This document shows, piece by piece, positions 1 through 64,000 of a DNA stretch of 64,000 nucleotides. The position numbers were made by a program, and so were the translations under genes. The number at the start of each line of letters is the position of its first letter. The stretch's first letter is position 1. The stretch lies in contig NZ_JABTEZ010000002.1 of the NCBI RefSeq assembly GCF_015711605.1, positions 1,736,001 to 1,800,000 on the forward strand, in the 5' to 3' direction. This DNA is from Planomonospora sp. ID67723. Lineage in GTDB: Bacteria > Actinomycetota > Actinomycetes > Streptosporangiales > Streptosporangiaceae. A model generated the notes under the pieces. The model saw only the letters and a list, made by a program, of their open reading frames with translations, searched no databases and was not told where the DNA came from.

Positions 1-518
1 ATCTGCAGGTCCCGGGCCGACCAGTCGTTGTAGATGGTGTAGCCGATGATGTGCTCCTCGGCCTGCTCCGGGGTGAGATCCCGGCCACCCGGGCCGATCA
101 CCGCGGCGATCTCCAGCTCGAAATCGAACCAGGCGCTGCCGGGGGAGACCGTCACATCGTCGTGCGGGCCGACGATCGTCGAGGGGCAGGCGAAGTAGAA
201 GGCCGGGATCCGGTACCAGGCGTCCTTGAGCGTGCGGGGCGAGCCGGCGGCCTGCTGGCAGTTGCGGATGTGGTCCAGGAAGCACAGGCAGTCGCGGACT
301 GAGGGTGGGCGCGGGATCGGCGGGCGCAGCCCGGCCTCGGCCAGCGGAACCGTCCGTTCCGCCGATGCCAGGGCCGCCTCCCCGGCCGCCCGCATCTCCT
401 CCCCGCCCCGGCCGATGAGCTCGAGCAGGCTCACACCCGCAGTGACGGGGTGGATCCGGTCCCCGCCGATCACCCCGACGCGGTCCCCGGCGTCCGTCGC
501 GTACGTCACCCAGCGCAT
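1..518 (-). CDS. Fumarylacetoacetate hydrolase (FAH) family protein, 3' part missing
   Basis: The gene runs off the left edge of the window, so only the N-terminal ~172 residues are seen. The start is the ATG at 518, preceded by AAGGAGGTTCTCC, a strong ribosome binding site. The visible part holds the family core: PPSVRD, then DAWYRIPAFYF, the acidic metal-binding stretch around FDFELEIAAVIG and NDWSARDLQ. FAH-family enzymes bind Mg2+ or Mn2+ through acidic residues and cleave C-C bonds, or isomerise or decarboxylate ring-fission products of aromatic catabolism. It is clearly related to the FAH gene at 59302-60237, with the same motifs in the same order. It diverges from the TetR gene to its right, with a palindrome between them, so local control by that TetR is likely. 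The substrate cannot be told. Confidence 0.9.
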   Translation of the reverse strand, partial: MRWVTYATDAGDRVGVIGGDRIHPVTAGVSLLELIGRGGEEMRAAGEAALASAERTVPLAEAGLRPPIPRPPSVRDCLCFLDHIRNCQQAAGSPRTLKDAWYRIPAFYFACPSTIVGPHDDVTVSPGSAWFDFELEIAAVIGPGGRDLTPEQAEEHIIGYTIYNDWSARDLQ

Positions 519-540
519 GGAGAACCTCCTTGTTTCTGTG

Positions 541-567
541 TTGGCTGACATAGGCTATATCAGCCAA
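541..567. promoter_or_regulatory. 27-bp palindromic operator between FAH and TetR genes
   Basis: TTGGCTGA (541-548) is matched by TCAGCCAA (560-567), and the inner ATAG (550-553) by CTAT (555-558). Around the central G at 554 only the pair 549/559 fails to match. It lies 22 bp upstream of the FAH start and 41 bp upstream of the TetR start, which suits a shared operator bound by the TetR dimer. Seen directly; the assignment to the adjacent regulator is inference. Confidence 0.75.
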
Positions 568-608
568 CATTTGGTCTGCCGACCGGCATGCCTGGTTAGA
601 TGTTTCGC

Positions 609-1181
609 ATGGCCACGCGACGCATCGAGAGGACTCAGGAGAGCCGACGGCTGCTGGTGGCGGCCGCCGCCGAGCTCTTCGCCGAGAAGGGGTACCGGCA
701 GACGAGCTTCATCGACATCGCAGACAAGGCCGGCATCAGCCGCGGTTCCATCCCGTGGCACTTCGGCAACAAACTGGGACTGCTGGAAGCGGTGGTCGAC
801 GACCGGCTCCAGGCCGTGCTGACCGGTTTCGCCCCGCCCGCGGGAGAACGCCCCGGCGATCTGCTGGACCAGGTCATGGGTTTCATCCGCCTGCCTGCCA
901 CGCGCTTGTTCATCACCCTGCTCGCCGAGGCCGTGGAGGTCGGCTCGCCGGTCCGCGAGCACTACGCGCGGCTCCACGCGGCGCTCCGGAAGGGGGTGCA
1001 GGCCCGGATACCGGCCGGAGCGCTACCCGCCGGAACCACCCCGGAGGCGTTGACGGTCCTGCTGGTGGGAGCCGTCATCGGCGTTCACGCCCAGTGGCGG
1101 GTCGCCCCCGAGGCGGTGGACCTCGAGGCCGTGCACGCCACGATCCGCGCTCTGCTGCCGGCGGGTCCCGGACGGACCTGA
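609..1181 (+). CDS. TetR family transcriptional regulator
   Basis: About 190 residues, the usual TetR length. The N-terminal helix-turn-helix is clear: a first helix ending LFAEKGYRQTSF, then IDIADKAGISRGSIPWHFGNK, the family's recognition helix with the usual aromatic-H-F turn. The C-terminal ligand domain is unremarkable. ATG at 609 (MATRR) is chosen; an in-frame ATG at 600 is also possible and neither has a strong ribosome binding site. It diverges from the FAH-family gene on its left, and the palindrome at 541-567 is its likely operator, so it probably represses itself and that gene in response to an aromatic or ring-cleavage metabolite. The ligand is unknown. Confidence 0.88.
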   Translation: MATRRIERTQESRRLLVAAAAELFAEKGYRQTSFIDIADKAGISRGSIPWHFGNKLGLLEAVVDDRLQAVLTGFAPPAGERPGDLLDQVMGFIRLPATRLFITLLAEAVEVGSPVREHYARLHAALRKGVQARIPAGALPAGTTPEALTVLLVGAVIGVHAQWRVAPEAVDLEAVHATIRALLPAGPGRT

Positions 1182-1386
1182 CGCCGCGCCGCCCTCCGGC
1201 TCGGGGCACCGTCCGGCGCGTTCCAGCAGCGAGTGGGCGCGGTGGGCCCGCTCCGCCCTGCGCGTTTCGACCGTCACGACGACGGTGCCCGTCAAAGCGG
1301 AACAAGCTCATGTACGGCCTGCTCTTGAGAGCGCGTCAAGATCGATAGATCGTTGAGTCCGGTTCGTCAGAAGGGCGTCACTTCGC

Positions 1387-2622
1387 ATGCAGCCACCATC
1401 CGTGCGCGACACCGTCCAACAGGCCACGGTGGGACGGGGCTCCCTCGGCTGGCGGGATCCGCTGTTCCTGGCGTCCAGGCCAAGCGGCGAGCGTGTACGC
1501 CGGTTCGTGGCGATGCTGCTGATGTTGCAGCGGCTCAGCTACCTGCTGCCCGCGTGCGCGAGCCTGTTCGCCGGTGAGGCGCTCTTCTCCGCCCGCGGTC
1601 GCAACGCGGTGCTGCTGGCGCTGGCCCTGGCCTGGAACGTGACGTTGTTCCGCTGGGTCGCGCGGCGCGGATGGTTCACGCCGCAGGCCGTGGTGATCGA
1701 TGTCCTGGCCACCTGCGCCTTCATGATCGGAGTGACCGATGCGTGCCTGCCCGGGTCGGGTACGTGCGTGACCAACTGGTCCTCGCACGCCCTGCTGGCG
1801 ACGGGAGCGCTGATCGGCGCGGTCAGCGAGCGCCCCCTCCAGTTCGCCGCCCTGCTGCCGCCGATCGGGGTCTACGCGATCGCGCACGCCGACGACCTCG
1901 GCCAGCGCTTCCCGCCCATGCTGGAGCTGGCCGTGCGGGTCAACGGCTACGTCTGGTTCGCGGTCATCGTCTTCTTCATCCGCCGCTACCTGGCCGCCCA
2001 GGCCGCGCGACTGGACGTCCTGGCGGATCAGCGACGGGCGGCCGAGGCCGAACAGGCCGCGGAGCAGGCCAGGCTGGCGCACTACCGGCAGTTGCACGAC
2101 ACGGTCCTGGCCACGCTGACCGCGATCGCCCGGGGAGGGCTGGACCACCACACGGAGGAGGTGCGGCGGCGGTGCGCGGCCGACGCGGCCTACGTCCGGG
2201 CGCTGATCGGACAAGACGCCGCGGGCCCCGCCACCGGGCTGGGCAACGCCTTGACCCGCGTCGTGGCCAGGGCGGCGGGGCTGGGGTTGTGCGTGCGCTA
2301 CGCCGCCGAGGCGCTGCCCGAGGACCTGCCGGCCGGTGTGGCGGCGGCCATGGCGGAGGCCGGCGCGGAGGCGCTCAACAACGTGGTCCGGCACTCCGGA
2401 GAGCGGGAGGCCTGGCTCACCGCCGTCGAGGTGGACGGCGTGGTCACCGTCCGTGTGGTCGACCGCGGCCAGGGCTTCGATCCCGGCGGGGTCGAGCCCG
2501 GCTACGGGTTGCGCTCCTCGGTCATCGGGCGCATGCGCGAGATCGGCGGAAGCGCGGAGATCATCACGGCTCCCGGCGAGGGGGTGTGCGTAGAGCTCAC
2601 GTGGCCAGACCGTCCTCTCTGA
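1387..2622 (+). CDS. Membrane sensor histidine kinase (HisKA_3/NarL type)
   Basis: 411 residues. The N-terminal half holds about six hydrophobic segments (roughly residues 40-210, ending YVWFAVIVFFIRRYL), with no large extracellular domain, so it probably senses in or near the membrane. A linker coiled coil leads to LAHYRQLHDTVLATL, where H237 is the likely phosphorylated histidine of the HisKA_3 dimerisation helix. The C-terminal HATPase domain shows the N-box-like AEALNNVVRHS, the G1 motif DRGQGFDP and GYGLRSSVIGRM. The gene runs toward the response regulator on the opposite strand and their 3' ends overlap by 26 bp, so the two are probably partners even though not co-transcribed. The nearby lanthipeptide operon is the obvious candidate target. 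Confidence 0.88.
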   Translation: MQPPSVRDTVQQATVGRGSLGWRDPLFLASRPSGERVRRFVAMLLMLQRLSYLLPACASLFAGEALFSARGRNAVLLALALAWNVTLFRWVARRGWFTPQAVVIDVLATCAFMIGVTDACLPGSGTCVTNWSSHALLATGALIGAVSERPLQFAALLPPIGVYAIAHADDLGQRFPPMLELAVRVNGYVWFAVIVFFIRRYLAAQAARLDVLADQRRAAEAEQAAEQARLAHYRQLHDTVLATLTAIARGGLDHHTEEVRRRCAADAAYVRALIGQDAAGPATGLGNALTRVVARAAGLGLCVRYAAEALPEDLPAGVAAAMAEAGAEALNNVVRHSGEREAWLTAVEVDGVVTVRVVDRGQGFDPGGVEPGYGLRSSVIGRMREIGGSAEIITAPGEGVCVELTWPDRPL

Positions 2623-3238
2623 CGCGGGTGGCGAGCTCCAGCTTGGTGTAGGCGGGACGGCCCGCCTTCCGGTACTTGTCCTTGACGCGCTCCAGGTAGT
2701 TCTTGGCGGTTCCCGGCTGCACCCCGGCGCTGCGGGCCGCCGCGCTGAGCGTCATGCCGGAAGCGTAGGCGAGCAGCACCGCACGCTCCTGCGGAGACAG
2801 AACGGGCCGATCGTCGTTGCGATCGGCCAGCCAGCCCAGCGCCAGCTCGGGGGAGACGGCCACCTCCTCCTTCGCCACCTCCCTGACTTTCGCCACCAGA
2901 GCCGCCAGGTCGTGGTCCTTGGTGAGGTACCCGCCCGCTCCCGCGTCGATCATCTGCCTGGCCATGTCGCCCGAGGTCACCACGCTGACCACGATCACCC
3001 GCCGCCGCAGCCGCGCCAGCGTGCGCACGTTGTCCACGGGGTCGGAGCGGTCGGCCAGCAGCAGGTCGAGCAGTACCACGTCGGCCGGTGACGGCTCCGT
3101 TTCGAGCAACTCGGCGACAGTGGCGGCCGAGGCGGTCAGCCGTACGTCGGGCACGCCGGCCAGCCAGGCGGCCAGCCCTTCGATGAGCATCCGGTCGTCG
3201 TCCACTACAGAAACGGTGATCACGTCTGTCTTTCCCAT
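2597..3238 (-). CDS. LuxR/NarL-type response regulator
   Basis: Receiver domain: acidic pocket VVDDDRM (residues 11-17), phospho-acceptor D58 in DVVLLDLLL, switch threonine in VVTSGD and K107 in GYLTKD. The C-terminal LuxR-type helix-turn-helix follows, from LSPQERAVLLAYASGMTLS through AGVQPGTAKNYLERVKDKY. The ATG at 3238 is taken as start; a TTG three codons upstream is the alternative. The gene overlaps the kinase gene at their 3' ends and diverges from the lanthipeptide precursor gene with under 100 bp between them. It is therefore well placed to control that operon. Its partner is inferred to be the kinase at 1387-2622. Confidence 0.88.
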   Translation of the reverse strand: MGKTDVITVSVVDDDRMLIEGLAAWLAGVPDVRLTASAATVAELLETEPSPADVVLLDLLLADRSDPVDNVRTLARLRRRVIVVSVVTSGDMARQMIDAGAGGYLTKDHDLAALVAKVREVAKEEVAVSPELALGWLADRNDDRPVLSPQERAVLLAYASGMTLSAAARSAGVQPGTAKNYLERVKDKYRKAGRPAYTKLELATRVREDGLAT

Positions 3239-3280
3239 ATCCGGCAATTCATGTCAAGTGCGCAGTTATGGCGGCTACCG

Positions 3281-3295
3281 GTCCAGAGACTGGAC
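3281..3295. promoter_or_regulatory. Short inverted repeat upstream of the lanthipeptide precursor
   Basis: GTCCAG (3281-3286) and CTGGAC (3290-3295) form 6-bp perfect arms around AGA. The site sits in the only intergenic space between the response regulator and the precursor gene, 36 bp before the precursor start. It may be a regulator half-site pair or a 5' leader hairpin; the arms are short. Confidence 0.3.
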
Positions 3296-3331
3296 GTGGA
3301 TCATGGCGCCAAGTCCGAGAAGGGAGCAAGC

Positions 3332-3520
3332 ATGACCGTCACGCTCGAGAGGGCCGAGGAGATCATCGCCGCCTGGAGGTCGGGCGACGAGCCGGACAGC
3401 CCGGTCGGCCCGGTGCTGCCCGGCATGTACGTCGAGTCCGAGATCACGATGACCGGGCCGGGTTACTCCGGCCGCTGCGGGACCGCCTGCTCGGGCTCCC
3501 GAACCTACATGTGCTGCTGA
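3332..3520 (+). CDS. lanA: Class II lanthipeptide precursor peptide
   Basis: 62 residues, starting at ATG 3332 behind AGAAGGGAG. Longer readings from upstream are not supported by a ribosome binding site. The N-terminal leader is acidic and helical (LERAEEIIAAWRSGDE). The C-terminal ~25 residues hold all four cysteines (C49, C53, C61, C62) and several possible dehydration sites (T39, T41, S46, T51, S54, S56, T58), as expected of a lanthipeptide core with up to four thioether rings. The peptide ends in two adjacent cysteines. LanM begins 15 bp downstream, which fixes the function. There is no double-glycine cleavage motif, so the leader/core junction is unclear. I do not recognise the core as a known lantibiotic; it lacks the CTxTxEC motif of mersacidin-type peptides. 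Confidence 0.85.
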   Translation: MTVTLERAEEIIAAWRSGDEPDSPVGPVLPGMYVESEITMTGPGYSGRCGTACSGSRTYMCC

Positions 3521-3535
3521 GAGGGGCCGAAACGC

Positions 3536-6373
3536 ATGGCCGGTGAGTTCGACCCTCCGCTGGACCCGCTGATCGGACCAGCCCTGGCCGACCTGGAGGC
3601 CCGGCTGGGGTCGCTCACCGGCCTCGCCCCGTCCGAGCGCGGTGCCGTCCTGGCGGGAGCCGCGCTGTCCGTCGAGGAGGACGTCCGCCGCAAGATCACC
3701 AGGGTGCTGGTGCTGGAGCTGAACGCCGCCCGGCTGTCCGGTCGGCTGACCGCCCCCGACCCCGCCGCCCGCTGGGAGGAATGGAAACGGAGCGTCGCCG
3801 AACCGGCGTTCTGGGACGGTCTGGCGGTGCCGTACCCCACCATGATGCCCAGGCTGGCGACGGCGATCCGCAACCGGTGCGAGGCCGCCGCGCGCTTCGC
3901 CGAACGCTTCGCCGCCGACCGCGGAGCGCTGGCCACGCTCCCGGGAGCGCCGTCCGGCGCGCTGGAACGCGTCGAGTTCGGCGCCGGGGACAGCCACCGG
4001 GGCGGGCAGACAGTCGTCGTGCTGCACGCCGCGGACGGCCGGGTGGTCTACAAGCCGCGCTCGCTGGCGGTGGACGCGGAACTCGCCGGGCTGCTCACCC
4101 ACCTCGGCGACTCCACCATGCGCGTGCCCGCGGTGGTGACCGGGCAGGGGTACGGCTGGGCCGAGCACATCGAGCACCGCCACTGCGCCGGAGCCGGAGA
4201 ACTGCGCGCCTTCTACCGCGGCATGGGCCACTGGCTGGCGCTCATGCGCCTGCTCGGCGGCAGCGACCTGCACGCCGAGAACCTCATCGCCGCCGGACCG
4301 CACCCCGTGGTCGTCGACTGCGAGAGCCTGTTCGCCCCACACGCCAAAGCCCGCCCCTCGGGGTACGGCCAGGCCGTCGACCTGGCCGTGGAACTGGTGG
4401 ACACCTCGGTGATGCGCACCGGGCTGCTCCCCGGACGGGGGGTGGCCCTGGGATGGCGGGGCGTGGACATGTCGGGGGCGGGCGCGCTTCCCGGCCAGCA
4501 GCCGCAGGTCGAGCTGCCGGTGGTGCTCGGCGCGGGCACCGACAGCCCCCGGATGGGCACCGAGCGGGTGGAACTGCCCCTGGCGGCCAACCATCCCAGC
4601 CCCGAACCGGTGCTCGGCCGCTACTGGGACGTGATCATCACCGGGTTCGACGAGCTCGACGACCGGCTGGCCGAACTGGACCGGTCCGGCAAGCTGGAGC
4701 CGCTGCTGGCGGGCTTCGCCGACTGCCCGGTCCGCGCGGTGCTGCGCTCCACCGAGTCGTACGCCGAGCTGGGCCGCATGCTCTGGCATCCCGCCGCCCT
4801 CCACGACGAGGCGCCCGCCCGCGCGAAGGCCGCCGCGCTGCTGGCCAAGATGTCGGAGAACGTGCCGGGGGCCCCCGGCGACCCCGCCATCATCGCCGCC
4901 GAAGTGGAGGAGCTGTGTCACGGTGACATCCCGATGTTCGACACCACCCCGCGCGTCGGCATGTTGCGCGGCCCCGCCGACACCAGGTGCGGCCCGGAGA
5001 ACGATCTGATCGCCGACGCCGTGGCCCGCTGGCGGGCGCGCGACCACGGCCTGGACCGCCGGGTGGCCCAGGCGGCCCTGGTCAGCGCCTACCTCAACGA
5101 GGGCTGGATGCCGGAGGACGCGCGGCTCTCACCCGGCCTGATCCGTACCGAGCGCCTGGAGCCCCGGCGGCGCGCGGCGGCGGCCGCAATCATGCGCGGC
5201 GTCCTGGACGGCGCCGTGCGCGGCGCGGACGGCACGGTCACCTGGATCACGCCCGTGCTCAACCCCACCGGCTGGGCCGTGCAGCCGCTCTCGCCCGACC
5301 TGTACGGCGGAGCCCACGGCGTGGCGTTCCTGCTGGCCGCCTACATCGGCGAGGCCGCGGACGGCAGGGCCGAGCCGGTCGGGGAACTGCCCGGCCTGCT
5401 GGAGGCGGTCCTGCGCACCATACGCCGCATGGAGGACCGCGACGCCGCCAAGCGGCAGGAGGCCATGCGGGTGCGGCCGGAGCCGCCCGGCGCCTACCTG
5501 GGGATCGCCTCGCAGGCGTGGGGCTGGCTGCTGCTGCGCGCCTTCGGCGTGGCCGGTCAGGAGGCGCTGGAACGCGCCCGCGTGCTGGCCGGACTGCTCC
5601 CGGAGTCGATCGAGGCCGACGACAACTACGACCTGCTCTCCGGGATGGCGGGGGCGATCGTCCCACTGCTGCGGCTGAGCCGGGAGACCGGGGAAGCGCA
5701 GTGGGCCGAACTGGCCCGATCGGTCGGGGTACGCCTGGCAGGGCTGGCGGAGCGCCGCTCCGGCGGGGTCTGCTGGCCCAGCCCGCGCTTCCCGCAGGGG
5801 CTCGGCGGGCTGGCCCATGGCGCGACCGGCATCGGCTGGGCCCTGGCGCGGCTGGCGGAATCCCCCGACGGCTCCGAGGAGATGCGGGAGCTCGCCGAGG
5901 CGGCCTTCGCCTACGAGGACTCCCTCTACGACCCGGACCAGCGCGGCTGGCTGGACCTGCGCAACGACGGCTTCGCCGCCAAAGCATGGTGCCATGGCGC
6001 GGGCGGGATCGGGATCGTCGCCGCCGACCGGCTGGCCCGTGAGGGCGGCGCCCACTGGCGCGACCGGCTGGCGCGCGCCGCCGCCTCCTGCTGGGCCGAC
6101 GGCGTCGGCTGGAACCACACGCTCTGCCACGGCGACCTCGGCTGCTGGGAGACGATCGAACAGGCTCGGGCGGCCGGGGTCGCGCCGGTGGAGCGGGAGC
6201 TGCTGGAGGCCCGCATCCTGGGCAGCCTGGAAGTCAACGGCCCGGTCAGCGGCCTGGCCAGAGACGCCTTCGCGCCGGGCCTGCTACCCGGTCTGGGCGG
6301 GGTGGCCTACCAGTTGCTGCGCATGCACCCGGAGTGTGCACTGCCCTCCGTCCTGCTCCCGGACCTGGAGTGA
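3536..6373 (+). CDS. lanM: Class II lanthipeptide synthetase LanM
   Basis: 945 residues, slightly shorter than the usual ~1000. The N-terminal DUF4135 dehydratase domain shows the kinase-like signatures VVYKPRSLAVD, GGSDLHAENLIAAGPHPVVVDCESLF and the activation region; it phosphorylates Ser/Thr of the precursor with ATP and eliminates phosphate. The C-terminal LanC-like cyclase domain begins around PLSPDLYGGAHGVAFLLAAY and carries the zinc ligands C819 (KAWCHGAGG), C864 and H865 (LCHGDLGCW), which activate cysteine thiols for ring closure. All key residues are present, so the enzyme looks functional. It follows the precursor gene after 15 bp, with GAGAGGGGC as ribosome binding site, and its TGA overlaps the GTG of the exporter gene. 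Confidence 0.97.
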   Translation: MAGEFDPPLDPLIGPALADLEARLGSLTGLAPSERGAVLAGAALSVEEDVRRKITRVLVLELNAARLSGRLTAPDPAARWEEWKRSVAEPAFWDGLAVPYPTMMPRLATAIRNRCEAAARFAERFAADRGALATLPGAPSGALERVEFGAGDSHRGGQTVVVLHAADGRVVYKPRSLAVDAELAGLLTHLGDSTMRVPAVVTGQGYGWAEHIEHRHCAGAGELRAFYRGMGHWLALMRLLGGSDLHAENLIAAGPHPVVVDCESLFAPHAKARPSGYGQAVDLAVELVDTSVMRTGLLPGRGVALGWRGVDMSGAGALPGQQPQVELPVVLGAGTDSPRMGTERVELPLAANHPSPEPVLGRYWDVIITGFDELDDRLAELDRSGKLEPLLAGFADCPVRAVLRSTESYAELGRMLWHPAALHDEAPARAKAAALLAKMSENVPGAPGDPAIIAAEVEELCHGDIPMFDTTPRVGMLRGPADTRCGPENDLIADAVARWRARDHGLDRRVAQAALVSAYLNEGWMPEDARLSPGLIRTERLEPRRRAAAAAIMRGVLDGAVRGADGTVTWITPVLNPTGWAVQPLSPDLYGGAHGVAFLLAAYIGEAADGRAEPVGELPGLLEAVLRTIRRMEDRDAAKRQEAMRVRPEPPGAYLGIASQAWGWLLLRAFGVAGQEALERARVLAGLLPESIEADDNYDLLSGMAGAIVPLLRLSRETGEAQWAELARSVGVRLAGLAERRSGGVCWPSPRFPQGLGGLAHGATGIGWALARLAESPDGSEEMRELAEAAFAYEDSLYDPDQRGWLDLRNDGFAAKAWCHGAGGIGIVAADRLAREGGAHWRDRLARAAASCWADGVGWNHTLCHGDLGCWETIEQARAAGVAPVERELLEARILGSLEVNGPVSGLARDAFAPGLLPGLGGVAYQLLRMHPECALPSVLLPDLE

Positions 6374-8238
6374 AGCCGGTGGAAGAGGAGGTGGAGGAGC
6401 TCGCCACCCCCTACTGGCACCTGGACCGGCCGGACGGGCCCCGGCGCACGCTGCGGCGGCTGCCCGCGCTCACCGCGCCGGTGCTGCGGCTCATCTGGGA
6501 GAGCGGGCGGCGGCCCGCGTTCGTCATCCTCGTCCTCCAGCTCGCCGCGGGCGCCGCGACGGCCAGCGGGCTGCTGGCGACCACGGCGGTGCTGGAAGAT
6601 CTGCTGGCCTCGGGAGCGGCTTCCGACCGGCTCCTGGCGGCGGTGCCCGGCCTGGCCCTGGTCGCCGCGATCGTGGCCCTGCGCGGCGCGGCGGAGGCGG
6701 CGGTGGAGCTGGCCAGGGCGCGGCTGGAGCCCGCGCTGCGGCGGGCGGCGGAGGAGCGGCTGTTCACCGCCGCCCTCGGCGTGCAGCTCGCCGACTTCGA
6801 CGACGTGGACTTCTACGACGGCCTGCACCGGGCACGCGACCGTGGGCTGTTCCACCTCGACCGTTCGGCGGGCAACACCATCGACCTGCTCGGCGCCGCC
6901 TGCGGGGTGACGGCGGCGGCGGCCGGGCTGGCCGTCCTGCACCCGCTGCTGGTGCCGCTGCTCGTGGTCAGCGTGATCCCGGAGGCGTGGGCGGTGCTGA
7001 AGGCCGCGCAGCTCGGGTACGCGGGCATGAGGAGCATGGTCACGCTGAACCGCCGGGTGGACCAGCTCGCCGAGCTGGCCACCGAGCGGGAACCGGCGGG
7101 CGAGCTGCGGGCCTGCCAGGCCCAGCCGTACGTGCTGGCCGAGTACCGCCGGGCGGCGGACGTGCTGAGGGCGGAGGAGACACGGGTCGGGCTGTCCATG
7201 GCGCGGATCAAGGCCGCGGGCCGCGCCGCGGGCGGCCTGGCCATGGCGGGGGTGCTGGCCGGCCTCGGGCTGATGCTGCACTCCGGCTGGATCGTGCTGG
7301 CCGCGGCGGGCACCGCGGTGATCGCCGTCAGGGTGGCGGCCGCGTCGCTGCGGCAGCTCGCCCAGGCCGCCAACCAGCTGTTCGAGCAGGCGCTGTACGT
7401 CGCCGACTACCACGACTTCCTCGCCGACGCCGAGGCCAGGAGACCGCCGGCGGGCGGTACGGCGGCGCCGCGCTCCCCCGAGCGCATCACCCTGCACGGC
7501 GTCGGCTTCACCTATCCGGGCAGCCGGAGCCCCGCACTGCGGGAGATCGACCTGACCATCCACGCGGGCCAGACGATCGCGCTCGTCGGCGAGAACGGCT
7601 CGGGCAAGACCACGCTGGCCAGGCTGCTGGCCGGTCTCTACCGGCCCACCGGCGGCACCATGCGGTGGGACGGGCTCGACACCGCCGATCTGGACCCGGA
7701 CACCGTGGCCGACCGCGTGGTCCTGGTGCCGCAGTACCCGGTCCGCTGGCCGCACGACGTCAGGACCAACGTGCGCATGGGCCGCCACGACCGCCCGGAC
7801 CCGGGAGACCGCGTCCTGCACGAGGCCGCCGCGCTCGCCGCGGCCGACGATGTCGTCGCCGGCCTGCCCGCCGGATGGCGCACCCTGCTGTCCAAGCAGT
7901 TCAGGGGCGGTCACGAGCTGTCGGCGGGGCAGTGGCAACGCCTGGCCGTGGCCCGCGGGCTCTTCCGCGACGGGCCCCTGCTGATCTGGGACGAGCCGAC
8001 CGCGCCGCTGGACGCCAAGGCGGAGTACGCCGTCTACGAGACGCTCCGCAAGATCGCGGGGGAGCGGACCGTCCTGCTCATCACGCACCGGCTGACGAGC
8101 GTACGGCACGCCGACCGCATCTACCTGCTGCACCGGGGGCGCATCGCCGAGGAGGGCACGCACGAGGAACTGCTGGCGCTGCGGGGACGCTACGCCGAGC
8201 TGTACGCGCTGCAGACCGGGAAGGCGGCCCGCCGGTGA
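6370..8238 (+). CDS. lanT: ABC exporter (membrane plus ATPase), no C39 peptidase domain
   Basis: About 622 residues. The start is GTG 6370, whose last two bases plus the next A are the LanM stop (GTGA), indicating translational coupling. An N-terminal ABC exporter membrane domain of about six helices is followed by an ATPase domain with Walker A LVGENGSGKTTLARLL, Q-loop VLVPQYPVRW, signature LSAGQWQRLAVARGL, Walker B LLIWDEPTAPLD and switch histidine in LLITHRLTS. There is no N-terminal C39 peptidase domain, so it cannot remove the leader itself. It most likely exports the modified peptide as a homodimer, with the leader cut by a protease coded elsewhere. It ends in another GTGA overlap with the flavoprotein gene. 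Confidence 0.92.
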   Translation: MKPVEEEVEELATPYWHLDRPDGPRRTLRRLPALTAPVLRLIWESGRRPAFVILVLQLAAGAATASGLLATTAVLEDLLASGAASDRLLAAVPGLALVAAIVALRGAAEAAVELARARLEPALRRAAEERLFTAALGVQLADFDDVDFYDGLHRARDRGLFHLDRSAGNTIDLLGAACGVTAAAAGLAVLHPLLVPLLVVSVIPEAWAVLKAAQLGYAGMRSMVTLNRRVDQLAELATEREPAGELRACQAQPYVLAEYRRAADVLRAEETRVGLSMARIKAAGRAAGGLAMAGVLAGLGLMLHSGWIVLAAAGTAVIAVRVAAASLRQLAQAANQLFEQALYVADYHDFLADAEARRPPAGGTAAPRSPERITLHGVGFTYPGSRSPALREIDLTIHAGQTIALVGENGSGKTTLARLLAGLYRPTGGTMRWDGLDTADLDPDTVADRVVLVPQYPVRWPHDVRTNVRMGRHDRPDPGDRVLHEAAALAAADDVVAGLPAGWRTLLSKQFRGGHELSAGQWQRLAVARGLFRDGPLLIWDEPTAPLDAKAEYAVYETLRKIAGERTVLLITHRLTSVRHADRIYLLHRGRIAEEGTHEELLALRGRYAELYALQTGKAARR

Positions 8239-9578
8239 CGGGCCCGCGCATGATCCACCCCGACGAGCCGGGCTACCAGGCCAGGCGCAAGGCCTTCCTC
8301 GGTACGCTCGCCGAGGAACTGCCCGTCGCCGTTGCCTGCTGCGCCTCGGAGGCGGACGTGGTGAGTGCCCTGGAGCTCGCCCGCGCCCGCGGTCTGCCGT
8401 TCGCCCTGCGCGGCGGCGGCCACAGCTTCGCCGAGCACTCCTCCACGACGGGGCTGCTCGTCGACCTCGGCGCGATGAAGACGATCGAGGTCGGCGCGGA
8501 GAGCGTGCGGGTGGGCCCCGGCGTGCAGATCGGTGAGCTGGCCCGGCGCCTGGCCGAGCACGGGCGCATGGTGCCCTGCGGCTGGTGCCCCACGGTCGGC
8601 GTGGCCGGAGCGGTGCTGGGCGGCGGATACGGCCCGTTCAGCCGCCTGTACGGGCTCGGCGCCGACCACCTGCTGGCGGCGCGCGCAGTCCTGGCCGACG
8701 GGCGGAGCGTCGAGGCGGGAGACGATCTGCTGTGGGCGCTGCGCGGGGCCGGCGGCGGCAACTTCGGCGTGGTCACGCAGCTGACGCTGCGCACCCGGCC
8801 CATCGTGCCGATCACCGCCGTCCAGGCGGTCTGCGACTTCGGCCGCGCCGCCGATCTCGTCGACGCGTGGCAGCACTGGGCACCCGAAGCGCCGGACGAG
8901 GTCAACCTGGAGATCGCCGTCGTCTCCGGTGACGAGCCCGGAGAACCGCCCTACGCCGTGCTCTTCGGCATCGTCGCCGGGCCGGAGGAGTGGGCCGGGA
9001 AGCTGGTCGGCGACCTCGCGCCGCTGGACCGCCTCCGGCTCACCCGCCTGGAGGGCGCCGCGGCCGCCTGCCACCACGCCTACGCCGACGGCGGGGAGGG
9101 CGCCGTCACGGCGCTGCCGTACGGCGAGCGGCCCGGGCTCCGCCTGAACAAGTCGGGCTTCTTCGACGGGTATCTGCCCCGGGTGGTCATCGAGGACCTG
9201 CTGGGGCGGCTGGTCGCCGACCGCGTCCGCGGCGAGATCCGGGATCTGGAGTTCGTGCCCTGGGCGGGCGCGATCGCCCGTGTCGCCCCCGACGCGAGCG
9301 CCTTCGTCCACCGCACCCCGCGCTTTCTGCTCAAGCAGGCCGTCCAGGTGGGATTCCGCGCCACGGACAGCCGCAGACGGGACGCGCACGCATGGCTGTG
9401 CGGGGCGTGGGCGCGGCTGTCGCCGTGGGCCTCCGGGGCCGTCTACCCGAACTACCCCGACGCCGACCTGGAGGACTGGGCGCAGGCGTACTACGGGAGC
9501 AACCTGCCGAGACTGCGGGAGGTGAAGGCCGCCTACGACCCCGCCGGCCTGTTCCGCTTCGCCCAGTCCCTGCGCTGA
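8235..9578 (+). CDS. Berberine-bridge-type FAD-dependent oxidoreductase, likely lanthipeptide tailoring
   Basis: 447 residues from GTG 8235, which overlaps the exporter stop (GTGA). The reading frame stays open far upstream but that part is a shadow of LanM and the exporter. The FAD_binding_4 (PCMH) fold is clear: RGGGHSFAEHSS with H63, and CGWCPTVGVAG with C118, the two residues that carry bicovalent FAD in this family; then GGGYGPFSRLYGLGAD. The C-terminal BBE domain ends YPNYPDADLEDWAQAYYG and VKAAYDPAGLFRFAQS. Such enzymes oxidise C-H, C-OH or C-N bonds using O2. Its coupling to lanM and lanT argues that it acts on the lanthipeptide, but the modification is unknown. It shows no signal peptide, so it would act in the cytoplasm. 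Confidence 0.9.
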   Translation: MTGPRMIHPDEPGYQARRKAFLGTLAEELPVAVACCASEADVVSALELARARGLPFALRGGGHSFAEHSSTTGLLVDLGAMKTIEVGAESVRVGPGVQIGELARRLAEHGRMVPCGWCPTVGVAGAVLGGGYGPFSRLYGLGADHLLAARAVLADGRSVEAGDDLLWALRGAGGGNFGVVTQLTLRTRPIVPITAVQAVCDFGRAADLVDAWQHWAPEAPDEVNLEIAVVSGDEPGEPPYAVLFGIVAGPEEWAGKLVGDLAPLDRLRLTRLEGAAAACHHAYADGGEGAVTALPYGERPGLRLNKSGFFDGYLPRVVIEDLLGRLVADRVRGEIRDLEFVPWAGAIARVAPDASAFVHRTPRFLLKQAVQVGFRATDSRRRDAHAWLCGAWARLSPWASGAVYPNYPDADLEDWAQAYYGSNLPRLREVKAAYDPAGLFRFAQSLR

Positions 9579-9616
9579 AGGGGCCGCACCCGTGCACGCC
9601 GTCCCGGGTCCTGCCG

Positions 9617-9634
9617 CGTGGCTCTTCGGCCACG
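9617..9634. terminator. Possible short terminator hairpin between convergent genes
   Basis: CGTGGC (9617-9622) and GCCACG (9629-9634) enclose the loop TCTTCG. It lies in the 73-bp gap between the flavoprotein gene and the convergent GGDEF-EAL gene. The stem is only 6 bp and no T-run follows, so this is weak. Confidence 0.35.
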
Positions 9635-9651
9635 GAGGCGTGCCGCCTCGA

Positions 9652-12024
9652 TCAGGCCGCCTGCCGCCAGGGCGCGGTGTGCAGCAGGCCGTCGATCTGG
9701 TGGGCGGTTGCAGGGGGTGAGAACAGGTACCCCTGCGCCATCGGGCAGCCCAGTTGCTGCAGCAGCACGGCCTGCTCGCGCGTCTCGACGCCTTCGGCGA
9801 CGGTGCTCAGGCCCAGACTCGCCGACAACTCCACGATGGCCTTGACGAAGGCGAGCATCTGCTGGTGATCGGTGTGGCCGGACGCCGGGACGAAGGATTT
9901 GTCGATCTTCAGGATGTCGACGGGCAGGGTGCGCAGGTACGACAGCGAGGAGTACCCGGTGCCGAAGTCGTCCAGGGCGATGCGCACCCCGTGCTCGCGC
10001 AACCGGGTCAGGCAGGCGATGATGCGGATCGTCTCGGCCGGGGTGGTGGCCAGCAGCATGCTTTCGGTGATCTCCAGGATGAGTGCCCGCGCGGGCAGGC
10101 CGTGCCGGGCCAGGATGTCCAGGACCAGGTCGCTGAAGTTCTCCTCGCGCAGCTGGCGGCCGGAGACGTTGACGGTGACGGTGACGCCGTACCGGGTGTG
10201 CCAGCGGCGGGCGTCGGCGACGGCCTGCTCCAGCGCCCACCGGCCGATGGCGACGATCAGCCCCGTCTCCTCGGCGATGGGAATGAACACATCCGGCGGC
10301 ACCGGCCGCTCGCCGGGAGGTCTCCAGCGCAGCAGCGCCTCCACCTTGTGGATGTCGCCGGAGGCCAGGTCGACGACCGGCTGGTACTCCAGGGTGAGTT
10401 CGCCGCCGGCCAGTGCCTGGCGCAGGCCGTCGGTCAGCTGGACGCGCTGCAGGCGGGCCTGGCGCAACTCCTGCGTGAAGAGCGTGATCTGGTTCTTGCC
10501 GGCGTTCTTGGCCGCGTACAGGGCCAGGTCCGCATCGCGCAGGGCCTGCGACGGAGTGGCGACGGCCAGGCCGGCCAGCACGCCGATGCTGGTGGTCACA
10601 TGCAACTGCAGGCCGTCCACACGGTACGGCGCCTGCATGACGGACAGGATGCGCCGGGCCAGGGCGAGCGCCTCGTCCGCACCGGCTCCGGGCAGGATGA
10701 CGGCGAACTCGTCCCCGCCGAGCCGGGCCAGCAGCCGGCCGTCGCCGATGACCGCCTGCAGCCTCGTGGCGGCCTGGGTGATCAGCGCGTCGCCGATGGG
10801 GTGGCCGAAGGTGTCGTTGACGTCTTTGAAGCCGTCCAGATCCAGCAGCAGCAGTGCGGGCGGGCACGCACCGGGGGTGGCGGCGCCGACGGTGATGGAG
10901 TGCTGCAGGGCCTCGCCCAGCAGGGTCCGGTTGGCCAGGCCGGTCAGCGGGTCGTGCAGGGCGTTGTGCGACAGGCTGCGCCGGAGGATCTCCTGCCGGT
11001 ACAGGGCGGCGCCCAGGTCGGCGGCGTGCTCTTCCGCCAGGCGGGCGACGATGGCCAGACGCAGGATCAGCAGCACGGCCAGCAGCACGGTGAATGCGAT
11101 GATCACCATGCCGTCGTGGAGGTTCCCTGCCCCGGCGGGGCCGGCGAGCATCTGGCCCAGACCGGAGATCAGCGGGCTGAGCAGTGCCAGCGCCAGGAAC
11201 ACGGTCACCCGCGCCCGGCTGGAGACGACCGGGGCCCGCAACCGGGCGGCGCCGGCCGCGCTGGGATGCAGCACCGCGCTGCCCACCAGCACCGACCAGC
11301 CCAGCCAGCCGGCCATGGACAGAGAGTCGTAGGGGCGGCCCGCCGCCACATCGAGCAGGTAGGCGCCGTCGGCGAAGAACAGGGCGAGGAAGGAGGCACC
11401 GAGCAGCACCAGCCAGGGGGCGCGGCCGTTGTCCAGGGCCAGCCGCATCGCGAGGCCGACGGTGAACAGGTCGAGGACGGGGATGATCAGGTGGAAGGCG
11501 AGGTCAACGCCCGTGTGCGCGCTGTGGTCGAGGGCCGGGTCGATGAACAGCGACCACATCGGCATGGCCACGCCGACGGTGATGATGCCGGCGTCCAGCA
11601 GCGCCGTGCTGCGCGCTCCCGGAGCCCGCATGTTCAGCATGATCAGGGCGCTCAGCGACAGGCCGTAGGCGACCACGATGGAGACGTTGTAGAGGTCCAG
11701 GAAGAATCCGATCCCCAGCCCGATCCAGCCGATGCCCCACGCCAGCGTGACCGCCAGCCCGCTGACCGCGACAGCACCACCGATCAGGCGCCAGGGCCAG
11801 GACCGGGTCAGGCCGTGGCGGCGGATGGCGATTGCGACGGCCACCGTGGTGGCGCCCTGCACCAGAGCCCAGGCCAGTACATCGGTGACCGGTGACAGGC
11901 CCAGCGAAAACGAGGCGACAACCACCAGCAGTCCTCCGGCCAGTAGATAGACCAGCCAGCTGCGGGGATGGCAGATACGAGGAGAGGGGGCGGAGACGAG
12001 CACCGCCGACGCGACTCGGTTCAT
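9652..12024 (-). CDS. Membrane GGDEF-EAL protein (diguanylate cyclase/phosphodiesterase)
   Basis: 790 residues from ATG 12024, which has GAGGGAGAG just upstream; the open frame extends to 12159 without support. The N-terminal ~300 residues hold eight or more hydrophobic helices (for example LVYLLAGGLLVVVASFSLGL). A GGDEF domain follows with an intact RLGGDEFAVIL (residues 434-444) and no RxxD inhibitory site at the usual position. The EAL domain has E562-A-L plus DDFGTGYSSLSYL and LKIDKSFV, so both the c-di-GMP making and breaking sites look intact. In streptomycetes such proteins set c-di-GMP levels that control development; that role here is by analogy. It is convergent with the lanthipeptide operon and downstream of the NUDIX gene on the same strand. 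Confidence 0.93.
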   Translation of the reverse strand: MNRVASAVLVSAPSPRICHPRSWLVYLLAGGLLVVVASFSLGLSPVTDVLAWALVQGATTVAVAIAIRRHGLTRSWPWRLIGGAVAVSGLAVTLAWGIGWIGLGIGFFLDLYNVSIVVAYGLSLSALIMLNMRAPGARSTALLDAGIITVGVAMPMWSLFIDPALDHSAHTGVDLAFHLIIPVLDLFTVGLAMRLALDNGRAPWLVLLGASFLALFFADGAYLLDVAAGRPYDSLSMAGWLGWSVLVGSAVLHPSAAGAARLRAPVVSSRARVTVFLALALLSPLISGLGQMLAGPAGAGNLHDGMVIIAFTVLLAVLLILRLAIVARLAEEHAADLGAALYRQEILRRSLSHNALHDPLTGLANRTLLGEALQHSITVGAATPGACPPALLLLDLDGFKDVNDTFGHPIGDALITQAATRLQAVIGDGRLLARLGGDEFAVILPGAGADEALALARRILSVMQAPYRVDGLQLHVTTSIGVLAGLAVATPSQALRDADLALYAAKNAGKNQITLFTQELRQARLQRVQLTDGLRQALAGGELTLEYQPVVDLASGDIHKVEALLRWRPPGERPVPPDVFIPIAEETGLIVAIGRWALEQAVADARRWHTRYGVTVTVNVSGRQLREENFSDLVLDILARHGLPARALILEITESMLLATTPAETIRIIACLTRLREHGVRIALDDFGTGYSSLSYLRTLPVDILKIDKSFVPASGHTDHQQMLAFVKAIVELSASLGLSTVAEGVETREQAVLLQQLGCPMAQGYLFSPPATAHQIDGLLHTAPWRQAA

Positions 12025-12268
12025 CTCTCCCTCTCTTCGCCGGTGTGCCGATGATCGGTCAAAGCGCACCATCGGCGCGTTTTTGCCTATCATGAGCGTT
12101 TTGCGGATATTCGGTCCTTTGTGAATCGTGGCGAGGTCGGGGCGTGGGCGAAGGATCACGATTCCGTCGCGTCAGCGGATCGGGGAGGGCGGCTCGGCCT
12201 CCATCGGCAGCGCGTCACCGGCCTGGCCGACCGGAGTGTCGTTCGGGAACCCGGGCTTCGTCGGCGCG

Positions 12269-12895
12269 CTAGCGATGCGTCCACTCCGGCTGCAGGAAGT
12301 CGGCCACCCGTGCGGTACGCCCGAGCAGCACCACCTCGCGGAACTGCCACAGCAGCGCTCCGGTGGGAGCGTGCACCACCATCTCCGGGCCCAGACGCAT
12401 CTGCAGCAGCTGCCCGCCGTCCTGCTGCGGCACCCACCGCACCACGTCCTCCGCGGCCAGCCGGCGCAGCGGCACATGATGCACGGAGTGGACCTCGTCG
12501 GCGCTGGGCGCCAGCGGTCCCGGATCCGCCACCGCCACCACGAGAGGGGTGATCGTGAATCTCGAGGCGGCGGGGAAGTCGTCGAGCCGCCCCAGCGCGG
12601 CGTCCGGCGCGGCGACCAGCCCGATCTCCTCGTGCAGCTCGCGCAGCGCCGCCCGCAGCGGGGTCTCGCCGGGGTCCAGGCGTCCGCCCGGCAGCGCCCA
12701 CTGGCCCGCGTTGCGGCCCCGGTAGGCCCGCTTGATGACGATCACCGAGGGGACGCCCGCATGCTCGACGACGCACAACGCGACCGCGGCCCGCCGGATG
12801 CCCGGCGCGTCGGGCAGCGTCATGTGCCGGTGAGCGGACAGCCGGGCGACGGCGGACGCCCGGAACGCCGCCAGGTCGCTGAGGGGATCGCTCAT
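12269..12895 (-). CDS. NUDIX hydrolase
   Basis: 208 residues. The Nudix box GX5EX7REUXEEXGU is complete at residues 70-93 (GGRLDPGETPLRAALRELHEEIGL in part), so it should bind Mg2+ and hydrolyse a nucleoside diphosphate linked to another group. The preceding IKRAYRGRNAGQWALPGG resembles CoA pyrophosphatase-type proteins, but the substrate is not certain. The ATG at 12895 has no strong ribosome binding site. It lies between the STAS gene and the GGDEF-EAL gene, all on the minus strand but with gaps too wide (over 20 and over 240 bp) to call an operon. Confidence 0.9.
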   Translation of the reverse strand: MSDPLSDLAAFRASAVARLSAHRHMTLPDAPGIRRAAVALCVVEHAGVPSVIVIKRAYRGRNAGQWALPGGRLDPGETPLRAALRELHEEIGLVAAPDAALGRLDDFPAASRFTITPLVVAVADPGPLAPSADEVHSVHHVPLRRLAAEDVVRWVPQQDGGQLLQMRLGPEMVVHAPTGALLWQFREVVLLGRTARVADFLQPEWTHR

Positions 12896-12915
12896 GGACG
12901 CATGATGTCAGACGA

Positions 12916-13485
12916 TCACCCGCTCGCCGGCTCGGGCGGGGGTTCGAAGGAGCCGGTGTCCGGGGGCGGCCGTCCGACCGCGGACCCGGACCGGTTCCCG
13001 GTGCAGGCCATGTACGCCCGAGAAGGAGCGGTGACGCGGGTCGGGGGCGTCTGACGGTCAGCCGGGGGGTCATGGTGCGGAGCCGAGCCGCTCATCCCGG
13101 GCCGCTCGCGCCGGTCGGTGACGGCCTCCAGGGCCGCGCTCAGATCACTGTGGATCTCGAAGCCGTCACGCAGCCCGGTGATGGCCAGGGTCCGGGCCAG
13201 ATTGGCGCCGACGCCGGCCAGCACCAGCCGGATCCCGCGAGCCCGGGCGCGCTGCCGGGTACGGACGAGCTCGCTCAACCCGGTCGAGTCGCAGAAGGTC
13301 AGCTCACTCAGGTCCACGATGAGCACGATCCCGTCGGGGAGCTCCCAGACGTGCTCCAGGTGGGCGCGCAGGACAGGCGTGCCGGCCAGGTCGAGCTCGC
13401 CGATGGCGCGCACGGTGACGGCCTCATCGTGCAGCCCGGTGGAGACGGTGAGCGTCGGCCGACCGCGGCCATGGGGGAATGTCAC
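12916..13485 (-). CDS. STAS-domain anti-sigma factor antagonist
   Basis: 189 residues from GTG 13485, chosen because TAAGGAG lies just upstream; the longer open frame has no such signal. The STAS domain covers roughly residues 10-120, with the phospho-accepting serine S67 in the classic ELTFCDSTGLSEL. Proteins of this type (SpoIIAA/RsbV/BldG class) bind and release an anti-sigma factor depending on their phosphorylation by its kinase activity. The last ~60 residues are proline-, serine- and arginine-rich with no recognisable domain, an unusual tail for the family. No anti-sigma factor gene is adjacent. It is divergent from the FMN reductase gene. Confidence 0.87.
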   Translation of the reverse strand: MTFPHGRGRPTLTVSTGLHDEAVTVRAIGELDLAGTPVLRAHLEHVWELPDGIVLIVDLSELTFCDSTGLSELVRTRQRARARGIRLVLAGVGANLARTLAITGLRDGFEIHSDLSAALEAVTDRRERPGMSGSAPHHDPPADRQTPPTRVTAPSRAYMACTGNRSGSAVGRPPPDTGSFEPPPEPASG

Positions 13486-13811
13486 CGTGGGCTCCTTACG
13501 CCTGCGGGGGACAGGGCAGGCACACCTGCCTCTTACCGCCAGGCGCCCGTTCATGCCTGTCGTCCACCGGAATGTCGGAAATCTTCGGGATCGGAGGGCG
13601 GGCGGGCACGGCGAGAGCCGGACGACGCCGTGGGTGCGAATCCCCTGAGGGGATCCGGAGGATCCGCCGCACATCGAAGATCGTCATCTGCCTTGCCGGA
13701 CCATCCCTTCCTCGCGAAATCGATACCTGGTGACACGTTCGTCACCGCCTCGACAGGGCATCAGCGGGCCTAGCAACGTGCGGGCGGGCCGACGAACCAG
13801 GAGAGGGCAGA

Positions 13812-14492
13812 GTGAAGATCGTAGGAATCGTGGGGGTCCTTCGTCCGAGAGCGTATGTCCGCCGCCTGCTGGACGCGGTCACGCTGGAGCTCCCCCAACC
13901 GGCGGACGTCGAGTTGTGGGACGGGCTGGAGTCGATCCCCCCGGTCGGCGGGCCGCTCCCGCCTGAGGCCGCCGAGCTGTGCCGGGTGCTGGCCGCGGCG
14001 GACGGCCTGCTGATCGTGGCTCCGGGGCACAGCGCCCTGCCGATCCAGCTGACGCACGCGCTGCACTGGGCGGCGTCGCCCAGTGCGGGCGGCGCCCTGG
14101 TGGGCAAGCCGGCCGCTGTGATCACCTCCTGCGTGAGCCCGCACGAGGCGATGTGGGCGCAGACGGAGCTGCACCGGCTTCTCGGGATGGGCGGTGCGGT
14201 CGTGCATGGCACCGACCTCGCCGTGTCCGCGGTCGCCCGGCAGTTCAACGCCATCGGCAGGCTCGCCGATCCGGTGGCCCGCGACCGGGTCCGCTCGGTG
14301 CTACGGATGATGCACGCATCGGCCCGCGGAGCTCTGGAGGTCAAGGCCGCCTGCCGGGTGTCCGGGCTGGTCGCTCCCGCAAGCCCGGCAGCGGTCCCCG
14401 CGCCGGCCCTCGCGCCGCCTCCGGCGGGTGACTCCGGTGGACGCCCGCGCAACCGCGCGGTCCTCGCTGAGCGCGCCTCGTCCCTTTCCTGA
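13812..14492 (+). CDS. NADPH-dependent FMN reductase family protein
   Basis: 226 residues from GTG 13812. The flavodoxin-like fold begins KIVGIVGVLRP, where family members have GSxR for flavin phosphate binding; here the loop is changed. It continues with AAADGLLIVAPGHSALPIQLTHALHWA, where reductases usually read TPEYN, and LVGKPAAVITSC. It may therefore bind FMN weakly or have another use. The last ~45 residues are alanine/proline-rich and probably disordered. The gene stands alone: divergent from the STAS gene and convergent with the esterase gene. Confidence 0.7.
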   Translation: MKIVGIVGVLRPRAYVRRLLDAVTLELPQPADVELWDGLESIPPVGGPLPPEAAELCRVLAAADGLLIVAPGHSALPIQLTHALHWAASPSAGGALVGKPAAVITSCVSPHEAMWAQTELHRLLGMGGAVVHGTDLAVSAVARQFNAIGRLADPVARDRVRSVLRMMHASARGALEVKAACRVSGLVAPASPAAVPAPALAPPPAGDSGGRPRNRAVLAERASSLS

Positions 14493-14556
14493 TCCCTGCC
14501 GTGCGTCGGTCGCAGCCGGCGCTCCGGCGGGGCCGGCGTTCCGGAGACGAGCCTTC

Positions 14557-15330
14557 TCACCCGTCCGTCCACCACCGCACCGCGGCGGTCACCGTCTGCG
14601 GCGGTATCTCGTGACCACCGTCGAACTCCTGGTAGGTGACGGAGTACCCGGTCTCCCGCAACGCCGGGACGAGACGCCGGCTGCACCGGTCGATCGGCAG
14701 CACGGGATCGCCGGTGCCATGCGAGACGAAGAACCGCGGACGGCCGTGGCGGACCATCGGCGCCATGAACCCCGGGGAGAAGGCCAGGACCGTGCGGAAC
14801 AGGTCCCCGTTGGCCACTCCCAGCGAGAGCGCGTAGGAGGCTCCGTCGGAGAACCCGGCCACGGCCACGTGGTCCGCGTCAATCGCCGTGCGTGCGAAGA
14901 CCTCCTTCAGCGCGGCGTCGAGCCGGGCCGCATCGGGGCCGTAGCCGCCGACGATCACGTCCCAGGTGGAGGAGACGGACTGCGGTGCCAGGAGGAGAAG
15001 CCCATCGGCGCCGGCGTGCGGGGACAGCCACCGCAAGGCCTGTTCCGCGGTGCCGCCCGCTCCGTGGAGCACCACGGCCAGGCGGGACGGCCCGTCCTCC
15101 GGGTCCGGGGGCACATGCAGCAGCGCTCGCCCGTCCAGCCGGTGCGTGCCGGGCTCGACCGCCACGGGGTTCGCGGCCGGGCGGGCGGTGAGCCTGCCGT
15201 GCCGTACGCCCTCGTCCGGGCGGGGATGGGGAGAGGTCTCTTCCGGCGCCGGCACTCCGATCACCTTCCACTGCCTGTCTGTTCCCGTGCACTTTTCCCG
15301 TGCACTGTTCCCGGCGCGGTGAGAGGGCAC
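14557..15330 (-). CDS. Alpha/beta-hydrolase (phospholipase/carboxylesterase-like)
   Basis: Up to 257 residues. A full serine-hydrolase set is visible: oxyanion region LAVVLHGAGG, nucleophile S161 in GFSDGASYALSLG, D208 in GTGDPVLP and H240 in FDGGHEIPP (numbering from 15330). The fold matches the dienelactone hydrolase/phospholipase-carboxylesterase group. The first ~25 residues are not conserved in character and the true start is probably a later GTG (around residue 23, VIGVPAPE). No signal peptide is evident, so it is likely cytoplasmic. It diverges from the quinone reductase gene. The substrate is unknown. Confidence 0.8.
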   Translation of the reverse strand: MPSHRAGNSAREKCTGTDRQWKVIGVPAPEETSPHPRPDEGVRHGRLTARPAANPVAVEPGTHRLDGRALLHVPPDPEDGPSRLAVVLHGAGGTAEQALRWLSPHAGADGLLLLAPQSVSSTWDVIVGGYGPDAARLDAALKEVFARTAIDADHVAVAGFSDGASYALSLGVANGDLFRTVLAFSPGFMAPMVRHGRPRFFVSHGTGDPVLPIDRCSRRLVPALRETGYSVTYQEFDGGHEIPPQTVTAAVRWWTDG

Positions 15331-15486
15331 ACGGGTTCATGGTTCGGCAATCGCCGCGGACGGCCGGCGAATCGGCTGCTCGGCGTCGGGTCCGCCCGGG
15401 ATCGACGGCTCTGATGCGTCCTGTGGATCGGCCGGGGGCGGATCCGGCGGGTGAGGGGCGGATCGGAAGCCGGCTTCGGTCGCACC

Positions 15487-15517
15487 TTGACCTCGACCTT
15501 GCTTCAGGTTGAACACT
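15487..15517 (+). promoter_or_regulatory. Promoter with 19-bp spacer, MerR-like
   Basis: A -35-like TTGACC (15487-15492) and a -10-like AACACT (15512-15517) are separated by 19 bp, the long spacer typical of MerR-family activated promoters. The spacer region holds an imperfect dyad, ACCTC at 15490 against AGGT at 15506-15509, and TCGACCT against AGGTTGA. The quinone reductase gene starts 36 bp after the -10. No merR gene is in this window. Confidence 0.4.
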
Positions 15518-15552
15518 GACGGGGACGCCCCCCCAAGTGAAAGGTGCTGCTC

Positions 15553-16551
15553 ATGCGTGCGATCCAGGTGGCCTCGTTCGGCGGTCCGGAAGTGCTGTCC
15601 CCCGTGGAGCTGCCCGACCCGGTGCCCGGGCCGGGCCAGGTCGTCGTCGGCATGGCCGCGGCGGACGTCATCTTCCTCGACACCCTGCTGCGCGGCGGCT
15701 GGGGCCAGGACTTCTTCCCGCGGACGTTGCCGTACGTGCCGGGTGGCGGCGGAGCGGGCGAGGTGCTGGAGACCGGTGAGGGGGTGGACCCGGCATGGGT
15801 CGGCCGGCGCGTGGTCGTGCGGACCGCCACCGGCTACGCCGAACGGGTCGTCGCCGGCGTCGGGGAGATCATGCCGGTTCCCGGCGGCCTGGCCGCCGAG
15901 ACGGCGGCGGCGCTGGTGCACGACGGTGTGACCGCACTCAGCCTGAACCGGCTGGGCGCACCGGAGAAGGGCGAGTGGGTGCTGGTCTCGGCCGCGGCCG
16001 GCGGGGCCGGGTCGCTGCTGGTGCAGCTGGCCGCCGACGCCGGGGCCCGGGTGGTGGCCGCCGCATCCGGCGACGCCAAGCTGGCACTGGCCCGCGACCT
16101 GGGCGCGGAGATCACCGTCGACTACACGCGACCAGACTGGGTCGAGCGGGTGCGCGAGGCGACCGGCGGCGGCGTCACGCTCGTCTACGACGGCGCGGGC
16201 GGCCCGCTCGGCACGGCCGCGTTGGAGGCGGTGTCCGACGGCGGCCGGTTGGTCACCTACGGCACCGCCGACGGCTTCGCCGTTCTGGACCCGGAACTGG
16301 CCGCCCGCCGCGGCGTACGGCTGTTCACCCCGCTGCTGGACGGCCCGCCGGGCCAGGAGACCGTACGCGAACTGCTGGGTTCGGCGCTGGAGCGGGCCGC
16401 GGAGGGGCGGCTGCGGCCGTCGATCGGCGCCACCTACCCGCTGGAGCGGGCCGCCGACGCCCACCGCGCCCTGGCCGCGCGCACCACGGTGGGCAAGTCG
16501 CTGCTGCTGACCGGACGGCCGACACCGTCCTCCTCCGGCTTCACCAGGTGA
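15553..16551 (+). CDS. Zinc-type alcohol dehydrogenase-like quinone oxidoreductase
   Basis: 332 residues from ATG 15553 behind GAAAGG. The medium-chain dehydrogenase/reductase fold is clear: MRAIQVASFGGPEVL at the N-terminus, PYVPGGGGAGEVLETGEGV, and the NADPH-binding AAAGGAGSLLVQLAADAGARVV. The catalytic and structural zinc cysteines of alcohol dehydrogenases are absent, which places it in the quinone reductase (QOR) branch that reduces quinones or enones with NADPH. It is monocistronic, divergent from the esterase, behind a promoter with a 19-bp spacer, which suggests induction by a MerR-type sensor, perhaps of electrophiles. Confidence 0.88.
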   Translation: MRAIQVASFGGPEVLSPVELPDPVPGPGQVVVGMAAADVIFLDTLLRGGWGQDFFPRTLPYVPGGGGAGEVLETGEGVDPAWVGRRVVVRTATGYAERVVAGVGEIMPVPGGLAAETAAALVHDGVTALSLNRLGAPEKGEWVLVSAAAGGAGSLLVQLAADAGARVVAAASGDAKLALARDLGAEITVDYTRPDWVERVREATGGGVTLVYDGAGGPLGTAALEAVSDGGRLVTYGTADGFAVLDPELAARRGVRLFTPLLDGPPGQETVRELLGSALERAAEGRLRPSIGATYPLERAADAHRALAARTTVGKSLLLTGRPTPSSSGFTR

Positions 16552-16706
16552 GACCGGTGTGAACGACCCGCATGCTGCAGATCATGACTGTGGGTTTTCT
16601 GCTCTGCGCCGGCCCGCTCCGGTCCCGGCGGGTCGACCCGCACGTCGCCGCGCACGCGCTCGCCGTACAGGTGCCGTACGGCGGGCGGACGGAGGCCGCC
16701 GGCTTC

Positions 16707-18179
16707 TCAGCTTCGTCCGGCGGTCCTTTCGGCGATCAGCCAGGAGCGCCGGACCTTGCCGGCATCGTCGCGGACCGGCCGGTCCACGAACTCGTAGGAC
16801 CGGGGCAGCTTGTACCGGACGAGCCGTTCCTCCATGTGCGCGCGCAGTTCCTGCTCCGGGACCGCTCCTTCCACGATGGCGTGCACCCGTTGCCCCAGGT
16901 CTTCGTCGGGCAGCCCGATCACGGCGCAGGACAGCACCCCCGGGTGCTCCTCGAGCGCGGCTTCGACCTCGGCGGGGTAGACGTTCTCGCCCGCCACGAG
17001 GATCATGTCCGGCCGCCGGTCGGCCAGGTAGAGGTAGCCGTCGGAGTCGAGGCGACCCATGTCTCCCAGCGACTCCCACTCTCCGCGCGCCCGGGGCGCG
17101 GCGCCGACGTAGGCGTAGGTGGGCGGGGTGCCGGGGGTGCGGCGCATGTAGACCTCTCCGGTCTCGCCGGGCGGGAGCGGTTTCCCGTCCACGTCGAGGA
17201 CGGTGACCTCACCGTGGACCGGGCGCCCCACCGAACCCCGGTGTTCCAGCCACTCGGCGCCGTTGATGACCGTGGTGGCGATCGACTCGGTCCCGCCGTA
17301 CAACTCCCAGATCCGCTCCCCTCCGAGCCAGTCGATCCACGCCTGCTTCAGCCAGGCGGGACAGGGCGCGGCCAGATGCCAGACGGTCCGCAGCGAGGAC
17401 AGGTCGGGACGGAGCCGGTCGGCCTCCGGCAACCGCCAGATGCGGTTCATCATCGTCGGGACCAGGTACAACCAGGTCGCCCGCCACCGCTCGGCCAGCT
17501 CCAGGGTGCGCAGCGGGTCGAAGCGCTCCATCACCACGAGGTGGGCGCCCTGGAAGAACCCGGCGAAGGCCGAGGAGAACGGGCCGTTGTGATAGAGCGG
17601 GCCCGGCATGAGCAGGACGTCCCCGTCCCCGCACCGCCAGAACCGCGATGCCCAGCCGTCCACGACGCCCGGCGTTCCGGCCAGGATCAGCTTCGGCCGG
17701 CCGGTGCTGCCCCCGGAGGTGGGAGCTTTCCAGGAGGGCGAGACCGCGTCGGGCAGGGGCGTGGCCTCGCGCCCGTCGGCGTCGAGCTCGCCGAGGCGGA
17801 CCCCGTACGGCGAGGTCGGGCCCGCCAGGTCGTCCGGGAGCAGGACGAGCGCGGAGCGCGCCAGCCGTACGATCTCGTCGAGCTCGGCCCGGGGCAGCCG
17901 CCACGAGACCGGCTGCGGTACCGCGCCCAGCTTCCACGCGGCCACGCACGCCCGGACGAACCCGATCCCGTTCGGCAGGGCGATCGTGAGGAGCGCTCCC
18001 TCCCGGACGCCGCGAGCGGCCATCGCCCGGGCCAGGCGGTTCGTGGACCGGTCGAGCTCCGCCCAGGTCAGCGTCGACTCCCCGCAGGAGACGGCGGGCG
18101 CGCCGGGGCGTTCCCCCGCGAACTCGCGGACGCGGCGGCCCAGGGACGGGGGCGGGGGAGTGCCGGAAGGATCGGTCAT
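16707..18179 (-). CDS. AMP-dependent acyl-CoA ligase
   Basis: 490 residues from ATG 18179. Motifs of the acyl-adenylate-forming superfamily: P-loop-like APTSGGSTGRPKLIL, WELYGGTES, and LDSDGYLYLADRRPDMIL followed by GENVYPAEVEAAL. The A10 region KVRRSWLI keeps a lysine. It activates a carboxylic acid as acyl-AMP and transfers it to CoA; the length and lack of a carrier domain fit a fatty or aryl acid CoA ligase, substrate unknown. It lies 149 bp downstream of the carotenoid oxygenase on the same strand. I see no reason to tie it to the siderophore NRPS over 16 kb away. Confidence 0.9.
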   Translation of the reverse strand: MTDPSGTPPPPSLGRRVREFAGERPGAPAVSCGESTLTWAELDRSTNRLARAMAARGVREGALLTIALPNGIGFVRACVAAWKLGAVPQPVSWRLPRAELDEIVRLARSALVLLPDDLAGPTSPYGVRLGELDADGREATPLPDAVSPSWKAPTSGGSTGRPKLILAGTPGVVDGWASRFWRCGDGDVLLMPGPLYHNGPFSSAFAGFFQGAHLVVMERFDPLRTLELAERWRATWLYLVPTMMNRIWRLPEADRLRPDLSSLRTVWHLAAPCPAWLKQAWIDWLGGERIWELYGGTESIATTVINGAEWLEHRGSVGRPVHGEVTVLDVDGKPLPPGETGEVYMRRTPGTPPTYAYVGAAPRARGEWESLGDMGRLDSDGYLYLADRRPDMILVAGENVYPAEVEAALEEHPGVLSCAVIGLPDEDLGQRVHAIVEGAVPEQELRAHMEERLVRYKLPRSYEFVDRPVRDDAGKVRRSWLIAERTAGRS

Positions 18180-18328
18180 GCGGTGGTCTCCTGCGAAGGG
18201 ATGACAGGCGGGACGCGGTCTTGCCGCCGGGACGCAGAACGGGCGCCTGCTCGGCGCGGCGCTTCCCTGCGCGCGTCAGCGGGCACGGAAGCGGTACCCG
18301 TTCAGAGGGACGACGGGGAGGGCGGTCG

Positions 18329-20005
18329 TCAGCGATCGGCGGCGACCTCCCGGACGACCTCCTGGAGATCGGGATCCAACTGGGTGAGCCGGTCGTCCAG
18401 GTCGTCGGCGAACCGCAGGCGTTCGACCGACGGGTCGTGCGGCAGCGCGGTCGGCATCCAGGCAGCGTGGATCATGAAAGGGGCGACCACGCCGAGGGGC
18501 GGGGCGAGCACCGCGATCGGGCCCTTGGAGACGTCGGAGGCGTCGAACAGCTCGACACGGAAACGCCGGTCGTTGTGGACGATCACCACGAGATACCCCT
18601 CGTGTCCGCCGGGGGCCGCCCCGGCATAGCGCGAGCGCCCGTTCGCCCCGGGGGCGCGGGGCACGAAGGCGGGCGAGGTGGGGTAGTCGTCCAGCCCCCA
18701 CGCCCACTCCGACAGCGGCTTCAGCGAGTCGCGCTCCAGCGAGGCCAGGACCGCCGGGGTCTGCTCGCCGGGGAACAGGGAGCGGTCGATGCGCTCGCCG
18801 TAGTTGCGCAGCACCCGCTGACTGACCGCCTCGGGGTGGAAGCCCTGGAAGAGGAGGTGGTGCCGGGTGGGGGCGAGCTGCCCCTCGAACGACCAGTCGA
18901 TCGCCGACAGCTCCGCCTGCCAGTACCTCTCCGGGTCGCGCAGCCGGGCCACTTCGGTGATCCGGCCTCCCACCGGGTCGAACTCCATGACGGTGGTGAC
19001 CGCGGGACTCATCCCGTGGCAGTACATCCCGCGCAGGGCCGGGTCGACGGGCCGGCCGAAGGCGTCGAGGTCGTCCTCCCGCAGATACATGCCGATGTCC
19101 ACGCCCGGTGTGTGCTCCAGGAGCACCCTGACGCCGCCGGAGTCGTCGTAGGCGGCGTAGAAGTGGTTCACCTCCGGGGCGATCCGGAAGACCTCTCCCT
19201 GTACGGCCTCACCGGACGGCGTCTCCTCCAACCGGGACTTGCGCACCAGCACCAGCGGCCCGTCCGGGTTGTTGGCCACCTTCCGGTCACCCGAGCCGAG
19301 CACCTCGTCGAAATCGACCTTGTAGGCGGTGTCGGCCAGCACCAGCCAGTCCCTGGTCTGCGTGATCGTATGGGTGGCCTGGGGGAAGAGGGCGCCCTCG
19401 ACCGGCCAGCGGCGCACCCGCCTGCCGCTGCCGTCGTAACGGACGACCGACAGGACACCGGTGAGCGGATCGCGGGTGACCGACCACAGGCAGCCGCGCT
19501 CGGGGTCGATCACCGGGTGGGCGGTGGACAGGATCGACGGCAGCACCGGCGCGTCCAGCACCGGCGCCCAGTCGTCGCGATGGCCCACCTCGGCGACGAA
19601 CGCCAGGGTTGCCGGATCCACCTCGATCGGCCGTCCCGCATCCCAGGTGGCGAAGAGCCGGTCGCCCCAGGGGAGGGGCGCGGTGTTGGCGGCGTTGACG
19701 GCGCCGAACGGGGAGTTGGTGCCGACCGGTCCCGCCTGGAACAGCTCCGGCCTCATCCGGCGCAGCCGTACGGAAGGAGAGTCGATCACGCGGGGACGCC
19801 ATGCGAAGCGGCCGCCCGCGTCGGGAGTGAGCGACAGCCGCACCAGGATGCCGTCGCCGAAGAAGGCGTGGATCGGATTGCTTCGCTGATCCGAGGTGCT
19901 GATGAGGAAATATCCGGAAATGTCGTCCGGCCACCGGCCGCTCACCACCGTGAGCTCCAGGTCGGGAAGGTCGCCCTTGGTCAGGATGGAGCGCGGGATC
20001 GGCAC
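18329..20005 (-). CDS. Carotenoid oxygenase family protein (non-haem iron dioxygenase)
   Basis: 558 residues, typical of bacterial carotenoid cleavage/lignostilbene dioxygenases. The seven-bladed propeller is indicated by NSPFGAVNAANTAPLPWGDRLFATWDAGRP and the four likely iron-binding histidines: STAHPVIDPE, ATHTITQTRDW, EVNHFYAAYDD and FMIHAAWMPT near the C-terminus. Such enzymes cleave a conjugated double bond of an apocarotenoid or stilbene with O2. The start at 20005 gives VPIPRSILTKGDLPDLELTV, a normal family beginning. No carotenoid biosynthesis genes are nearby. The acyl-CoA ligase downstream might process a cleavage product, but this is only suggested by position. Confidence 0.9.
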   Translation of the reverse strand: MPIPRSILTKGDLPDLELTVVSGRWPDDISGYFLISTSDQRSNPIHAFFGDGILVRLSLTPDAGGRFAWRPRVIDSPSVRLRRMRPELFQAGPVGTNSPFGAVNAANTAPLPWGDRLFATWDAGRPIEVDPATLAFVAEVGHRDDWAPVLDAPVLPSILSTAHPVIDPERGCLWSVTRDPLTGVLSVVRYDGSGRRVRRWPVEGALFPQATHTITQTRDWLVLADTAYKVDFDEVLGSGDRKVANNPDGPLVLVRKSRLEETPSGEAVQGEVFRIAPEVNHFYAAYDDSGGVRVLLEHTPGVDIGMYLREDDLDAFGRPVDPALRGMYCHGMSPAVTTVMEFDPVGGRITEVARLRDPERYWQAELSAIDWSFEGQLAPTRHHLLFQGFHPEAVSQRVLRNYGERIDRSLFPGEQTPAVLASLERDSLKPLSEWAWGLDDYPTSPAFVPRAPGANGRSRYAGAAPGGHEGYLVVIVHNDRRFRVELFDASDVSKGPIAVLAPPLGVVAPFMIHAAWMPTALPHDPSVERLRFADDLDDRLTQLDPDLQEVVREVAADR

Positions 20006-20188
20006 GGCAGCCTCCGAATCGCATTCTGGTCGGCACTACTGCCAACGAATCGTCTCGCGTGCCCCGCGTCAACCCGTCAACGGCTGGGCGGGCCGGCGCG
20101 GAGCCGCCTCGAGACCGACACCGATGTCCGGGCGGCCACGCCGGCTCGGGCCCCGAGGCGGGCTCCCCGATCTGGGGAGGGGCGGGTG

Positions 20189-20875
20189 TCAGCGGGGTAC
20201 GGCGCGCACCCATTCGCGGTCGTCGTCCAGGAATCTGGAGATCGCCAGGCCGGCCTGGTCGAGCTCGCGTTCGAGACGGTCGTCGTCGAGGCGTCTGCTG
20301 ACGAAGGTGTGGGTCCAGCGCCGTTCGCCGACGGTGTACTCCATGGTGGCCTCGAGCAGGCCGGGGCCGGGCCTGCTGATGCCGGTCATGCGGACGGTGC
20401 GGCCGTCGCCGGTGGCGCGTTCGAACGGCTGGACGGTGTCGTACCACTCGGGAGGCTTACGCTGCAGGATCACGCAGCCGTCGGCGGCGACGTGGCGGCG
20501 GCAGGTGCGCAGGAACGCGGCGCGCAGGTCGTCGTCGGCGGTCTCGATGACGAACGACATGAGCAGCACGAGGTCGAAGGTCCGGGGCAGGGCCAGGGTC
20601 TGGATGGGGGAGCAGACGGTCTCGGCGCCCGTGATGTGGGCGAGCATCTCGGGGGACTCGTCCACCGCGACGACCTGGTGGCCGAGGGCGAGCAGGGGGC
20701 GGGTGATGCGTCCGGCGCCGGCGCCGAGTTCCAGGACGCCGGCTCCGGGAGGGACCGCGGCGTGGATGAGTTCGGGCTCGCCGCCTGCGGTGAGGGTGGC
20801 GTAGTAATCGACCGCGCAGCCGTCCGGGGTGATCGGTCCCGGGCCTGTGCCGTGGTAGAGCCGCAGTGAGGTCAT
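20189..20875 (-). CDS. SAM-dependent class I methyltransferase
   Basis: 228 residues from ATG 20875 (MTSLRLYHG); an ATG three codons upstream (20884) is equally possible. The Rossmann-type motif I GAGVLELGAGAGRITRPLLALG is followed by VVAVDESPEMLAHI (motif II) and FDLVLLMSFVIE. This is the common Methyltransf_25 type; the substrate cannot be inferred from sequence. It is upstream of the carotenoid oxygenase on the same strand with a 183-bp gap, so probably a separate unit. Confidence 0.85.
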   Translation of the reverse strand: MTSLRLYHGTGPGPITPDGCAVDYYATLTAGGEPELIHAAVPPGAGVLELGAGAGRITRPLLALGHQVVAVDESPEMLAHITGAETVCSPIQTLALPRTFDLVLLMSFVIETADDDLRAAFLRTCRRHVAADGCVILQRKPPEWYDTVQPFERATGDGRTVRMTGISRPGPGLLEATMEYTVGERRWTHTFVSRRLDDDRLERELDQAGLAISRFLDDDREWVRAVPR

Positions 20876-21059
20876 GCCTCCCATTCTGGGGCGCCGTCCC
20901 CGTCGCCGCCCACGCCGCCAGCCGCCGAACCCGGCCGTGGCAGCAGCAAAAACCCCTTCACCTGTCCGCGGGAGAGCGCCTGTCGTCACCCGCTCAGACG
21001 GAGCGGTGACGCCCGGACCGTGGCGTGCGGTCCGGGCGTCACCCGCCGCGAGGTGTGAC

Positions 21060-21677
21060 TCAGAGGCGTTCGAGGAGTTTGTCCATCTGCTCGATCTCGG
21101 CCTGCTGGGCGGTCTCGATGGTCCTGGCCAGCTGCTTGACCTCAGGATTGGCGCCCTGCGACTGCTCGGTCCTGGCCATCTCGATCGCGCCCCTGTGGTG
21201 AACGATCATCAGCTCCGCGAACATGCGGTCGAACTCCGCGCCCTTGGCCTGCTGGAGCTTGGTCATGTCCTCCTCGGTCATCATGCCCGGCATGCCGTGC
21301 CCGCCGTGGCCGCCGTGGGGCACGGCATCCTTGCCCCACGACGTCAGCCACCCGGTCATCGTGGCGATCTCCGGGTCCTGAGCGGCCTTGATCTTCGCCG
21401 CCAGCTCCTTGACCTCCGCATCCGCGGCTCGGGTCTCGGCGAGCTCGGCCATCTCCACAGCCTGCTCGTGGTGCGGGATCATCATCTGGGCGAAGGCGAC
21501 GTCGGCGTCGTTGAAGGCGGCCGACGGCTGCGCGCTCGCGGTGGCCGCGGGAGTGCTCGCGGTCATGGTGTGGCCCGCCATCGGGTCGCCTCCGCAGGCG
21601 GTGAGCAGCGCCAGTGCCGCGGCGCCGGCCGCGGTGGTCAGGGCGAGCCTGGAGTCGATGGATCGGTTCGTGGACAT
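21060..21677 (-). CDS. DUF305 family lipoprotein
   Basis: 205 residues. The N-terminus is a lipoprotein signal: hydrophobic LALTTAAGAAALALL followed by lipobox LTAC at about residue 28. Two ferritin-like repeats follow, each with the DUF305 motif: MMIPHHEQAVEMAELA and LMIVHHRGAIEMARTE. Between them is a His/Met-rich loop (HGGHGGHGMPGMM) that could bind metal, perhaps copper. Known DUF305 proteins are secreted and often sit with metal-handling genes; a precise role is not established. It is followed upstream on the same strand by a DUF6153-like gene, a common actinobacterial pairing, and the two are probably co-transcribed. Confidence 0.9.
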   Translation of the reverse strand: MSTNRSIDSRLALTTAAGAAALALLTACGGDPMAGHTMTASTPAATASAQPSAAFNDADVAFAQMMIPHHEQAVEMAELAETRAADAEVKELAAKIKAAQDPEIATMTGWLTSWGKDAVPHGGHGGHGMPGMMTEEDMTKLQQAKGAEFDRMFAELMIVHHRGAIEMARTEQSQGANPEVKQLARTIETAQQAEIEQMDKLLERL

Positions 21678-21767
21678 GGCTGCTCGGTCTCTTTCCGGTT
21701 CGTCGTTTCTGCGTGCCGATCGTCCGGGGGCAGGGCTCAGCGATCACCCGTCCCCGAAGAGACCGGT

Positions 21768-22202
21768 TTATATGCGCAGAACGCAGAGACGAGCCAGGCG
21801 CAGAGCCGTCCGCCGCGGAGGAGGCCGGGCTACGAACAGGGCAGGCCGGACTCCGGCGGCTCGAACTTCCGAGGCTCGCCGTATCCACGCCCAGAGCGCG
21901 CCGGCGACGACGAGGAGGACCGAGGCCAGTACGGCCAGGCAGACAGAGGTCGGGTCGAAACCGGCGGGCAGGTCACCGAGACCCGAAACCGGCTGCGTGC
22001 CGTCGGCCGTCGCGGGCGGGAGGTGCGCCCGCGCATGTCCATGGCCGGCGGCCGGGGCATGCCCGGAGGCGGTGACGCCGTCGTGCCGGCGCTCGTGGTC
22101 GAGGTGCCCGAGCGTGTGCATTCCCGCGACACCCAGCACCAGTGCGAGGAGGAGGGTCCAGCGACCTGCGCGTACGGCGGACCGGCGGGTCGAATCGTCC
22201 AC
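21768..22202 (-). CDS. DUF6153-like small membrane protein
   Basis: 144 residues from GTG 22202 behind GGGGAGGGG. One transmembrane helix near the N-terminus (WTLLLALVLGVAGMHTLGHL), a His-rich extracytoplasmic loop (HDGVTASGHAPAAGHGHARAH), and a second helix (VCLAVLASVLLVVAGALWAWI). The MHTLGHLDH motif and layout match the small actinobacterial DUF6153 family. The 90-bp gap to the DUF305 lipoprotein on the same strand suggests joint transcription. The histidine clusters in both proteins hint at metal binding outside the membrane; this is inference. Confidence 0.75.
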   Translation of the reverse strand: MDDSTRRSAVRAGRWTLLLALVLGVAGMHTLGHLDHERRHDGVTASGHAPAAGHGHARAHLPPATADGTQPVSGLGDLPAGFDPTSVCLAVLASVLLVVAGALWAWIRRASEVRAAGVRPALFVARPPPRRTALRLARLCVLRI

Positions 22203-22292
22203 CGCCCCTCCCCGTGCGCTGCGATCCGGATCGTTGCCACGGCCATTCTACGGCCCATGATCGTAGATCGGTGAGCGGTGCCGGATCCCGCC

Positions 22293-23558
22293 TCAGGAGA
22301 CGGGATCGGACAGGACGTCCGGCGGTCGCCGGTGCCGTGCCCGGCGCGGCGAGTGGTCGTGGTCGGTGGAACCGCCGCGGGCACCGGCCAGGGCGGCCAG
22401 CGCGGTGGTTATCGGGACGGCCGCGATCAGCCCCAGCGTGCCGGCGACACTGCGGACGATCTCCTGTGCCAGGACGGGGTTGGTCACCACCTGCCCGACG
22501 GGCTCCTCTCCGACGCTGATGAGCAGGAGCAGGGGCAGGGACGCGCCGGCGTAGGCGAGGATGATCGTGTTGATCACCGAGGCGATGTGCGAGCGGCCGA
22601 CCCGGGCGGCGGCCCGGTACAACTGGGCGAACCCGTAGCCCGGATTGGCGTGGGCGAGCTCGGCGACGGTGGCGGCCTGGGTGACGGTGACGTCGTCGAG
22701 CACACCCAGCGAGCCGATGATGATGCTGGCCAGCAGCAGTCCCTGGGTGTTGATGCGATAGCTGTTGTCCAGGTAGAAGGAGCTCTCGTCGGTGATCCCG
22801 CTGAGGTCGGCGATGCCGATGCCGACGAAGGACAGCGCGCCGGTGAGACTGAGGCTGACCACGGTGCCCACGATCGCCACCGAGGTGGTGACGGTGAATC
22901 CGTGGGTGAGGTACAGCACGCTGAGCATGATCGCCACTGAGCCGACGATCCCCACCAGCAGGGGCGGCTGACCGGCCAGGATCGCCGGGATGACGAACAT
23001 CAGCAGCAGCACGAAGGTGATGGCCAGGCCGACCAGCGCCGTCACCCCGCGCCATCGGCCGAAAGCGATCACGGCCAGCGCGAACGCGGCACCGACCAGC
23101 AGCAGCGGTGAGGACCGGTCGTGGTCGGAGATCTGGTACGGCGGCACATCCAGCGTGCTGTCAGGCGTGTGGATCAGCACCACGTCGTCGCCCGCGGAGA
23201 ACCGCTGCGCGCCCGGACCGCTGGGCAGGGGACTGGTGACGCGCTCACCGGCCTGCGCGCCGTCGGTCAGCTCGACCTTGGCATCACCGCACGTGGCGGG
23301 GTCGGAGGGCGGCGGCGCGGTGGGGGGAGCCCCTTCGAGGGGAGGCTCCTCGGGGCACGGGGTGAGGGTGATGCTCGTGATCGTCCCGGTCACCCGCTGC
23401 AACTTCGGCTGCTCGGCGGTGGAGACGGGTTCGGTCGGCCACATCCAGACCAGCGTCACGAGTGTGGCGATCGCCAGGGGGACGATGACGGCCAAGGTCG
23501 CCCACACCGTCGCCCGCGAGCGGGGGATGGCCGGACCGTGGGAGTGGTTGGCGCCCAT
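22293..23558 (-). CDS. YibE/F-like multi-pass membrane protein
   Basis: 421 residues. One helix near the N-terminus, then an extracytoplasmic beta-rich domain carrying CPEEPPLEG and an OB-like segment (TGTITSITLTPC), then about seven transmembrane helices (for example LLLVGAAFALAVIAFG and PPLLVGIVGSVAIMLSVLYL). The signature loop IIIGSLGVLDDVTVTQAATVAEL and HIASVINTIILAYAGASLPLLLL are typical of YibE/F. The function of the family is not established; transport has been proposed. It is upstream of the DUF6153/DUF305 pair on the same strand with a 90-bp gap, so it may belong to the same unit. Confidence 0.9.
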   Translation of the reverse strand: MGANHSHGPAIPRSRATVWATLAVIVPLAIATLVTLVWMWPTEPVSTAEQPKLQRVTGTITSITLTPCPEEPPLEGAPPTAPPPSDPATCGDAKVELTDGAQAGERVTSPLPSGPGAQRFSAGDDVVLIHTPDSTLDVPPYQISDHDRSSPLLLVGAAFALAVIAFGRWRGVTALVGLAITFVLLLMFVIPAILAGQPPLLVGIVGSVAIMLSVLYLTHGFTVTTSVAIVGTVVSLSLTGALSFVGIGIADLSGITDESSFYLDNSYRINTQGLLLASIIIGSLGVLDDVTVTQAATVAELAHANPGYGFAQLYRAAARVGRSHIASVINTIILAYAGASLPLLLLISVGEEPVGQVVTNPVLAQEIVRSVAGTLGLIAAVPITTALAALAGARGGSTDHDHSPRRARHRRPPDVLSDPVS

Positions 23559-24270
23559 GGTGTCAGGCTCTCCTCGAAGGCAGTGGAAGCGGACGGAGGG
23601 AGGCCGCAGGGGCCGGACCGGGAAGCCCGGAACGCCCGGAGAGCCGGCCCGCCGATCTCCCGGCGGTCAGGCGATGACATCCCGCGCCGGTGACCGAGCG
23701 GAGACCCTCCCCGATGCGACCGCGCACGGCGACATGGACGAAGTCCGGGATGGCGACCGCCCCACCGCCATAGATTAGGGGCACGGCACACCCGTTTCGT
23801 ACGGTTCCGGCGGCCCGCCCGCCGTACTGCGCCGCCGCCAGCCGCCGACGCCCGACTCGATCGGTCCCGGGTTCGCCGGACCGCCGTCGTGCTCGCCGGG
23901 GTGGCCGCGGCGGAGGGACCCGGACGGAGGGACCCCTGTAGGCGGTGGAAGCTCCTATGGAGGCTAGTGGGAGAGGCCGGTGAGAACGCCTGTCCGCAGG
24001 TGACCGCCGGCTGCCGCCGGCGACCCGGGAGCCGGTCTCCACTCCGGCCCGCTCGATGCCGGGGCCGTAGCCGCCGAGTTGACTTTCCGTACCGCAAAAG
24101 GTGGAAATCCCTGCAGTCCTACCGCCAAAGTCACGATGGATCTCGACTTTCCAGGGGACGCCCGGGTCGATCTCCGAATGTTTTGCTGATCGCGTTCGTC
24201 AGGCCCCGGTGCGCCCTCCGCACGCCGAGACGGCGTGCGGAGGGCGCACGCATACACAGCGGGAGAGCGC
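23559..24270. other. 712-bp intergenic region between divergent genes
   Basis: No open frame here has plausible coding character; those present lack ribosome binding sites and family motifs. GACTTTCC occurs twice in direct orientation (24081-24088 and 24145-24152), each preceded by TTGA- or CTCGA-like bases, with AAAGTC inverted between them (24127-24132). The right end holds the strong hairpin listed separately. Promoters for the divergent YibE/F and haloperoxidase genes must lie here, but no clear -10/-35 pair could be set. Confidence 0.5.
24209..24249. repeat. Perfect 19-bp inverted repeat (hairpin) before the haloperoxidase gene
   Basis: The arms 24209-24227 and 24231-24249 are perfectly complementary over 19 bp around the loop AGA. 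No T-run follows on either strand. It ends 21 bp before the ATG at 24271 and leaves the ribosome binding site free. It could be a terminator for transcription arriving from upstream, a leader stem affecting RNA stability, or a protein binding site. Confidence 0.7.
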
Positions 24271-25782
24271 ATGAGATCGCAGAGGGACAACATGCCGGTG
24301 GGCGTGGACGGTGCGGGGGGACTTCCCCGCACCGCCGGACCGGCGGGGAGGGGAAAAGCGCGCAGGGGAGTGGCCGCCGTGGCCGCCGCCCTGCTCATGG
24401 CCACCGGTTCGGTGACAGTCACGGCGCAGCCGGCCGCCGCCGCAGCCCCGAACTATGAGGGCGATCCGACCCAGTACTGGAACAGCACCCTGGTCCAGGT
24501 GTTCCGCAACCTCAAGGGGCGGGACGCGGCCCCGGGCAGGCTGGCCCGGGCGGCCGCGATGATGAACGCGGCGATCTTCGACGCCGAGACCATGTACCAC
24601 GACAAGTGGAAGGTCCGGAAGTACCGTCCGTACCTGCAGGCCGGGAGTTACTTCTCCTTCGTCGAGACCCCGGACGAGGAGGAGCGGGTCATCGGGCGTA
24701 CGGCCTACAACATCCTCCTCGACCTCTTCGGGGCGAACAAGCTCATGGACAGCCCCGACCAGACCGACTATCTGGACCAGCGCTTCAAGGCCAGGTTCGG
24801 AACCGAGCCGACCGCCGACGACTACCTGGACATCCAGGTGGTCAGCTCGGTCGTCACCAGAATGCGCAACGACCGCGCCGGTGACGGCTCCGATGACTCC
24901 ACGGTCTACGTCCTGGACGGCCAGCCCGGCGCGTGGCGGCCCACCGGGGGGCCCGGAAGCTCGTGCGCGTCGGCCGCCGACGCCGTCGCGCCCAGGTGGG
25001 GCGAGGTCAAACCGTTCGCGATCACCAGCGGCTCGGTGTTCCGGCCGCCGACGCCGGAGACGTATTCGAGCTATGCGGAACTGCTGAACAGCCCCGCCTA
25101 CCAGCAGCAGGTCGCGGAGGTGCGCCGGTTGGGCGGGGCCGCCTCCACGGCGGCCACCCGCAACGAGCGCACCACGGCGCAGACTGCGGCCGCCTGGTTC
25201 TGGGCCAACGACCTGGACGGCACCTACAAGCCGCCGGGCCAGCTGATCGAGCACACCCGCCTGGTGGCCAAGCAGCGGGGGATCACCAGCAAGTACGAGA
25301 ACGCCCGCCTGTTCACCCTGGTGTCGCTGGCGATGGCCGACGCCGCCATCGCCGAGTGGGACGTCAAGTACCGCACGCCGATCGACCTGTGGCGGCCGGA
25401 GTCGGCGATCCGCGACGGGGGGCTGGACCCGAACTGGCGCCCCCTGTCGGCCGGTCGTGACGGGGTCAGCTTCTCCCCCTGTTTCCCGGCCTGGGCCTCC
25501 GGCCACGCCGCTTTCGCCGGTGCCTGGGCCGGGGTCATGAAGCGGTTCTTCGGCACCGACAACGTCCCCGTCCAGCTCACCAGCGAGGACCCGCACGCCC
25601 CGGTGCGCACCAAGAACTTCACCAGCTTCAGCCAGGCGGCGAAGGAGAACGCCGACAGCCGCGTCTATCTGGGCGTGCACTATCCGTGGGACGCCACCGA
25701 CGGACTCGAACTCGGTGAGAAGATCGCCTCCTACGTCTACGCGAACAAGCTGACGTGCATCTCCACGTGCCCCAACCCCTGA
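24271..25782 (+). CDS. Secreted vanadium-dependent haloperoxidase-like protein (PAP2 superfamily)
   Basis: About 503 residues from ATG 24271 (GGGAGAG upstream); ATG 24292 behind AGAGGG is an alternative. An arginine-rich N-region and hydrophobic VAAVAAALLMATGSV ending QPAAAAAP form a signal peptide, so the enzyme is exported. All vanadate ligands expected of this superfamily are present: K366 and R375 (KYRTPIDLWRP), the SGH around H412 (FPAWASGHAAF), and R464 with axial H470 (SRVYLGVHYPWDATDG). Cysteines CISTC near the C-terminus may form a disulfide. Such proteins oxidise halides with H2O2 or act as acid phosphatases; sequence alone does not separate these. It converges on the beta-propeller gene. 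Confidence 0.88.
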   Translation: MRSQRDNMPVGVDGAGGLPRTAGPAGRGKARRGVAAVAAALLMATGSVTVTAQPAAAAAPNYEGDPTQYWNSTLVQVFRNLKGRDAAPGRLARAAAMMNAAIFDAETMYHDKWKVRKYRPYLQAGSYFSFVETPDEEERVIGRTAYNILLDLFGANKLMDSPDQTDYLDQRFKARFGTEPTADDYLDIQVVSSVVTRMRNDRAGDGSDDSTVYVLDGQPGAWRPTGGPGSSCASAADAVAPRWGEVKPFAITSGSVFRPPTPETYSSYAELLNSPAYQQQVAEVRRLGGAASTAATRNERTTAQTAAAWFWANDLDGTYKPPGQLIEHTRLVAKQRGITSKYENARLFTLVSLAMADAAIAEWDVKYRTPIDLWRPESAIRDGGLDPNWRPLSAGRDGVSFSPCFPAWASGHAAFAGAWAGVMKRFFGTDNVPVQLTSEDPHAPVRTKNFTSFSQAAKENADSRVYLGVHYPWDATDGLELGEKIASYVYANKLTCISTCPNP

Positions 25783-25824
25783 TCGGATAGGGATTCGGCC
25801 CGGCCGGAGGGTACCGAGGGGGAG

Positions 25825-27081
25825 TCAGCCGCCGGTCGGGCCGGTCCAGCCGACCGGGAGGTGGGCCAGGCGGACCCGCTGGGGGTGGTCGCCCACCGGC
25901 ACGGAGACGATCTTCTGACCGGTGGCGAAGTCGATAGCGGTGACCTGGTCGGCGGCGCTCTCGGAGATGACGCAGGCCCTCCCGTCGCCGCTGACCGTCG
26001 CCCAGTACGGCTTGGCGGCGGGCACCAGCGGTCCCTCCTGCAGGGAGGCGCGGTCGACGACGGTGGCATAGCCGTCCATGGTCCCGGCGATGCAGAGTTT
26101 GGCACCGTCGGGGCTCATGGACATGCCGTGGTGGCGGGAGTCGTTGACGTAGGTGGTGCGGTCATCGCTGGTGGCGGGGTTCTTCGGCAGCGTCTTGACC
26201 CGGAGGATCCTGTCGGTGGCGACGTCGTACTCCAGGAAGCCGTTGAAGAACGACACCTGGAAGTACAGCCTCGATTCGTCCGGGGTGAAGGCGACGGGCC
26301 GGACCGCGTCGGACAGGTCCTTGCGTCCGAAGGCGTTCAGGCGCTGTCGCATGTCGATGGTCCTGACGGTCCTGTAGGTGGCGGCATCCGCGATGGTGAT
26401 CTTTCGGTCGCCCTTCAGCCAGTCCTGGGACGGGGCGTCGAAGTCGTTGTTGACCTCGCCGATCGACATGTTCCAGATGTACCTGCCGTCGTCGGTGAAG
26501 ACGTTCTCGTGCGGCTTGTCGCCGGTCCTGAAGGAGCCGACCTGCCGCCCGGTGCCGATGTCCAGGACATGGACGGTGTTGCCGGTGGAGGCCGACACCG
26601 CCACGCGGGTGCCGTCGGGGGAGACCGCCATGTGGTCGGAGCGGAAGCCCGAGACGGGGAAGCGCCACCTGAGCCTGCCGGTGGCGGTGTCGATGGAGGC
26701 GACGTCGGCGAAGCTGGGCCGCGACACCACGATGGCCGAGCCGTCGGAGGTGGTGTACATATCGTCGACGTACTGGTCGTGGCCCTCGCCGGCGGTCTCC
26801 CGGATGCCCAGGAAGAAGGCCAGCCGGATCGGGTTGCTGTAGATCTCGCGCAGCCGCTCGTTCTTGTCGGGGACGAGGTTGATCCGGCCGATCCTGGCGA
26901 AGTCGCCGGCGGACGTGATGACGTCGGCGGTGCCGGCCCAGTTGTTGCCGACCAGCATCACCTCCTGCAGTGCGGGGGCGGCGCTCGCGGGACCGGCGGG
27001 GACGCCGGACACGACGCCGACGGCCGCCACGGCGCCGACGATCAGGGAGTTGCGCCAGCGTGCAGGGGACGGAGCGCGCAT
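25825..27081 (-). CDS. Secreted YVTN-type beta-propeller protein
   Basis: 418 residues from ATG 27081, which has GGAGGAAGAAC just upstream; the longer frame is not supported. The N-terminus is a signal peptide (NSLIVGAVAAVGVVSGV ... PASAAPA). The rest is made of propeller blades with recurring signatures such as SDHMAVSPDGTRVAVSASTGNTVHVLDIGTGR, HGMSMSPDGAKLCIAGTMDGYATVVD and ATVSGDGRACVISESAADQVTAIDFATG (given in part). The fold usually mediates binding, and some members are redox enzymes, but no catalytic motif is seen. It is convergent with the haloperoxidase gene (42-bp gap) and divergent from the TetR gene, with that regulator's likely operator 171 bp upstream of its start. Confidence 0.85.
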   Translation of the reverse strand: MRAPSPARWRNSLIVGAVAAVGVVSGVPAGPASAAPALQEVMLVGNNWAGTADVITSAGDFARIGRINLVPDKNERLREIYSNPIRLAFFLGIRETAGEGHDQYVDDMYTTSDGSAIVVSRPSFADVASIDTATGRLRWRFPVSGFRSDHMAVSPDGTRVAVSASTGNTVHVLDIGTGRQVGSFRTGDKPHENVFTDDGRYIWNMSIGEVNNDFDAPSQDWLKGDRKITIADAATYRTVRTIDMRQRLNAFGRKDLSDAVRPVAFTPDESRLYFQVSFFNGFLEYDVATDRILRVKTLPKNPATSDDRTTYVNDSRHHGMSMSPDGAKLCIAGTMDGYATVVDRASLQEGPLVPAAKPYWATVSGDGRACVISESAADQVTAIDFATGQKIVSVPVGDHPQRVRLAHLPVGWTGPTGG

Positions 27082-27251
27082 GTTCTTCCTCCGGGGGGCG
27101 GGAGGGGCGGGAGGAGCGCGGAACGGACTCCGCGCCTCAGGAACGGTGTGACGGCCTGCGGGGCCTTCACTCGGACGAAGCGGAGCAACCGGACGGTGGT
27201 CGGGCAGGGCGGGAGAGTCCGCAGACATCGGGGCCCGCGGCGGATCCCGTC

Positions 27252-27279
27252 AACTCTGAATATCTCAATATTCAGAGTT
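27252..27279. promoter_or_regulatory. Perfect 12-bp-arm inverted repeat, likely TetR operator
   Basis: AACTCTGAATAT (27252-27263) and its exact reverse complement ATATTCAGAGTT (27268-27279) are separated by CTCA. The site is AT-rich in a GC-rich setting and lies between the divergent beta-propeller and TetR genes, 59 bp before the ATG chosen for the regulator. It is the best candidate binding site for that TetR. Confidence 0.75.
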
Positions 27280-27337
27280 TGTTACTGGATGGTAGGCACG
27301 TGTGATGCCCGCCACAAGACCCAATGCGAGAAAATCA

Positions 27338-28054
27338 ATGCATCGCAGAGCGGAGGGCGCGGTGGCGGGCAGGATCACACCGGCGACGGGCCGGTACGGG
27401 GGCAGGCCGGCCACGGAGCGGCAGGCCGAACGCCGCGGGCGCTTCCTGCAGGCGGGCCTGGATCTGTTCGGCGGCGGCCCCGGCTACCGCGCCACCAAGA
27501 TCACTGATGTCTGCAAGGCCGCAGGGCTGTCCACCCGCCAGTTCTACGAGGAGTTCCACACCCTGGAGGACCTGCTGGCCGAGCTGCACCTGTACGTCAA
27601 CGACGTCGCCGAGCAGGCAGTCCTGGCCGTCCTCCCCCAGGTGCAGCACCTGGACCTCATCGACCGCTGCACCCGGTTGTTCCGCGCCTACGCCGCCGGA
27701 GCCACCACCGATCCCCGCCACACCCGTGTCGCCTTCGTCGAGATCATCGGCGTCAGCCCCCGCGTGGACCGCCAGCGCCTGGACCGTCGCGTCCGCTGGA
27801 TCGACTTCATCTGCGCACAAGCCGAAGCCGCCGTCGACCGCGGCGAACTCCCCTCCCGCGACTACCGCATCAGCGCAGCCGCGTTCATCGGAGCCGTCAA
27901 CGGCCTCATGCACGACTGGACCGTCGGCTGGGTCGACGCCACCCTCGACCAGATCACCGACGAACTCCTGCGGATGCTCGTGGCCAACCTCCGCACCATG
28001 CCGTCGCCCGCCGCACCCGGCCACCGCCCGCCCGGACCCTGCGCGCCGGCCTGA
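27338..28054 (+). CDS. TetR family transcriptional regulator
   Basis: About 238 residues from ATG 27338. Other possible starts are GTG 27302 and GTG 27362, the last with the best ribosome binding site (GGAGGG). The helix-turn-helix is TKITDVCKAAGLSTRQFYEEFHTLEDLLAEL, the TetR recognition region. The C-terminal domain includes RVAFVEIIGVSPRVDRQRLDR, a feature of TetR regulators of the TetR_C_33-like kind, and ends in a proline-rich tail. It diverges from the beta-propeller gene and has a perfect inverted repeat in front, so autoregulation and control of that neighbour are likely. The ligand is unknown. It converges with the siderophore formyltransferase across a strong hairpin. Confidence 0.87.
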   Translation: MHRRAEGAVAGRITPATGRYGGRPATERQAERRGRFLQAGLDLFGGGPGYRATKITDVCKAAGLSTRQFYEEFHTLEDLLAELHLYVNDVAEQAVLAVLPQVQHLDLIDRCTRLFRAYAAGATTDPRHTRVAFVEIIGVSPRVDRQRLDRRVRWIDFICAQAEAAVDRGELPSRDYRISAAAFIGAVNGLMHDWTVGWVDATLDQITDELLRMLVANLRTMPSPAAPGHRPPGPCAPA

Positions 28055-28159
28055 CCCGCCCGCGCGGCGGTCCGGAGCGAGATCGGGAAGTGGTGGCGGA
28101 CGGAGGGGCGGATCGCCCGGGTGGGGGCCGGGACGGGCGCGCCGCCCACCGGCGGGAGC

Positions 28160-28214
28160 CGCGACCGCGTTGTTCATGACGCCTGTGCGCGGCGTCATGC
28201 TCATCGCGGTCGCG
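28160..28214. terminator. Nested hairpin, likely bidirectional terminator
   Basis: An outer 10-bp perfect stem (28160-28169 with 28205-28214) encloses, across symmetric 5-nt internal loops, an inner 9-bp perfect stem (CATGACGCC 28175-28183 with GGCGTCATG 28191-28199) and a 7-nt loop. It lies between the 3' ends of the convergent TetR and formyltransferase genes, as expected of a shared terminator. There is no T-run. Confidence 0.65.
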
Positions 28215-28235
28215 CCGCAGCCGTCCTGCTGACGT

Positions 28236-29183
28236 TCAGGCCGTCCTGGTGAGATATCCGCCCATGGTGCGGAAGACCTCGGTGGCGGGCAGGTCGGTGC
28301 CGTCCTCGGTGCGGACGCGTTCGATGACCAGGCCGTGGCTGCGCCCGCGGCGGGCGTCCGCGCCCGCGACGATGACCACGCCGTCGCCTTCGCGGATGAA
28401 GACGCGGCCGGGGGTGCCGCCGTAGACGCCCTTGGAGACCGAGGCCTTCAGCACGCGGATGCGCTCGCCCTTGTAGTGGGTGAAGGCGTTCGGATACGGG
28501 TCCGACTGCGCCCGGACCAGGCGCTCGATGTCCTCGGCGGGCCAGGTCCAGTCGATGTTGCCGTCCTCGACGGACCTCTTGTGGAAGAAGCTGGCCTTGG
28601 ACCGGTCCTGAGGGGTCCAGTCGGTCCGCCCGGAGGCGATGAGGGCGAGCGATTCGTGGACGACGGGTCCGATCAGGTCGACGGTGCGGTGGAACAGGTC
28701 GGTGGCGGTGTCGGCGGGCCCGACGGGAACGGCGCGCTGCAGCACGATGCCGCCGGCGTCCAGTTCCTCGTTCATCATGTGCGCGGTGACCCCGACCTCC
28801 TCCTCGCCGTTGATCAACGCCCAGATGAGGGGGGAGAACCCCGCGTAGGCGGGCAGCAGCGAGTCGTGCACGTTCAGGGTGCCGTGCCGGGGGAGGGTGA
28901 AGATCTCCGGCGGGATCCAGGTCCGCCAGTTGTTGGCGACGATGAGGTCCAGGCGGGCCTCCTTGAGCCGCAGCATCAGCTCCTCGTCGTCGGGGCGGTT
29001 GCGCAGCAGCACCGGGACGCCGTGCGCCTCGGCCAGTTCGGCCACCGAGTCGTCCCAGATCTTCTCGTAGGCGTGGTCGCTCCTGGGATGCGTCACCACG
29101 AGGACGATCTCGTGTCCGGAGTCCAGGAGCGCCTGCAGCGTTCGGTGCCCCCATGTCTGGTAGCCGAACATCGCGATCCGCAT
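28236..29183 (-). CDS. N5-hydroxyornithine formyltransferase (siderophore biosynthesis)
   Basis: 315 residues from ATG 29183 behind AAGGAGAGACC. The N-terminal formyl_transf_N fold shows the 10-formyl-tetrahydrofolate signature: VANNWRTWIPPEIF, NVHDSLLPAYAGFSP (catalytic N, H and the D further on) and ELDAGGIVLQRAVPVG. The C-terminal domain is also of methionyl-tRNA formyltransferase type. The genome's general enzyme would not sit in a siderophore cluster; this one faces an ornithine monooxygenase across an iron box, as CchA faces its partners in coelichelin. It most likely formylates N5-hydroxyornithine to give a hydroxamate. It is under iron control and ends at the hairpin at 28160-28214. 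Confidence 0.9.
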   Translation of the reverse strand: MRIAMFGYQTWGHRTLQALLDSGHEIVLVVTHPRSDHAYEKIWDDSVAELAEAHGVPVLLRNRPDDEELMLRLKEARLDLIVANNWRTWIPPEIFTLPRHGTLNVHDSLLPAYAGFSPLIWALINGEEEVGVTAHMMNEELDAGGIVLQRAVPVGPADTATDLFHRTVDLIGPVVHESLALIASGRTDWTPQDRSKASFFHKRSVEDGNIDWTWPAEDIERLVRAQSDPYPNAFTHYKGERIRVLKASVSKGVYGGTPGRVFIREGDGVVIVAGADARRGRSHGLVIERVRTEDGTDLPATEVFRTMGGYLTRTA

Positions 29184-29225
29184 GGTCTCTCCTTGTCAGG
29201 TGGATCAAGGCCGGTTAGGGTTTTA

Positions 29226-29244
29226 TTAGGTGAGGCTAACCTAA
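29226..29244. promoter_or_regulatory. Iron box (DmdR/IdeR-type)
   Basis: TTAGGTGAGGCTAACCTAA matches the IdeR/DmdR 19-bp consensus (TTAGGTTAGGCTAACCTAA) at all but one position. It sits 42 bp from the formyltransferase start and 105 bp from the monooxygenase start, in the shared divergent promoter, so both genes should be repressed when Fe2+ is plentiful. Confidence 0.9.
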
Positions 29245-29349
29245 ACTAAATTTCGGATCATTGGAAGCCGCCGAAATGCACGCCTGCGGTCATCGGGGCG
29301 TGCCGTACGGCTTCCGCCCCCGTTGAGTCCACTCCAGGAAAGGCCCCAG

Positions 29350-30666
29350 ATGTCTCCGTCGGAGAAGCGTGTCCACGACCTTGTCGGCATCGGTTTCGGA
29401 CCGTCCAACCTCGCGCTGGCGATCGCGTTGCGAGAGCACGGCGCGCAGACGGGCGACCCGATCGATGCGGTGTTCTTCGAGAAGCAGCCGGCCTTCGGCT
29501 GGCACCGGGGGATGCTCCTGCAGGACGCGACCATGCAGGTGTCCTTCCTGAAGGACCTGGTCACGATGAGGAACCCGACGAGCGAGTTCAGCTTCCTGCG
29601 CTACCTGCAGGACAAGGACCGGCTGATCGACTTCATCAACCACAAGACGATGTTCCCCTCGCGGCTGGAGTTCCACGACTACCTGGAGTGGGCCGCCGCG
29701 CCGTTCGCCGATCAGGTGGAGTACGGATCGGAGGTCGTCGCGGTCACGCCGGTCACCGCCGACGGGATGATCGAGTACTTCGACGTGGTGGTACGGCAGG
29801 GCGGCCGGGGCGACGAGCTGACCACCCGGCGGACCCGCAACCTGGTGATCGCCACGGGCCTGGAACCGGTCCTGCCCGAGGGCGTGGTGAGCGACGAGCG
29901 CGTCTGGCACAGCGAGGAACTGCTCATCCGGGTGCCGGAGCTGCGCGACCCGCAGCGGATGGTCGTGGTCGGGGCCGGCCAGAGCGCGGCCGAGGTGACG
30001 GACTACCTGCACGGCTCCTTCCCCGACGCCGAGGTGTGCGCCGTCTTCACCAAGTACGGCTACACCCCCGCCGACGACAGCTCCTTCGCCAACCGCATCT
30101 TCGACCCCGCGGCGGTCGACCACTTCTACGCCGCGCCCGAGGAGGTCAAGGAGACGCTGCGGCGCTACCACGCCTCGACCAACTACTCGGTGGTCGACCT
30201 CGAGCTCATCGACGAGCTCTACCGGCGCCACTACCAGGAGAAGGTCCGCGGCATCGAGCGGCTGCGCATCTTCAACGCCTCCCGGCTCGTCGACGTGGCC
30301 GAGGCGGCGACCGGCCTGCGGGCCACGGTCGAGTTCCTGCCGACCGGGGAGCGCACCGTGCTGGACGCCGACCTCCTCGTCTACGCCACCGGTTACCGGT
30401 CCGGTGACCCCCTCACCCTGCTGGGCGAGGCCGGAGAGCACTGCCTGCGCCTGCCCGGGGGCGGCCTGCGCATCGACCGCGACTACCGGGTCGTCACCAC
30501 CGACGCGGTGCGCTGCGGCATCTACGTGCAGGGCGCCACCGAGCACACTCACGGCATCACCTCGACCCTGCTGTCCAACACCGCCGTGCGGGTCGGAGAG
30601 ATCGTCCGCTCGGTCGCCGGGCGGCGGCGGGAAGCCGGCCGCTCCGCCTACGCGCTCCAGCGCTGA
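29350..30666 (+). CDS. L-ornithine N5-monooxygenase
   Basis: 438 residues from ATG 29350; an upstream in-frame start at 29323 is not needed. FAD-binding motif GIGFGPSNLALAIAL at the N-terminus, the substrate-side segment MQVSFLKDLVTMRNPTSEFSF that is highly conserved among ornithine/lysine N-hydroxylases, the NADPH motif VVGAGQSAAEVTDYL, and the C-terminal LLVYATGYRSGDP. It hydroxylates the side-chain nitrogen of free L-ornithine using NADPH and O2, the first step to hydroxamate ligands. It is divergent from the formyltransferase over an iron box and convergent with the permease genes over a terminator. Confidence 0.96.
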   Translation: MSPSEKRVHDLVGIGFGPSNLALAIALREHGAQTGDPIDAVFFEKQPAFGWHRGMLLQDATMQVSFLKDLVTMRNPTSEFSFLRYLQDKDRLIDFINHKTMFPSRLEFHDYLEWAAAPFADQVEYGSEVVAVTPVTADGMIEYFDVVVRQGGRGDELTTRRTRNLVIATGLEPVLPEGVVSDERVWHSEELLIRVPELRDPQRMVVVGAGQSAAEVTDYLHGSFPDAEVCAVFTKYGYTPADDSSFANRIFDPAAVDHFYAAPEEVKETLRRYHASTNYSVVDLELIDELYRRHYQEKVRGIERLRIFNASRLVDVAEAATGLRATVEFLPTGERTVLDADLLVYATGYRSGDPLTLLGEAGEHCLRLPGGGLRIDRDYRVVTTDAVRCGIYVQGATEHTHGITSTLLSNTAVRVGEIVRSVAGRRREAGRSAYALQR

Positions 30667-30671
30667 GGCCG

Positions 30672-30703
30672 GCGTCTCCCCCGCCCGCCGGCGGGGGAGA
30701 CGC
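30672..30703. terminator. Hairpin terminator between monooxygenase and permease genes
   Basis: GCGTCTCCCCCGCC (30672-30685) pairs perfectly with GGCGGGGGAGACGC (30690-30703) over 14 bp around the loop CGCC. It begins 6 bp after the monooxygenase stop, between convergent genes, and could serve both directions. No T-run is present. Confidence 0.75.
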
Positions 30704-30755
30704 GCGGGTCCGCCCCGGCCGCCCGGGCGCGCTCCGGGGCGCCGGCCTCCGGACA

Positions 30756-31823
30756 TCAGGAGCCGGTCCGGCCGGTACGGCTGAGCTGCCAGAGCAGGAA
30801 CGGCGCGCCGAGCACCCCGGTCACCACGCCGACCGGCAGGACCGTGTCATGCAGGAGCCGCTGGCTGATCAGATCGCTCACCAGCACGATCGCCGAACCG
30901 GTGAGGGCCGCGGAGGTGACCGGCGGGGCGGGGGAGCGGGCCAGCCGCTGGGCGATCTGCGGTGCGGCCAGCGCGACGAACAGGACCGGGCCGGCCGCGG
31001 CGGTGGCGAAGGCGGCCAGAGCGGCCCCGCACATCAGCAGGGCCATGCGGACGCGCTGCACCGGAGCGCCCAGCCCCGCGGCCACCTCGTCACCCAGGAG
31101 CAGTGCCCGCTGCAGCCGCCCGAGCAGCAGCACCGGTGGCACCAGCACCGCCAGGGCCAGGGCCAGGGGTTCGGCGTGGGCCCAGCCCCGGTCGTTGAGG
31201 TTGCCCACGAGCCAGCCCAGCATCTTCTGCGCCTGGTACAGCTCGGCCCGGCTCAGCAGGTAGTAGGTGAGGCTGACGCACATCCAGCTGATCCCGATGC
31301 CCACCAGGACGATCCGGTACCCGGTGGTGCCCCGGTTCCAGGCCAGCAGGTAGATCAGCAGGCCGGCGCCGAGGGCGCCCGCGAGTCCCAGCGTCTGCGT
31401 GCTCAGCCCCGGTCCGGTGCCGAGGACGATCCCGGCGGCCACGGCGGCACCGGCTCCCTGGGTGATGCCGAGCATGTCGGGGCTGGCGAGCGGATTGCGG
31501 GTGACGGCCTGGAAGATCGCGCCGGCCATGCCGAAGGCGGTGCCGCCGAGCAGGGCCACCGCGGCCCGCGGCAGGCGCAGCTCCTGGACCACGAACACCG
31601 TGGCGGGCTCGCCCGTGCCCCACAGCGCCGGCAGCAGCTCGCCCAGCGGGACGGTGTAGTCACCGCTGCCGATGCCCACGGTCAGGCAGAAGGTCCCGGC
31701 GGCGGCGACGGCGAGGGTCAGCCACACCAGGGCCAGGCGCAGGCGAAGGACGCCGGAGACGCCGGGCCGGGTCAGCCGGAAGGCGACGCGCCGGCCGGAG
31801 CGGGTCAGTTCGAGTCCGGACAT
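30756..31823 (-). CDS. FecCD-type siderophore ABC transporter permease
   Basis: 355 residues with about nine or ten transmembrane helices. FecCD hallmarks: LRLPRAAVALLGGTAFGMAGAIFQAVTRNPLASPDMLGIT (in part), GIGISWMCVSLTYYLLSR, and AAGPVLFVALAAPQIAQRL. These permeases form the membrane channel for ferric siderophores, taking substrate from a lipoprotein binding protein. It starts 3 bp after the stop of the upstream permease gene, so the pair is one operon and probably forms a heterodimer. No matching ATPase gene is nearby. Confidence 0.93.
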   Translation of the reverse strand: MSGLELTRSGRRVAFRLTRPGVSGVLRLRLALVWLTLAVAAAGTFCLTVGIGSGDYTVPLGELLPALWGTGEPATVFVVQELRLPRAAVALLGGTAFGMAGAIFQAVTRNPLASPDMLGITQGAGAAVAAGIVLGTGPGLSTQTLGLAGALGAGLLIYLLAWNRGTTGYRIVLVGIGISWMCVSLTYYLLSRAELYQAQKMLGWLVGNLNDRGWAHAEPLALALAVLVPPVLLLGRLQRALLLGDEVAAGLGAPVQRVRMALLMCGAALAAFATAAAGPVLFVALAAPQIAQRLARSPAPPVTSAALTGSAIVLVSDLISQRLLHDTVLPVGVVTGVLGAPFLLWQLSRTGRTGS

Positions 31824-31826
31824 CGC

Positions 31827-32918
31827 TCACAGCTCCGCGAGCCGTCGGCGGCGGACCAGGGCGATGAAGAACGGCGCTCCGAGGAACGCGGCGATCAGGC
31901 TCACGTCGATCTCCTGCGGACGCGCCACGACGCGCCCGATGATGTCGGCGGCCAGCAGCAGGCACGGCGCGACCAGCATCGTGCCCGGCAGCAGCCAGCG
32001 ATGGTCGGGACCGGTGACCATCCGGACGAGATGGGGCACCACCAGGCCGACGAATACGATCGGGCCGGTGACCGCCACCGTCGCGCCGGTCAGCAGCATG
32101 ACCGCCAGCGCGGTGTTCAGGCGGACCAGGCCCAGCCGGCGGCCCAGCGCGGTGGCGACGTCGTCGCCGAGGGAGAGGCTGTTGAGCGCCGGTGCGGTGC
32201 TCAACGCCAGTATCGCGCCGACGGCGAGGAACGGTGCGATGCCCAGCAGCGCGTCGCCGTCGTGCCCGGTCAGGGAGCCCGACGACCAGTAGCGGTAGCG
32301 GTCCAGCGACTCGGGGTCGGTCAGTGCGACACCGCTGGTCAGAGAGTCCAGCAGGTAGGTTACGGCGACTCCGGCGAGGGCCAGCTTGACCGGGGAGGCG
32401 CCGCCGCCCCGGCTGCCCAGCAGGTAGACCACGCAGGCGGCGACCGCGGAACCCGCGAAGGCGAACCAGATCGAGGCCGCCAGCGTGGTGATGCCGAGCA
32501 CGCCGGTGGCCGTGACGATGCCGAAGGCCGCGCCCGCGCTGACGCCCAGCAGGCCGGGGTCGGCCAGCGGGTTGCGGGTCAGTCCTTGCATGACCGCTCC
32601 GGCCAGGCCCAGTGCGGCGCCGGCGAGCACGGCGACCAGGGTGCGGATCAGCCGGGTGCCCCGGACGATGGCCTCCACCTCGGTGTCGAGTCCGGGATGG
32701 CCGGGGTCGAGGAGGGCGCGCACCACCTGGTCGAGAGGGATGGCCCGGCTCCCCACCGCCAGCGACAGCAGGCACAGTCCGACCAGGGAGGCCGCAGCCG
32801 CGATGACCAGCCGCGGGCGCCGGGCCGATCGCGGCCTCGCCGTACCGATGGGTGTCCCCTGTGCGGTGTCACGGTCTGGTGACGCCCCGGTCGGAGGCGA
32901 GGTTTTCTGGGGTGTCAC
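31827..32918 (-). CDS. FecCD-type siderophore ABC transporter permease
   Basis: About 363 residues from GTG 32918. The ATG at 32951 would place the iron box inside the coding region, so the later start is preferred. FecCD motifs: RLIRTLVAVLAGAALGLAGAVMQGLTRNPLADPGLLG (in part), VAVTYLLDSLTSG, and GPIVFVGLVVPHLVRMVTGPDHR with DVSLIAAFLGAPFFIALVRR at the end. It is the first gene of a two-permease operon led by the iron box at 32939-32957, and it is divergent from the binding-protein gene. It should import the ferric form of the locally made siderophore. Confidence 0.93.
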   Translation of the reverse strand: MTPQKTSPPTGASPDRDTAQGTPIGTARPRSARRPRLVIAAAASLVGLCLLSLAVGSRAIPLDQVVRALLDPGHPGLDTEVEAIVRGTRLIRTLVAVLAGAALGLAGAVMQGLTRNPLADPGLLGVSAGAAFGIVTATGVLGITTLAASIWFAFAGSAVAACVVYLLGSRGGGASPVKLALAGVAVTYLLDSLTSGVALTDPESLDRYRYWSSGSLTGHDGDALLGIAPFLAVGAILALSTAPALNSLSLGDDVATALGRRLGLVRLNTALAVMLLTGATVAVTGPIVFVGLVVPHLVRMVTGPDHRWLLPGTMLVAPCLLLAADIIGRVVARPQEIDVSLIAAFLGAPFFIALVRRRRLAEL

Positions 32919-32938
32919 GAAGATCCCATCATGGACTT

Positions 32939-32957
32939 TTAGGTAAGGCATACCTCA
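32939..32957 (-). promoter_or_regulatory. Iron box for the permease operon
   Basis: TTAGGTAAGGCATACCTCA fits the DmdR/IdeR consensus with a few changes in the right half. It lies 21 bp from the preferred GTG start of the first permease, overlapping where the promoter should be. Confidence 0.8.
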
Positions 32958-32995
32958 GTTCGCAGTGATATGCAAGGCTTGAAGCGGAATTGAAT

Positions 32996-33014
32996 GTAGG
33001 TAAGGCTAACCTTA
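32996..33014 (+). promoter_or_regulatory. Iron box for the binding protein-NRPS-MbtH operon
   Basis: GTAGGTAAGGCTAACCTTA closely matches the iron-box consensus, with an intact GGCTAACC core. It is 119 bp upstream of the binding-protein start and probably controls the whole 17-kb unit through MbtH. Confidence 0.85.
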
Positions 33015-33132
33015 GTATCTCCTTGTTGATGTTGTCCGCCGGTACGGCGCGTGCCATCCGGCCGGTGGTCCCACAGGGATGCCGGAGGCCGGAAGACGGC
33101 CCGCACGCCGACCCGAGTTCGAAGAGGAAACG

Positions 33133-34185
33133 ATGGCCCATCCCTCCACCTCCATCACAGGCGCCCGGCCGCTCAGGCACCTGCTGGCGGCCCTCGCCGT
33201 ACTGGCGCTGACCGCGGCGGCCGCCTGCGGCAGCGCGGGCGGGTCCGGTGAAAGCACCGCGGCACCGTCGAGCGCGGGTGCGGCCTCCTCCGCTCCGGCG
33301 GGCGCCTTCCCCGTGAAGGTCGAGCACCTGTACGGCACGACGGAGATCACCAAGAAGCCGGAGCGGATCGTCACCTTCGGCCTGAGCGACCACGAGCCGG
33401 TGCTGGCGCTCGGCCACAAGCCGATCGGCGTGGTGGACTGGTTCCAGCGCAGCCCGTTCACCGACTGGCCGTGGGCGAAGCAGGCGTGGGGAGGGGCCGA
33501 GCCCACGGTGCTCGGCCTGCGCGAGGACGGCGTCAAGTTCGAGAAGCTGGTCGCGCTCAAGCCCGATCTGATCTTCGCCATGTACTCCGGCATCCAGAAG
33601 GAGCACTACGACCAGCTCTCGAAGATCGCCCCGGTGGTCGCGCAGCCCAAGGGCTACGACCCCTACGCCGCCCCGTGGCAGGACATCACCCGCCTGGCCG
33701 GCCGCGCACTCGGTGAGGAGGCCAAGGCGGAGCAGCTCATCGCCGGGATCGGCGAGCGGTTCGCCCAGGTGCGCAAGGACAACCCGCAGTGGGCGGGCAA
33801 GACGGCGGTCGCCGCCGACAGCTTCAAGCCCGGCCAGTACTCCGCCTTCCAGAAGGGCGACCCCAAGTCGGCGTTCCTGGCCGAGCTGGGCTTCACCATC
33901 CCCGAGGAGATCACCAAGCAGGCCGGCGCGTCCAACGTCGCGGAGTTCGGCTCCGAGGGCCTGAACATGCTGGAGGTCGACCGGCTGGTGTGGCTCACCA
34001 CCGGCAAGGAGCCCTGGGAGCGCATCAAGAACGACAAGGTCTACAAGGAGCTGAAGGTCGCCAAGGAGGGCCGCGACCTCTTCCTGACCTACCAGGACCC
34101 GCCGATCGGTGCGGCGCTGTCCTTCAACACGGTGCTCAGCATCCCGTATGCCGTCGAGCAGGTCGTGCCGCTGCTCAAGAAGTGA
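33133..34185 (+). CDS. Siderophore ABC transporter substrate-binding lipoprotein
   Basis: 350 residues from ATG 33133 behind GAGGAAACG. A lipoprotein signal peptide (LLAALAVLALTAAAAC, lipobox cysteine at about residue 32) is followed by a Ser/Ala/Gly-rich linker and a periplasmic_binding_2 domain (TTEITKKPERIVTFGLSDHEPVLALGHKPIGVV in part, LVALKPDLIFAMYSGIQ, FNTVLSIPYAVEQVVPLL). It is anchored outside the membrane and should capture the ferric siderophore for the two FecCD permeases. It is first in the operon, 43 bp before the NRPS start. Confidence 0.93.
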   Translation: MAHPSTSITGARPLRHLLAALAVLALTAAAACGSAGGSGESTAAPSSAGAASSAPAGAFPVKVEHLYGTTEITKKPERIVTFGLSDHEPVLALGHKPIGVVDWFQRSPFTDWPWAKQAWGGAEPTVLGLREDGVKFEKLVALKPDLIFAMYSGIQKEHYDQLSKIAPVVAQPKGYDPYAAPWQDITRLAGRALGEEAKAEQLIAGIGERFAQVRKDNPQWAGKTAVAADSFKPGQYSAFQKGDPKSAFLAELGFTIPEEITKQAGASNVAEFGSEGLNMLEVDRLVWLTTGKEPWERIKNDKVYKELKVAKEGRDLFLTYQDPPIGAALSFNTVLSIPYAVEQVVPLLKK

Positions 34186-34228
34186 TCCTCCAGTTCGACG
34201 ATATCCACCGCGGTAGGCCACGGAAGGC

Positions 34229-37200
34229 ATGAAGACGATGTTCGGTGACGGTTTCGCGCTGCCTCTGACCGGAGCGCAGACGGGAATCTGGCTGGCCCAG
34301 CAGATCGAGCCGGACAGCCCGGCCTACACCATCGGCTGCTACGTCGAGCTTCCCGGACCCGTCCGGGGACGGGCGGACACCGCCACCGAACGGCAGGCGC
34401 CCGACGTGTCCCGGCTGGCCGCCGCGGTGCGCCGTGCCGTACGGGAGGCCGAGCCCCTGCACGCGGTCTTCGTCGAAGACGGAGGGAAGCCCGCCCAGGT
34501 GCTCCGCGCGCCCGGTGACTGGTCACCCGCGGTGGTGGACCTGGCGGAAGAGGCCGATCCGGAGGCGGCGGCCCGCGCCTGGATGGACGCCGACCTCGCC
34601 TCGGCCGGCCGCGCGACCGATCTCGCCCGCGGTCCCCTGTTCGCGCACGCACTGCTGGATCTGGGCGAGCGCGGCCTGTGGTGGTACCAGCGCTACCACC
34701 ACCTGCTCACCGACGGGTTCGGGATCCTGCAGCTCATCCACCGCACCGCCGAGCTGTACGGCTCGGGGCCCGAGGAGGGCGCGGCGCTCGCGCAGGACTG
34801 GTCCCTGAGCAGCCTGGTGGCCGGTGACACGGACTACCGCGGCTCGGCCCGGCACGCGGCCGACCGCGGCTTCTGGCACGAGCGGCTCGCCGGCCTGCCC
34901 GCCGAGCCCGCCCGGCTGGTGGAGTGCCCGCCCGCGCAGGCGGCCCGGACCCGGCGGCGCACCGCGGAGCTGTCCGCCGAGCGCACCGAGCGGCTGCGCG
35001 AGGCCGCCGCCTCCGCCGGGACCCGCCTGTCGCGCCTGGCCATCGCCGCCGTGGCGGCCTACCTGCACCGGGTCACCGGCGAGCAGGACGTGGTGCTCGG
35101 CCTGCCGGTGACCGCCCGTCTGGACCCCGAGCTGAAATACACCCCCGGCATGGTGTCCAACGTCCTGCCGCTGCGGCTGACGGTGCGGCCCGGCACGACG
35201 CCCGCGCAGCTCGTCCAGGACATCGCCGGGCGGGTCCGCGAGCTGGGCGAGCACGCGCGCTACCGCGGGGAGGACCTGGCCAGGGAACTGGGGCGTGCCG
35301 AGGGCCTGCGCGCCCTCATCGGTCCCACCGTCAACGTCATGCCGTTCCACGGGGAGATCCGGTTCGGTGACCTGTCCGGCACCGTCCACTACCTGTCCCT
35401 CGGCCCGGTCGGCGACCTGTCCGTCGCCGTCTACGACCGGCCCGCCGGGCAGGGCCTGCGCATCGACCTCGACGCCGACGCCGATGTGTGCGACCCCGAC
35501 GAGCTCGCCCGGCACGAACGGCGCCTCCTGTCGGTGCTGGAGGCGATGGCCGCCCATCCGGACCGGCCGCTGGGCTCGATCGACCTGGCCTCCGCCGACG
35601 AGCGCGAGCTGGTGCTCACCCGGTTCGCCGGCACGCAGCCGGAGGTCCGGGAACTGTCGTGGACCGCGGCGTTCGAGCAGCGGGCGGCCCGTACTCCGGA
35701 CGCGACCGCCCTGGTCTGCGAGGCGCAGCGGCTGTCGTACGCGGAGCTCAACGGCCGCGCCAACCGCCTGGCGCGGCTGCTGCGCCGCAGCGGGGTGACC
35801 ACCGAGGACGTCGTCGCGGTCGCCGTGCCGCGCTCGGCCGACATGGTCGTCGCGCTGCTCGGCGTGATGAAGGCGGGCGCCGCCTACCTCCCCCTCGACT
35901 CCGACCACCCGGCCGACCGCATCACGTACATGGTCGAGGACGCGCGGGCGCGTGCCGTCGTCTCCGTGACCGCCCTCGCCGGCGACCTTCCCGACTTCCC
36001 CGAGTCCGCCGTGCCCCGCCTGCTGCTGGACGACCCCGCCGTCACCGCGGAGCTGGCCGCGCTGGAGGACGCCGACCTCGCCGAGGCGGCCGGCCCGGAG
36101 CTGGACCGGGCCGCCTACGTCATCTACACCTCGGGATCGACCGGACGCCCCAAGGGAGTGGTGGTCTCCCACGACGGCATCGGCAGCCTCATCGCCACCG
36201 CCGCCGAGCGGCTCGGTGTGGACGCCGCCAGCCGCGTCGTGCAGTTCGCGTCGGTCGGCTTCGACGTGGCCGTCTGGGATCTGGTCATGTCCCTGTGCGT
36301 GGGCGGTACCGTCATCGTCGTCCCGGCCGAGCGCCGCGTCGCCGGCCACGAGCTGACCGACTATCTCGCCGAGCACCGCGCGACCCACATGATCCTGCCG
36401 CCGTCGCTGGTGGCCGCGCTGCCCGCCGACTGCGAACTGCCCGCCGGGGGGGTGCTCGTGGTGGGCACCGAGGCCGTCCCGGCCGAACTGATCGCCCGCT
36501 GGGGACGGCGGATGCAGGTGGTGGTGGCGTACGGCCTGACCGAGGCGACCGTCAACTCCACGCTCTGGCTCGCCGACCCCGACCAGCCCGGTCCGGTCCC
36601 GATCGGGGTGCCGGACCCGGGCACCCGCTGCTACGTGCTCGACTCCGCGCTGCGGCCCGTGCCGCCCGGCACCGTGGGCGAGCTGTACGTCGCCGGCCGC
36701 GGCCTGGCGCGCGGCTACCTCGGCCGGCATGGCCTGACCGCCGAGCGCTTCGTCGCCGACCCGTTCGGCGCGCCGGGATCGCGCATGTACCGCACCGGCG
36801 ACCGGGCCCGCTGGCGCGCCGACGGCAACCTCGACTTCCTCGGCCGCGAGGACGGCCAGCTCAAGATCCGGGGCCACCGCATCGAGCCCGGTGAGATCGA
36901 GAGCGCCCTGATGGCCCATCCCGCCGTCGCGCAGGCGGCGGTCGTCGCCCGCGAGGACCACCGCGGCGTCAAGCGGCTCGTGGCCTATGTGACGGAAACA
37001 CACGTGACGGGAACCGACGCCGGAGGCGTCGACGTGGCGGAGGTGCGGAGCCTGGTGGCGGGCTCGCTCCCGGACCACATGGTGCCCGGCACGATCGTGG
37101 TGCTGGACGGGGTGCTCCCGCTGACCCCGAACGGCAAGCTGGACAAGAAGGCCCTGCCGGAGCCGGAGTGGACCGCGCAGGCGGGCGGCGCCGCCCCGTC

Positions 37201-40200
37201 CACCCCCGCCGAGCGCGTCCTCGCGGAGCTGTTCGCCGAGCTGCTCGGGCTGCCCGCGGTGGGCGTCCAGGACAGCTTCTTCGAGCTCGGCGGCGACAGC
37301 ATCGTCGCGATCCAGCTGGTGAACCGGGCCCGTCGCGCCGGGCTGGTCATCACCCCCCGTGACGTCTTCCGGCTCCGGACCGTCGCCGCGCTCGCCCGCG
37401 AACGGGCCGGTCAGGCCCCGGAGCAGGTTCACGACCCCGGCGTCGGCACCGCGCCGGCGACCCCGATCGTCCATTGGCTGCGCGAGCGCGCGGAGACCGG
37501 CGGGCCGATCGACGGCTTCTACCAGGCCGTGACACTGCAGGTTCCGGCGGACCTCACTGCCGAGGTGCTAGCCGCCACCCTGCAGGCCGTACTCGACCAC
37601 CACGGAATGCTGCGCGCCCGGCTGGTGCGGGCCGATGACTGGGCCCTGGAGGTCCCGCCGCCGGGCACGGTCCGGGCGGCCGACCTCCTGGAGCGGGTCG
37701 AGATCGGCGCGAGTGCCCTCCCCGCTACGAACACCCCGCACGAGACGAACCTTTCGGACGGTGCGGACATCCTGAACGAGGTGATCGCCGAGCACCGCCG
37801 CCGGGCCGTGGGCCGGCTGGCCCCCGACGACGGCCGGATGCTCCAGGCGGTCTGGCTCGACGCCGGGCGGCACGCCCCCGGACGGCTGGTTCTGGTCGCC
37901 CACCACCTCGTCGTCGACGGGGTGTCCTGGCGCATCCTGCTGGCCGATCTCGCCCAGGCCGCCGAGGCCCTCGCCGCCGGGCAGCCGGTCGCCCTGCCGC
38001 CGGTCGGCACCTCCTTCCCGCGCTGGTCGCGGATGCTGGCCGCGGACGCGCTGACCGCCTCCCGCCGGGCCGAGCTGGAGACCTGGCAGGACCTGCTCCG
38101 CGAGCCCGCCCCGGCACTCGGCCTGCGTCCGCTGGACCCGGCGGCCGACACGGCGGCGAGCGAGCGTTCGCTGACGGTGTCGCTGTCCGGCGACCAGACC
38201 GCCCCGCTGCTCGCCGACCTCCCCGCCGCCTACCACGGCACGGTCAACGACGTTCTGCTGACCGCGCTCGCCGTCGCCGTCGCCCGCTGGCGTCATGACC
38301 GCCCGAGCGGCTCCGGCTCGGATCCCGGCCCGGGTGCGGGCCGGGGACTCCTGCTGGAGCTGGAGGGCCACGGGCGCGAGCAGGACGACCTGGCGGGCGG
38401 GGCCGACCTGTCCCGCACCGTGGGCTGGTTCACCAGCGTCTTCCCCGTCCGGATCGACGCCGACGACGTCGACTGGGAGCAGTTCCGGGCCGGCGGGCCC
38501 GCCGCCGGTCGCGCGCTCAAGCAGGTGAAGGAGCAGTTGCGGGCCCTGCCCGGGGCCGGCCTGGGCTACGGGCAGCTGCGCCACCTGAACGAGGAGACGG
38601 CGGGTGCGCTGGCCGCTGCGCCGCAGCCGCAGCTGCTCTTCAACTACCTGGGCCGCTTCCGGGCGGGCGAGAGCGGGGACTGGCGGCTCGCCGGCGACAC
38701 CGAGCCGCTGACGGCCGGCCGCGACCCGGGGATGCCGTCGGGGCACCCGCTGGAGATCAACGCGATCGTCCGCGACGGGGCCGCGGGACCGGAGCTCAGC
38801 GCGACCTGGTCGTGGCCGGAGGGGGTCCTCGACCACTCCGGCGTCGCCGAGCTGGCCGGCCTCTGGCTGGAGGCGCTGCGGGGACTCACCGCGCACCTGT
38901 CCGGCCCGGACGCGGGAGGGCACACCCCCTCGGACTTCCCCCTGGTGGAGATCGGGCAGGACGAGATCGACGAGCTGGAGGCGGCCCCGCACGGACTGCG
39001 GGACGTCCTTCCGGTCACGCCGCTCCAGCAGGGGTTGTTCTTCCACGCGCTCTTCGACGAGGACGCCTCCGACGTCTACACCGTCCAGCAGGTCATCGAG
39101 CTGACCGGAGCCGTCGACGGCTCGGCGGGCGGCGCCCTGCACCGCGCGGTGCGGGGACTGCTGGAGCGGCACCCGCTCCTGGGCGCCGGGTTCCGGCAGC
39201 GGCCCGACGGGCGGGTCGTGCAGTTCCTCCCCGACGCGGTGACCGTGCCGTGGCAGGAGATCGACGCGCCGGACACGGGCGACGAAACGGTCCAGGCCGT
39301 CGCGGAGGAGGAGCGGGCCCACCGGTTCGATCTGGCCGCGCCGCCGCTGGTGCGTGCCGCATTCGTCCGCGGCGCGGACCGCCACCGGCTGATCCTCACG
39401 CTGCACCACCTGGTCGCCGACGGCTGGTCAGTGCCGATCATGCTGCGTGACCTCCTCGCCGGGTACGCGACCGGAGAGACGGCGGTCGACGCTCTCCCCG
39501 CGGTCTCGCTCTGCCGCGAATACTTCTCCTGGCTGAGGGACCGTGACCGGGAGGCGGCACGCGAGGCCTGGCGGCGGGCGCTGTCCGGGCTGGAGGAGCC
39601 GACCCTGCTGGCGCGGGCCGGGCGCGAGGCCGTACCCGGACGTGAGGCCGCTCCCGGGCCGATCGGGCAGGTTCGCGCCGAGCTCACCGAGGAGCTGACC
39701 GCAGGGTTGACCGCCTGGGCGCGGACGCGCGGGCTGACGCTGGGCACCGTCATCCAGGGCGCCTGGGGACTGCTGGCCGGCCGCCTCACCGGCCGCCGTG
39801 ACATCGTGTTCGGCACCACCGTCTCCGGCCGCCAGGCCGCCGTCGAGGGCGTCGAGTCGATGGTGGGCCTGCTGGTCAACACGTTGCCGGTGCGGGTGAC
39901 GTGGCGGCCGGACGAGCGCCCGGCCGACCTGCTGGCCCGGTTGCAGGACGCCCAGGCGGACCTGCTCGACCACCAGCACCTCGGGCTGGCGGAGATCCAG
40001 CGGCTGGCCGGGTTCACCGACCCGGACGCGCGGAGCCTGTTCGACACCCTCGTGGTGATCGAGAACTATCCCGTCACCGGGGACCTGCGCGCTCCCGGCG
40101 GCGCCTTCGAGATCACCGGGGTCGACGTCCGCGACGCCTCCCACTATCCCCTCTCCCTCACCGTGGTGCCCGGGGACCGGCTGGACCTGCGGCTCGACTA

Positions 40201-43200
40201 CGACACCGAGCGCTTCGACGCCGGGACGGCCGCGCGGCTCTCGGCGGGGCTGATGCGGTTGCTCGAGGAGATGGTCACGGACCCCGGCCGCCCGGCCGGC
40301 CGGTTCGACCTGCTGCCCGCCGCCGACCGCGAGCGGGCGGCACTCACCGGAGCGGTCAGGCCGCTCCCGGAGGAGACGCTGGCGACGGCCTTCAGCGCGC
40401 AGGTCGCCGCGTCACCCGCCGCCACCGCGCTGATCTCCGGTGCGGCGGAGGTCTCCTACGCCGAGCTGGACCGCCGGGCCGAGGCCCTCGCCCGGCGGCT
40501 GGCCGCCCGGGGGATCGGTGCGGGGCAGTTCGTGGCGGTGGCGGTCCCGCGCTCGATCGACATGATCGTCGCGCTGCTCGGCGTGCTGAAGTCGGGCGCG
40601 GCGTACGTGCCCCTGGACGTCGAGTACCCCGCGGACCGGCTGGCGTTCATGCTCGCCGACTGCGGCGCCCGCGCCGTGGTCACCACGGCGGAGGCGACCG
40701 CACGGCTCCCCGAGGCGGACGGCGTGGAGCACGTCGTCATCGGCGGCGTCATCGACGGCGCGGAGACCGAGCCCGCCGCCGGGGCGGGGCCCGCTGCCGC
40801 CGACGGCTCCGGCTCGCGCCCGGCCGCGCCCGGCGATCCCGCCTACCTCATCTACACGTCGGGATCGACCGGCCGCCCCAAGGGCGTCGTCGTCACGCAC
40901 CAGGCGATCACCGGCCATCTCGCGTGGGCGCAGGGCGAGTTCCGGATGGGCTCCGGCGACCGCATGCTCCAGCAGGCGTCGGCGAGCTTCGATGCCTCCG
41001 TCTGGCAGATCTTCTGGCCGCTGTGCACCGGGGCCGCCGTCGTGCTCGCCGAGCCCGGCGGGCACTTCGACCCGGTCTACCTGGCCGGTCTCATCCAGGA
41101 GCGGCGCGTCACCGTGCTGGACATCGTCCCCTCGATGATCCAGGCGTTCCTGGCCACCGACGAGGTCGCCGGCGACTCAGCGTGGGCCGCGAGCCTGCGC
41201 AAGGTCTTCGGCGGCGCCGAGGCGCTGACCGCCGGGGTGGCCCGCCGCTGGCGGGAGCTGACCGGCGTGCCGGTGGACAACTGCTACGGGCCCACCGAGG
41301 CCACGGTCCAGGTCACCTGGCAGGACGGGGCCCACCAGCCCGAGTCGCAGCAGCCCGAGTCGCAGCCGTCCGGCGGCGAGGCCGTCCCGATCGGCGGGCC
41401 GGTCTGGAACACCCGCCTCTACGTCCTCGACGCCTGCCTGCGGCACGTCCCCCAGGGCGTGCCGGGAGAGCTCTACATCGCCGGAGCCCAGCTGGCCCTC
41501 GGCTACCACGGCCGTCCCGGCCTGACCGGCGAGCGATTCGTCGCCGACCCGTACGGCCCGCCGGGCACGCGCATGTACCGCACCGGCGACCTGGTACGGC
41601 GCCGCGCGGACGGCGCGCTGGAGTACCTGGGGCGGACCGACCACCAGGTCAAGATCCGCGGCAACCGCGTCGAGCTCGGCGAGGTCGAGGCGCGGCTGGC
41701 GGGCGAGTCCGGAGTCGCGCGGGCCGTGGTCGTGGTCCACGGCTCGGGGACCGCCGCGCGCCTGATCGGCTACGCGCTGCCGGAGCCCGGCGCCCGGCTC
41801 GACGGCGCCGCGCTCCGCTCCGCGCTGGCCGCGGCGCTGCCCGCCCCGATGGTCCCCGGTGCGGTCGTCGTGCTCGACGCGCTGCCGCTGACGCCCAACG
41901 GCAAGGTGGACCGCGCCGCCCTGCCCGTCCCGGAGGCCGCCGGAACCGCCCGGCGGGAGGTGCGGGCGCCGCGCACCGGGCGGGAGGCGCTGCTCTGCCA
42001 GATCTTCACCGAGGTCCTCGGGACCGAGACCGGGGCGGACGACGACTTCTTCGTGCTCGGCGGCGACAGCATCGCCTCCATCGCCGTCTCCGGGCGCGCC
42101 CGCCGGGCCGGCCTGCCGCTCAGCCCCCGCGACGTCTTCGCGCACCGGACCCCCGCCGCGCTGGCGGCGGCGGCCGGGGCGCAGGCGGCCGACGCCGGTC
42201 ACACGGATCAGGCGAATCAGGCGGAGCTGATCCACCTGACCGCCGGGGAGACCGACCGGGTGCGGATGGCGAGCCCCGTCCCGGTCGAGGACGTCTGGCC
42301 GCTCTCCCCGCTGCAGGAGGGCATCTTCTTCCACTCCACCTACGACGCCAACGACGCGGACGCGATCGACGTCTACACCTCGCAGGACGTCTTCGCGTTC
42401 GCCGGGCGGATCGACGCCGACCGGCTCCGCGCGGCCTGCGCGGCGCTGCTGGCGCGCAACCCGAGCCTGCGCGCCGGGTTCACCGGCGAGGGGCTGCCCC
42501 GGACGGTGCAGTTCATCGGCGCCGACGTGCCCTCCCCGCTGAGCGAGATCGACCTGTCCCACCTGCCCGCCGCCGAGCGGGACGAGCGGGTGGCCGCCCT
42601 GCTGGCCGAGGACCGGACCCGGCGCTTCGACCTGTCCAGCCCGCCGCTGATGCGGCTGTTGCTGATCCGGCTCGGCGACCACGACCGGCTGGTGGTCAGC
42701 CACCACCTGATCCTGTGGGACGGCTGGTCGGCGTGGCTGTTCCTGGAGCAGCTGTTCGCGCTGTACGACCAGGCCGGAGACGACCGCGGCCTGCCCGCCC
42801 CCGGCTCCTACCGGGACTACCTCGCCTGGCTCGCGGGGCAGGAGTCCGGGACGGCGCTGGCGGCCTGGCGCGAGGCCCTGTCCGGCCTGACCGAGCCGAC
42901 GCTCCTGCGGCCCGCCGACGACGGCCTGCGCCCGGTCATCCCGCTGAACCTCGACAGCCTGCTCCCCGCCGGGCTCGGCGACCGGCTGCGCACCACGGCC
43001 CGCGAGCACGGCCTGACCCTCAACACCGTGCTCAACGCCGCCTGGGGGCTCATGCTGGCCGCCACCGTCGGCCGCGACGACGTGGTCTTCGGCGCGGCGG
43101 TCGCGGGCCGGCCGGTGGCCGTACCCGAGGTGGAGAGCATCATCGGGATGTTCCTCAACACCGTCCCGGTGCGGATCTCCTTCGACCCGCGCGAGTCCGT

Positions 43201-46200
43201 GCTCGACCTCCTGCGGCGGGTGCAGGACGAGCGCGTGGCGCTGATGCCGTACGAGCACCTGGGCCTGGGCGAGCTGCAGCGGGAGAGCGGGCACCGCAGG
43301 CTCTTCGACACGCTCTTCGTGCTGCGCGACGCCGACGGCGAGGACCGGATGACCGCGTTCACCCGGCGCAACGGCATCGTGGACGTGGCCGGCATCGACG
43401 CCACCCACTATCCGCTCACCCTCATCGTGACCCAGGGCGCCCGGCTGCGCGTGACGCTGTCGTACCGGCCCGACGTGTTCGGGCCGGAGGAGGCCGCCGC
43501 GCTGCTGGAGCGCTACACGGCGGTGCTGGAGCGCCTGGTGGACGGCCTGCCGGAGCGGACCGGCGCGCTCGACCTGCTCCTGCCGGGCGAGCGGCGCAGC
43601 CTCGGCGCGGAGTGGGACGCCACGCGCCGTCCGCTGCCCCCGGCGACCGTCGCCGAGCTGCTGGCCGAGCAGGCGGCGCGCACCCCGGAGGAGGTGGCCC
43701 TGGTCTTCGGCGCCGAGCGCCTGACCTACGCCGAGCTCGACGCGCGGATCAACCGCATGACCCGCCTGCTGCTGGCGCACGGCGCCGCACCGGAGCGGGT
43801 GGTCGCGCTGGCCCTGCCGCGCTCGGCCGACATGGTCGTGGCGCTGTTCGCGGTGCTCCAGACGGGCGCCGCCTACCTTCCCCTGGACCTGGAGTATCCG
43901 GCGGAGCGGCTGGAGTTCATGCTGGAGGACACCGCCCCGGCGTGCGTGGTGACCACCACGGCGGTCGCCGCGACGCTCCCGGACACCGGGGTGGTGCGCG
44001 TCCTGCTCGACGACCCGGTCACCGCCGCGGCACTGGCGGCGCTGCCCTCCGGCACGCTCTCCGACGGCGAGCGCCCGGCCTTCGCCCGCGACCTGCCGCA
44101 CCGGCTGGAGCACCCGGCGTACGTGATCTTCACCTCGGGCTCCACCGGCCGCCCCAAGGGCGTCGTCACGCCCTACCGGGGGCTGACGAACATGCAGTTC
44201 AACCACCGCGAGGCCATCTTCGAACCGGCGATCGCGGCGGCCGGCGGGCGGCGGCTGCGCATCGCCCACACGGTCTCCTTCGCCTTCGACATGTCGTGGG
44301 AGGAGCTGCTGTGGCTGGTCGAGGGGCACGAGGTCCACGTCTGCGACGAGAACCTGCGCCGCGACGCCGAGGCACTGGTGGCCTACTGCGACCGTGAGCG
44401 CGTCGACGTCGTCAACGTGACGCCCACCTACGCCCACCACCTCATCGAGGAGGGCCTGCTCGACGGGCACCGGCCCCCGCTGGTGCTGCTCGGCGGCGAG
44501 GCGGTGTCGGAGACGGTCTGGAGCACACTGAGGGACACCCCCGGGACCTTCGGCTACAACCTGTACGGGCCGACCGAGTACACGATCAACACGCTCGGCG
44601 CCTCCACCGACGACAGCCCGACCTCCACCGTGGGGCGGCCGATCTGGAACACCCGCGCCTACGTGCTCGACTCCGCGCTGCGCCCGGTCCCGCCGGGCAC
44701 CCCGGGCGAGCTCTACATCGGCGGCGTCGGCCTGGCACGCGGCTACCACCGCAGGCCCGGCCTGACCGCCGCGAGCTTCGTCGCCGACCCGTTCTGCGGC
44801 GAGCCGGGGATGCGCATGTACCGCACCGGTGACCTCGTGCGCCGCCGCCCCGACGGGAACCTGGACTTCCTCGGCCGCACCGACGACCAGGTGAAGATCC
44901 GCGGTTACCGGGTCGAGCTGGGGGAGATCGGGGCGGCGCTGGAGGACCACCCGCTGGTCTCGCACGCCGCCGTCGTGGCCGACGGCTCCGGGCCGGGCGG
45001 CGCCAAGCGGCTGGTCGGCTACGTCGTGCCCCAGGACGAACGGGCTCTCGGGGACCCCTCGGAGGCCGAGGAGCTCGTCACGGCGCTTCGGGAGTCGCTG
45101 AAGGCCAGGCTGCCCGGCTACATGGTCCCCGCCGCGCTCATGGTGGTGGACCGCCTGCCGCTCACCGTGAACGGCAAGCTGGACGTGCGGGCGCTGCCCC
45201 GGCCCGCCGTCACCGCCGGGGGCCGGAGCCGGCCGCCGCGCTCGCCGCACGAGCGGGTCCTGTGCGCGCTCTTCGCCGAGCTGCTCGGCGTGGAGCAGGT
45301 CGGGATCGACGACGACTTCTTCGACCTGGGCGGGCACTCCCTGCTGGCCACCCGGCTGGTCAGCAGGGCCCGTGCCGCGCTCGGCGCCGAACTGGCCATC
45401 CGGGACCTGTTCGAGGCCCCGACGGTCGCCGAGCTGGCGGCCCGGGTCGTCGCAGCCGACGCCGTACGGCGCCCGGCCCTGGCGCCCGCGGACGAGCGGC
45501 CCGCCGAGCCCCCGCTCTCGTCCGCCCAGCAGCGGCTGTGGGTGATCGAGCAGCTCGAAGGCCCGTCGGCGGTCTACAACTTCCCGCTCGTCATCCGGCT
45601 GCGCGGCGCGCTCGACGTCGAGGCCCTGCGGGCCGCGCTGGCCGACGTGGCGGCGCGGCACGAGGCGCTGCGCACCCTCGTCGCCGAGCGGGAGGGCCGC
45701 CCGTACCAGGACGTCGTCCCGGCCGAGGCCGCCCGCCCGGTCCTGGAGGTGGTCGAGGCGGACGAGGAGCGGCTCGGAGAGGTCCTGTCCGAGGTGCTCG
45801 GCCGCCCGTTCGACCTGGCCGCCGAGCTTCCCCTGCGTGCCACGGCCGTACGGCTCGGCGCCCAGGAGCACGTGGTGGCGCTGCTGCTGCACCACATCAC
45901 CACCGACGAGTGGTCTGACGGCCCGTTCCTGCGCGACCTGTCGGCCGCCTACGCCGCCCGCCGCAGCGGGCGGGAACCCCGGTGGGAGCCCCTGCCCGTC
46001 CAGTACGTCGACTACACGCTCTGGCAGCGGGAACTGCTCGGCGACCGCTCCGATCCCGGGAGCCTGGCCGCGCGCCAGCTCGCCTACTGGGCCGAGGCCC
46101 TTCGGGGCGCGCCCGAGCAGCTCGAACTGCCCACCGACCGGCCCCATCCGGCGCGGCCGAGCCCGTCCGGCGGGGAACTGGTCGTCGAGCTGGACCCGGA

Positions 46201-49200
46201 GGACTGCGCGCGCCTGCGCGGGATCGCCCAGGGCGCCGGGGCGAGCATGTTCATGGCGTGCCACGCGGTGGTCGCCGCGCTGCTGCACCGCCTGGGGGCC
46301 GGCGACGACCTCCCGCTCGGCGCGCCGATCTCGGGCCGCACCGACGGGGCCCTGGACGAGCTGGTCGGCTTCTTCGTCAACACCCTCGTGCTGCGTACCG
46401 ACGTGTCGGGCGACCCGACCTTCACCGAACTCGTCGGCCGGGTCCGGGAGACCGCCCTGGCCGCCTTCTCCCACCAGGACGTGCCGTTCGAGGCCGTGGT
46501 GGAGGAGCTGAACCCGGTGCGCTCGCCCGACCGCAACCCGCTGTTCCAGGTGATGGTCGGCTACCGCAACCGCGCGGACGACGGCTTCGCCATGGCCGGG
46601 CTGGAGGTGCTGCCGCAGCCGGTCGAGGCCCGCACGGCGAAGTTCGACCTGGTGTTCAGCTTCGCCGAGGACGCCGGGAGCGGCCGGATCGCCTGCGTGA
46701 TCGAGTACCGCTCCGACCTGTTCGACCGGGCCACGGTCGCGACGCTGGGCGACCGGCTGGCCGCGCTCGCCGGCGCGGTGGCCGCCGACCCCGGCCTCCC
46801 GGTCAGCCGCGTCGACGTGCTCACCGAGACCGAGCGCGCGCAGGTCGTCACCGGCTTCAACCGGACCGACCGGATCGTGGCGGAGGAGAGCTTCCCGGAG
46901 ATGTTCCGGCGGCGCGCGGCTGAGCGCCCCGGCGCCGTCGCCGTGGTGGACGGGCCGCGCTCGGTCACCTACGCGGAGCTGGACGCGCTGTCGGACCGCA
47001 TGGCCCGGCTGCTGGCCCGGTACGGCGTGCGCGCCGAGAGCGTGGTCGGCGTGGCGGTGCCGCGCTCGGTGGAGATGGTCGCCGTGATGCTCGGCGCCAA
47101 CAAGCTGGGCGCCGCCTTCCTCCCGCTGGACCTCGCCCACCCCGCCGACCGCCTGGCGTACATGCTCGGCGACGCGCGGGCGGAAGTCGTCGTGGCGACC
47201 GAGCAGGTCGCGGGCAAGATCCCCGAGGTCGACGGGCTGCACGCGCTGCTGCTCGACGCCCCCGGGGTCGCCGGGGAACTGGCCGGGATCGAGGCGGGCG
47301 GGCCGTTCCCGCCCGTCGCCTTGGACCAGGCCGCCTACGTCATCTACACCTCGGGCTCGACCGGCCGTCCCAAGGGCGTCCTCGTCCCGCACGAGGGGAT
47401 CGGCAGCCTGGTGGCCACGGCCGTCGACCGGATGGGGCTGACCCCCGACAGCCGGGTGCTGCAGTTCGCCTCGATCGGCTTCGACGTGACCATCTTCGAG
47501 CTGTCCATGGCGCTGTGTCACGGCGGTTGCCTGGTGCTCGTCCCCGACGAGGCCCGGGTGCCCGGCCGCGAGCTGACCGACTTCATGAACGGGCAGCGGA
47601 TCACCCACGCGATTCTGCCGCCCTCACTGGTGGCGGCCCTGCCCGCCGACTGCGAGCTGCCGGAGGGCGCCACCGTACTGGTCGGCACCGAGACCGTGCC
47701 GCCCGCCGTGATCGCGCGGTGGGCCGGGCGCCTGCGGCTGCTGGCGGCCTACGGACTGACCGAGGCGACGGTGAACTCGACGCTGTGGCCGGCCGAGCCG
47801 GGCTGGGCAGGGGCGGTGCCCATCGGCGTGCCCGACCCCAACACCCGTGCGTACGTGCTGGACGCGCGACTGCGGCCGGTGCCGCCCGGCGTCGCGGGGG
47901 AGCTGTACGTCTCCGGCCGCGGCCTCGCCCGCGGCTACCTGGGACGGCCCGGTCTGAGCGCGGAACGGTTCGTGGCCTGCCCCTTCGGCCCGCCCGGCAC
48001 GCGGATGTACCGGACCGGCGACCGGGCACGCTGGCGTGCCGACGGGAACATCGACTTCCTCGGCCGGGCCGACGACCAGGTGAAGATCCGCGGCTTCCGG
48101 ATCGAGCCGGGCGAGATCGCCGGAGCAATGACCCGGCACCCGGCCGTCGCCCAGGCGGCGGTCGTGGTGGACCGCAGCGGGCAGGAGCCGAGGCTGGTCG
48201 GCTACGCGGTTCCCAGCCGCGACGGGACCGGCCTCCCGCTCGACCCGGCCGGGATCCGCGCCCACGTGGCGGAGCTGCTCCCGGACTACATGGTCCCGGC
48301 CGCGGTGGTGGTGCTCGGCGGGCCGCTCCCGCTCACGCCCAACGGCAAGCTGGACCGCCGGGCGCTGCCCGCGCCCGACTGGTCGGCGCTGACCGGCACG
48401 GCCCGCCCCGTCACCGGGCGGCAGCGGGCCCTGGCGGAGCTGTTCGCCGAGATCCTCGAACTCCCCGAGGTGGGGATCCACGACAACTTCTTCCTGCTGG
48501 GCGGTCACTCGATGTCCGCGATGCGGCTGCTGGGCCGGGTCCGCACGGTGCTGGACGCCGACCTCGCCCTGCGCGACGTCTTCGAGGCGCCCACGGTGGC
48601 GGCGCTGGCCGAGCGCCTGGGCGACCGCGCGGACGAGACCGGGAGCGTCCAGCGTCCGCGGCTCGCCCGGACCGGCAGGCCGCCGGTCCTGCCGGCCGCG
48701 CCGCCCCAGGAGTGGCAGTGGACCCGGTACCGCACCGGGACCGGCCGGGCCTACGACATGGCATTCGCGCTGCGCGCCCCCGGCGGCCTGGACGCGGAGG
48801 CGCTCGCCGCCGCGCTCGCCGACGTCGCCGCACGCCATGAGCCGCTCCGCACGGTCCTCACCGAGCGCGGCCGACAGCCCGCGATCGGGTCCGCCGGGCG
48901 GGACGGCGAGATCTGCCCTCCGGCCCGGGAACCCGCCGTGCCGGGGGTGGAACTGGTCCAGGAGCCCGCCACGCAGGGACTCGAATTCGTCCAGGTCACC
49001 GACCTGGACGAGCGGCTGCGCGCGCTGGCGGCCGAGGAAGCCGACCTGACCGGGCGCCCGCCGCTGCGGGCGCGGCTGCTCACCGACGGCTCCGGCGCTC
49101 AGGCGCTCCTGCTGACGGTGCACTACATCGGCGTGGACGAGTGGTCCATCGTGCCGCTGGTCCGCGACCTCGTCACCGCCTACACGGCCCGGCGGCGGGG

Positions 49201-50044
49201 GAACACCCCGGCCTGGAGCGAGCTGCCGGTGGGCTACGCCGACTACACGTCGTGGGCGCACGAGCTGCTCGGCGGGGTCGCCGACCGGCAGCTCGGCTAC
49301 TGGCGGGAGACCCTGCGCGGGCTGCCCCTCGACCCAGCGCTGCCGTACGACCGGCCGCGCGGGCAGGGTCCCGGCGGGGCCGGTGAGCCCGGTGGACGCG
49401 GCGACCACGTCGATCTCGTGCTGGACCCGGTCCTGCACGCCGCCGTCGACGACCTCGCCGCGCGGACGGGCACCAGCATGTTCATGGTGCTCCAGGCGGC
49501 GCTGGCGACCCTGCTCACCCGGCACGGGGCCGGGACGGACCTGCCGATCGCCTCGCTGGTCGCGGGCCGTACCGAGGAGGCGCTCACCGACCTGGTCGGA
49601 TGCTTCTTCAACACGGTCATCCTGCGCACCGACACCTCGGGCGAGCCGACCTTCCGCGAGCTGCTCGCGCGCATCCGGGAGGCCGACCTCGCCGCGCTCG
49701 ACCGGCAGGACGTCCCCTTCGCCCGGGTTGCGCGGGAGCTCGGCCTGCCCGCGCCGCGGGTGATGCTGGTCCACCACGAGCAGGCGCGGATGGCGGAGAT
49801 GGAGGACATCGGGGCGGCGTTCGAACCGGTCCCGACCGGGGCGCTCAACGCCGATCTGACGCTCAGCTTCTTCGAACCGCGCGGCGACGGACCGGTGGAC
49901 TGCCTGCTGGAGTACGACACCGGCCTGTTCGACCGGGACACGATCCGGCAGCTCGCGGACGATCTGGTCCGCATCCTGAAGACGGCGGTGGCCGATCCCG
50001 ACCGGCCGCCCATCCACGACGACCACAGGAGGAACGACTCATGA
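34229..50044 (+). CDS. Tetramodular hydroxamate-siderophore NRPS, C-A-T-E-C-A-T-C-A-T-C-A-T-C
   Basis: 5271 residues, one uninterrupted frame. Catalytic marks: C1 HHLLTDG (H157/H158); A1 [11 protein letters not shown] from 633; T1 Ser1024; E HHLVVDG (H1225/H1226); C2 HHLVADG (H1726/H1727); A2 from 2209; T2 Ser2614; C3 HHLILWDG (H2825/H2826, one extra residue); A3 from 3301; T3 Ser3704; C4 HHITTDE (H3888/H3889); A4 from 4373; T4 Ser4761; C5 HYIGVDE (H4965, Y4966). No thioesterase or reductase follows C5. By-eye specificity codes: A1 DVWIVGAVNK, A2 DAWDFGCVQK, A3 DMENLGLINK, A4 DVFILGAVNK. The A3 code is the established one for N5-hydroxyornithine or its formyl form. A1 and A4 resemble each other and may both take formyl-hydroxyornithine; A2 is unassigned. 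Expected product: D-X1-X2-hOrn-X4, perhaps released as a diketopiperazine. Iron-controlled from 32996. Confidence 0.96.
41336..41365 (+). repeat. 15-bp tandem duplication inside NRPS A2
   Basis: CAGCCCGAGTCGCAG occurs twice in tandem (41336-41350 and 41351-41365), adding [10 protein letters not shown] between the YGPTE region and the following conserved strand of A2. Being a multiple of three it keeps the frame; it lies in an expected surface loop. Confidence 0.9.
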
Positions 50045-50262
50045 GCACCAACCCGTTCGAGGACCCCCAGGGCCGCTACCTGGTGCTGGTCAACGGCGAG
50101 GGCCAGCACTCGCTCTGGCCGACCTTCGCCGAGGTGCCGGCGGGCTGGGAGCCGGTCTTCGGCGAGGACTCCCGCGACGCCTGCCTGGAGTACGTGGAGC
50201 GGAACTGGACGGACCTGCGCCCGCGCAGCCTGGCCGAGGCCATGGGCGAGACGCGGAACTGA
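50041..50262 (+). CDS. mbtH: MbtH family protein
   Basis: 73 residues. The ATG at 50041 overlaps the NRPS stop (ATGA), so the two are translationally coupled. The family pattern is complete: [24 protein letters not shown] with the first conserved Trp, GWEPVFG, and [15 protein letters not shown] with the last. MbtH proteins bind adenylation domains, helping them fold and activate amino acids. It almost certainly serves one or more A domains of the preceding NRPS. A strong terminator follows. Confidence 0.97.
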
Positions 50263-50273
50263 CCCGCTCACGC

Positions 50274-50322
50274 GGACGGCGGCTCCGCCCCGGCACCGGC
50301 CGGGGCGGAGCCGCCGTCCTTT
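50274..50322. terminator. Strong hairpin terminator after mbtH
   Basis: The arms 50274-50294 and 50299-50319 pair perfectly over 21 bp around the loop ACCG, followed by TTT (50320-50322). It lies between the convergent MbtH and exporter genes and probably stops transcription from both. Confidence 0.88.
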
Positions 50323-50401
50323 CGCGGCCGGACGACCACGAGATGAGGGCCGGCCGCGTCACCTGAGGCGTGTCCCGCGGATCATGGCGGCCGCGACGGG
50401 C

Positions 50402-52237
50402 TCAGTCGCCCGGCGCCTGCCGGTTGTCCGACCACGCCTCCCACAGCGCCGCGTAGCCGCCGCCGGCACGGACCAGCTCGGCGTGCGTACCGGTCTCGGC
50501 CACCTTTCCTCCGTCGAGCACCACGACGCGGTCGGCCGCCGCGGCCTGGGTGAGCCGGTGCGCGACGACGAGCGCGGTCCGGCCGTCCACCGCGGCGGAG
50601 GCCGAGGCCTCCAGCAGCCGTGCCCCCGCGCTGCCCGCCTCCGCCGTCGCCTCATCGAGCACGACCACCGGAGGGTCGGCCAGGACGAGCCGGGCCAGCG
50701 CCAGTTGCTGCGCCTGGGCGGGGGTGAGCCGGTGGCCGTTCTCGCCGACCACCGTGTCCAGCCCTTCGGGCAGCGCCTGCGCCCAGGTCAGCGCCCCGAC
50801 CCGCTCCAGCGCGCGGCGGAGCTCGTCGGCCCCCGCCTCCGGCCGTGCCAGCCGCAGGTCGTCGGCGAGAGTGCCGGAGAAGACGTGGACCTCCTGGGTG
50901 ACCAGCGCGACGGGCCGTCCGGCCGCCGCCCGGTCCGTCCCGGAGGGTTCCGTGCCGTCCACGGTGACCGAGCCGCTGCCGGGCGGATGGACGCCTGCGA
51001 TGATCTTGGCCAGTGTGGTCTTCCCCGCGCCGCTCGTGCCGACCAGGGCGATGCGCTCCCCGGCGGCGATGTCGAGGTCCACGCCGTGCAGGACCGGGTG
51101 GCCCGGCCGGTAGGCGTACTCGACGCCGCAGACGCGGACCGGGAGGGAGACGGCCGGGAGAGCCCGCACCGGGGCCGGGGCCGGGCTCGGGGCTGGGACC
51201 GGCGCGGCGTCGGCCACCCCGACCAGCCGCGCGAGACCCGAGACGGCGGCCTGCGCGTCGTCGGCGAGGCCGAGCGCGATGTTGACCGGCGTGAACAGGC
51301 TGTGGAAGTAGAGCGCCGCGGCGCTGGCCGTACCGACGCTGGCATCCCCGTTCCGCACCAGCAGGAACCCGGTCGCGAGCACCGCGGACAGCCCGGCGAG
51401 CTCGGCGAGGTTGAGCCGGGAGTAGAACCGCGTCACCAGCCCGACACCGCGCAGCGCCAGGTCCACCGCCGCGCGTGAGCGGGTGCCGACGAGGCGGACG
51501 TGCTCCTCGGCGAGCCGGAACGCCCGGACGGTGGACGCCCCGCCGACGGTGTCCAGCAGTTGCTGCTGCTGGGCGCCGACGGCGACGCGCTGTGCGGCGT
51601 ACAGCGGGACCGCCCGGCGCACGTACCAGCGCACCGTGCGCACCTGGATGGGGACGGCCACCAGCGCCACGAGCAGGAACCGCCAGTCCAGGACCGCCAG
51701 CCCGACCAGGGTGAGGCCGATCGTCAGCAGCGAGCGGGCCAATGCCGGCATCGCGTCGCGGACCGCGTTCGTGATCACCGAGACGTCGTTGGTGACGCGC
51801 GAGGTCAGGTCTCCCGACCCGGCCCGCTCCACCCGTTCCAGGGGGAGCCCGAGGGCCCGCTCCACGAACCGCTCCCGGAGCGTGGCCAGCATGCCCTCGC
51901 CGAGCCGGGCGATGAAGGAGACGCCGGCCGCGGCGGTCACCCCCTGGGCGACCGCGATGACCGCCAGCCAGGCCACCGGGGCGGTGATCGCGGCGGCGGG
52001 CCGCCCTGCGGCGACCAGGTCGATGATGTGGCCGAGGATCGGCGCGGTGAGCAGCCCGACCCCGGTCGAGGCGATCAGGATCGCCAGGCCGCTCAGGGCC
52101 GCCGCGCGGTGGGGGCGGGCCAGTTCGCGTACGGCCGCGCGGGTCTGCGCCGCGGTCGCGGTGGGCAGCAGCTCCCGATCCTCGTCCTGCCGTGTTCCTG
52201 CCGTGCCGGTCATGCTCATCTGGGTGTTCTCCTCCAC
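50402..52237 (-). CDS. ABC exporter half, catalytic subunit of an asymmetric heterodimer
   Basis: 611 residues from GTG 52237 (GGGAGG upstream); ATG 52219 behind GGAGGAG is the alternative. Six-helix ABC exporter membrane domain, then an ATPase with intact Walker A (LVGTSGAGKTTLAKII), Walker B with catalytic Glu (VVVLDEATAE) and switch His (VVAHRLTQ). The signature motif is degraded to LTPAQAQQLALARL. The partner encoded 15 bp upstream has the opposite pattern, so together they should make one good and one dead ATP site. Position in an iron-controlled operon between the NRPS and the reductase suggests export of the new siderophore, although some exporters of this type in mycobacteria import it (IrtAB). 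Ends at the mbtH terminator. Confidence 0.93.
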   Translation of the reverse strand: MEENTQMSMTGTAGTRQDEDRELLPTATAAQTRAAVRELARPHRAAALSGLAILIASTGVGLLTAPILGHIIDLVAAGRPAAAITAPVAWLAVIAVAQGVTAAAGVSFIARLGEGMLATLRERFVERALGLPLERVERAGSGDLTSRVTNDVSVITNAVRDAMPALARSLLTIGLTLVGLAVLDWRFLLVALVAVPIQVRTVRWYVRRAVPLYAAQRVAVGAQQQQLLDTVGGASTVRAFRLAEEHVRLVGTRSRAAVDLALRGVGLVTRFYSRLNLAELAGLSAVLATGFLLVRNGDASVGTASAAALYFHSLFTPVNIALGLADDAQAAVSGLARLVGVADAAPVPAPSPAPAPVRALPAVSLPVRVCGVEYAYRPGHPVLHGVDLDIAAGERIALVGTSGAGKTTLAKIIAGVHPPGSGSVTVDGTEPSGTDRAAAGRPVALVTQEVHVFSGTLADDLRLARPEAGADELRRALERVGALTWAQALPEGLDTVVGENGHRLTPAQAQQLALARLVLADPPVVVLDEATAEAGSAGARLLEASASAAVDGRTALVVAHRLTQAAAADRVVVLDGGKVAETGTHAELVRAGGGYAALWEAWSDNRQAPGD

Positions 52238-52252
52238 CGGATCCTCCCGGGC

Positions 52253-53947
52253 TCAGGCCAGGACCGTTGCCCGGTAGGCCTCGTTGTCGTGGACGAGCTC
52301 GACGTGGCGGCCCTCCGCCGCCGGGACCCCGCCGTCCACGAAGATCACCCGGTCGGCCGCCGCGAGCAGCGCCGGACTGGTGACCAGCATGATCGTCGTC
52401 CGTCCGGACCTGACCTTGCGGATCCCCTCGGCGATCCGGGCCTCGGTGACCGCGTCGACCGCGGTGGTCGGATCGTGCAGGACCAGGACCGGGGCGCCGG
52501 TGGCCAGGGCGCGGGCGAGGGCCACCCGCTGGCGCTGCCCGCCCGACAGCGAACGGCCTCGCTCGGTGAGCGCGGTGGCGGCGCCGTACGGCAGGACCCG
52601 GGCGATCTCGTCGACCGCCGCGGCCGCCATCGCCGCCTCGGCCGCGTCCGGAGCCGCGTCCGGCGGCATGGCGGCGGTGACGTTGCCGAGCAGGCTCCCC
52701 TCGAACAGGTCGGCGTCGTGGTCGGCGACGACGACGGCGCGGCGCACCTCGGCGGGGTCGAGGGTGCGCAGCGGCACACCGTCCAGTTCCACCACGCCCG
52801 ACGAGGGATCGGCGGTGCGGTTCAGCACCCGCAGCAGTGAGGCGGCGACCGCGGGATCGGCCGTCACGACGCCCAGCAGCTCGCCCGGTGCGACGTCGAG
52901 GCTCAGCCCGCGCAGCGCGCCGTGCGTGACCTCGTGCAACCGGATCCGGCCCTGAAGGGGTTCCGGGAGGACGTCGTCGCCTCCGGTCACCGCGGGCGGC
53001 ATGGCCAGCACCGAGGCGACCCGGGCGGCCGACGCGCGCCCCTGGGCGAATTCCCCGTTGGCCCAGGACAGGATGGACAGCGGGGTGAGCAGGAACTGGG
53101 CGAGCCCGACCGCCGCCACCAGCTGTCCGACACTGATCTCGCCCTGTGCGGCGAGCCGGCCTCCCACCAGGGCCACGATGGCGATGAAGACGCCGGTCAG
53201 GGTGAGCATGCCGCCGTCGTGCCAGGCCTGGGCCCGTGCCGCCCGCAGGGTGGCGGCCAGCGAGTCCCGGCTGGTGCGCCGGTAGCGGTCGACCGCTGCG
53301 GCCTCCGCTCCGATGCCCTTGAGCACCCGCAGTCCGGCGATCAGGTCGGCGGCCACGCCCGACGCGTGCGCCGCGCGTTCCTGCTCGGCGCCGCTGCGCC
53401 GCTCCAGCGGCTTGCCCAGCAGGTGCGCGAGCAGCAGCAGAGGCGGGATCCCCAGCAGGACCACCAGGCCCAGCGGCACGGAGACCCGGAGCAGCGCCAC
53501 TCCCCCGGCGAGCAGCCCGGCCAGCGCCGAGACGCCGGCGGCCAGGGCCACGTTCACGGCGCCGACCCGCTTGGCGTCCTGTGTGGCGACCGCGACCAGC
53601 TCGCCCGGGAGCCGTCCGGCCTCCGCGCCGCCCCTGGCCTGCAGGACCCGGCCCGCCAGTTCGGCCCGCAGCCCGTGCGCGGCCAGCTCGGACGCCCGCT
53701 CGGCGATCCGGAAGCTGAAACGGTAGCTGAAGGACAGCACGGCGAAGACCGCGGCCAGCGCCGCGATCCAGCCGGCGAGCTCCGCGGCGTCACCGGTCGA
53801 GATGGCCCTGTCGATGACCACTCCGATCATCACGGGCACCAGGGCTTCGCAGGCCTGGTGCCCGGCGGCCAGGGCGGAGCCGCCCGCCGTGTGCCTCCAG
53901 TGCCCGGTGATCGAACGTCGCAGGACGTCACGGCCTTCGATCGGCAT
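52253..53947 (-). CDS. ABC exporter half with degenerate ATP site
   Basis: 564 residues from ATG 53947. Six-helix membrane domain (ACEALVPVMIGVVID, LSFSYRFSFRIAERASELAAHGLRAEL in part). In the ATPase domain the Walker A loop is lost (LLGVVTADPAVAASLLRVL, no GKS/T), the catalytic Glu after Walker B is Pro (LVLHDPTTAVD) and the switch His is Ser (MLVTSPALLAAADRV). The signature LSGGQRQRVALARAL is perfect. These losses are exactly complementary to those of the downstream subunit. It follows the FhuF-like reductase gene by 15 bp and precedes its partner by 15 bp, forming a three-gene operon under the iron box at 54726. Confidence 0.93.
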   Translation of the reverse strand: MPIEGRDVLRRSITGHWRHTAGGSALAAGHQACEALVPVMIGVVIDRAISTGDAAELAGWIAALAAVFAVLSFSYRFSFRIAERASELAAHGLRAELAGRVLQARGGAEAGRLPGELVAVATQDAKRVGAVNVALAAGVSALAGLLAGGVALLRVSVPLGLVVLLGIPPLLLLAHLLGKPLERRSGAEQERAAHASGVAADLIAGLRVLKGIGAEAAAVDRYRRTSRDSLAATLRAARAQAWHDGGMLTLTGVFIAIVALVGGRLAAQGEISVGQLVAAVGLAQFLLTPLSILSWANGEFAQGRASAARVASVLAMPPAVTGGDDVLPEPLQGRIRLHEVTHGALRGLSLDVAPGELLGVVTADPAVAASLLRVLNRTADPSSGVVELDGVPLRTLDPAEVRRAVVVADHDADLFEGSLLGNVTAAMPPDAAPDAAEAAMAAAAVDEIARVLPYGAATALTERGRSLSGGQRQRVALARALATGAPVLVLHDPTTAVDAVTEARIAEGIRKVRSGRTTIMLVTSPALLAAADRVIFVDGGVPAAEGRHVELVHDNEAYRATVLA

Positions 53948-53962
53948 CGCCGCTCCTCCAGG

Positions 53963-54706
53963 TCAGTCGCATGTGATCAGGCAGCAGGTGGAGCAGGCCT
54001 CCCGCCCCGGGAGCGTCACCCACAGGCAGCAGGTGCGCCGGCGCATCGAGGGCAGTTCCAGCAGATCGGCCACCGGGCCTCCGGCCGACCGCAGCAGGGC
54101 CTCCGCCGCGCCGGCGGGATCGTCGAGCAGGTCCTGGGCGAAGGAGACGAGCGGCTGGGCGAAAGCCTCGGCCACCGAACCCCACAGGCCCCGTCTGCCG
54201 GTCCGGGTGAGCGCGTGCAGCGCCTCGATGAGCGGCGCGTGCAGGTCCTCCAGCAACGTGCTGCGGATGACCGCGCCCAGCTCCTCAAGCCCGCCGCCGG
54301 CTACCAGCGGCTCGCACAGCCCGAACCGCAGGCGGGGCTCGGCCGGTGACGAGCGCAGCACCGTGTTGCGCGCGGTCATCAGGGGGACGTGCCGGTTGAT
54401 GGCCCATCCCATGACGACCGGAAGGGTGGTCCAGTAGGAGAATCCCTTCCACCACAGGGCGGCGGCCACGTGCGGTGGCGCCTCCCACTCGCGCCGGGCC
54501 ACGTCGAGGAGCTCACCCAGCCGCCGGTACGGCGGGGCCGCCAGCTCCGCCGCCGTGTACCAGTCCGGTCCTCCGGCGTACAGGCCGGGCGTCAGCGCGA
54601 GAGGAAGCCCGGCCTCGGCGGCGGCGCGGAGACGCGCGGTCAGCGGCTCCAGCATCGTCTCGGCGGACGGCTCGCCGCCCAGCAGCGCGGTCCCCGTCGC
54701 GTTCAC
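53963..54706 (-). CDS. FhuF-like [2Fe-2S] ferric siderophore reductase
   Basis: 247 residues from GTG 54706, chosen because GGAGGAGG lies just upstream and because an ATG at 54721 would abut the iron box. The C-terminal end carries TCCLWVTLPGREACSTCC, that is CC-x10-C-x2-C (C226, C227, C238, C241), the unusual [2Fe-2S] ligand pattern of FhuF; two more cysteines follow (C242, C246). The middle region WWKGFSYWTTLPVVMGWAINRHVPL resembles the FhuF/IucA-C-terminal type domain. It should reduce the ferric siderophore in the cytoplasm to release Fe2+. It is first in the operon with the two exporter halves. Confidence 0.88.
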   Translation of the reverse strand: MNATGTALLGGEPSAETMLEPLTARLRAAAEAGLPLALTPGLYAGGPDWYTAAELAAPPYRRLGELLDVARREWEAPPHVAAALWWKGFSYWTTLPVVMGWAINRHVPLMTARNTVLRSSPAEPRLRFGLCEPLVAGGGLEELGAVIRSTLLEDLHAPLIEALHALTRTGRRGLWGSVAEAFAQPLVSFAQDLLDDPAGAAEALLRSAGGPVADLLELPSMRRRTCCLWVTLPGREACSTCCLITCD

Positions 54707-54725
54707 GCCTCCTCCGATCATCAGG

Positions 54726-54744
54726 TCAGGTAAGGCTAACCTAA
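54726..54744 (-). promoter_or_regulatory. Iron box for the reductase-exporter operon
   Basis: TCAGGTAAGGCTAACCTAA matches the DmdR/IdeR consensus except at two or three left-half positions. It lies 20 bp from the preferred start of the reductase gene. Confidence 0.88.
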
Positions 54745-54761
54745 AACGATCGAATGGGGGA

Positions 54762-54923
54762 GTGCCGTGCGGGTTCGATCGGCGGATCGACGGCGTCCGC
54801 GACGTCACCGTGGACCTCCCCACCGGACAGGTCACCGTCACCGGCGGCCGTCCGCTGCCCGCCGACCGGATCGCCGACGCCGTACGCAGGGCCGGTTACG
54901 AACTGACCGCTCTGGCCCTGTAG
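54762..54923 (+). pseudogene. Remnant of a heavy-metal-associated (HMA) copper chaperone
   Basis: Reading from GTG 54762 gives 53 residues. From IDGVRDVTVDLPTGQVTVTG through ADRIADAVRRAGYELTAL it is the C-terminal three-quarters of an HMA domain (CopZ-like). The N-terminal part with the metal-binding GMxCxxC is missing: only VPCGF precedes. It cannot bind copper in the usual way. The break lies about 20 bp from the iron box, so the 5' end was probably lost when the siderophore operon joined here. It could still be translated (GGGGGA upstream), but is best read as a remnant. Confidence 0.65.
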
Positions 54924-55011
54924 GGCGTACGCCACCCGAAGCGTCACATCCCCGCCATCACGCCCCTGGAAGGGCTCGCGATGGCGGGGACGTGTGGAAG
55001 CCGTGCCCGGA

Positions 55012-55500
55012 TCAGGTCCGTACCGCCTCGGGCCGGATGTCCTGCCCGGTGACCGCGGGCTTCGGCTGGCGCATGAGCAGCACCGTCAGGACCGCCCCGG
55101 CCGCCGTGACGGTCCCGGCGCCGATGAAGGCGGCCTGGAAGCCGCCGGTGAGCCGGGGCAGGTCGCCGAGCCGGTCGGCGCCGGAGGAGGTGGCGATCAT
55201 GAAGATCATGATGGCGACGGTCATCGGCAGCAGCGCCGCGCCGCTGGCGAAGGCGCCGTAGCCCAGCACCTGCTGGAGATAGAGGTTGAGGAAGTACCGC
55301 ATCGGGATCCATGCCGCCCCCAGCAGCGCCATGGCCAGGTTGGCGGTGGCCAGGCCCGGGGTGCGCCAGATCGCGAGCGGCATGAGCGGCTCGCGCACGC
55401 TGCGCTGGATGAGCAGGAACGCCACCAGGAGTGCGACGGCCCCGGCCAGCTCCAGCACGGTGGCGGCCGAGCTCCAGCCCTGTTCGGGGGCGCGCCGATC
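55012..55500 (-). pseudogene. Truncated MFS (DHA2/EmrB-type) transporter remnant
   Basis: About 160 codons with MFS character, from EQGWSSAATVLELAGAVALL through REPLMPLAIWRTPGLATANLAMALLGAAW and YLQQVLGYGAFASGAALLPMT to the C-terminal helix GAGTVTAAGAVLTVLLMR (given in part). This is the second half of a 14-helix drug exporter. The first half is absent, and between MIFMIATSSGADR and the last helix several helices are also missing, an internal deletion that kept the frame. No start codon belongs to the remnant; the frame merely stays open upstream. It is not expected to function. Confidence 0.8.
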
Positions 55501-55511
55501 CCCGGGCCGCG

Positions 55512-55544
55512 CGGGCCCGGCCGGTTTCCGGCCCGCCGGGCCCG
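55512..55544. repeat. GC-rich hairpin beside the MFS remnant
   Basis: CGGGCCCGGCCGG (55512-55524) faces, after TTT, a nearly complementary arm (55528-55544) with a 4-nt bulge. It marks the point where the MFS homology ends; function unknown. Confidence 0.45.
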
Positions 55545-55686
55545 GCGGAAAACGATCACCTTGCGGGGGCCGGACTATGCTGGAAGCGGCCACCGGCGCG
55601 GTGAAGCAGGAAGACCGCCGGCGGTGGCCGGAATCCCCTTCCCCGGGAGGGAAGCCCGAAGGACACGCGTCGGAGGAGGCCGCCTC

Positions 55687-56226
55687 ATGCTGTACGTCTT
55701 CGGCTTCGAACGGATCGGTGTGGCGGTGAGCGACATCTTCTTCGTCGACCCGAACCCGAACAAGGGTCAGGAAGGAGCTGAGCGCGGCGTCCGCCTGGAG
55801 GTGCGGATGCTGGAGCGGGGACAGCTGAAGGGTTCCATCTACTCGGCACGCCCCATTCACGTCGATCAGCCCATCTGGCGCGTGGATCTGCTGGAATCGG
55901 TCGCCGGGCAGCCCGGAAGCTTCGACCGGGCCCATCACCATCCCGTCTTCACCGGCTGGGACCCGGGCCCGCGGGTGTTCAGCAAGGAGCTGTCGAGCGA
56001 TCCCCTCGGCTGGCTGGCGGGCAGGCTGTCCGAACTGGACGGGGTGCTGCAGGAGGCGGGAATCGACGGTGACGACGTGATCGCCGCCGATGCGAGCCGG
56101 GTCCGGGCGTGCGTTCCGGAAATCCTCGACAGCGTGAACCGGCTGCTGGTGAAGGTCCGGGCCGGAGGACTCGACCGGCCGTCCGGAGAGGAAGCGGCCG
56201 ACAGCATCCGCGAGAGCTGGCTCTGA
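55687..56226 (+). CDS. Hypothetical protein, unrecognised family
   Basis: 179 residues from ATG 55687, with GGAGGAGG about 8 bp upstream. I do not recognise it. It begins with a short beta-rich stretch (MLYVFGFERIGVAVSDIFFVDPNPNKGQEG), contains RPIHVDQPIWRVDLLESVAG and FDRAHHHPVFTGWDPGPRVF, and ends in a helical part (SELDGVLQEAGID, VPEILDSVNRLLVKVRAG). It is rich in charged residues, with no signal peptide or membrane helix, so it is probably a soluble cytoplasmic protein. The HHH cluster could bind metal but nothing shows it. It stands alone between the MFS remnant and the insertion sequence, facing away from the remnant. Confidence 0.75.
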   Translation: MLYVFGFERIGVAVSDIFFVDPNPNKGQEGAERGVRLEVRMLERGQLKGSIYSARPIHVDQPIWRVDLLESVAGQPGSFDRAHHHPVFTGWDPGPRVFSKELSSDPLGWLAGRLSELDGVLQEAGIDGDDVIAADASRVRACVPEILDSVNRLLVKVRAGGLDRPSGEEAADSIRESWL

Positions 56227-56405
56227 TCATCATCCCTGGGTGAGGTGCCCGCTGCGGGTACCGAGGCCGTCTCGCCTCTCCGGGCGCCCTTCTCCCCGGG
56301 AGGATCATCCGTCTTGGCTGGTTGACGACCCTTCCCTTAGGAGCTGTTTGGGGTTCGGATCTAGGTAGGGCCCGGTGGCGGGCCGGCGGCTGGTAGAACT
56401 CGGAC

Positions 56406-56846
56406 GTGGCGCGTTTTGATGTGACGGACGCCGAGTGGGCGTTGATCGAGCCGTATCTGCCGGTGGCGGCCACCGGGCCGCTGCCGCGGCGGGTGCGTGA
56501 TCAGTTCAACGGGATCCTGTGGCGTTTTCGCACCGGGTCCGGCTGGCGTGACGTCCCCGAACGCTACGGGCCCTGGTCCACGCTCTACTCCCGGTTCAAC
56601 GGCTGGGTCAAGGCCGGGGTGTTCCAAGGGCTGATGGACGCGTTGATCGCTGAGGCGGCATCGCGCGGGCAGGTCGGGCTGGAACTGGTCAGCGTGGACT
56701 CCACGATCGTGCGGGCGCATCAAGAATCGGCCGGTCTGGCCGTGGCCGGGGAGACCCTGGATGCGCTGGAGCAGGCCCTGACCGAGGAAAAGGGGGCTCC
56801 GCTATCGGAGCAGCCGCCGGTGCTGCGGGTGATGCGCCTCCGGTGA
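56406..56846 (+). CDS. IS5-family transposase, first frame (orfA)
   Basis: 146 residues from GTG 56406. It opens with the DUF4096-type domain of IS5 transposases (FDVTDAEWALIEPYLPVA, GILWRFRTGSGWRDVPERYGPWSTLYSRF in part) and contains the first catalytic acid, D98 in VSVDSTIVRAH. At 56789-56795 it passes A AAG GGG, matching X XXY YYZ in its own frame. Slipping back one base there enters the orfB frame without meeting a stop. Without the shift it ends at 56846. Confidence 0.9.
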   Translation: MARFDVTDAEWALIEPYLPVAATGPLPRRVRDQFNGILWRFRTGSGWRDVPERYGPWSTLYSRFNGWVKAGVFQGLMDALIAEAASRGQVGLELVSVDSTIVRAHQESAGLAVAGETLDALEQALTEEKGAPLSEQPPVLRVMRLR

Positions 56847-57418
56847 CACCCGGCGCGGACACCTCGTCGGAGCAGGATCGCGCCGCTGCGCGGCGACGCC
56901 GCAGGGCCCGGACCAAGGCCGCCGGGCTCGGCCGGTCCCGCGGCGGGCTGAGCAGCAAGGTCCATGCCGCGGTCGACACCCGAGGGTTGCCGCTGGCCTT
57001 CGTGCTCACGCCCGGCCAGGCCGCCGACTGCCCGCAGTTCATCACCGTCATGGACAAGATCCGCGTTCCCGGTCCGGTCGGTCGGCCCCGCACCCGGCCG
57101 GGCGCCCTCGCCGCGGACAAGGCCTACTCCTCCCGTTCCAACCGTGCTTACCTGAGGAAACGCCACATCAAGGCGGTCATCCCGGAGAAGAAGGACCAGG
57201 CCGCCAATCGCAGGAGGAAGGGCAGCCGGGGCGGTCGGCCCGTCAGTCACGACACCGATCTCTACAAGGAGCGCAACACCGTTGAACGCTGCTTCCAGAA
57301 GATCAAGACCTGGCGCGCTCTGGCGACCCGCTATGACAAGGCCCCGGAGAGCTACGAGGCTGGACTCTACCTTCGAGGTTCGATCATGTGGCTGAAGTTC
57401 CTCACCTCAACCACATGA
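56789..57418 (+). CDS. IS5-family transposase, second frame (orfB, reached by -1 frameshift)
   Basis: This frame supplies the rest of the RNase H-like DDE catalytic core: GGLSSKVHAAVDTRGLPLAFVLTPGQ, the second acid in LAADKAYSS (D238 of the fused product) and the glutamate in RNTVERCFQKIKTWRAL (E294). Joined to orfA by the -1 shift the protein is 337 residues, the normal IS5 length. It could also start by itself at GTG 56843, overlapping the orfA stop, but that product would lack the first catalytic acid. Confidence 0.88.
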   Translation, partial: KGGSAIGAAAGAAGDAPPVTPGADTSSEQDRAAARRRRRARTKAAGLGRSRGGLSSKVHAAVDTRGLPLAFVLTPGQAADCPQFITVMDKIRVPGPVGRPRTRPGALAADKAYSSRSNRAYLRKRHIKAVIPEKKDQAANRRRKGSRGGRPVSHDTDLYKERNTVERCFQKIKTWRALATRYDKAPESYEAGLYLRGSIMWLKFLTSTT

Positions 57419-57451
57419 TCCGAACCTCGAACAGCTCCTAGTGTCGCCGGC

Positions 57452-58024
57452 ATGGCGTTCACCGGTAAGGAGCACGTGTCGCGGCCCCGCCCCGAGGCGA
57501 TGGTGGTCATCGGAGGATGGGCCGCGTTCGCGGCTGCGGCTGCGGCGTGGCGCTGGTTCGCTCAGGACAACGAGTCGCGCACGCCGTACTGGGGCGTGGT
57601 GGCGGGTGTCATCACCGTGGCGATCGCCGTCGTGGTCACTCTGATGATCGTCTGCGGTGTCCGGGCAGGACGCGCCGACGCAGGCGGTTCTCGCGGGAGT
57701 TCCATGCCGGGCCGCCTGCTCGCGGTGGCGGCCTGGCTGGTGGGTGGCCTGTTCGCCTTTTTCGACCTCATCCTGCAACACGACAAGCGCAGCGGAAGCG
57801 GCACAGGCTGCTCCTTCGAGTCGCTGAACCGGCCCGCCCCGGAGGTGGAGGCGCTCGGAGGTCTCCTCGCCCTCTCGGCCACGCCTGCTCTGGTGGTCCT
57901 GCTCATCGCGGCTCGCCGCTCGCGGGTGATCGCGTGGTTGTCACCGGTTCTCATCCTCGGCCTGTACCTGCTGGGGATGCACCTGTGGGAGGCGCATGGG
58001 ACGGAGACAACGTGTTCGTACTGA
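57452..58024 (+). CDS. Four-helix membrane protein of unknown function
   Basis: 190 residues from ATG 57452. Four hydrophobic segments: MVVIGGWAAFAAAAAAW, VVAGVITVAIAVVVTLMIVCG, LLAVAAWLVGGLFAFFDLIL and the pair TPALVVLLIAA / WLSPVLILGLYLLGM near the end. A loop with GCSFESLNRP and the terminal TTCSY give two cysteines that might pair outside. I do not recognise the family. The ATG lies only 13 bp after the IS right end and has no ribosome binding site, so the original start or promoter may have been removed by the insertion. Expression could now depend on the IS. Confidence 0.65.
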   Translation: MAFTGKEHVSRPRPEAMVVIGGWAAFAAAAAAWRWFAQDNESRTPYWGVVAGVITVAIAVVVTLMIVCGVRAGRADAGGSRGSSMPGRLLAVAAWLVGGLFAFFDLILQHDKRSGSGTGCSFESLNRPAPEVEALGGLLALSATPALVVLLIAARRSRVIAWLSPVLILGLYLLGMHLWEAHGTETTCSY

Positions 58025-58225
58025 TCATGGCTTCTCTGCTCCCTGGAGGGGCCGGTGTTCGCCTCCCTCCGGGCGTCGGGCGTCCGGTCGTGATCGTCCG
58101 GGCGGCGAGCCCGGGTGACGGCGAGGAAAGCCGGCGCGAGCAGGGCCGACGCGCTGGAGCGGTACCCGGCCGGAAGGTGCGGACGTGCACGGGCGAACCG
58201 CGGGGACGAGGCGCCGCATTCCATC

Positions 58226-59140
58226 TCACCGCCCGCCCACCCGCGCTCCGACGCCGACGAGGATTTCGCGTAGCCACCGATGCCCCGCGTCGGCCTGGTG
58301 GACCGAGTGGTACCAGAACGCCTCGATGACGGGCACCGCCTCGTAGGGACAGGGCAGGATCTGGAAGTCCTCCAGCCCGGACATCCGCCTGGCCAGCCGC
58401 TCCTGGAGAAGGGAGATGCGCCGGGTGCCGGGGACGAGGAACGGCAGAGATTGGAAGTTCTCCACCACGACCTCGACCCGCGGCTCCACGCCGAGCATGG
58501 TGAGCTGCCGGGCCGCCGAGGCGATCGCCGTCGGACCGCGGAAGGTCACCGCCCACGGAAGCTCTCGCAGGTGGTCCATGGTGATGCCGTCGCGCAGGTC
58601 GGGATGGTCCCGGTCGGCGATGATGACCCACCTGTCGGTGTAGAGGTCCACCGCCGGATGGGCGGAGACGAAGCCGTGCGGCATCAGCAGGCCGTCCACC
58701 GAGCGCAGTGTGGTGTCGATGTCGTCGACCCGCGGGACGTTGATCTGCAGGAACCGCAGCCGGATGCCGGGAGCGGCGTGCTCGACGGTGCGCATCAGCT
58801 CCTTGCCGAGGACGGTCAGTGCGTAGTCGGAGCTGACCAGGATGAACTCGCGGTCACTCGTGGCGGGATCGAAATCGGGCCGGGCGGAGAAGACCCGATC
58901 GACGACGCTGACCGCCAGCGCCGTCGCGTCGACCAGTGAGGCGGCGAGTGGCGTGAGCTCGAAGCCGTTGCCGACGCGCAGGAGAAGCTCGTCGTCGAAG
59001 TGCCGGCGCAGGCGGGCCAGGCCGGCACTGGTGGCGGGCTGGCTGAGCCCGATCCGCTGACCGGCGCGGGTCACGTTGCGTTCCTCCAGCAGCGCGTGCA
59101 GCGTGGTCAGCAGGTTCAGGTCCAGGCTCTCCAGCCCCAT
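58226..59140 (-). CDS. LysR family regulator, NodD-like
   Basis: 304 residues from ATG 59140 (MGLESL), preceded by GGAGAGG; upstream in-frame ATGs lack such a site. The winged helix-turn-helix is LDLNLLTTLHALLEERNVTRAGQRIGLSQPATSAGLARLRRHF (in part), very like NodD and its relatives that sense aromatic inducers. The C-terminal co-inducer domain follows, including DREFILVSSDYALTVLG and ENFQSLPFLVPGTRRISLLQERLA. It lies 161 bp downstream of the catabolic operon on the same strand, and is its probable activator. A small hairpin separates them. Confidence 0.9.
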   Translation of the reverse strand: MGLESLDLNLLTTLHALLEERNVTRAGQRIGLSQPATSAGLARLRRHFDDELLLRVGNGFELTPLAASLVDATALAVSVVDRVFSARPDFDPATSDREFILVSSDYALTVLGKELMRTVEHAAPGIRLRFLQINVPRVDDIDTTLRSVDGLLMPHGFVSAHPAVDLYTDRWVIIADRDHPDLRDGITMDHLRELPWAVTFRGPTAIASAARQLTMLGVEPRVEVVVENFQSLPFLVPGTRRISLLQERLARRMSGLEDFQILPCPYEAVPVIEAFWYHSVHQADAGHRWLREILVGVGARVGGR

Positions 59141-59224
59141 CGGCCTCTCCGGATTCATGCGATGGATGCGCTCATACAACCTATCTGCTTGTCAAATCCG
59201 CAGGCTTGTCCCAGGGGGACGCTT

Positions 59225-59239
59225 CGCCCCTGCGGGGCG
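59225..59239. terminator. Small hairpin between LysR gene and catabolic operon
   Basis: CGCCCC (59225-59230) and GGGGCG (59234-59239) pair around TGC in the 161-bp gap after the FAH gene. A 6-bp GC stem without a T-run is a weak terminator at best. Confidence 0.3.
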
Positions 59240-59301
59240 CCCGTGCCCGGATCCGGCGGGAACCGGGCACGGCAGCGCGGGACGGCCACCGGGGACCGTG
59301 G

Positions 59302-60237
59302 TCAGGGACGGGTGCGCGGGCGTCTGCGGGCCGGCGGCACCGGCACCGGCGCGGTGCCGGGGACGACCGTGTTGGAGACGGTGCCGATGCCCTCCACGGT
59401 GAGGGTGACGGTGTCCCCGGGCCGCAGCGGCGGAGGGTCCTGCCGTCCGTTCCGGCCCCATAGCTCGGCGAGGCAGCCGCCGTTGCCGCAGGTGCCGGAG
59501 CCGAGCACGTCACCGGGGCGCACCCGGGCGCCGCGTGACGCGTAGGCCACCAGATCCTCGAACGGCCAGGCCATGTTGGACAGCAGATCGCGGCCGACCT
59601 CCCGGCCGTTGACCTCGGCCGTCAGGGCGAGCCGCAGGAATCCGTCGGCGTCGCGGTAGGGCTCCAGCTCGTCGGCGGTCACCAGCCAGGGGCCGAGCGT
59701 GGCCGCCGAGTCCTTGCCCTTGCAGGGGCCGAGCCCGACCTGCATCTCCCGGGACTGCAGGTCGCGGGCCGACCAGTCGTTGAAGATCGTGTACCCGAAG
59801 ATGTGGTCGCGGGCCTGCTCGGGGGAGAGGTCGCGGCCCTCGCGGCCGATGACCGCGGCCACCTCGAGCTCGAAGTCCAGGGCGTGGCAGCCGGGCGGGA
59901 CGGGGACGTCGTCGTGGGCGCCGACCATCGCGCAGGGGTTGGTGAAGTAGAAGGTCGGCGCGTCGTACCAGGCGTCCGGGACGCCCGCGGCGCCGCTCAC
60001 GCTGCGGCGCACGCCCTCGACGTGCTCCTCGAAGGTGACGAAGTCACGGACCGAGGGCGGTTCGATCGGCGGGAGCAGCCGCACCGCGGCCAGGGGCACG
60101 GCCGCTCCGGTGTCCGGGACGGAGCCGGTACGGACGACGTCGAGGAGGCCGGTCTCCTCGGGGAAGGGCAGGACGGAGCCGCCGTCGACGACGCCGCTGC
60201 GGCGCAGGCCGAGATACTCGAAGGTCGCGAGACGCAT
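59302..60237 (-). CDS. Fumarylacetoacetate hydrolase family protein
   Basis: 311 residues from ATG 60237. Full-length FAH fold: N-terminal strand domain, then PPSVRDFVTFEEHVEG, DAWYDAPTFYFTNP, the metal-binding acids in LDFELEVAAVIGREGRDLS, and FNDWSARDLQSREMQ with KGKDSAATLGPWLV. The C-terminal part has GSGTCGNGGCLAELWG, typical of FAH/ureidoglycolate lyase-like hydrolases. It should act on the ring-fission product made by the dioxygenase encoded 7 bp upstream. It is the last enzyme gene of the operon. The C-terminus ends in an Arg/Pro-rich tail. A relative lies at the left end of the window (1-518). Confidence 0.92.
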   Translation of the reverse strand: MRLATFEYLGLRRSGVVDGGSVLPFPEETGLLDVVRTGSVPDTGAAVPLAAVRLLPPIEPPSVRDFVTFEEHVEGVRRSVSGAAGVPDAWYDAPTFYFTNPCAMVGAHDDVPVPPGCHALDFELEVAAVIGREGRDLSPEQARDHIFGYTIFNDWSARDLQSREMQVGLGPCKGKDSAATLGPWLVTADELEPYRDADGFLRLALTAEVNGREVGRDLLSNMAWPFEDLVAYASRGARVRPGDVLGSGTCGNGGCLAELWGRNGRQDPPPLRPGDTVTLTVEGIGTVSNTVVPGTAPVPVPPARRRPRTRP

Positions 60238-60244
60238 GACGGGC

Positions 60245-61180
60245 TCAGACCGGCGGGGCGACGAAGACGCCGCGGTCGACATCGTTGAACGACTCCTTGG
60301 CCACCAGCTCGTTCATCGGGTTGGCGGTGCCCCACTGGTCGGTGACCTCGGGCCGGGAGAAGTCGTAGACGTGCGGGTGCCAGGCGTCCTCGTCCAGTTC
60401 CTCCAGCTCGGTGGTGTACTCCACGGTGTTGCCGTGCGGGTCCAGGAAGTAGGAGAAGGTGTTGTCGCCGGCCAGGTGGCGGCCCGGTCCCCAGATCATC
60501 TTCACCCCGGCGCGCAGCAGCCTGCCGGTGCCGTACATGTACTCGTCCAGGCCGCGCAGTTCGAAGCTGATGTGGTGCAGGCTGGCGTGGGGGCCGCGGG
60601 CGATGGCCATGCTGTGGTGCTGGGGGTTGCAGCGCATGAAGTGCATGACCTGGCCCATGCGCGGATGGGCGAGGGTGTCGGAGAGCGCGAAGCCCAGGTG
60701 CGTCTCGTACCAGGCGCGGGTGGCGTCGATGTCGGGGGAGTTGAGCACCACGTGGGAGAGCCGCACCGGGACGGCCTCCTTGGCCTCCAGCCGGCGGTGC
60801 CTGCGCACGGCCACGTCGGCGGAGACCTCGACGGTGCGGCCGTCGAGGTCGAAGAAGCGGAAGCCGTACCCGCCGCCGGGGGTGTCGATCTTCCCGGGTT
60901 CGGAGATCAGCCGGACGCCCGCGACGCGCAGCCGCTCGGCCAGGGCGTCGACGTCGGAGGGGGTTGCGGCGCCGAAGGCGACGAGGTCCAGCCGCTTGCC
61001 GGCGTCCTTGCGCAGCCGGATGACGTACTGCTCAGGGGAGCCTTCGGCGGCCAGGAAGCTGATGCCGGTGTCACCGGCGACCTCGGTCAGGCCCCAGACC
61101 CCGGAGTAGAACTCGCGCTGCCTGTCGTAGTCGGGCACGGCCAGGTCGACGTGGCGCAGGTGGGTGATCAGGCGTTGCAT
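60245..61180 (-). CDS. Extradiol (VOC family) ring-cleavage dioxygenase
   Basis: 311 residues from ATG 61180. Two vicinal-oxygen-chelate domains: the N-terminal one begins LITHLRHVDLAVPDYDRQREFYSG, and the C-terminal one carries the metal triad, His in VRLSHVVLNSP, His in ASLHHISFELRG and Glu in PHGNTVEYTTE, with a conserved Tyr region (EYMYGTGRLLRAG). This is the type I extradiol pattern (BphC/catechol 2,3-dioxygenase), so it should use Fe2+ and O2 to open a catechol-like ring next to the two hydroxyls. It starts 1 bp after the stop of the amidohydrolase gene. Confidence 0.93.
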   Translation of the reverse strand: MQRLITHLRHVDLAVPDYDRQREFYSGVWGLTEVAGDTGISFLAAEGSPEQYVIRLRKDAGKRLDLVAFGAATPSDVDALAERLRVAGVRLISEPGKIDTPGGGYGFRFFDLDGRTVEVSADVAVRRHRRLEAKEAVPVRLSHVVLNSPDIDATRAWYETHLGFALSDTLAHPRMGQVMHFMRCNPQHHSMAIARGPHASLHHISFELRGLDEYMYGTGRLLRAGVKMIWGPGRHLAGDNTFSYFLDPHGNTVEYTTELEELDEDAWHPHVYDFSRPEVTDQWGTANPMNELVAKESFNDVDRGVFVAPPV

Positions 61181-61181
61181 G

Positions 61182-62189
61182 TCAGTCCTCGATCTCGAAG
61201 AGGTGTACGGCGTTGCGTCCGCGGATCGCGTCGAAGGCGTCATCGTCGAGCCCGGCGGCGCGCAGCGCGCCCACGGGATCGTCGGTGCCCATGTCGAAGG
61301 GGTGGTCCGAGCCGAGCAGCACCCGGCCGGGCCCGGCGGCGCTGACGAGGTGGCGCAGCACCGCCGGATCGTGGACGAGGGAGTCGAACCAGAGGTCCTT
61401 GAGGTAGCTGCTCGGCTCGCGGGCGCAGCCGCGCGCGTCCGGGCGCACCCGCCAGCCGTGGTCGGCCCGGCCCAGGTGGGTGGGGAGGTAACCACCCCCG
61501 TGCGCGGCCACGATTCTCAGGCCGGGATGCCGGTCGAGGACCCCGGAGAAGATCAGATGGGAGAGGGCGGCGGCGTTCTCGACCGGCTGCCCGACGATGT
61601 TGGACAGGTACCAGCGGTCCAGCCGCTCGTCGAGGGTGCAGCCGAACGGATGCAGGAAGACCGCCGCCCCGGTCTCGGCCGCCCGCGCCCACAGCGGCTC
61701 GTAGGCGGGGTCGGACAGCTCGCGTCCGGGGGCGTGCGAGGAGATCTCCACGCCCTTCAGGCCGAGCGCCAGGGCGTGGTCGAGCGCCTCGACGGCCAGA
61801 CCGGGGTGCTGGAGCGGGACCAGGCCGAGGCCGTACAGCCGGCCGGGGGCTTGGGCGCAGTGCGCGGCGGTGCCCTCGTTGGCCAGTCGGCAGACCTTCT
61901 CGGCGAGCTCCTCGCCGGCCCAGTAGTGGTAGTGCGAGGGCGAGGGGCTGACGATCTGCACGTCCACCCCGGCGGCGTCCATGTCGGCCAGTCGTACCGG
62001 GACCTGGGTGAGGCGGGCGATGCGCTCGCCCACCATCCGCCCGGAGACCGCCAGGGCGTCGGGGCCGTTGCGGCGGGCGTCCAGTTCCCGCTGGGCCTGC
62101 AGGCCCGGCTGCCCGGCCACGGCCTGCTCGACCTGCGGCAGGATGACGTGGGCGTGCACGTCGACGGTTCTCACACGTGGCGCGCTCAT
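61182..62189 (-). CDS. Amidohydrolase 2 family (ACMSD-like) decarboxylase/hydrolase
   Basis: 335 residues. The ATG at 62189 overlaps the stop of the monooxygenase gene (ATGA). Metal-site residues of the ACMSD/gamma-resorcylate decarboxylase type: HxH in TVDVHAHVILP, His in GAAVFLHPFG, His in IVAAHGGGYLP and Asp in LLGSDHPFDMG. Such enzymes bind Zn2+ or Mn2+ and usually decarboxylate aromatic or muconate semialdehyde acids; some hydrolyse lactones. Its step in this pathway is uncertain: it may act on a C-C fragment released after ring cleavage. Confidence 0.9.
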   Translation of the reverse strand: MSAPRVRTVDVHAHVILPQVEQAVAGQPGLQAQRELDARRNGPDALAVSGRMVGERIARLTQVPVRLADMDAAGVDVQIVSPSPSHYHYWAGEELAEKVCRLANEGTAAHCAQAPGRLYGLGLVPLQHPGLAVEALDHALALGLKGVEISSHAPGRELSDPAYEPLWARAAETGAAVFLHPFGCTLDERLDRWYLSNIVGQPVENAAALSHLIFSGVLDRHPGLRIVAAHGGGYLPTHLGRADHGWRVRPDARGCAREPSSYLKDLWFDSLVHDPAVLRHLVSAAGPGRVLLGSDHPFDMGTDDPVGALRAAGLDDDAFDAIRGRNAVHLFEIED

Positions 62190-63313
62190 GGACGCTGCGT
62201 CACCATCGCGGCGATGCGGCCCATCAGACCGGGCACGTCGGCGTCCGGGACGGGGTTCAGCTGCCAGTCGGCCAGCTGCAGGGACGCCTCGACCACGGCC
62301 TTCACGCGCTCGTACCGGCGGTCCATGAAGGCGTCGAACAGCGCCTGGTCGAGGCGGTCGGCGGCGAGCAGCAGCTCGGCGAGGACGGCGGCGTCCTCCA
62401 GGCACTGGGCGGCGCCCTGGGCGAGGGTGGGCGGGCAGGCGTGCGCGGCGTCGCCGATCAGGACGACGCGGCCGCGGTTCCAGGGGCGGTCCACCAGCAG
62501 CGACTCGAACCAGGTGTAGTTGATGCGGTCCGGATCCGTGATGTCGGCGCGGATCCCGTCCCAGGCGCCGCCGTACCCCTCGGCGAGGGCTCGCATGCGG
62601 GCGGGCTTGTCGGCGTCGGCCACCGACTCGCGGGGCCGGGCCCTCTCCACCAGGTAGGCGTACATGCTGTCCTCGCTGGTGGGGCAGTAACCGGCGATGA
62701 AGCACGGCCCGCCGTAGACCAGGTCGGTGCGCTCGACGTCCTCGGGGCGGCGGGTGTGGATGCGCCAGATGCCCATGCCGGTCGGCCGGGGGGCGGCCTC
62801 GACGCCGATGAGCCCGCGGACCTTGGAGCGGATGCCGTCGGCGCCCACGACCAGGTCGTAGGTGCCGGCGGTCCCGTCGGACAACCGCGCCCGCACGCCG
62901 TCGCCGGTGTCGGTGAGGGTCTCCACGGTCAGGCCGAGGCCGATCCTCGCACCGGACTCCCGTACGGCGTCGGCGAGGATCGCGGCCAGTTCGGGGCGGT
63001 TCATGCCGAGTGTCGCCGGCAGGTCGGCGCCGCCGGTGCGGGCGTCGGGGATCTCGGCGACCAGACGCCCGTCGGGGGTGCGGATCCCCAGGGAGCCGAA
63101 CGCGAAGCCCGCGGCGGCGACCCGGTCCCAGACGCCGAGGTCGCGCAGCACCCGCAGCGCGTTGCCCTGCAGTGTGATGCCCGAGCCGAGCGCGGTCAGC
63201 TCCGGCTTGAGCTCCGCGACGTCGACCGCGACGCCGCCGCGGGCGAGCAGGATCGCCAGGGCCGATCCGGCGGTGCCTCCGCCGACGATGAGGACGTTCC
63301 CTACGGCTGCCAT
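62186..63313 (-). CDS. FAD-dependent aromatic monooxygenase
   Basis: 375 residues from ATG 63313, with GTGAGG upstream; the longer frame lacks support. Class A flavoprotein hydroxylase: dinucleotide motif VLIVGGGTAGSALAILLARGG, the DG motif LVVGADGIRSKVRGLIG and the GD motif VVLIGDAAHACPPTLAQGA. It should hydroxylate a phenolic ring with NAD(P)H and O2, giving the catechol that the dioxygenase opens. It lies 7 bp after the cyclase gene and overlaps the amidohydrolase gene by 4 bp. Confidence 0.93.
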   Translation of the reverse strand: MAAVGNVLIVGGGTAGSALAILLARGGVAVDVAELKPELTALGSGITLQGNALRVLRDLGVWDRVAAAGFAFGSLGIRTPDGRLVAEIPDARTGGADLPATLGMNRPELAAILADAVRESGARIGLGLTVETLTDTGDGVRARLSDGTAGTYDLVVGADGIRSKVRGLIGVEAAPRPTGMGIWRIHTRRPEDVERTDLVYGGPCFIAGYCPTSEDSMYAYLVERARPRESVADADKPARMRALAEGYGGAWDGIRADITDPDRINYTWFESLLVDRPWNRGRVVLIGDAAHACPPTLAQGAAQCLEDAAVLAELLLAADRLDQALFDAFMDRRYERVKAVVEASLQLADWQLNPVPDADVPGLMGRIAAMVTQRP

Positions 63314-63320
63314 GGAGACC

Positions 63321-64000
63321 TCACTTGATGGCGATGGGGTTGACGGGGGAGCCGACCGCGCCGGTGACGGGCAGCGGGGCGGCGGTGAGGAGGAACTCGT
63401 GGACACCGTCGGCGGCGCAGTGCGCCGCGAGGGCGTCCAGGTCCCACATCTCGCCGATGAGCAGGCCGATGTGGGGGATGACGACCTGGTGCAGGGGCTG
63501 GAAGGCGTTCTCGAACTCGTTGGGCCGCACCTCGAAGCCCCAGGTGTCGGTGGCGACGGCGGCGATCTCGGTGCGGTGCAGCCAGCCCGCGGTGGTGAAC
63601 GACAGGCCGGGTGCGGGGCCGCCGGCGTAGTCGCCCCAGCCGTCGCGGCGGGCCCGGGTGAGCTGCCCGGTGCGCACGCACACGATGTCGCCGCGGCCGA
63701 CCGCGACGCCGTGCGCCCGCGCGGTGGCGGTCAGATGCTCCTCGGTGATCGCGAAGCCGTCCGGCAGCTCTCCCTCCTGCCCGAACACGCGGCCGACGTC
63801 GAGGAGGACGCCGCGGCCCGCGACGGGCGCGGCCAGGTGCTCGATTCCGGTGACAAGGTCGCCGAGGGAGGTGACGACCTTGTCCGCGGGGCGGCCGTTC
63901 CACGCCCTGCCGTGGTCGAAGATGTGGCCGAGGCCGTCCCATTGGGTGGAGCACTGCAGCGGCATGGCGATGACGTCGTCCGCGCCGCCGAACCCGTGCG
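63321..64000 (-). CDS. Cyclase family protein (kynurenine formamidase-like), N-terminus outside window
   Basis: The gene enters from the right edge; about 226 C-terminal residues are visible. An in-frame ATG at 63965 is internal: homology continues upstream (HGFGGADDVIAMPLQCSTQWDGLGHIF, in part), the characteristic metal-binding region of the cyclase/kynurenine formamidase fold. Further motifs are GRGVLLDVGRVFG, VRTGQLTRAR and HIGLLIGEMWDLDALAAHC. These enzymes are Zn/Mn-dependent hydrolases of amides, esters or lactones. It is the first visible gene of the catabolic operon, 7 bp before the monooxygenase. Confidence 0.85.
   Translation of the reverse strand, partial: HGFGGADDVIAMPLQCSTQWDGLGHIFDHGRAWNGRPADKVVTSLGDLVTGIEHLAAPVAGRGVLLDVGRVFGQEGELPDGFAITEEHLTATARAHGVAVGRGDIVCVRTGQLTRARRDGWGDYAGGPAPGLSFTTAGWLHRTEIAAVATDTWGFEVRPNEFENAFQPLHQVVIPHIGLLIGEMWDLDALAAHCAADGVHEFLLTAAPLPVTGAVGSPVNPIAIK

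What the first reader, a model, noticed from the sequence alone, without database searches (positions are those of the whole stretch)
3332..9578. Compact lanthipeptide operon with an unfamiliar core peptide
A 62-residue precursor, LanM, exporter and flavoprotein form a tight unit with two GTGA overlaps. The core has four cysteines, ends in Cys-Cys and lacks the CTxTxEC motif of mersacidin-type peptides; I cannot match it to a known lantibiotic. This is a candidate new lanthipeptide.
Basis: partly seen in the sequence, partly recalled or inferred. Interest (0 to 1): 0.75.

Follow-up and report, generated by a model that had tools for sequence, protein, structure and literature searches.

The report
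Lanthipeptide operon with conserved flavin oxidase
A soil actinobacterium carries a compact gene set for a ring-containing peptide whose leader belongs to an already recognised but little-studied lanthipeptide family, and the unusual part is a berberine-bridge-type flavin oxidase that travels with it in about a dozen relatives.

Summary
Confirmed: a 62-aa precursor (3332-3520), LanM (3536-6373), ABC exporter (6370-8238) and FAD oxidase (8235-9578), with two GTGA overlaps. The conserved cassette also holds a divergent regulator and a sensor kinase (1387-3247). The claim that it matches nothing known is half right: the precursor scores 68.9 bits for Pfam DUF6229, shown in 2022 to contain class II lanthipeptide precursors (rhodanocin, PMC9576775). 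Its core is not rhodanocin's. The oxidase was seen in 13 of 38 stretches. All 19 precursors beside it, and L025's (contig ends too early to tell), fit [ST]xxCG[ST]xC[ST]xSx(2-6)CC; 3 of 30 other DUF6229 precursors do. All six genes look purifying-selected, and LanM has every tested catalytic residue. Best reading: a four-ring class II lanthipeptide tailored by a bicovalent-FAD oxidase whose reaction is unknown; two searches found no such enzyme reported for a lanthipeptide. New variant of a known kind. In passing: two Nonomuraea genomes fuse this leader to cysteine-free (NTRxx)n repeats beside LanMs that lost zinc-ligand cysteines.

The parts
1387..2622 (+). sensor histidine kinase of the cassette (MacS-like, below that model's cut-off)
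   Evidence: 76 bits to NF047322, cut-off 300; HATPase_c; a relative at this place in 12 of the 13 close loci besides none in L029, and none in L040; pN/pS 0.37 over 11 genomes
2597..3247 (-). response regulator, NarL/LuxR type, divergent from the operon (TTG start as listed; an ATG lies at 3238)
   Evidence: Response_reg; relatives 72.6-93.5% identical in the other close loci and 64.9% in L040; pN/pS 0.30
3253..3258 (+). GTCAAG, invariant in the regulator-precursor gap; possible operator element (inference)
   Evidence: invariant in 14 of 14 sequences aligned, the distant L040 included
3332..3520 (+). lanthipeptide precursor lanA, 62 aa, DUF6229
   Evidence: PF19740 68.9 bits, cut-off 25; translation; pN/pS 0.31
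3467..3517 (+). core motif S46-G-R-C49-G-T51-A-C53-S54-G-S56-R-T58-Y-M-C61-C62; predicted four rings (inference)
   Evidence: [ST]xxCG[ST]xC[ST]xSx(2-6)CC in 20 of 20 precursors of the cassette group (L025 included without a visible oxidase), 3 of 30 other DUF6229 precursors
3536..6373 (+). LanM, class II lanthionine synthetase
   Evidence: TIGR03897 518 bits, cut-off 304; DUF4135 and LANC_like; dehydratase residues and Zn triad C819, C864, H865 present
6370..8238 (+). ABC exporter, permease-ATPase, no C39 peptidase domain found
   Evidence: ABC_tran 98.8 bits and no peptidase C39 hit at E 0.1; GTGA overlap with lanM
8235..9578 (+). berberine-bridge-type FAD oxidase, both flavin-attachment residues present (H63, C118; roles recalled)
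   Evidence: FAD_binding_4 and BBE; flavin oxidases and EncM as nearest solved relatives; H63, C118, Y404, Y407 in 13 of 13

Best explanation
This is a class II lanthipeptide cassette of the DUF6229 family. The regulator pair controls lanA-lanM-exporter-oxidase. LanM binds the conserved leader, phosphorylates and dehydrates the conserved Ser/Thr (S46, T51, S54, S56, perhaps T58), and its zinc cyclase closes four thioether rings on C49, C53, C61 and C62. The bicovalently flavinylated oxidase, in which I see no signal peptide by eye, then oxidises the still-cytoplasmic peptide at one position. The exporter moves it out, and a protease not encoded in the cassette removes the leader. Shown by sequence: family memberships, catalytic residues, co-conservation and purifying selection. 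Inferred: ring number and topology, flavin attachment, the oxidase's substrate, the order of steps, the regulation and any antibacterial role.
For: PF19740 match and published dehydrations and rings on a DUF6229 precursor (PMC9576775). LanM over its curated cut-off, with nine tested dehydratase positions identical in 37 of 37 LanMs and the Zn triad in 35 of 37 including this one. Four Cys and four always-Ser/Thr positions in 20 of 20 cassette-group precursors, seven of them different precursors that share one LanM and one oxidase in L040. Oxidase seen in 13 of 38 stretches, each time after the exporter. In the distant L040, LanM (57.4%), exporter (57.7%) and oxidase (56.9%) are equally diverged from the window's, as expected of genes inherited as one unit. 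Oxidase pN/pS 0.38 over 12 genomes. In 10 genomes searched, a full-length oxidase over 50% identical occurs only in the two that have the cassette; other full-length matches reach at most 40%. None of seven flanking window proteins was found at E 1e-20 in the other 14 loci tested, so the shared unit runs from kinase to oxidase.
Against: No product, dehydration or ring has been measured here. L064 (G401) has the same core motif and a sister LanM but no exporter or oxidase in the 5.75 kb downstream of its LanM, and its genome holds no full-length oxidase match above 37%, so the oxidase is not needed for that core type. L038 and L075 also have the motif without a visible oxidase (L038's contig ends about 1 kb after LanM). 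No invariant residue unique to oxidase loci stands out as its substrate. No leader peptidase or immunity gene was recognised in the cassette.
Confidence: 0.72

Rival explanations
1. The flavoenzyme is a LanD substitute: it oxidatively decarboxylates the C-terminal Cys to give aminovinyl-cysteine, as in gallidermin, whose core also ends in Cys-Cys (recalled).
For: The C-terminal Cys-Cys is invariant in the group and a flavoenzyme closes the operon.
Against: It is FAD_binding_4 plus BBE, with no LanD-type flavoprotein family among its Pfam or NCBIfam hits. Cys-Cys also ends 28 of the 30 precursors outside the cassette group, whose fetched stretches gave no oxidase hit (some contigs are short), so the ending does not follow the enzyme.
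Confidence: 0.08
2. The oxidase does not act on the peptide: it makes or destroys a small molecule, or serves self-protection, and is co-transcribed only.
For: Many solved relatives are named as oxidases of small molecules or sugars; L064 lacks it with the same core.
Against: Overlapping start codon, same place in 13 loci, purifying selection and co-divergence with LanM in L040.
Confidence: 0.2
3. The precursor is a rhodanocin-type lanthipeptide with the same ring pattern.
For: Same DUF6229 leader family; both cores hold C-[ST]-x-S (C11-T12-x-S14 in rhodanocin by the positions given; C53-S54-x-S56 here).
Against: Rhodanocin has three rings on Cys8, Cys11 and Cys23; here there are four Cys, the first two four residues apart rather than three, and a C-terminal Cys-Cys.
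Confidence: 0.12

Closest known systems
Rhodanocin (LanII of Dyella sp. 333MFSha; DUF6229 class II lanthipeptide; PMC9576775, passages and section 15 read)
   Same: Leader family PF19740, LanM-made, C-[ST]-x-S in the core by the positions given
   Different: Three ring Cys against four Cys; different spacing; the terms FAD, flavin and berberine occur 0 times in its main text. I did not have its full sequence
DUF6229 lanthipeptides of Lysobacter (PMC11451712, passages read)
   Same: 21 of 27 unique class II precursors there are annotated DUF6229
Gallidermin, planosporicin and NAI-107 (recalled)
   Same: Core ends in Cys-Cys; planosporicin comes from Planomonospora
   Different: Those are class I (LanB/LanC) with a LanD decarboxylase; here LanM and a BBE-type oxidase
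Mersacidin/actagardine type (recalled)
   Same: Class II, LanM
   Different: No CTxTxEC motif
EncM and other BBE/VAO-type flavin oxidases
   Same: Nearest solved relatives by sequence
   Different: Cluster-specific: other full-length matches in the 10 genomes searched are at most 40% identical. It keeps His and Cys at the flavin-attachment places; the two EncM chains aligned have Val where the Cys is

Membership tests
Class II lanthipeptide system | LanM with DUF4135 dehydratase and LanC-like cyclase | tested here: met
   518 bits, cut-off 304; both Pfam domains
Class II lanthipeptide system | dehydratase catalytic residues and Zn triad present | tested here: met
   residue roles in CylM are recalled
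Class II lanthipeptide system | thioether rings in the product | not testable with these tools
   needs mass spectrometry
DUF6229 lanthipeptide precursors | score over the Pfam PF19740 cut-off | tested here: met
   68.9 against 25 bits
DUF6229 lanthipeptide precursors | encoded beside a LanM | tested here: met
   lanM starts after a 15-base gap
Rhodanocin | core with three ring Cys at 8, 11, 23 and Thr6, Thr12, Ser14 | tested here: not met
   positions from PMC9576775 against the core
Mersacidin type | CTxTxEC motif in the core | tested here: not met
AviCys-forming LanD | LanD-type flavoprotein family | tested here: not met
   only FAD_binding_4 and BBE hits at E 0.1
Berberine-bridge-type oxidase | FAD_binding_4 plus BBE domains | tested here: met
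   111.8 and 63.5 bits
Berberine-bridge-type oxidase | His and Cys flavin-attachment residues | tested here: met
   H63 and C118 in 13 of 13 cassette oxidases; their role is recalled
LanT with C39 leader peptidase | peptidase C39 domain on the exporter | tested here: not met
   no such hit at E 0.1

The most novel reading that the evidence does not exclude
The berberine-bridge-type oxidase carries out an oxidation on the LanM-modified peptide (for example dehydrogenation or an oxidative cross-link) that no known lanthipeptide carries, giving a four-ring, oxidised Cys-Cys-ended product, and one such enzyme tolerates at least seven different cores (L040).
Probability: 0.4. Interest if true: 0.62.

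Novelty: new variant of a known kind. Interest (0 to 1): 0.42.

Why it matters
DUF6229 lanthipeptides are recognised, but of those I found in print only rhodanocin has a solved ring pattern. This cassette defines a sharply conserved four-Cys subgroup in Planomonospora, Nonomuraea and one more (unnamed) genus, with a flavin oxidase of a type I could not find reported for lanthipeptides. It is small enough (about 6.2 kb without the regulators) to express whole, and the seven-precursor locus L040 offers a natural test of how much core variation LanM and the oxidase accept.

Tried and rejected
Tried without gain: NCBIfam gave no family for the precursor. Two Planomonospora literature searches gave 34 papers (20 listed) and 363 papers (12 listed); none of the listed titles or abstract starts concerns this cluster, and I opened none of them. 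Plasmid searches found only one record, a 39.5% Nonomuraea relative, for the precursor and no record covering 80% of the exporter-oxidase stretch. Four weak precursor-like hits elsewhere in the own genome (E 0.29-0.93) were not pursued. A search of 54 Nonomuraea genomes with the NTR-repeat precursor hit 15; only G276 and G275 match over its whole length. The other matches cover only part of it, mostly the repeat or the leader alone; I did not examine them one by one. Considered and rejected: precursor unrelated to anything known; AviCys formation by the flavoenzyme; rhodanocin ring pattern. No structure prediction or fold search was run, because the fold family was already clear from sequence.

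L025 was counted with the cassette group although its contig ends soon after LanM and no oxidase is visible. L029 and L040 gave no kinase hit. L072 is a short contig without a LanM hit. L081's LanM runs off its contig, so it is but not in the tree. L092 (another family) was not in the set; only its precursor was scanned. The ORF list leaves out frames that run off a contig end. Related genomes are not independent counts.
Full report
Observation. The precursor reads MTVTLERAEEIIAAWRSGDEPDSPVGPVLPGMYVESEITMTGPGYSGRCGTACSGSRTYMCC. Short ORFs are plentiful in this GC-rich DNA, so the case rests on homology and conservation, not on the ORF.

What the parts are. LanM scores 518 bits to TIGR03897, cut-off 304, with DUF4135 and LANC_like domains; the nearest solved relatives are LicM2 and CylM. 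The exporter is a permease-ATPase without a C39 peptidase hit. The flavoenzyme has FAD_binding_4 and BBE domains; its nearest solved sequences are flavin oxidases and EncM. The precursor has no NCBIfam match but is Pfam PF19740, DUF6229, at 68.9 bits, cut-off 25.

What is in print. Two papers in the library mention DUF6229. In PMC9576775 (passages; section 15) the Dyella DUF6229 precursor was modified with four dehydrations and three rings: Thr6-Cys11, Cys8-Ser14 (reversed) and Thr12-Cys23. The authors name rhodanocins and argue that DUF6229 holds at least two groups of lanthipeptides. In PMC11451712 (passages), 21 of 27 unique Lysobacter class II precursors are DUF6229. A search for 'lanthipeptide' with 'berberine bridge' gave one paper, on a Streptomyces genome, of which I saw only the listing and the start of its abstract. 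'Nonomuraea' with 'class II lanthipeptide' gave six, none of whose listings concerns this cluster. A search joining 'lanthipeptide', 'FAD-dependent oxidoreductase', 'class II' and 'actinobacteria' gave only PMC7268733, whose passages mention FAD-dependent oxidoreductases for class IV clusters and a luciferase-like flavoenzyme in a class II cluster, not a BBE-type one.

Distribution. PF19740 occurs in 9 of 198 near relatives, 36 of 341 genomes of the family and 5 of 394 genomes drawn across the class; these sets overlap. The same-genus genome G001 carries its hit on a 401,945-base contig, the length of the Planomonospora venezuelensis contig of L023, so the window is taken to be a Planomonospora.

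The conserved cassette. In a script over 38 stretches (window plus 37 loci) the order kinase, regulator, lanA, lanM, exporter, oxidase is complete in 11 (window, L023, L024, L026-L028, L030-L033, L083). L029 lacks a kinase hit. L025's contig ends soon after LanM. The oxidase is thus seen in 13 of 38. Five other loci (L073-L077) have a close exporter but gave no oxidase hit; three more (L035, L065, L080) had only ABC hits of 28-29% identity; the rest gave neither, and some of these contigs are short. L064 has kinase, regulator, precursor and LanM without exporter or oxidase in the 5.75 kb downstream, and no full-length oxidase match above 37% in its genome. None of seven flanking window proteins was found at E 1e-20 in the other 14 loci tested, which sets the unit's limits.

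Evolution. Mean pN/pS over 12 genomes (11 for the kinase) is 0.34 for LanM, 0.32 exporter, 0.38 oxidase, 0.30 regulator, 0.37 kinase and 0.31 lanA; within lanA, pN is 0.057 for residues 1-38 and 0.114 for 39-62. In the LanM tree (36 rows) the two Planomonospora nest among Nonomuraea: they share a 99/99-supported branch with L024, L025 and L029, inside a 13-row group with 100/100 support whose sister is L064; L040, which also has the oxidase, branches apart on a long branch of unsure place. So the oxidase is either older than this group and lost in others, or gained twice. Two upstream flank pieces of the P. venezuelensis copy match elsewhere in the window's genome, at 90% on contig C1 and at 89% about 0.45 Mb away on C2; its downstream flank has no match above 73% over any long stretch. 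One piece of the window's right flank matches at 93% on another contig of that relative. This fits a cassette that has been transferred and relocated; donor and direction are not proved.

Core and rings. All 20 cassette-group precursors fit [ST]xxCG[ST]xC[ST]xSx(2-6)CC; 3 of 30 others do (L064, L038, L075), and 28 of those 30 end in Cys-Cys. Thr58 is not conserved, so four Cys face four always-Ser/Thr positions. C53-S54-x-S56 lines up with rhodanocin's C11-T12-x-S14, which suggests, by inference only, rings S46-C53, C49-S56 (reversed), and S54 and T51 to C61/C62. A plain S46-C49 ring is an alternative.

Enzyme competence. Nine dehydratase positions known from CylM (recalled numbering) are identical in 37 of 37 LanMs; the zinc triad is intact in 35 of 37, this one included. 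The oxidase keeps H63, C118, Y404 and Y407 in 13 of 13; the first two are the recalled sites of double covalent flavin attachment.

Judgement. A class II lanthipeptide system is nearly certain. That the oxidase tailors the peptide is likely but not shown. It is not a LanD by family, and the Cys-Cys ending does not follow its presence. Leader removal is unexplained: the exporter has no peptidase domain and no protease was recognised in the cassette.

A side result of interest. In L080 and L081 (unnamed Nonomuraea-group genomes G276, G275) the DUF6229 leader (35.2 and 34.6 bits) is followed by 22 and 23 [NS]TR units, mostly five residues apart, without any Cys. The neighbouring LanMs keep all nine dehydratase residues but read Ala-Tyr where the other 35 have the first zinc Cys and its His neighbour, and L080 also has Ala for the second zinc Cys while keeping the zinc His (L081's contig ends before it). 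Cys-free substrate and lost zinc ligands agree: a dehydration-only system is the simplest reading. Synthetases with DUF4135 and an undefined zinc triad are known from computation (PMC11251773, passages), so the enzyme type has company; three term searches did not turn up the repeat substrate, which is a narrow test.

Noticed in passing
L080:9305-9826(-) with LanM 6214-9255(-); L081:8100-8678(+): DUF6229 leader fused to 22-23 cysteine-free [NS]TR repeats of about five residues, beside LanMs whose dehydratase residues are intact but whose zinc-ligand cysteines are lost; looks like a dehydration-only LanM system.
   Followed up: partly
L040:5435-7275(+): Seven different DUF6229 precursors in a row share one LanM, exporter and BBE-type oxidase, all keeping the four-Cys motif.
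   Followed up: partly
window 3253-3258 and 3300-3310: Invariant GTCAAG and a partly invariant ATCATGGCGCC-like stretch between regulator and lanA in the 14 cassette loci aligned; possible regulator site.
   Followed up: no
L074, L076, L077 precursors: DUF6229 precursors with a proline-rich stretch (CNPPPPP) before the CGTxC motif.
   Followed up: no
window 34229-50044(+): A 5,271-aa ORF with condensation, AMP-binding and carrier domains in both halves, i.e. a non-ribosomal peptide synthetase, followed by two ABC permease-ATPases on the other strand at 50402-53947(-).
   Followed up: no
window 9652-12159(-): GGDEF-EAL protein directly after the cassette, not found at E 1e-20 in the 14 other loci tested.
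   Followed up: no
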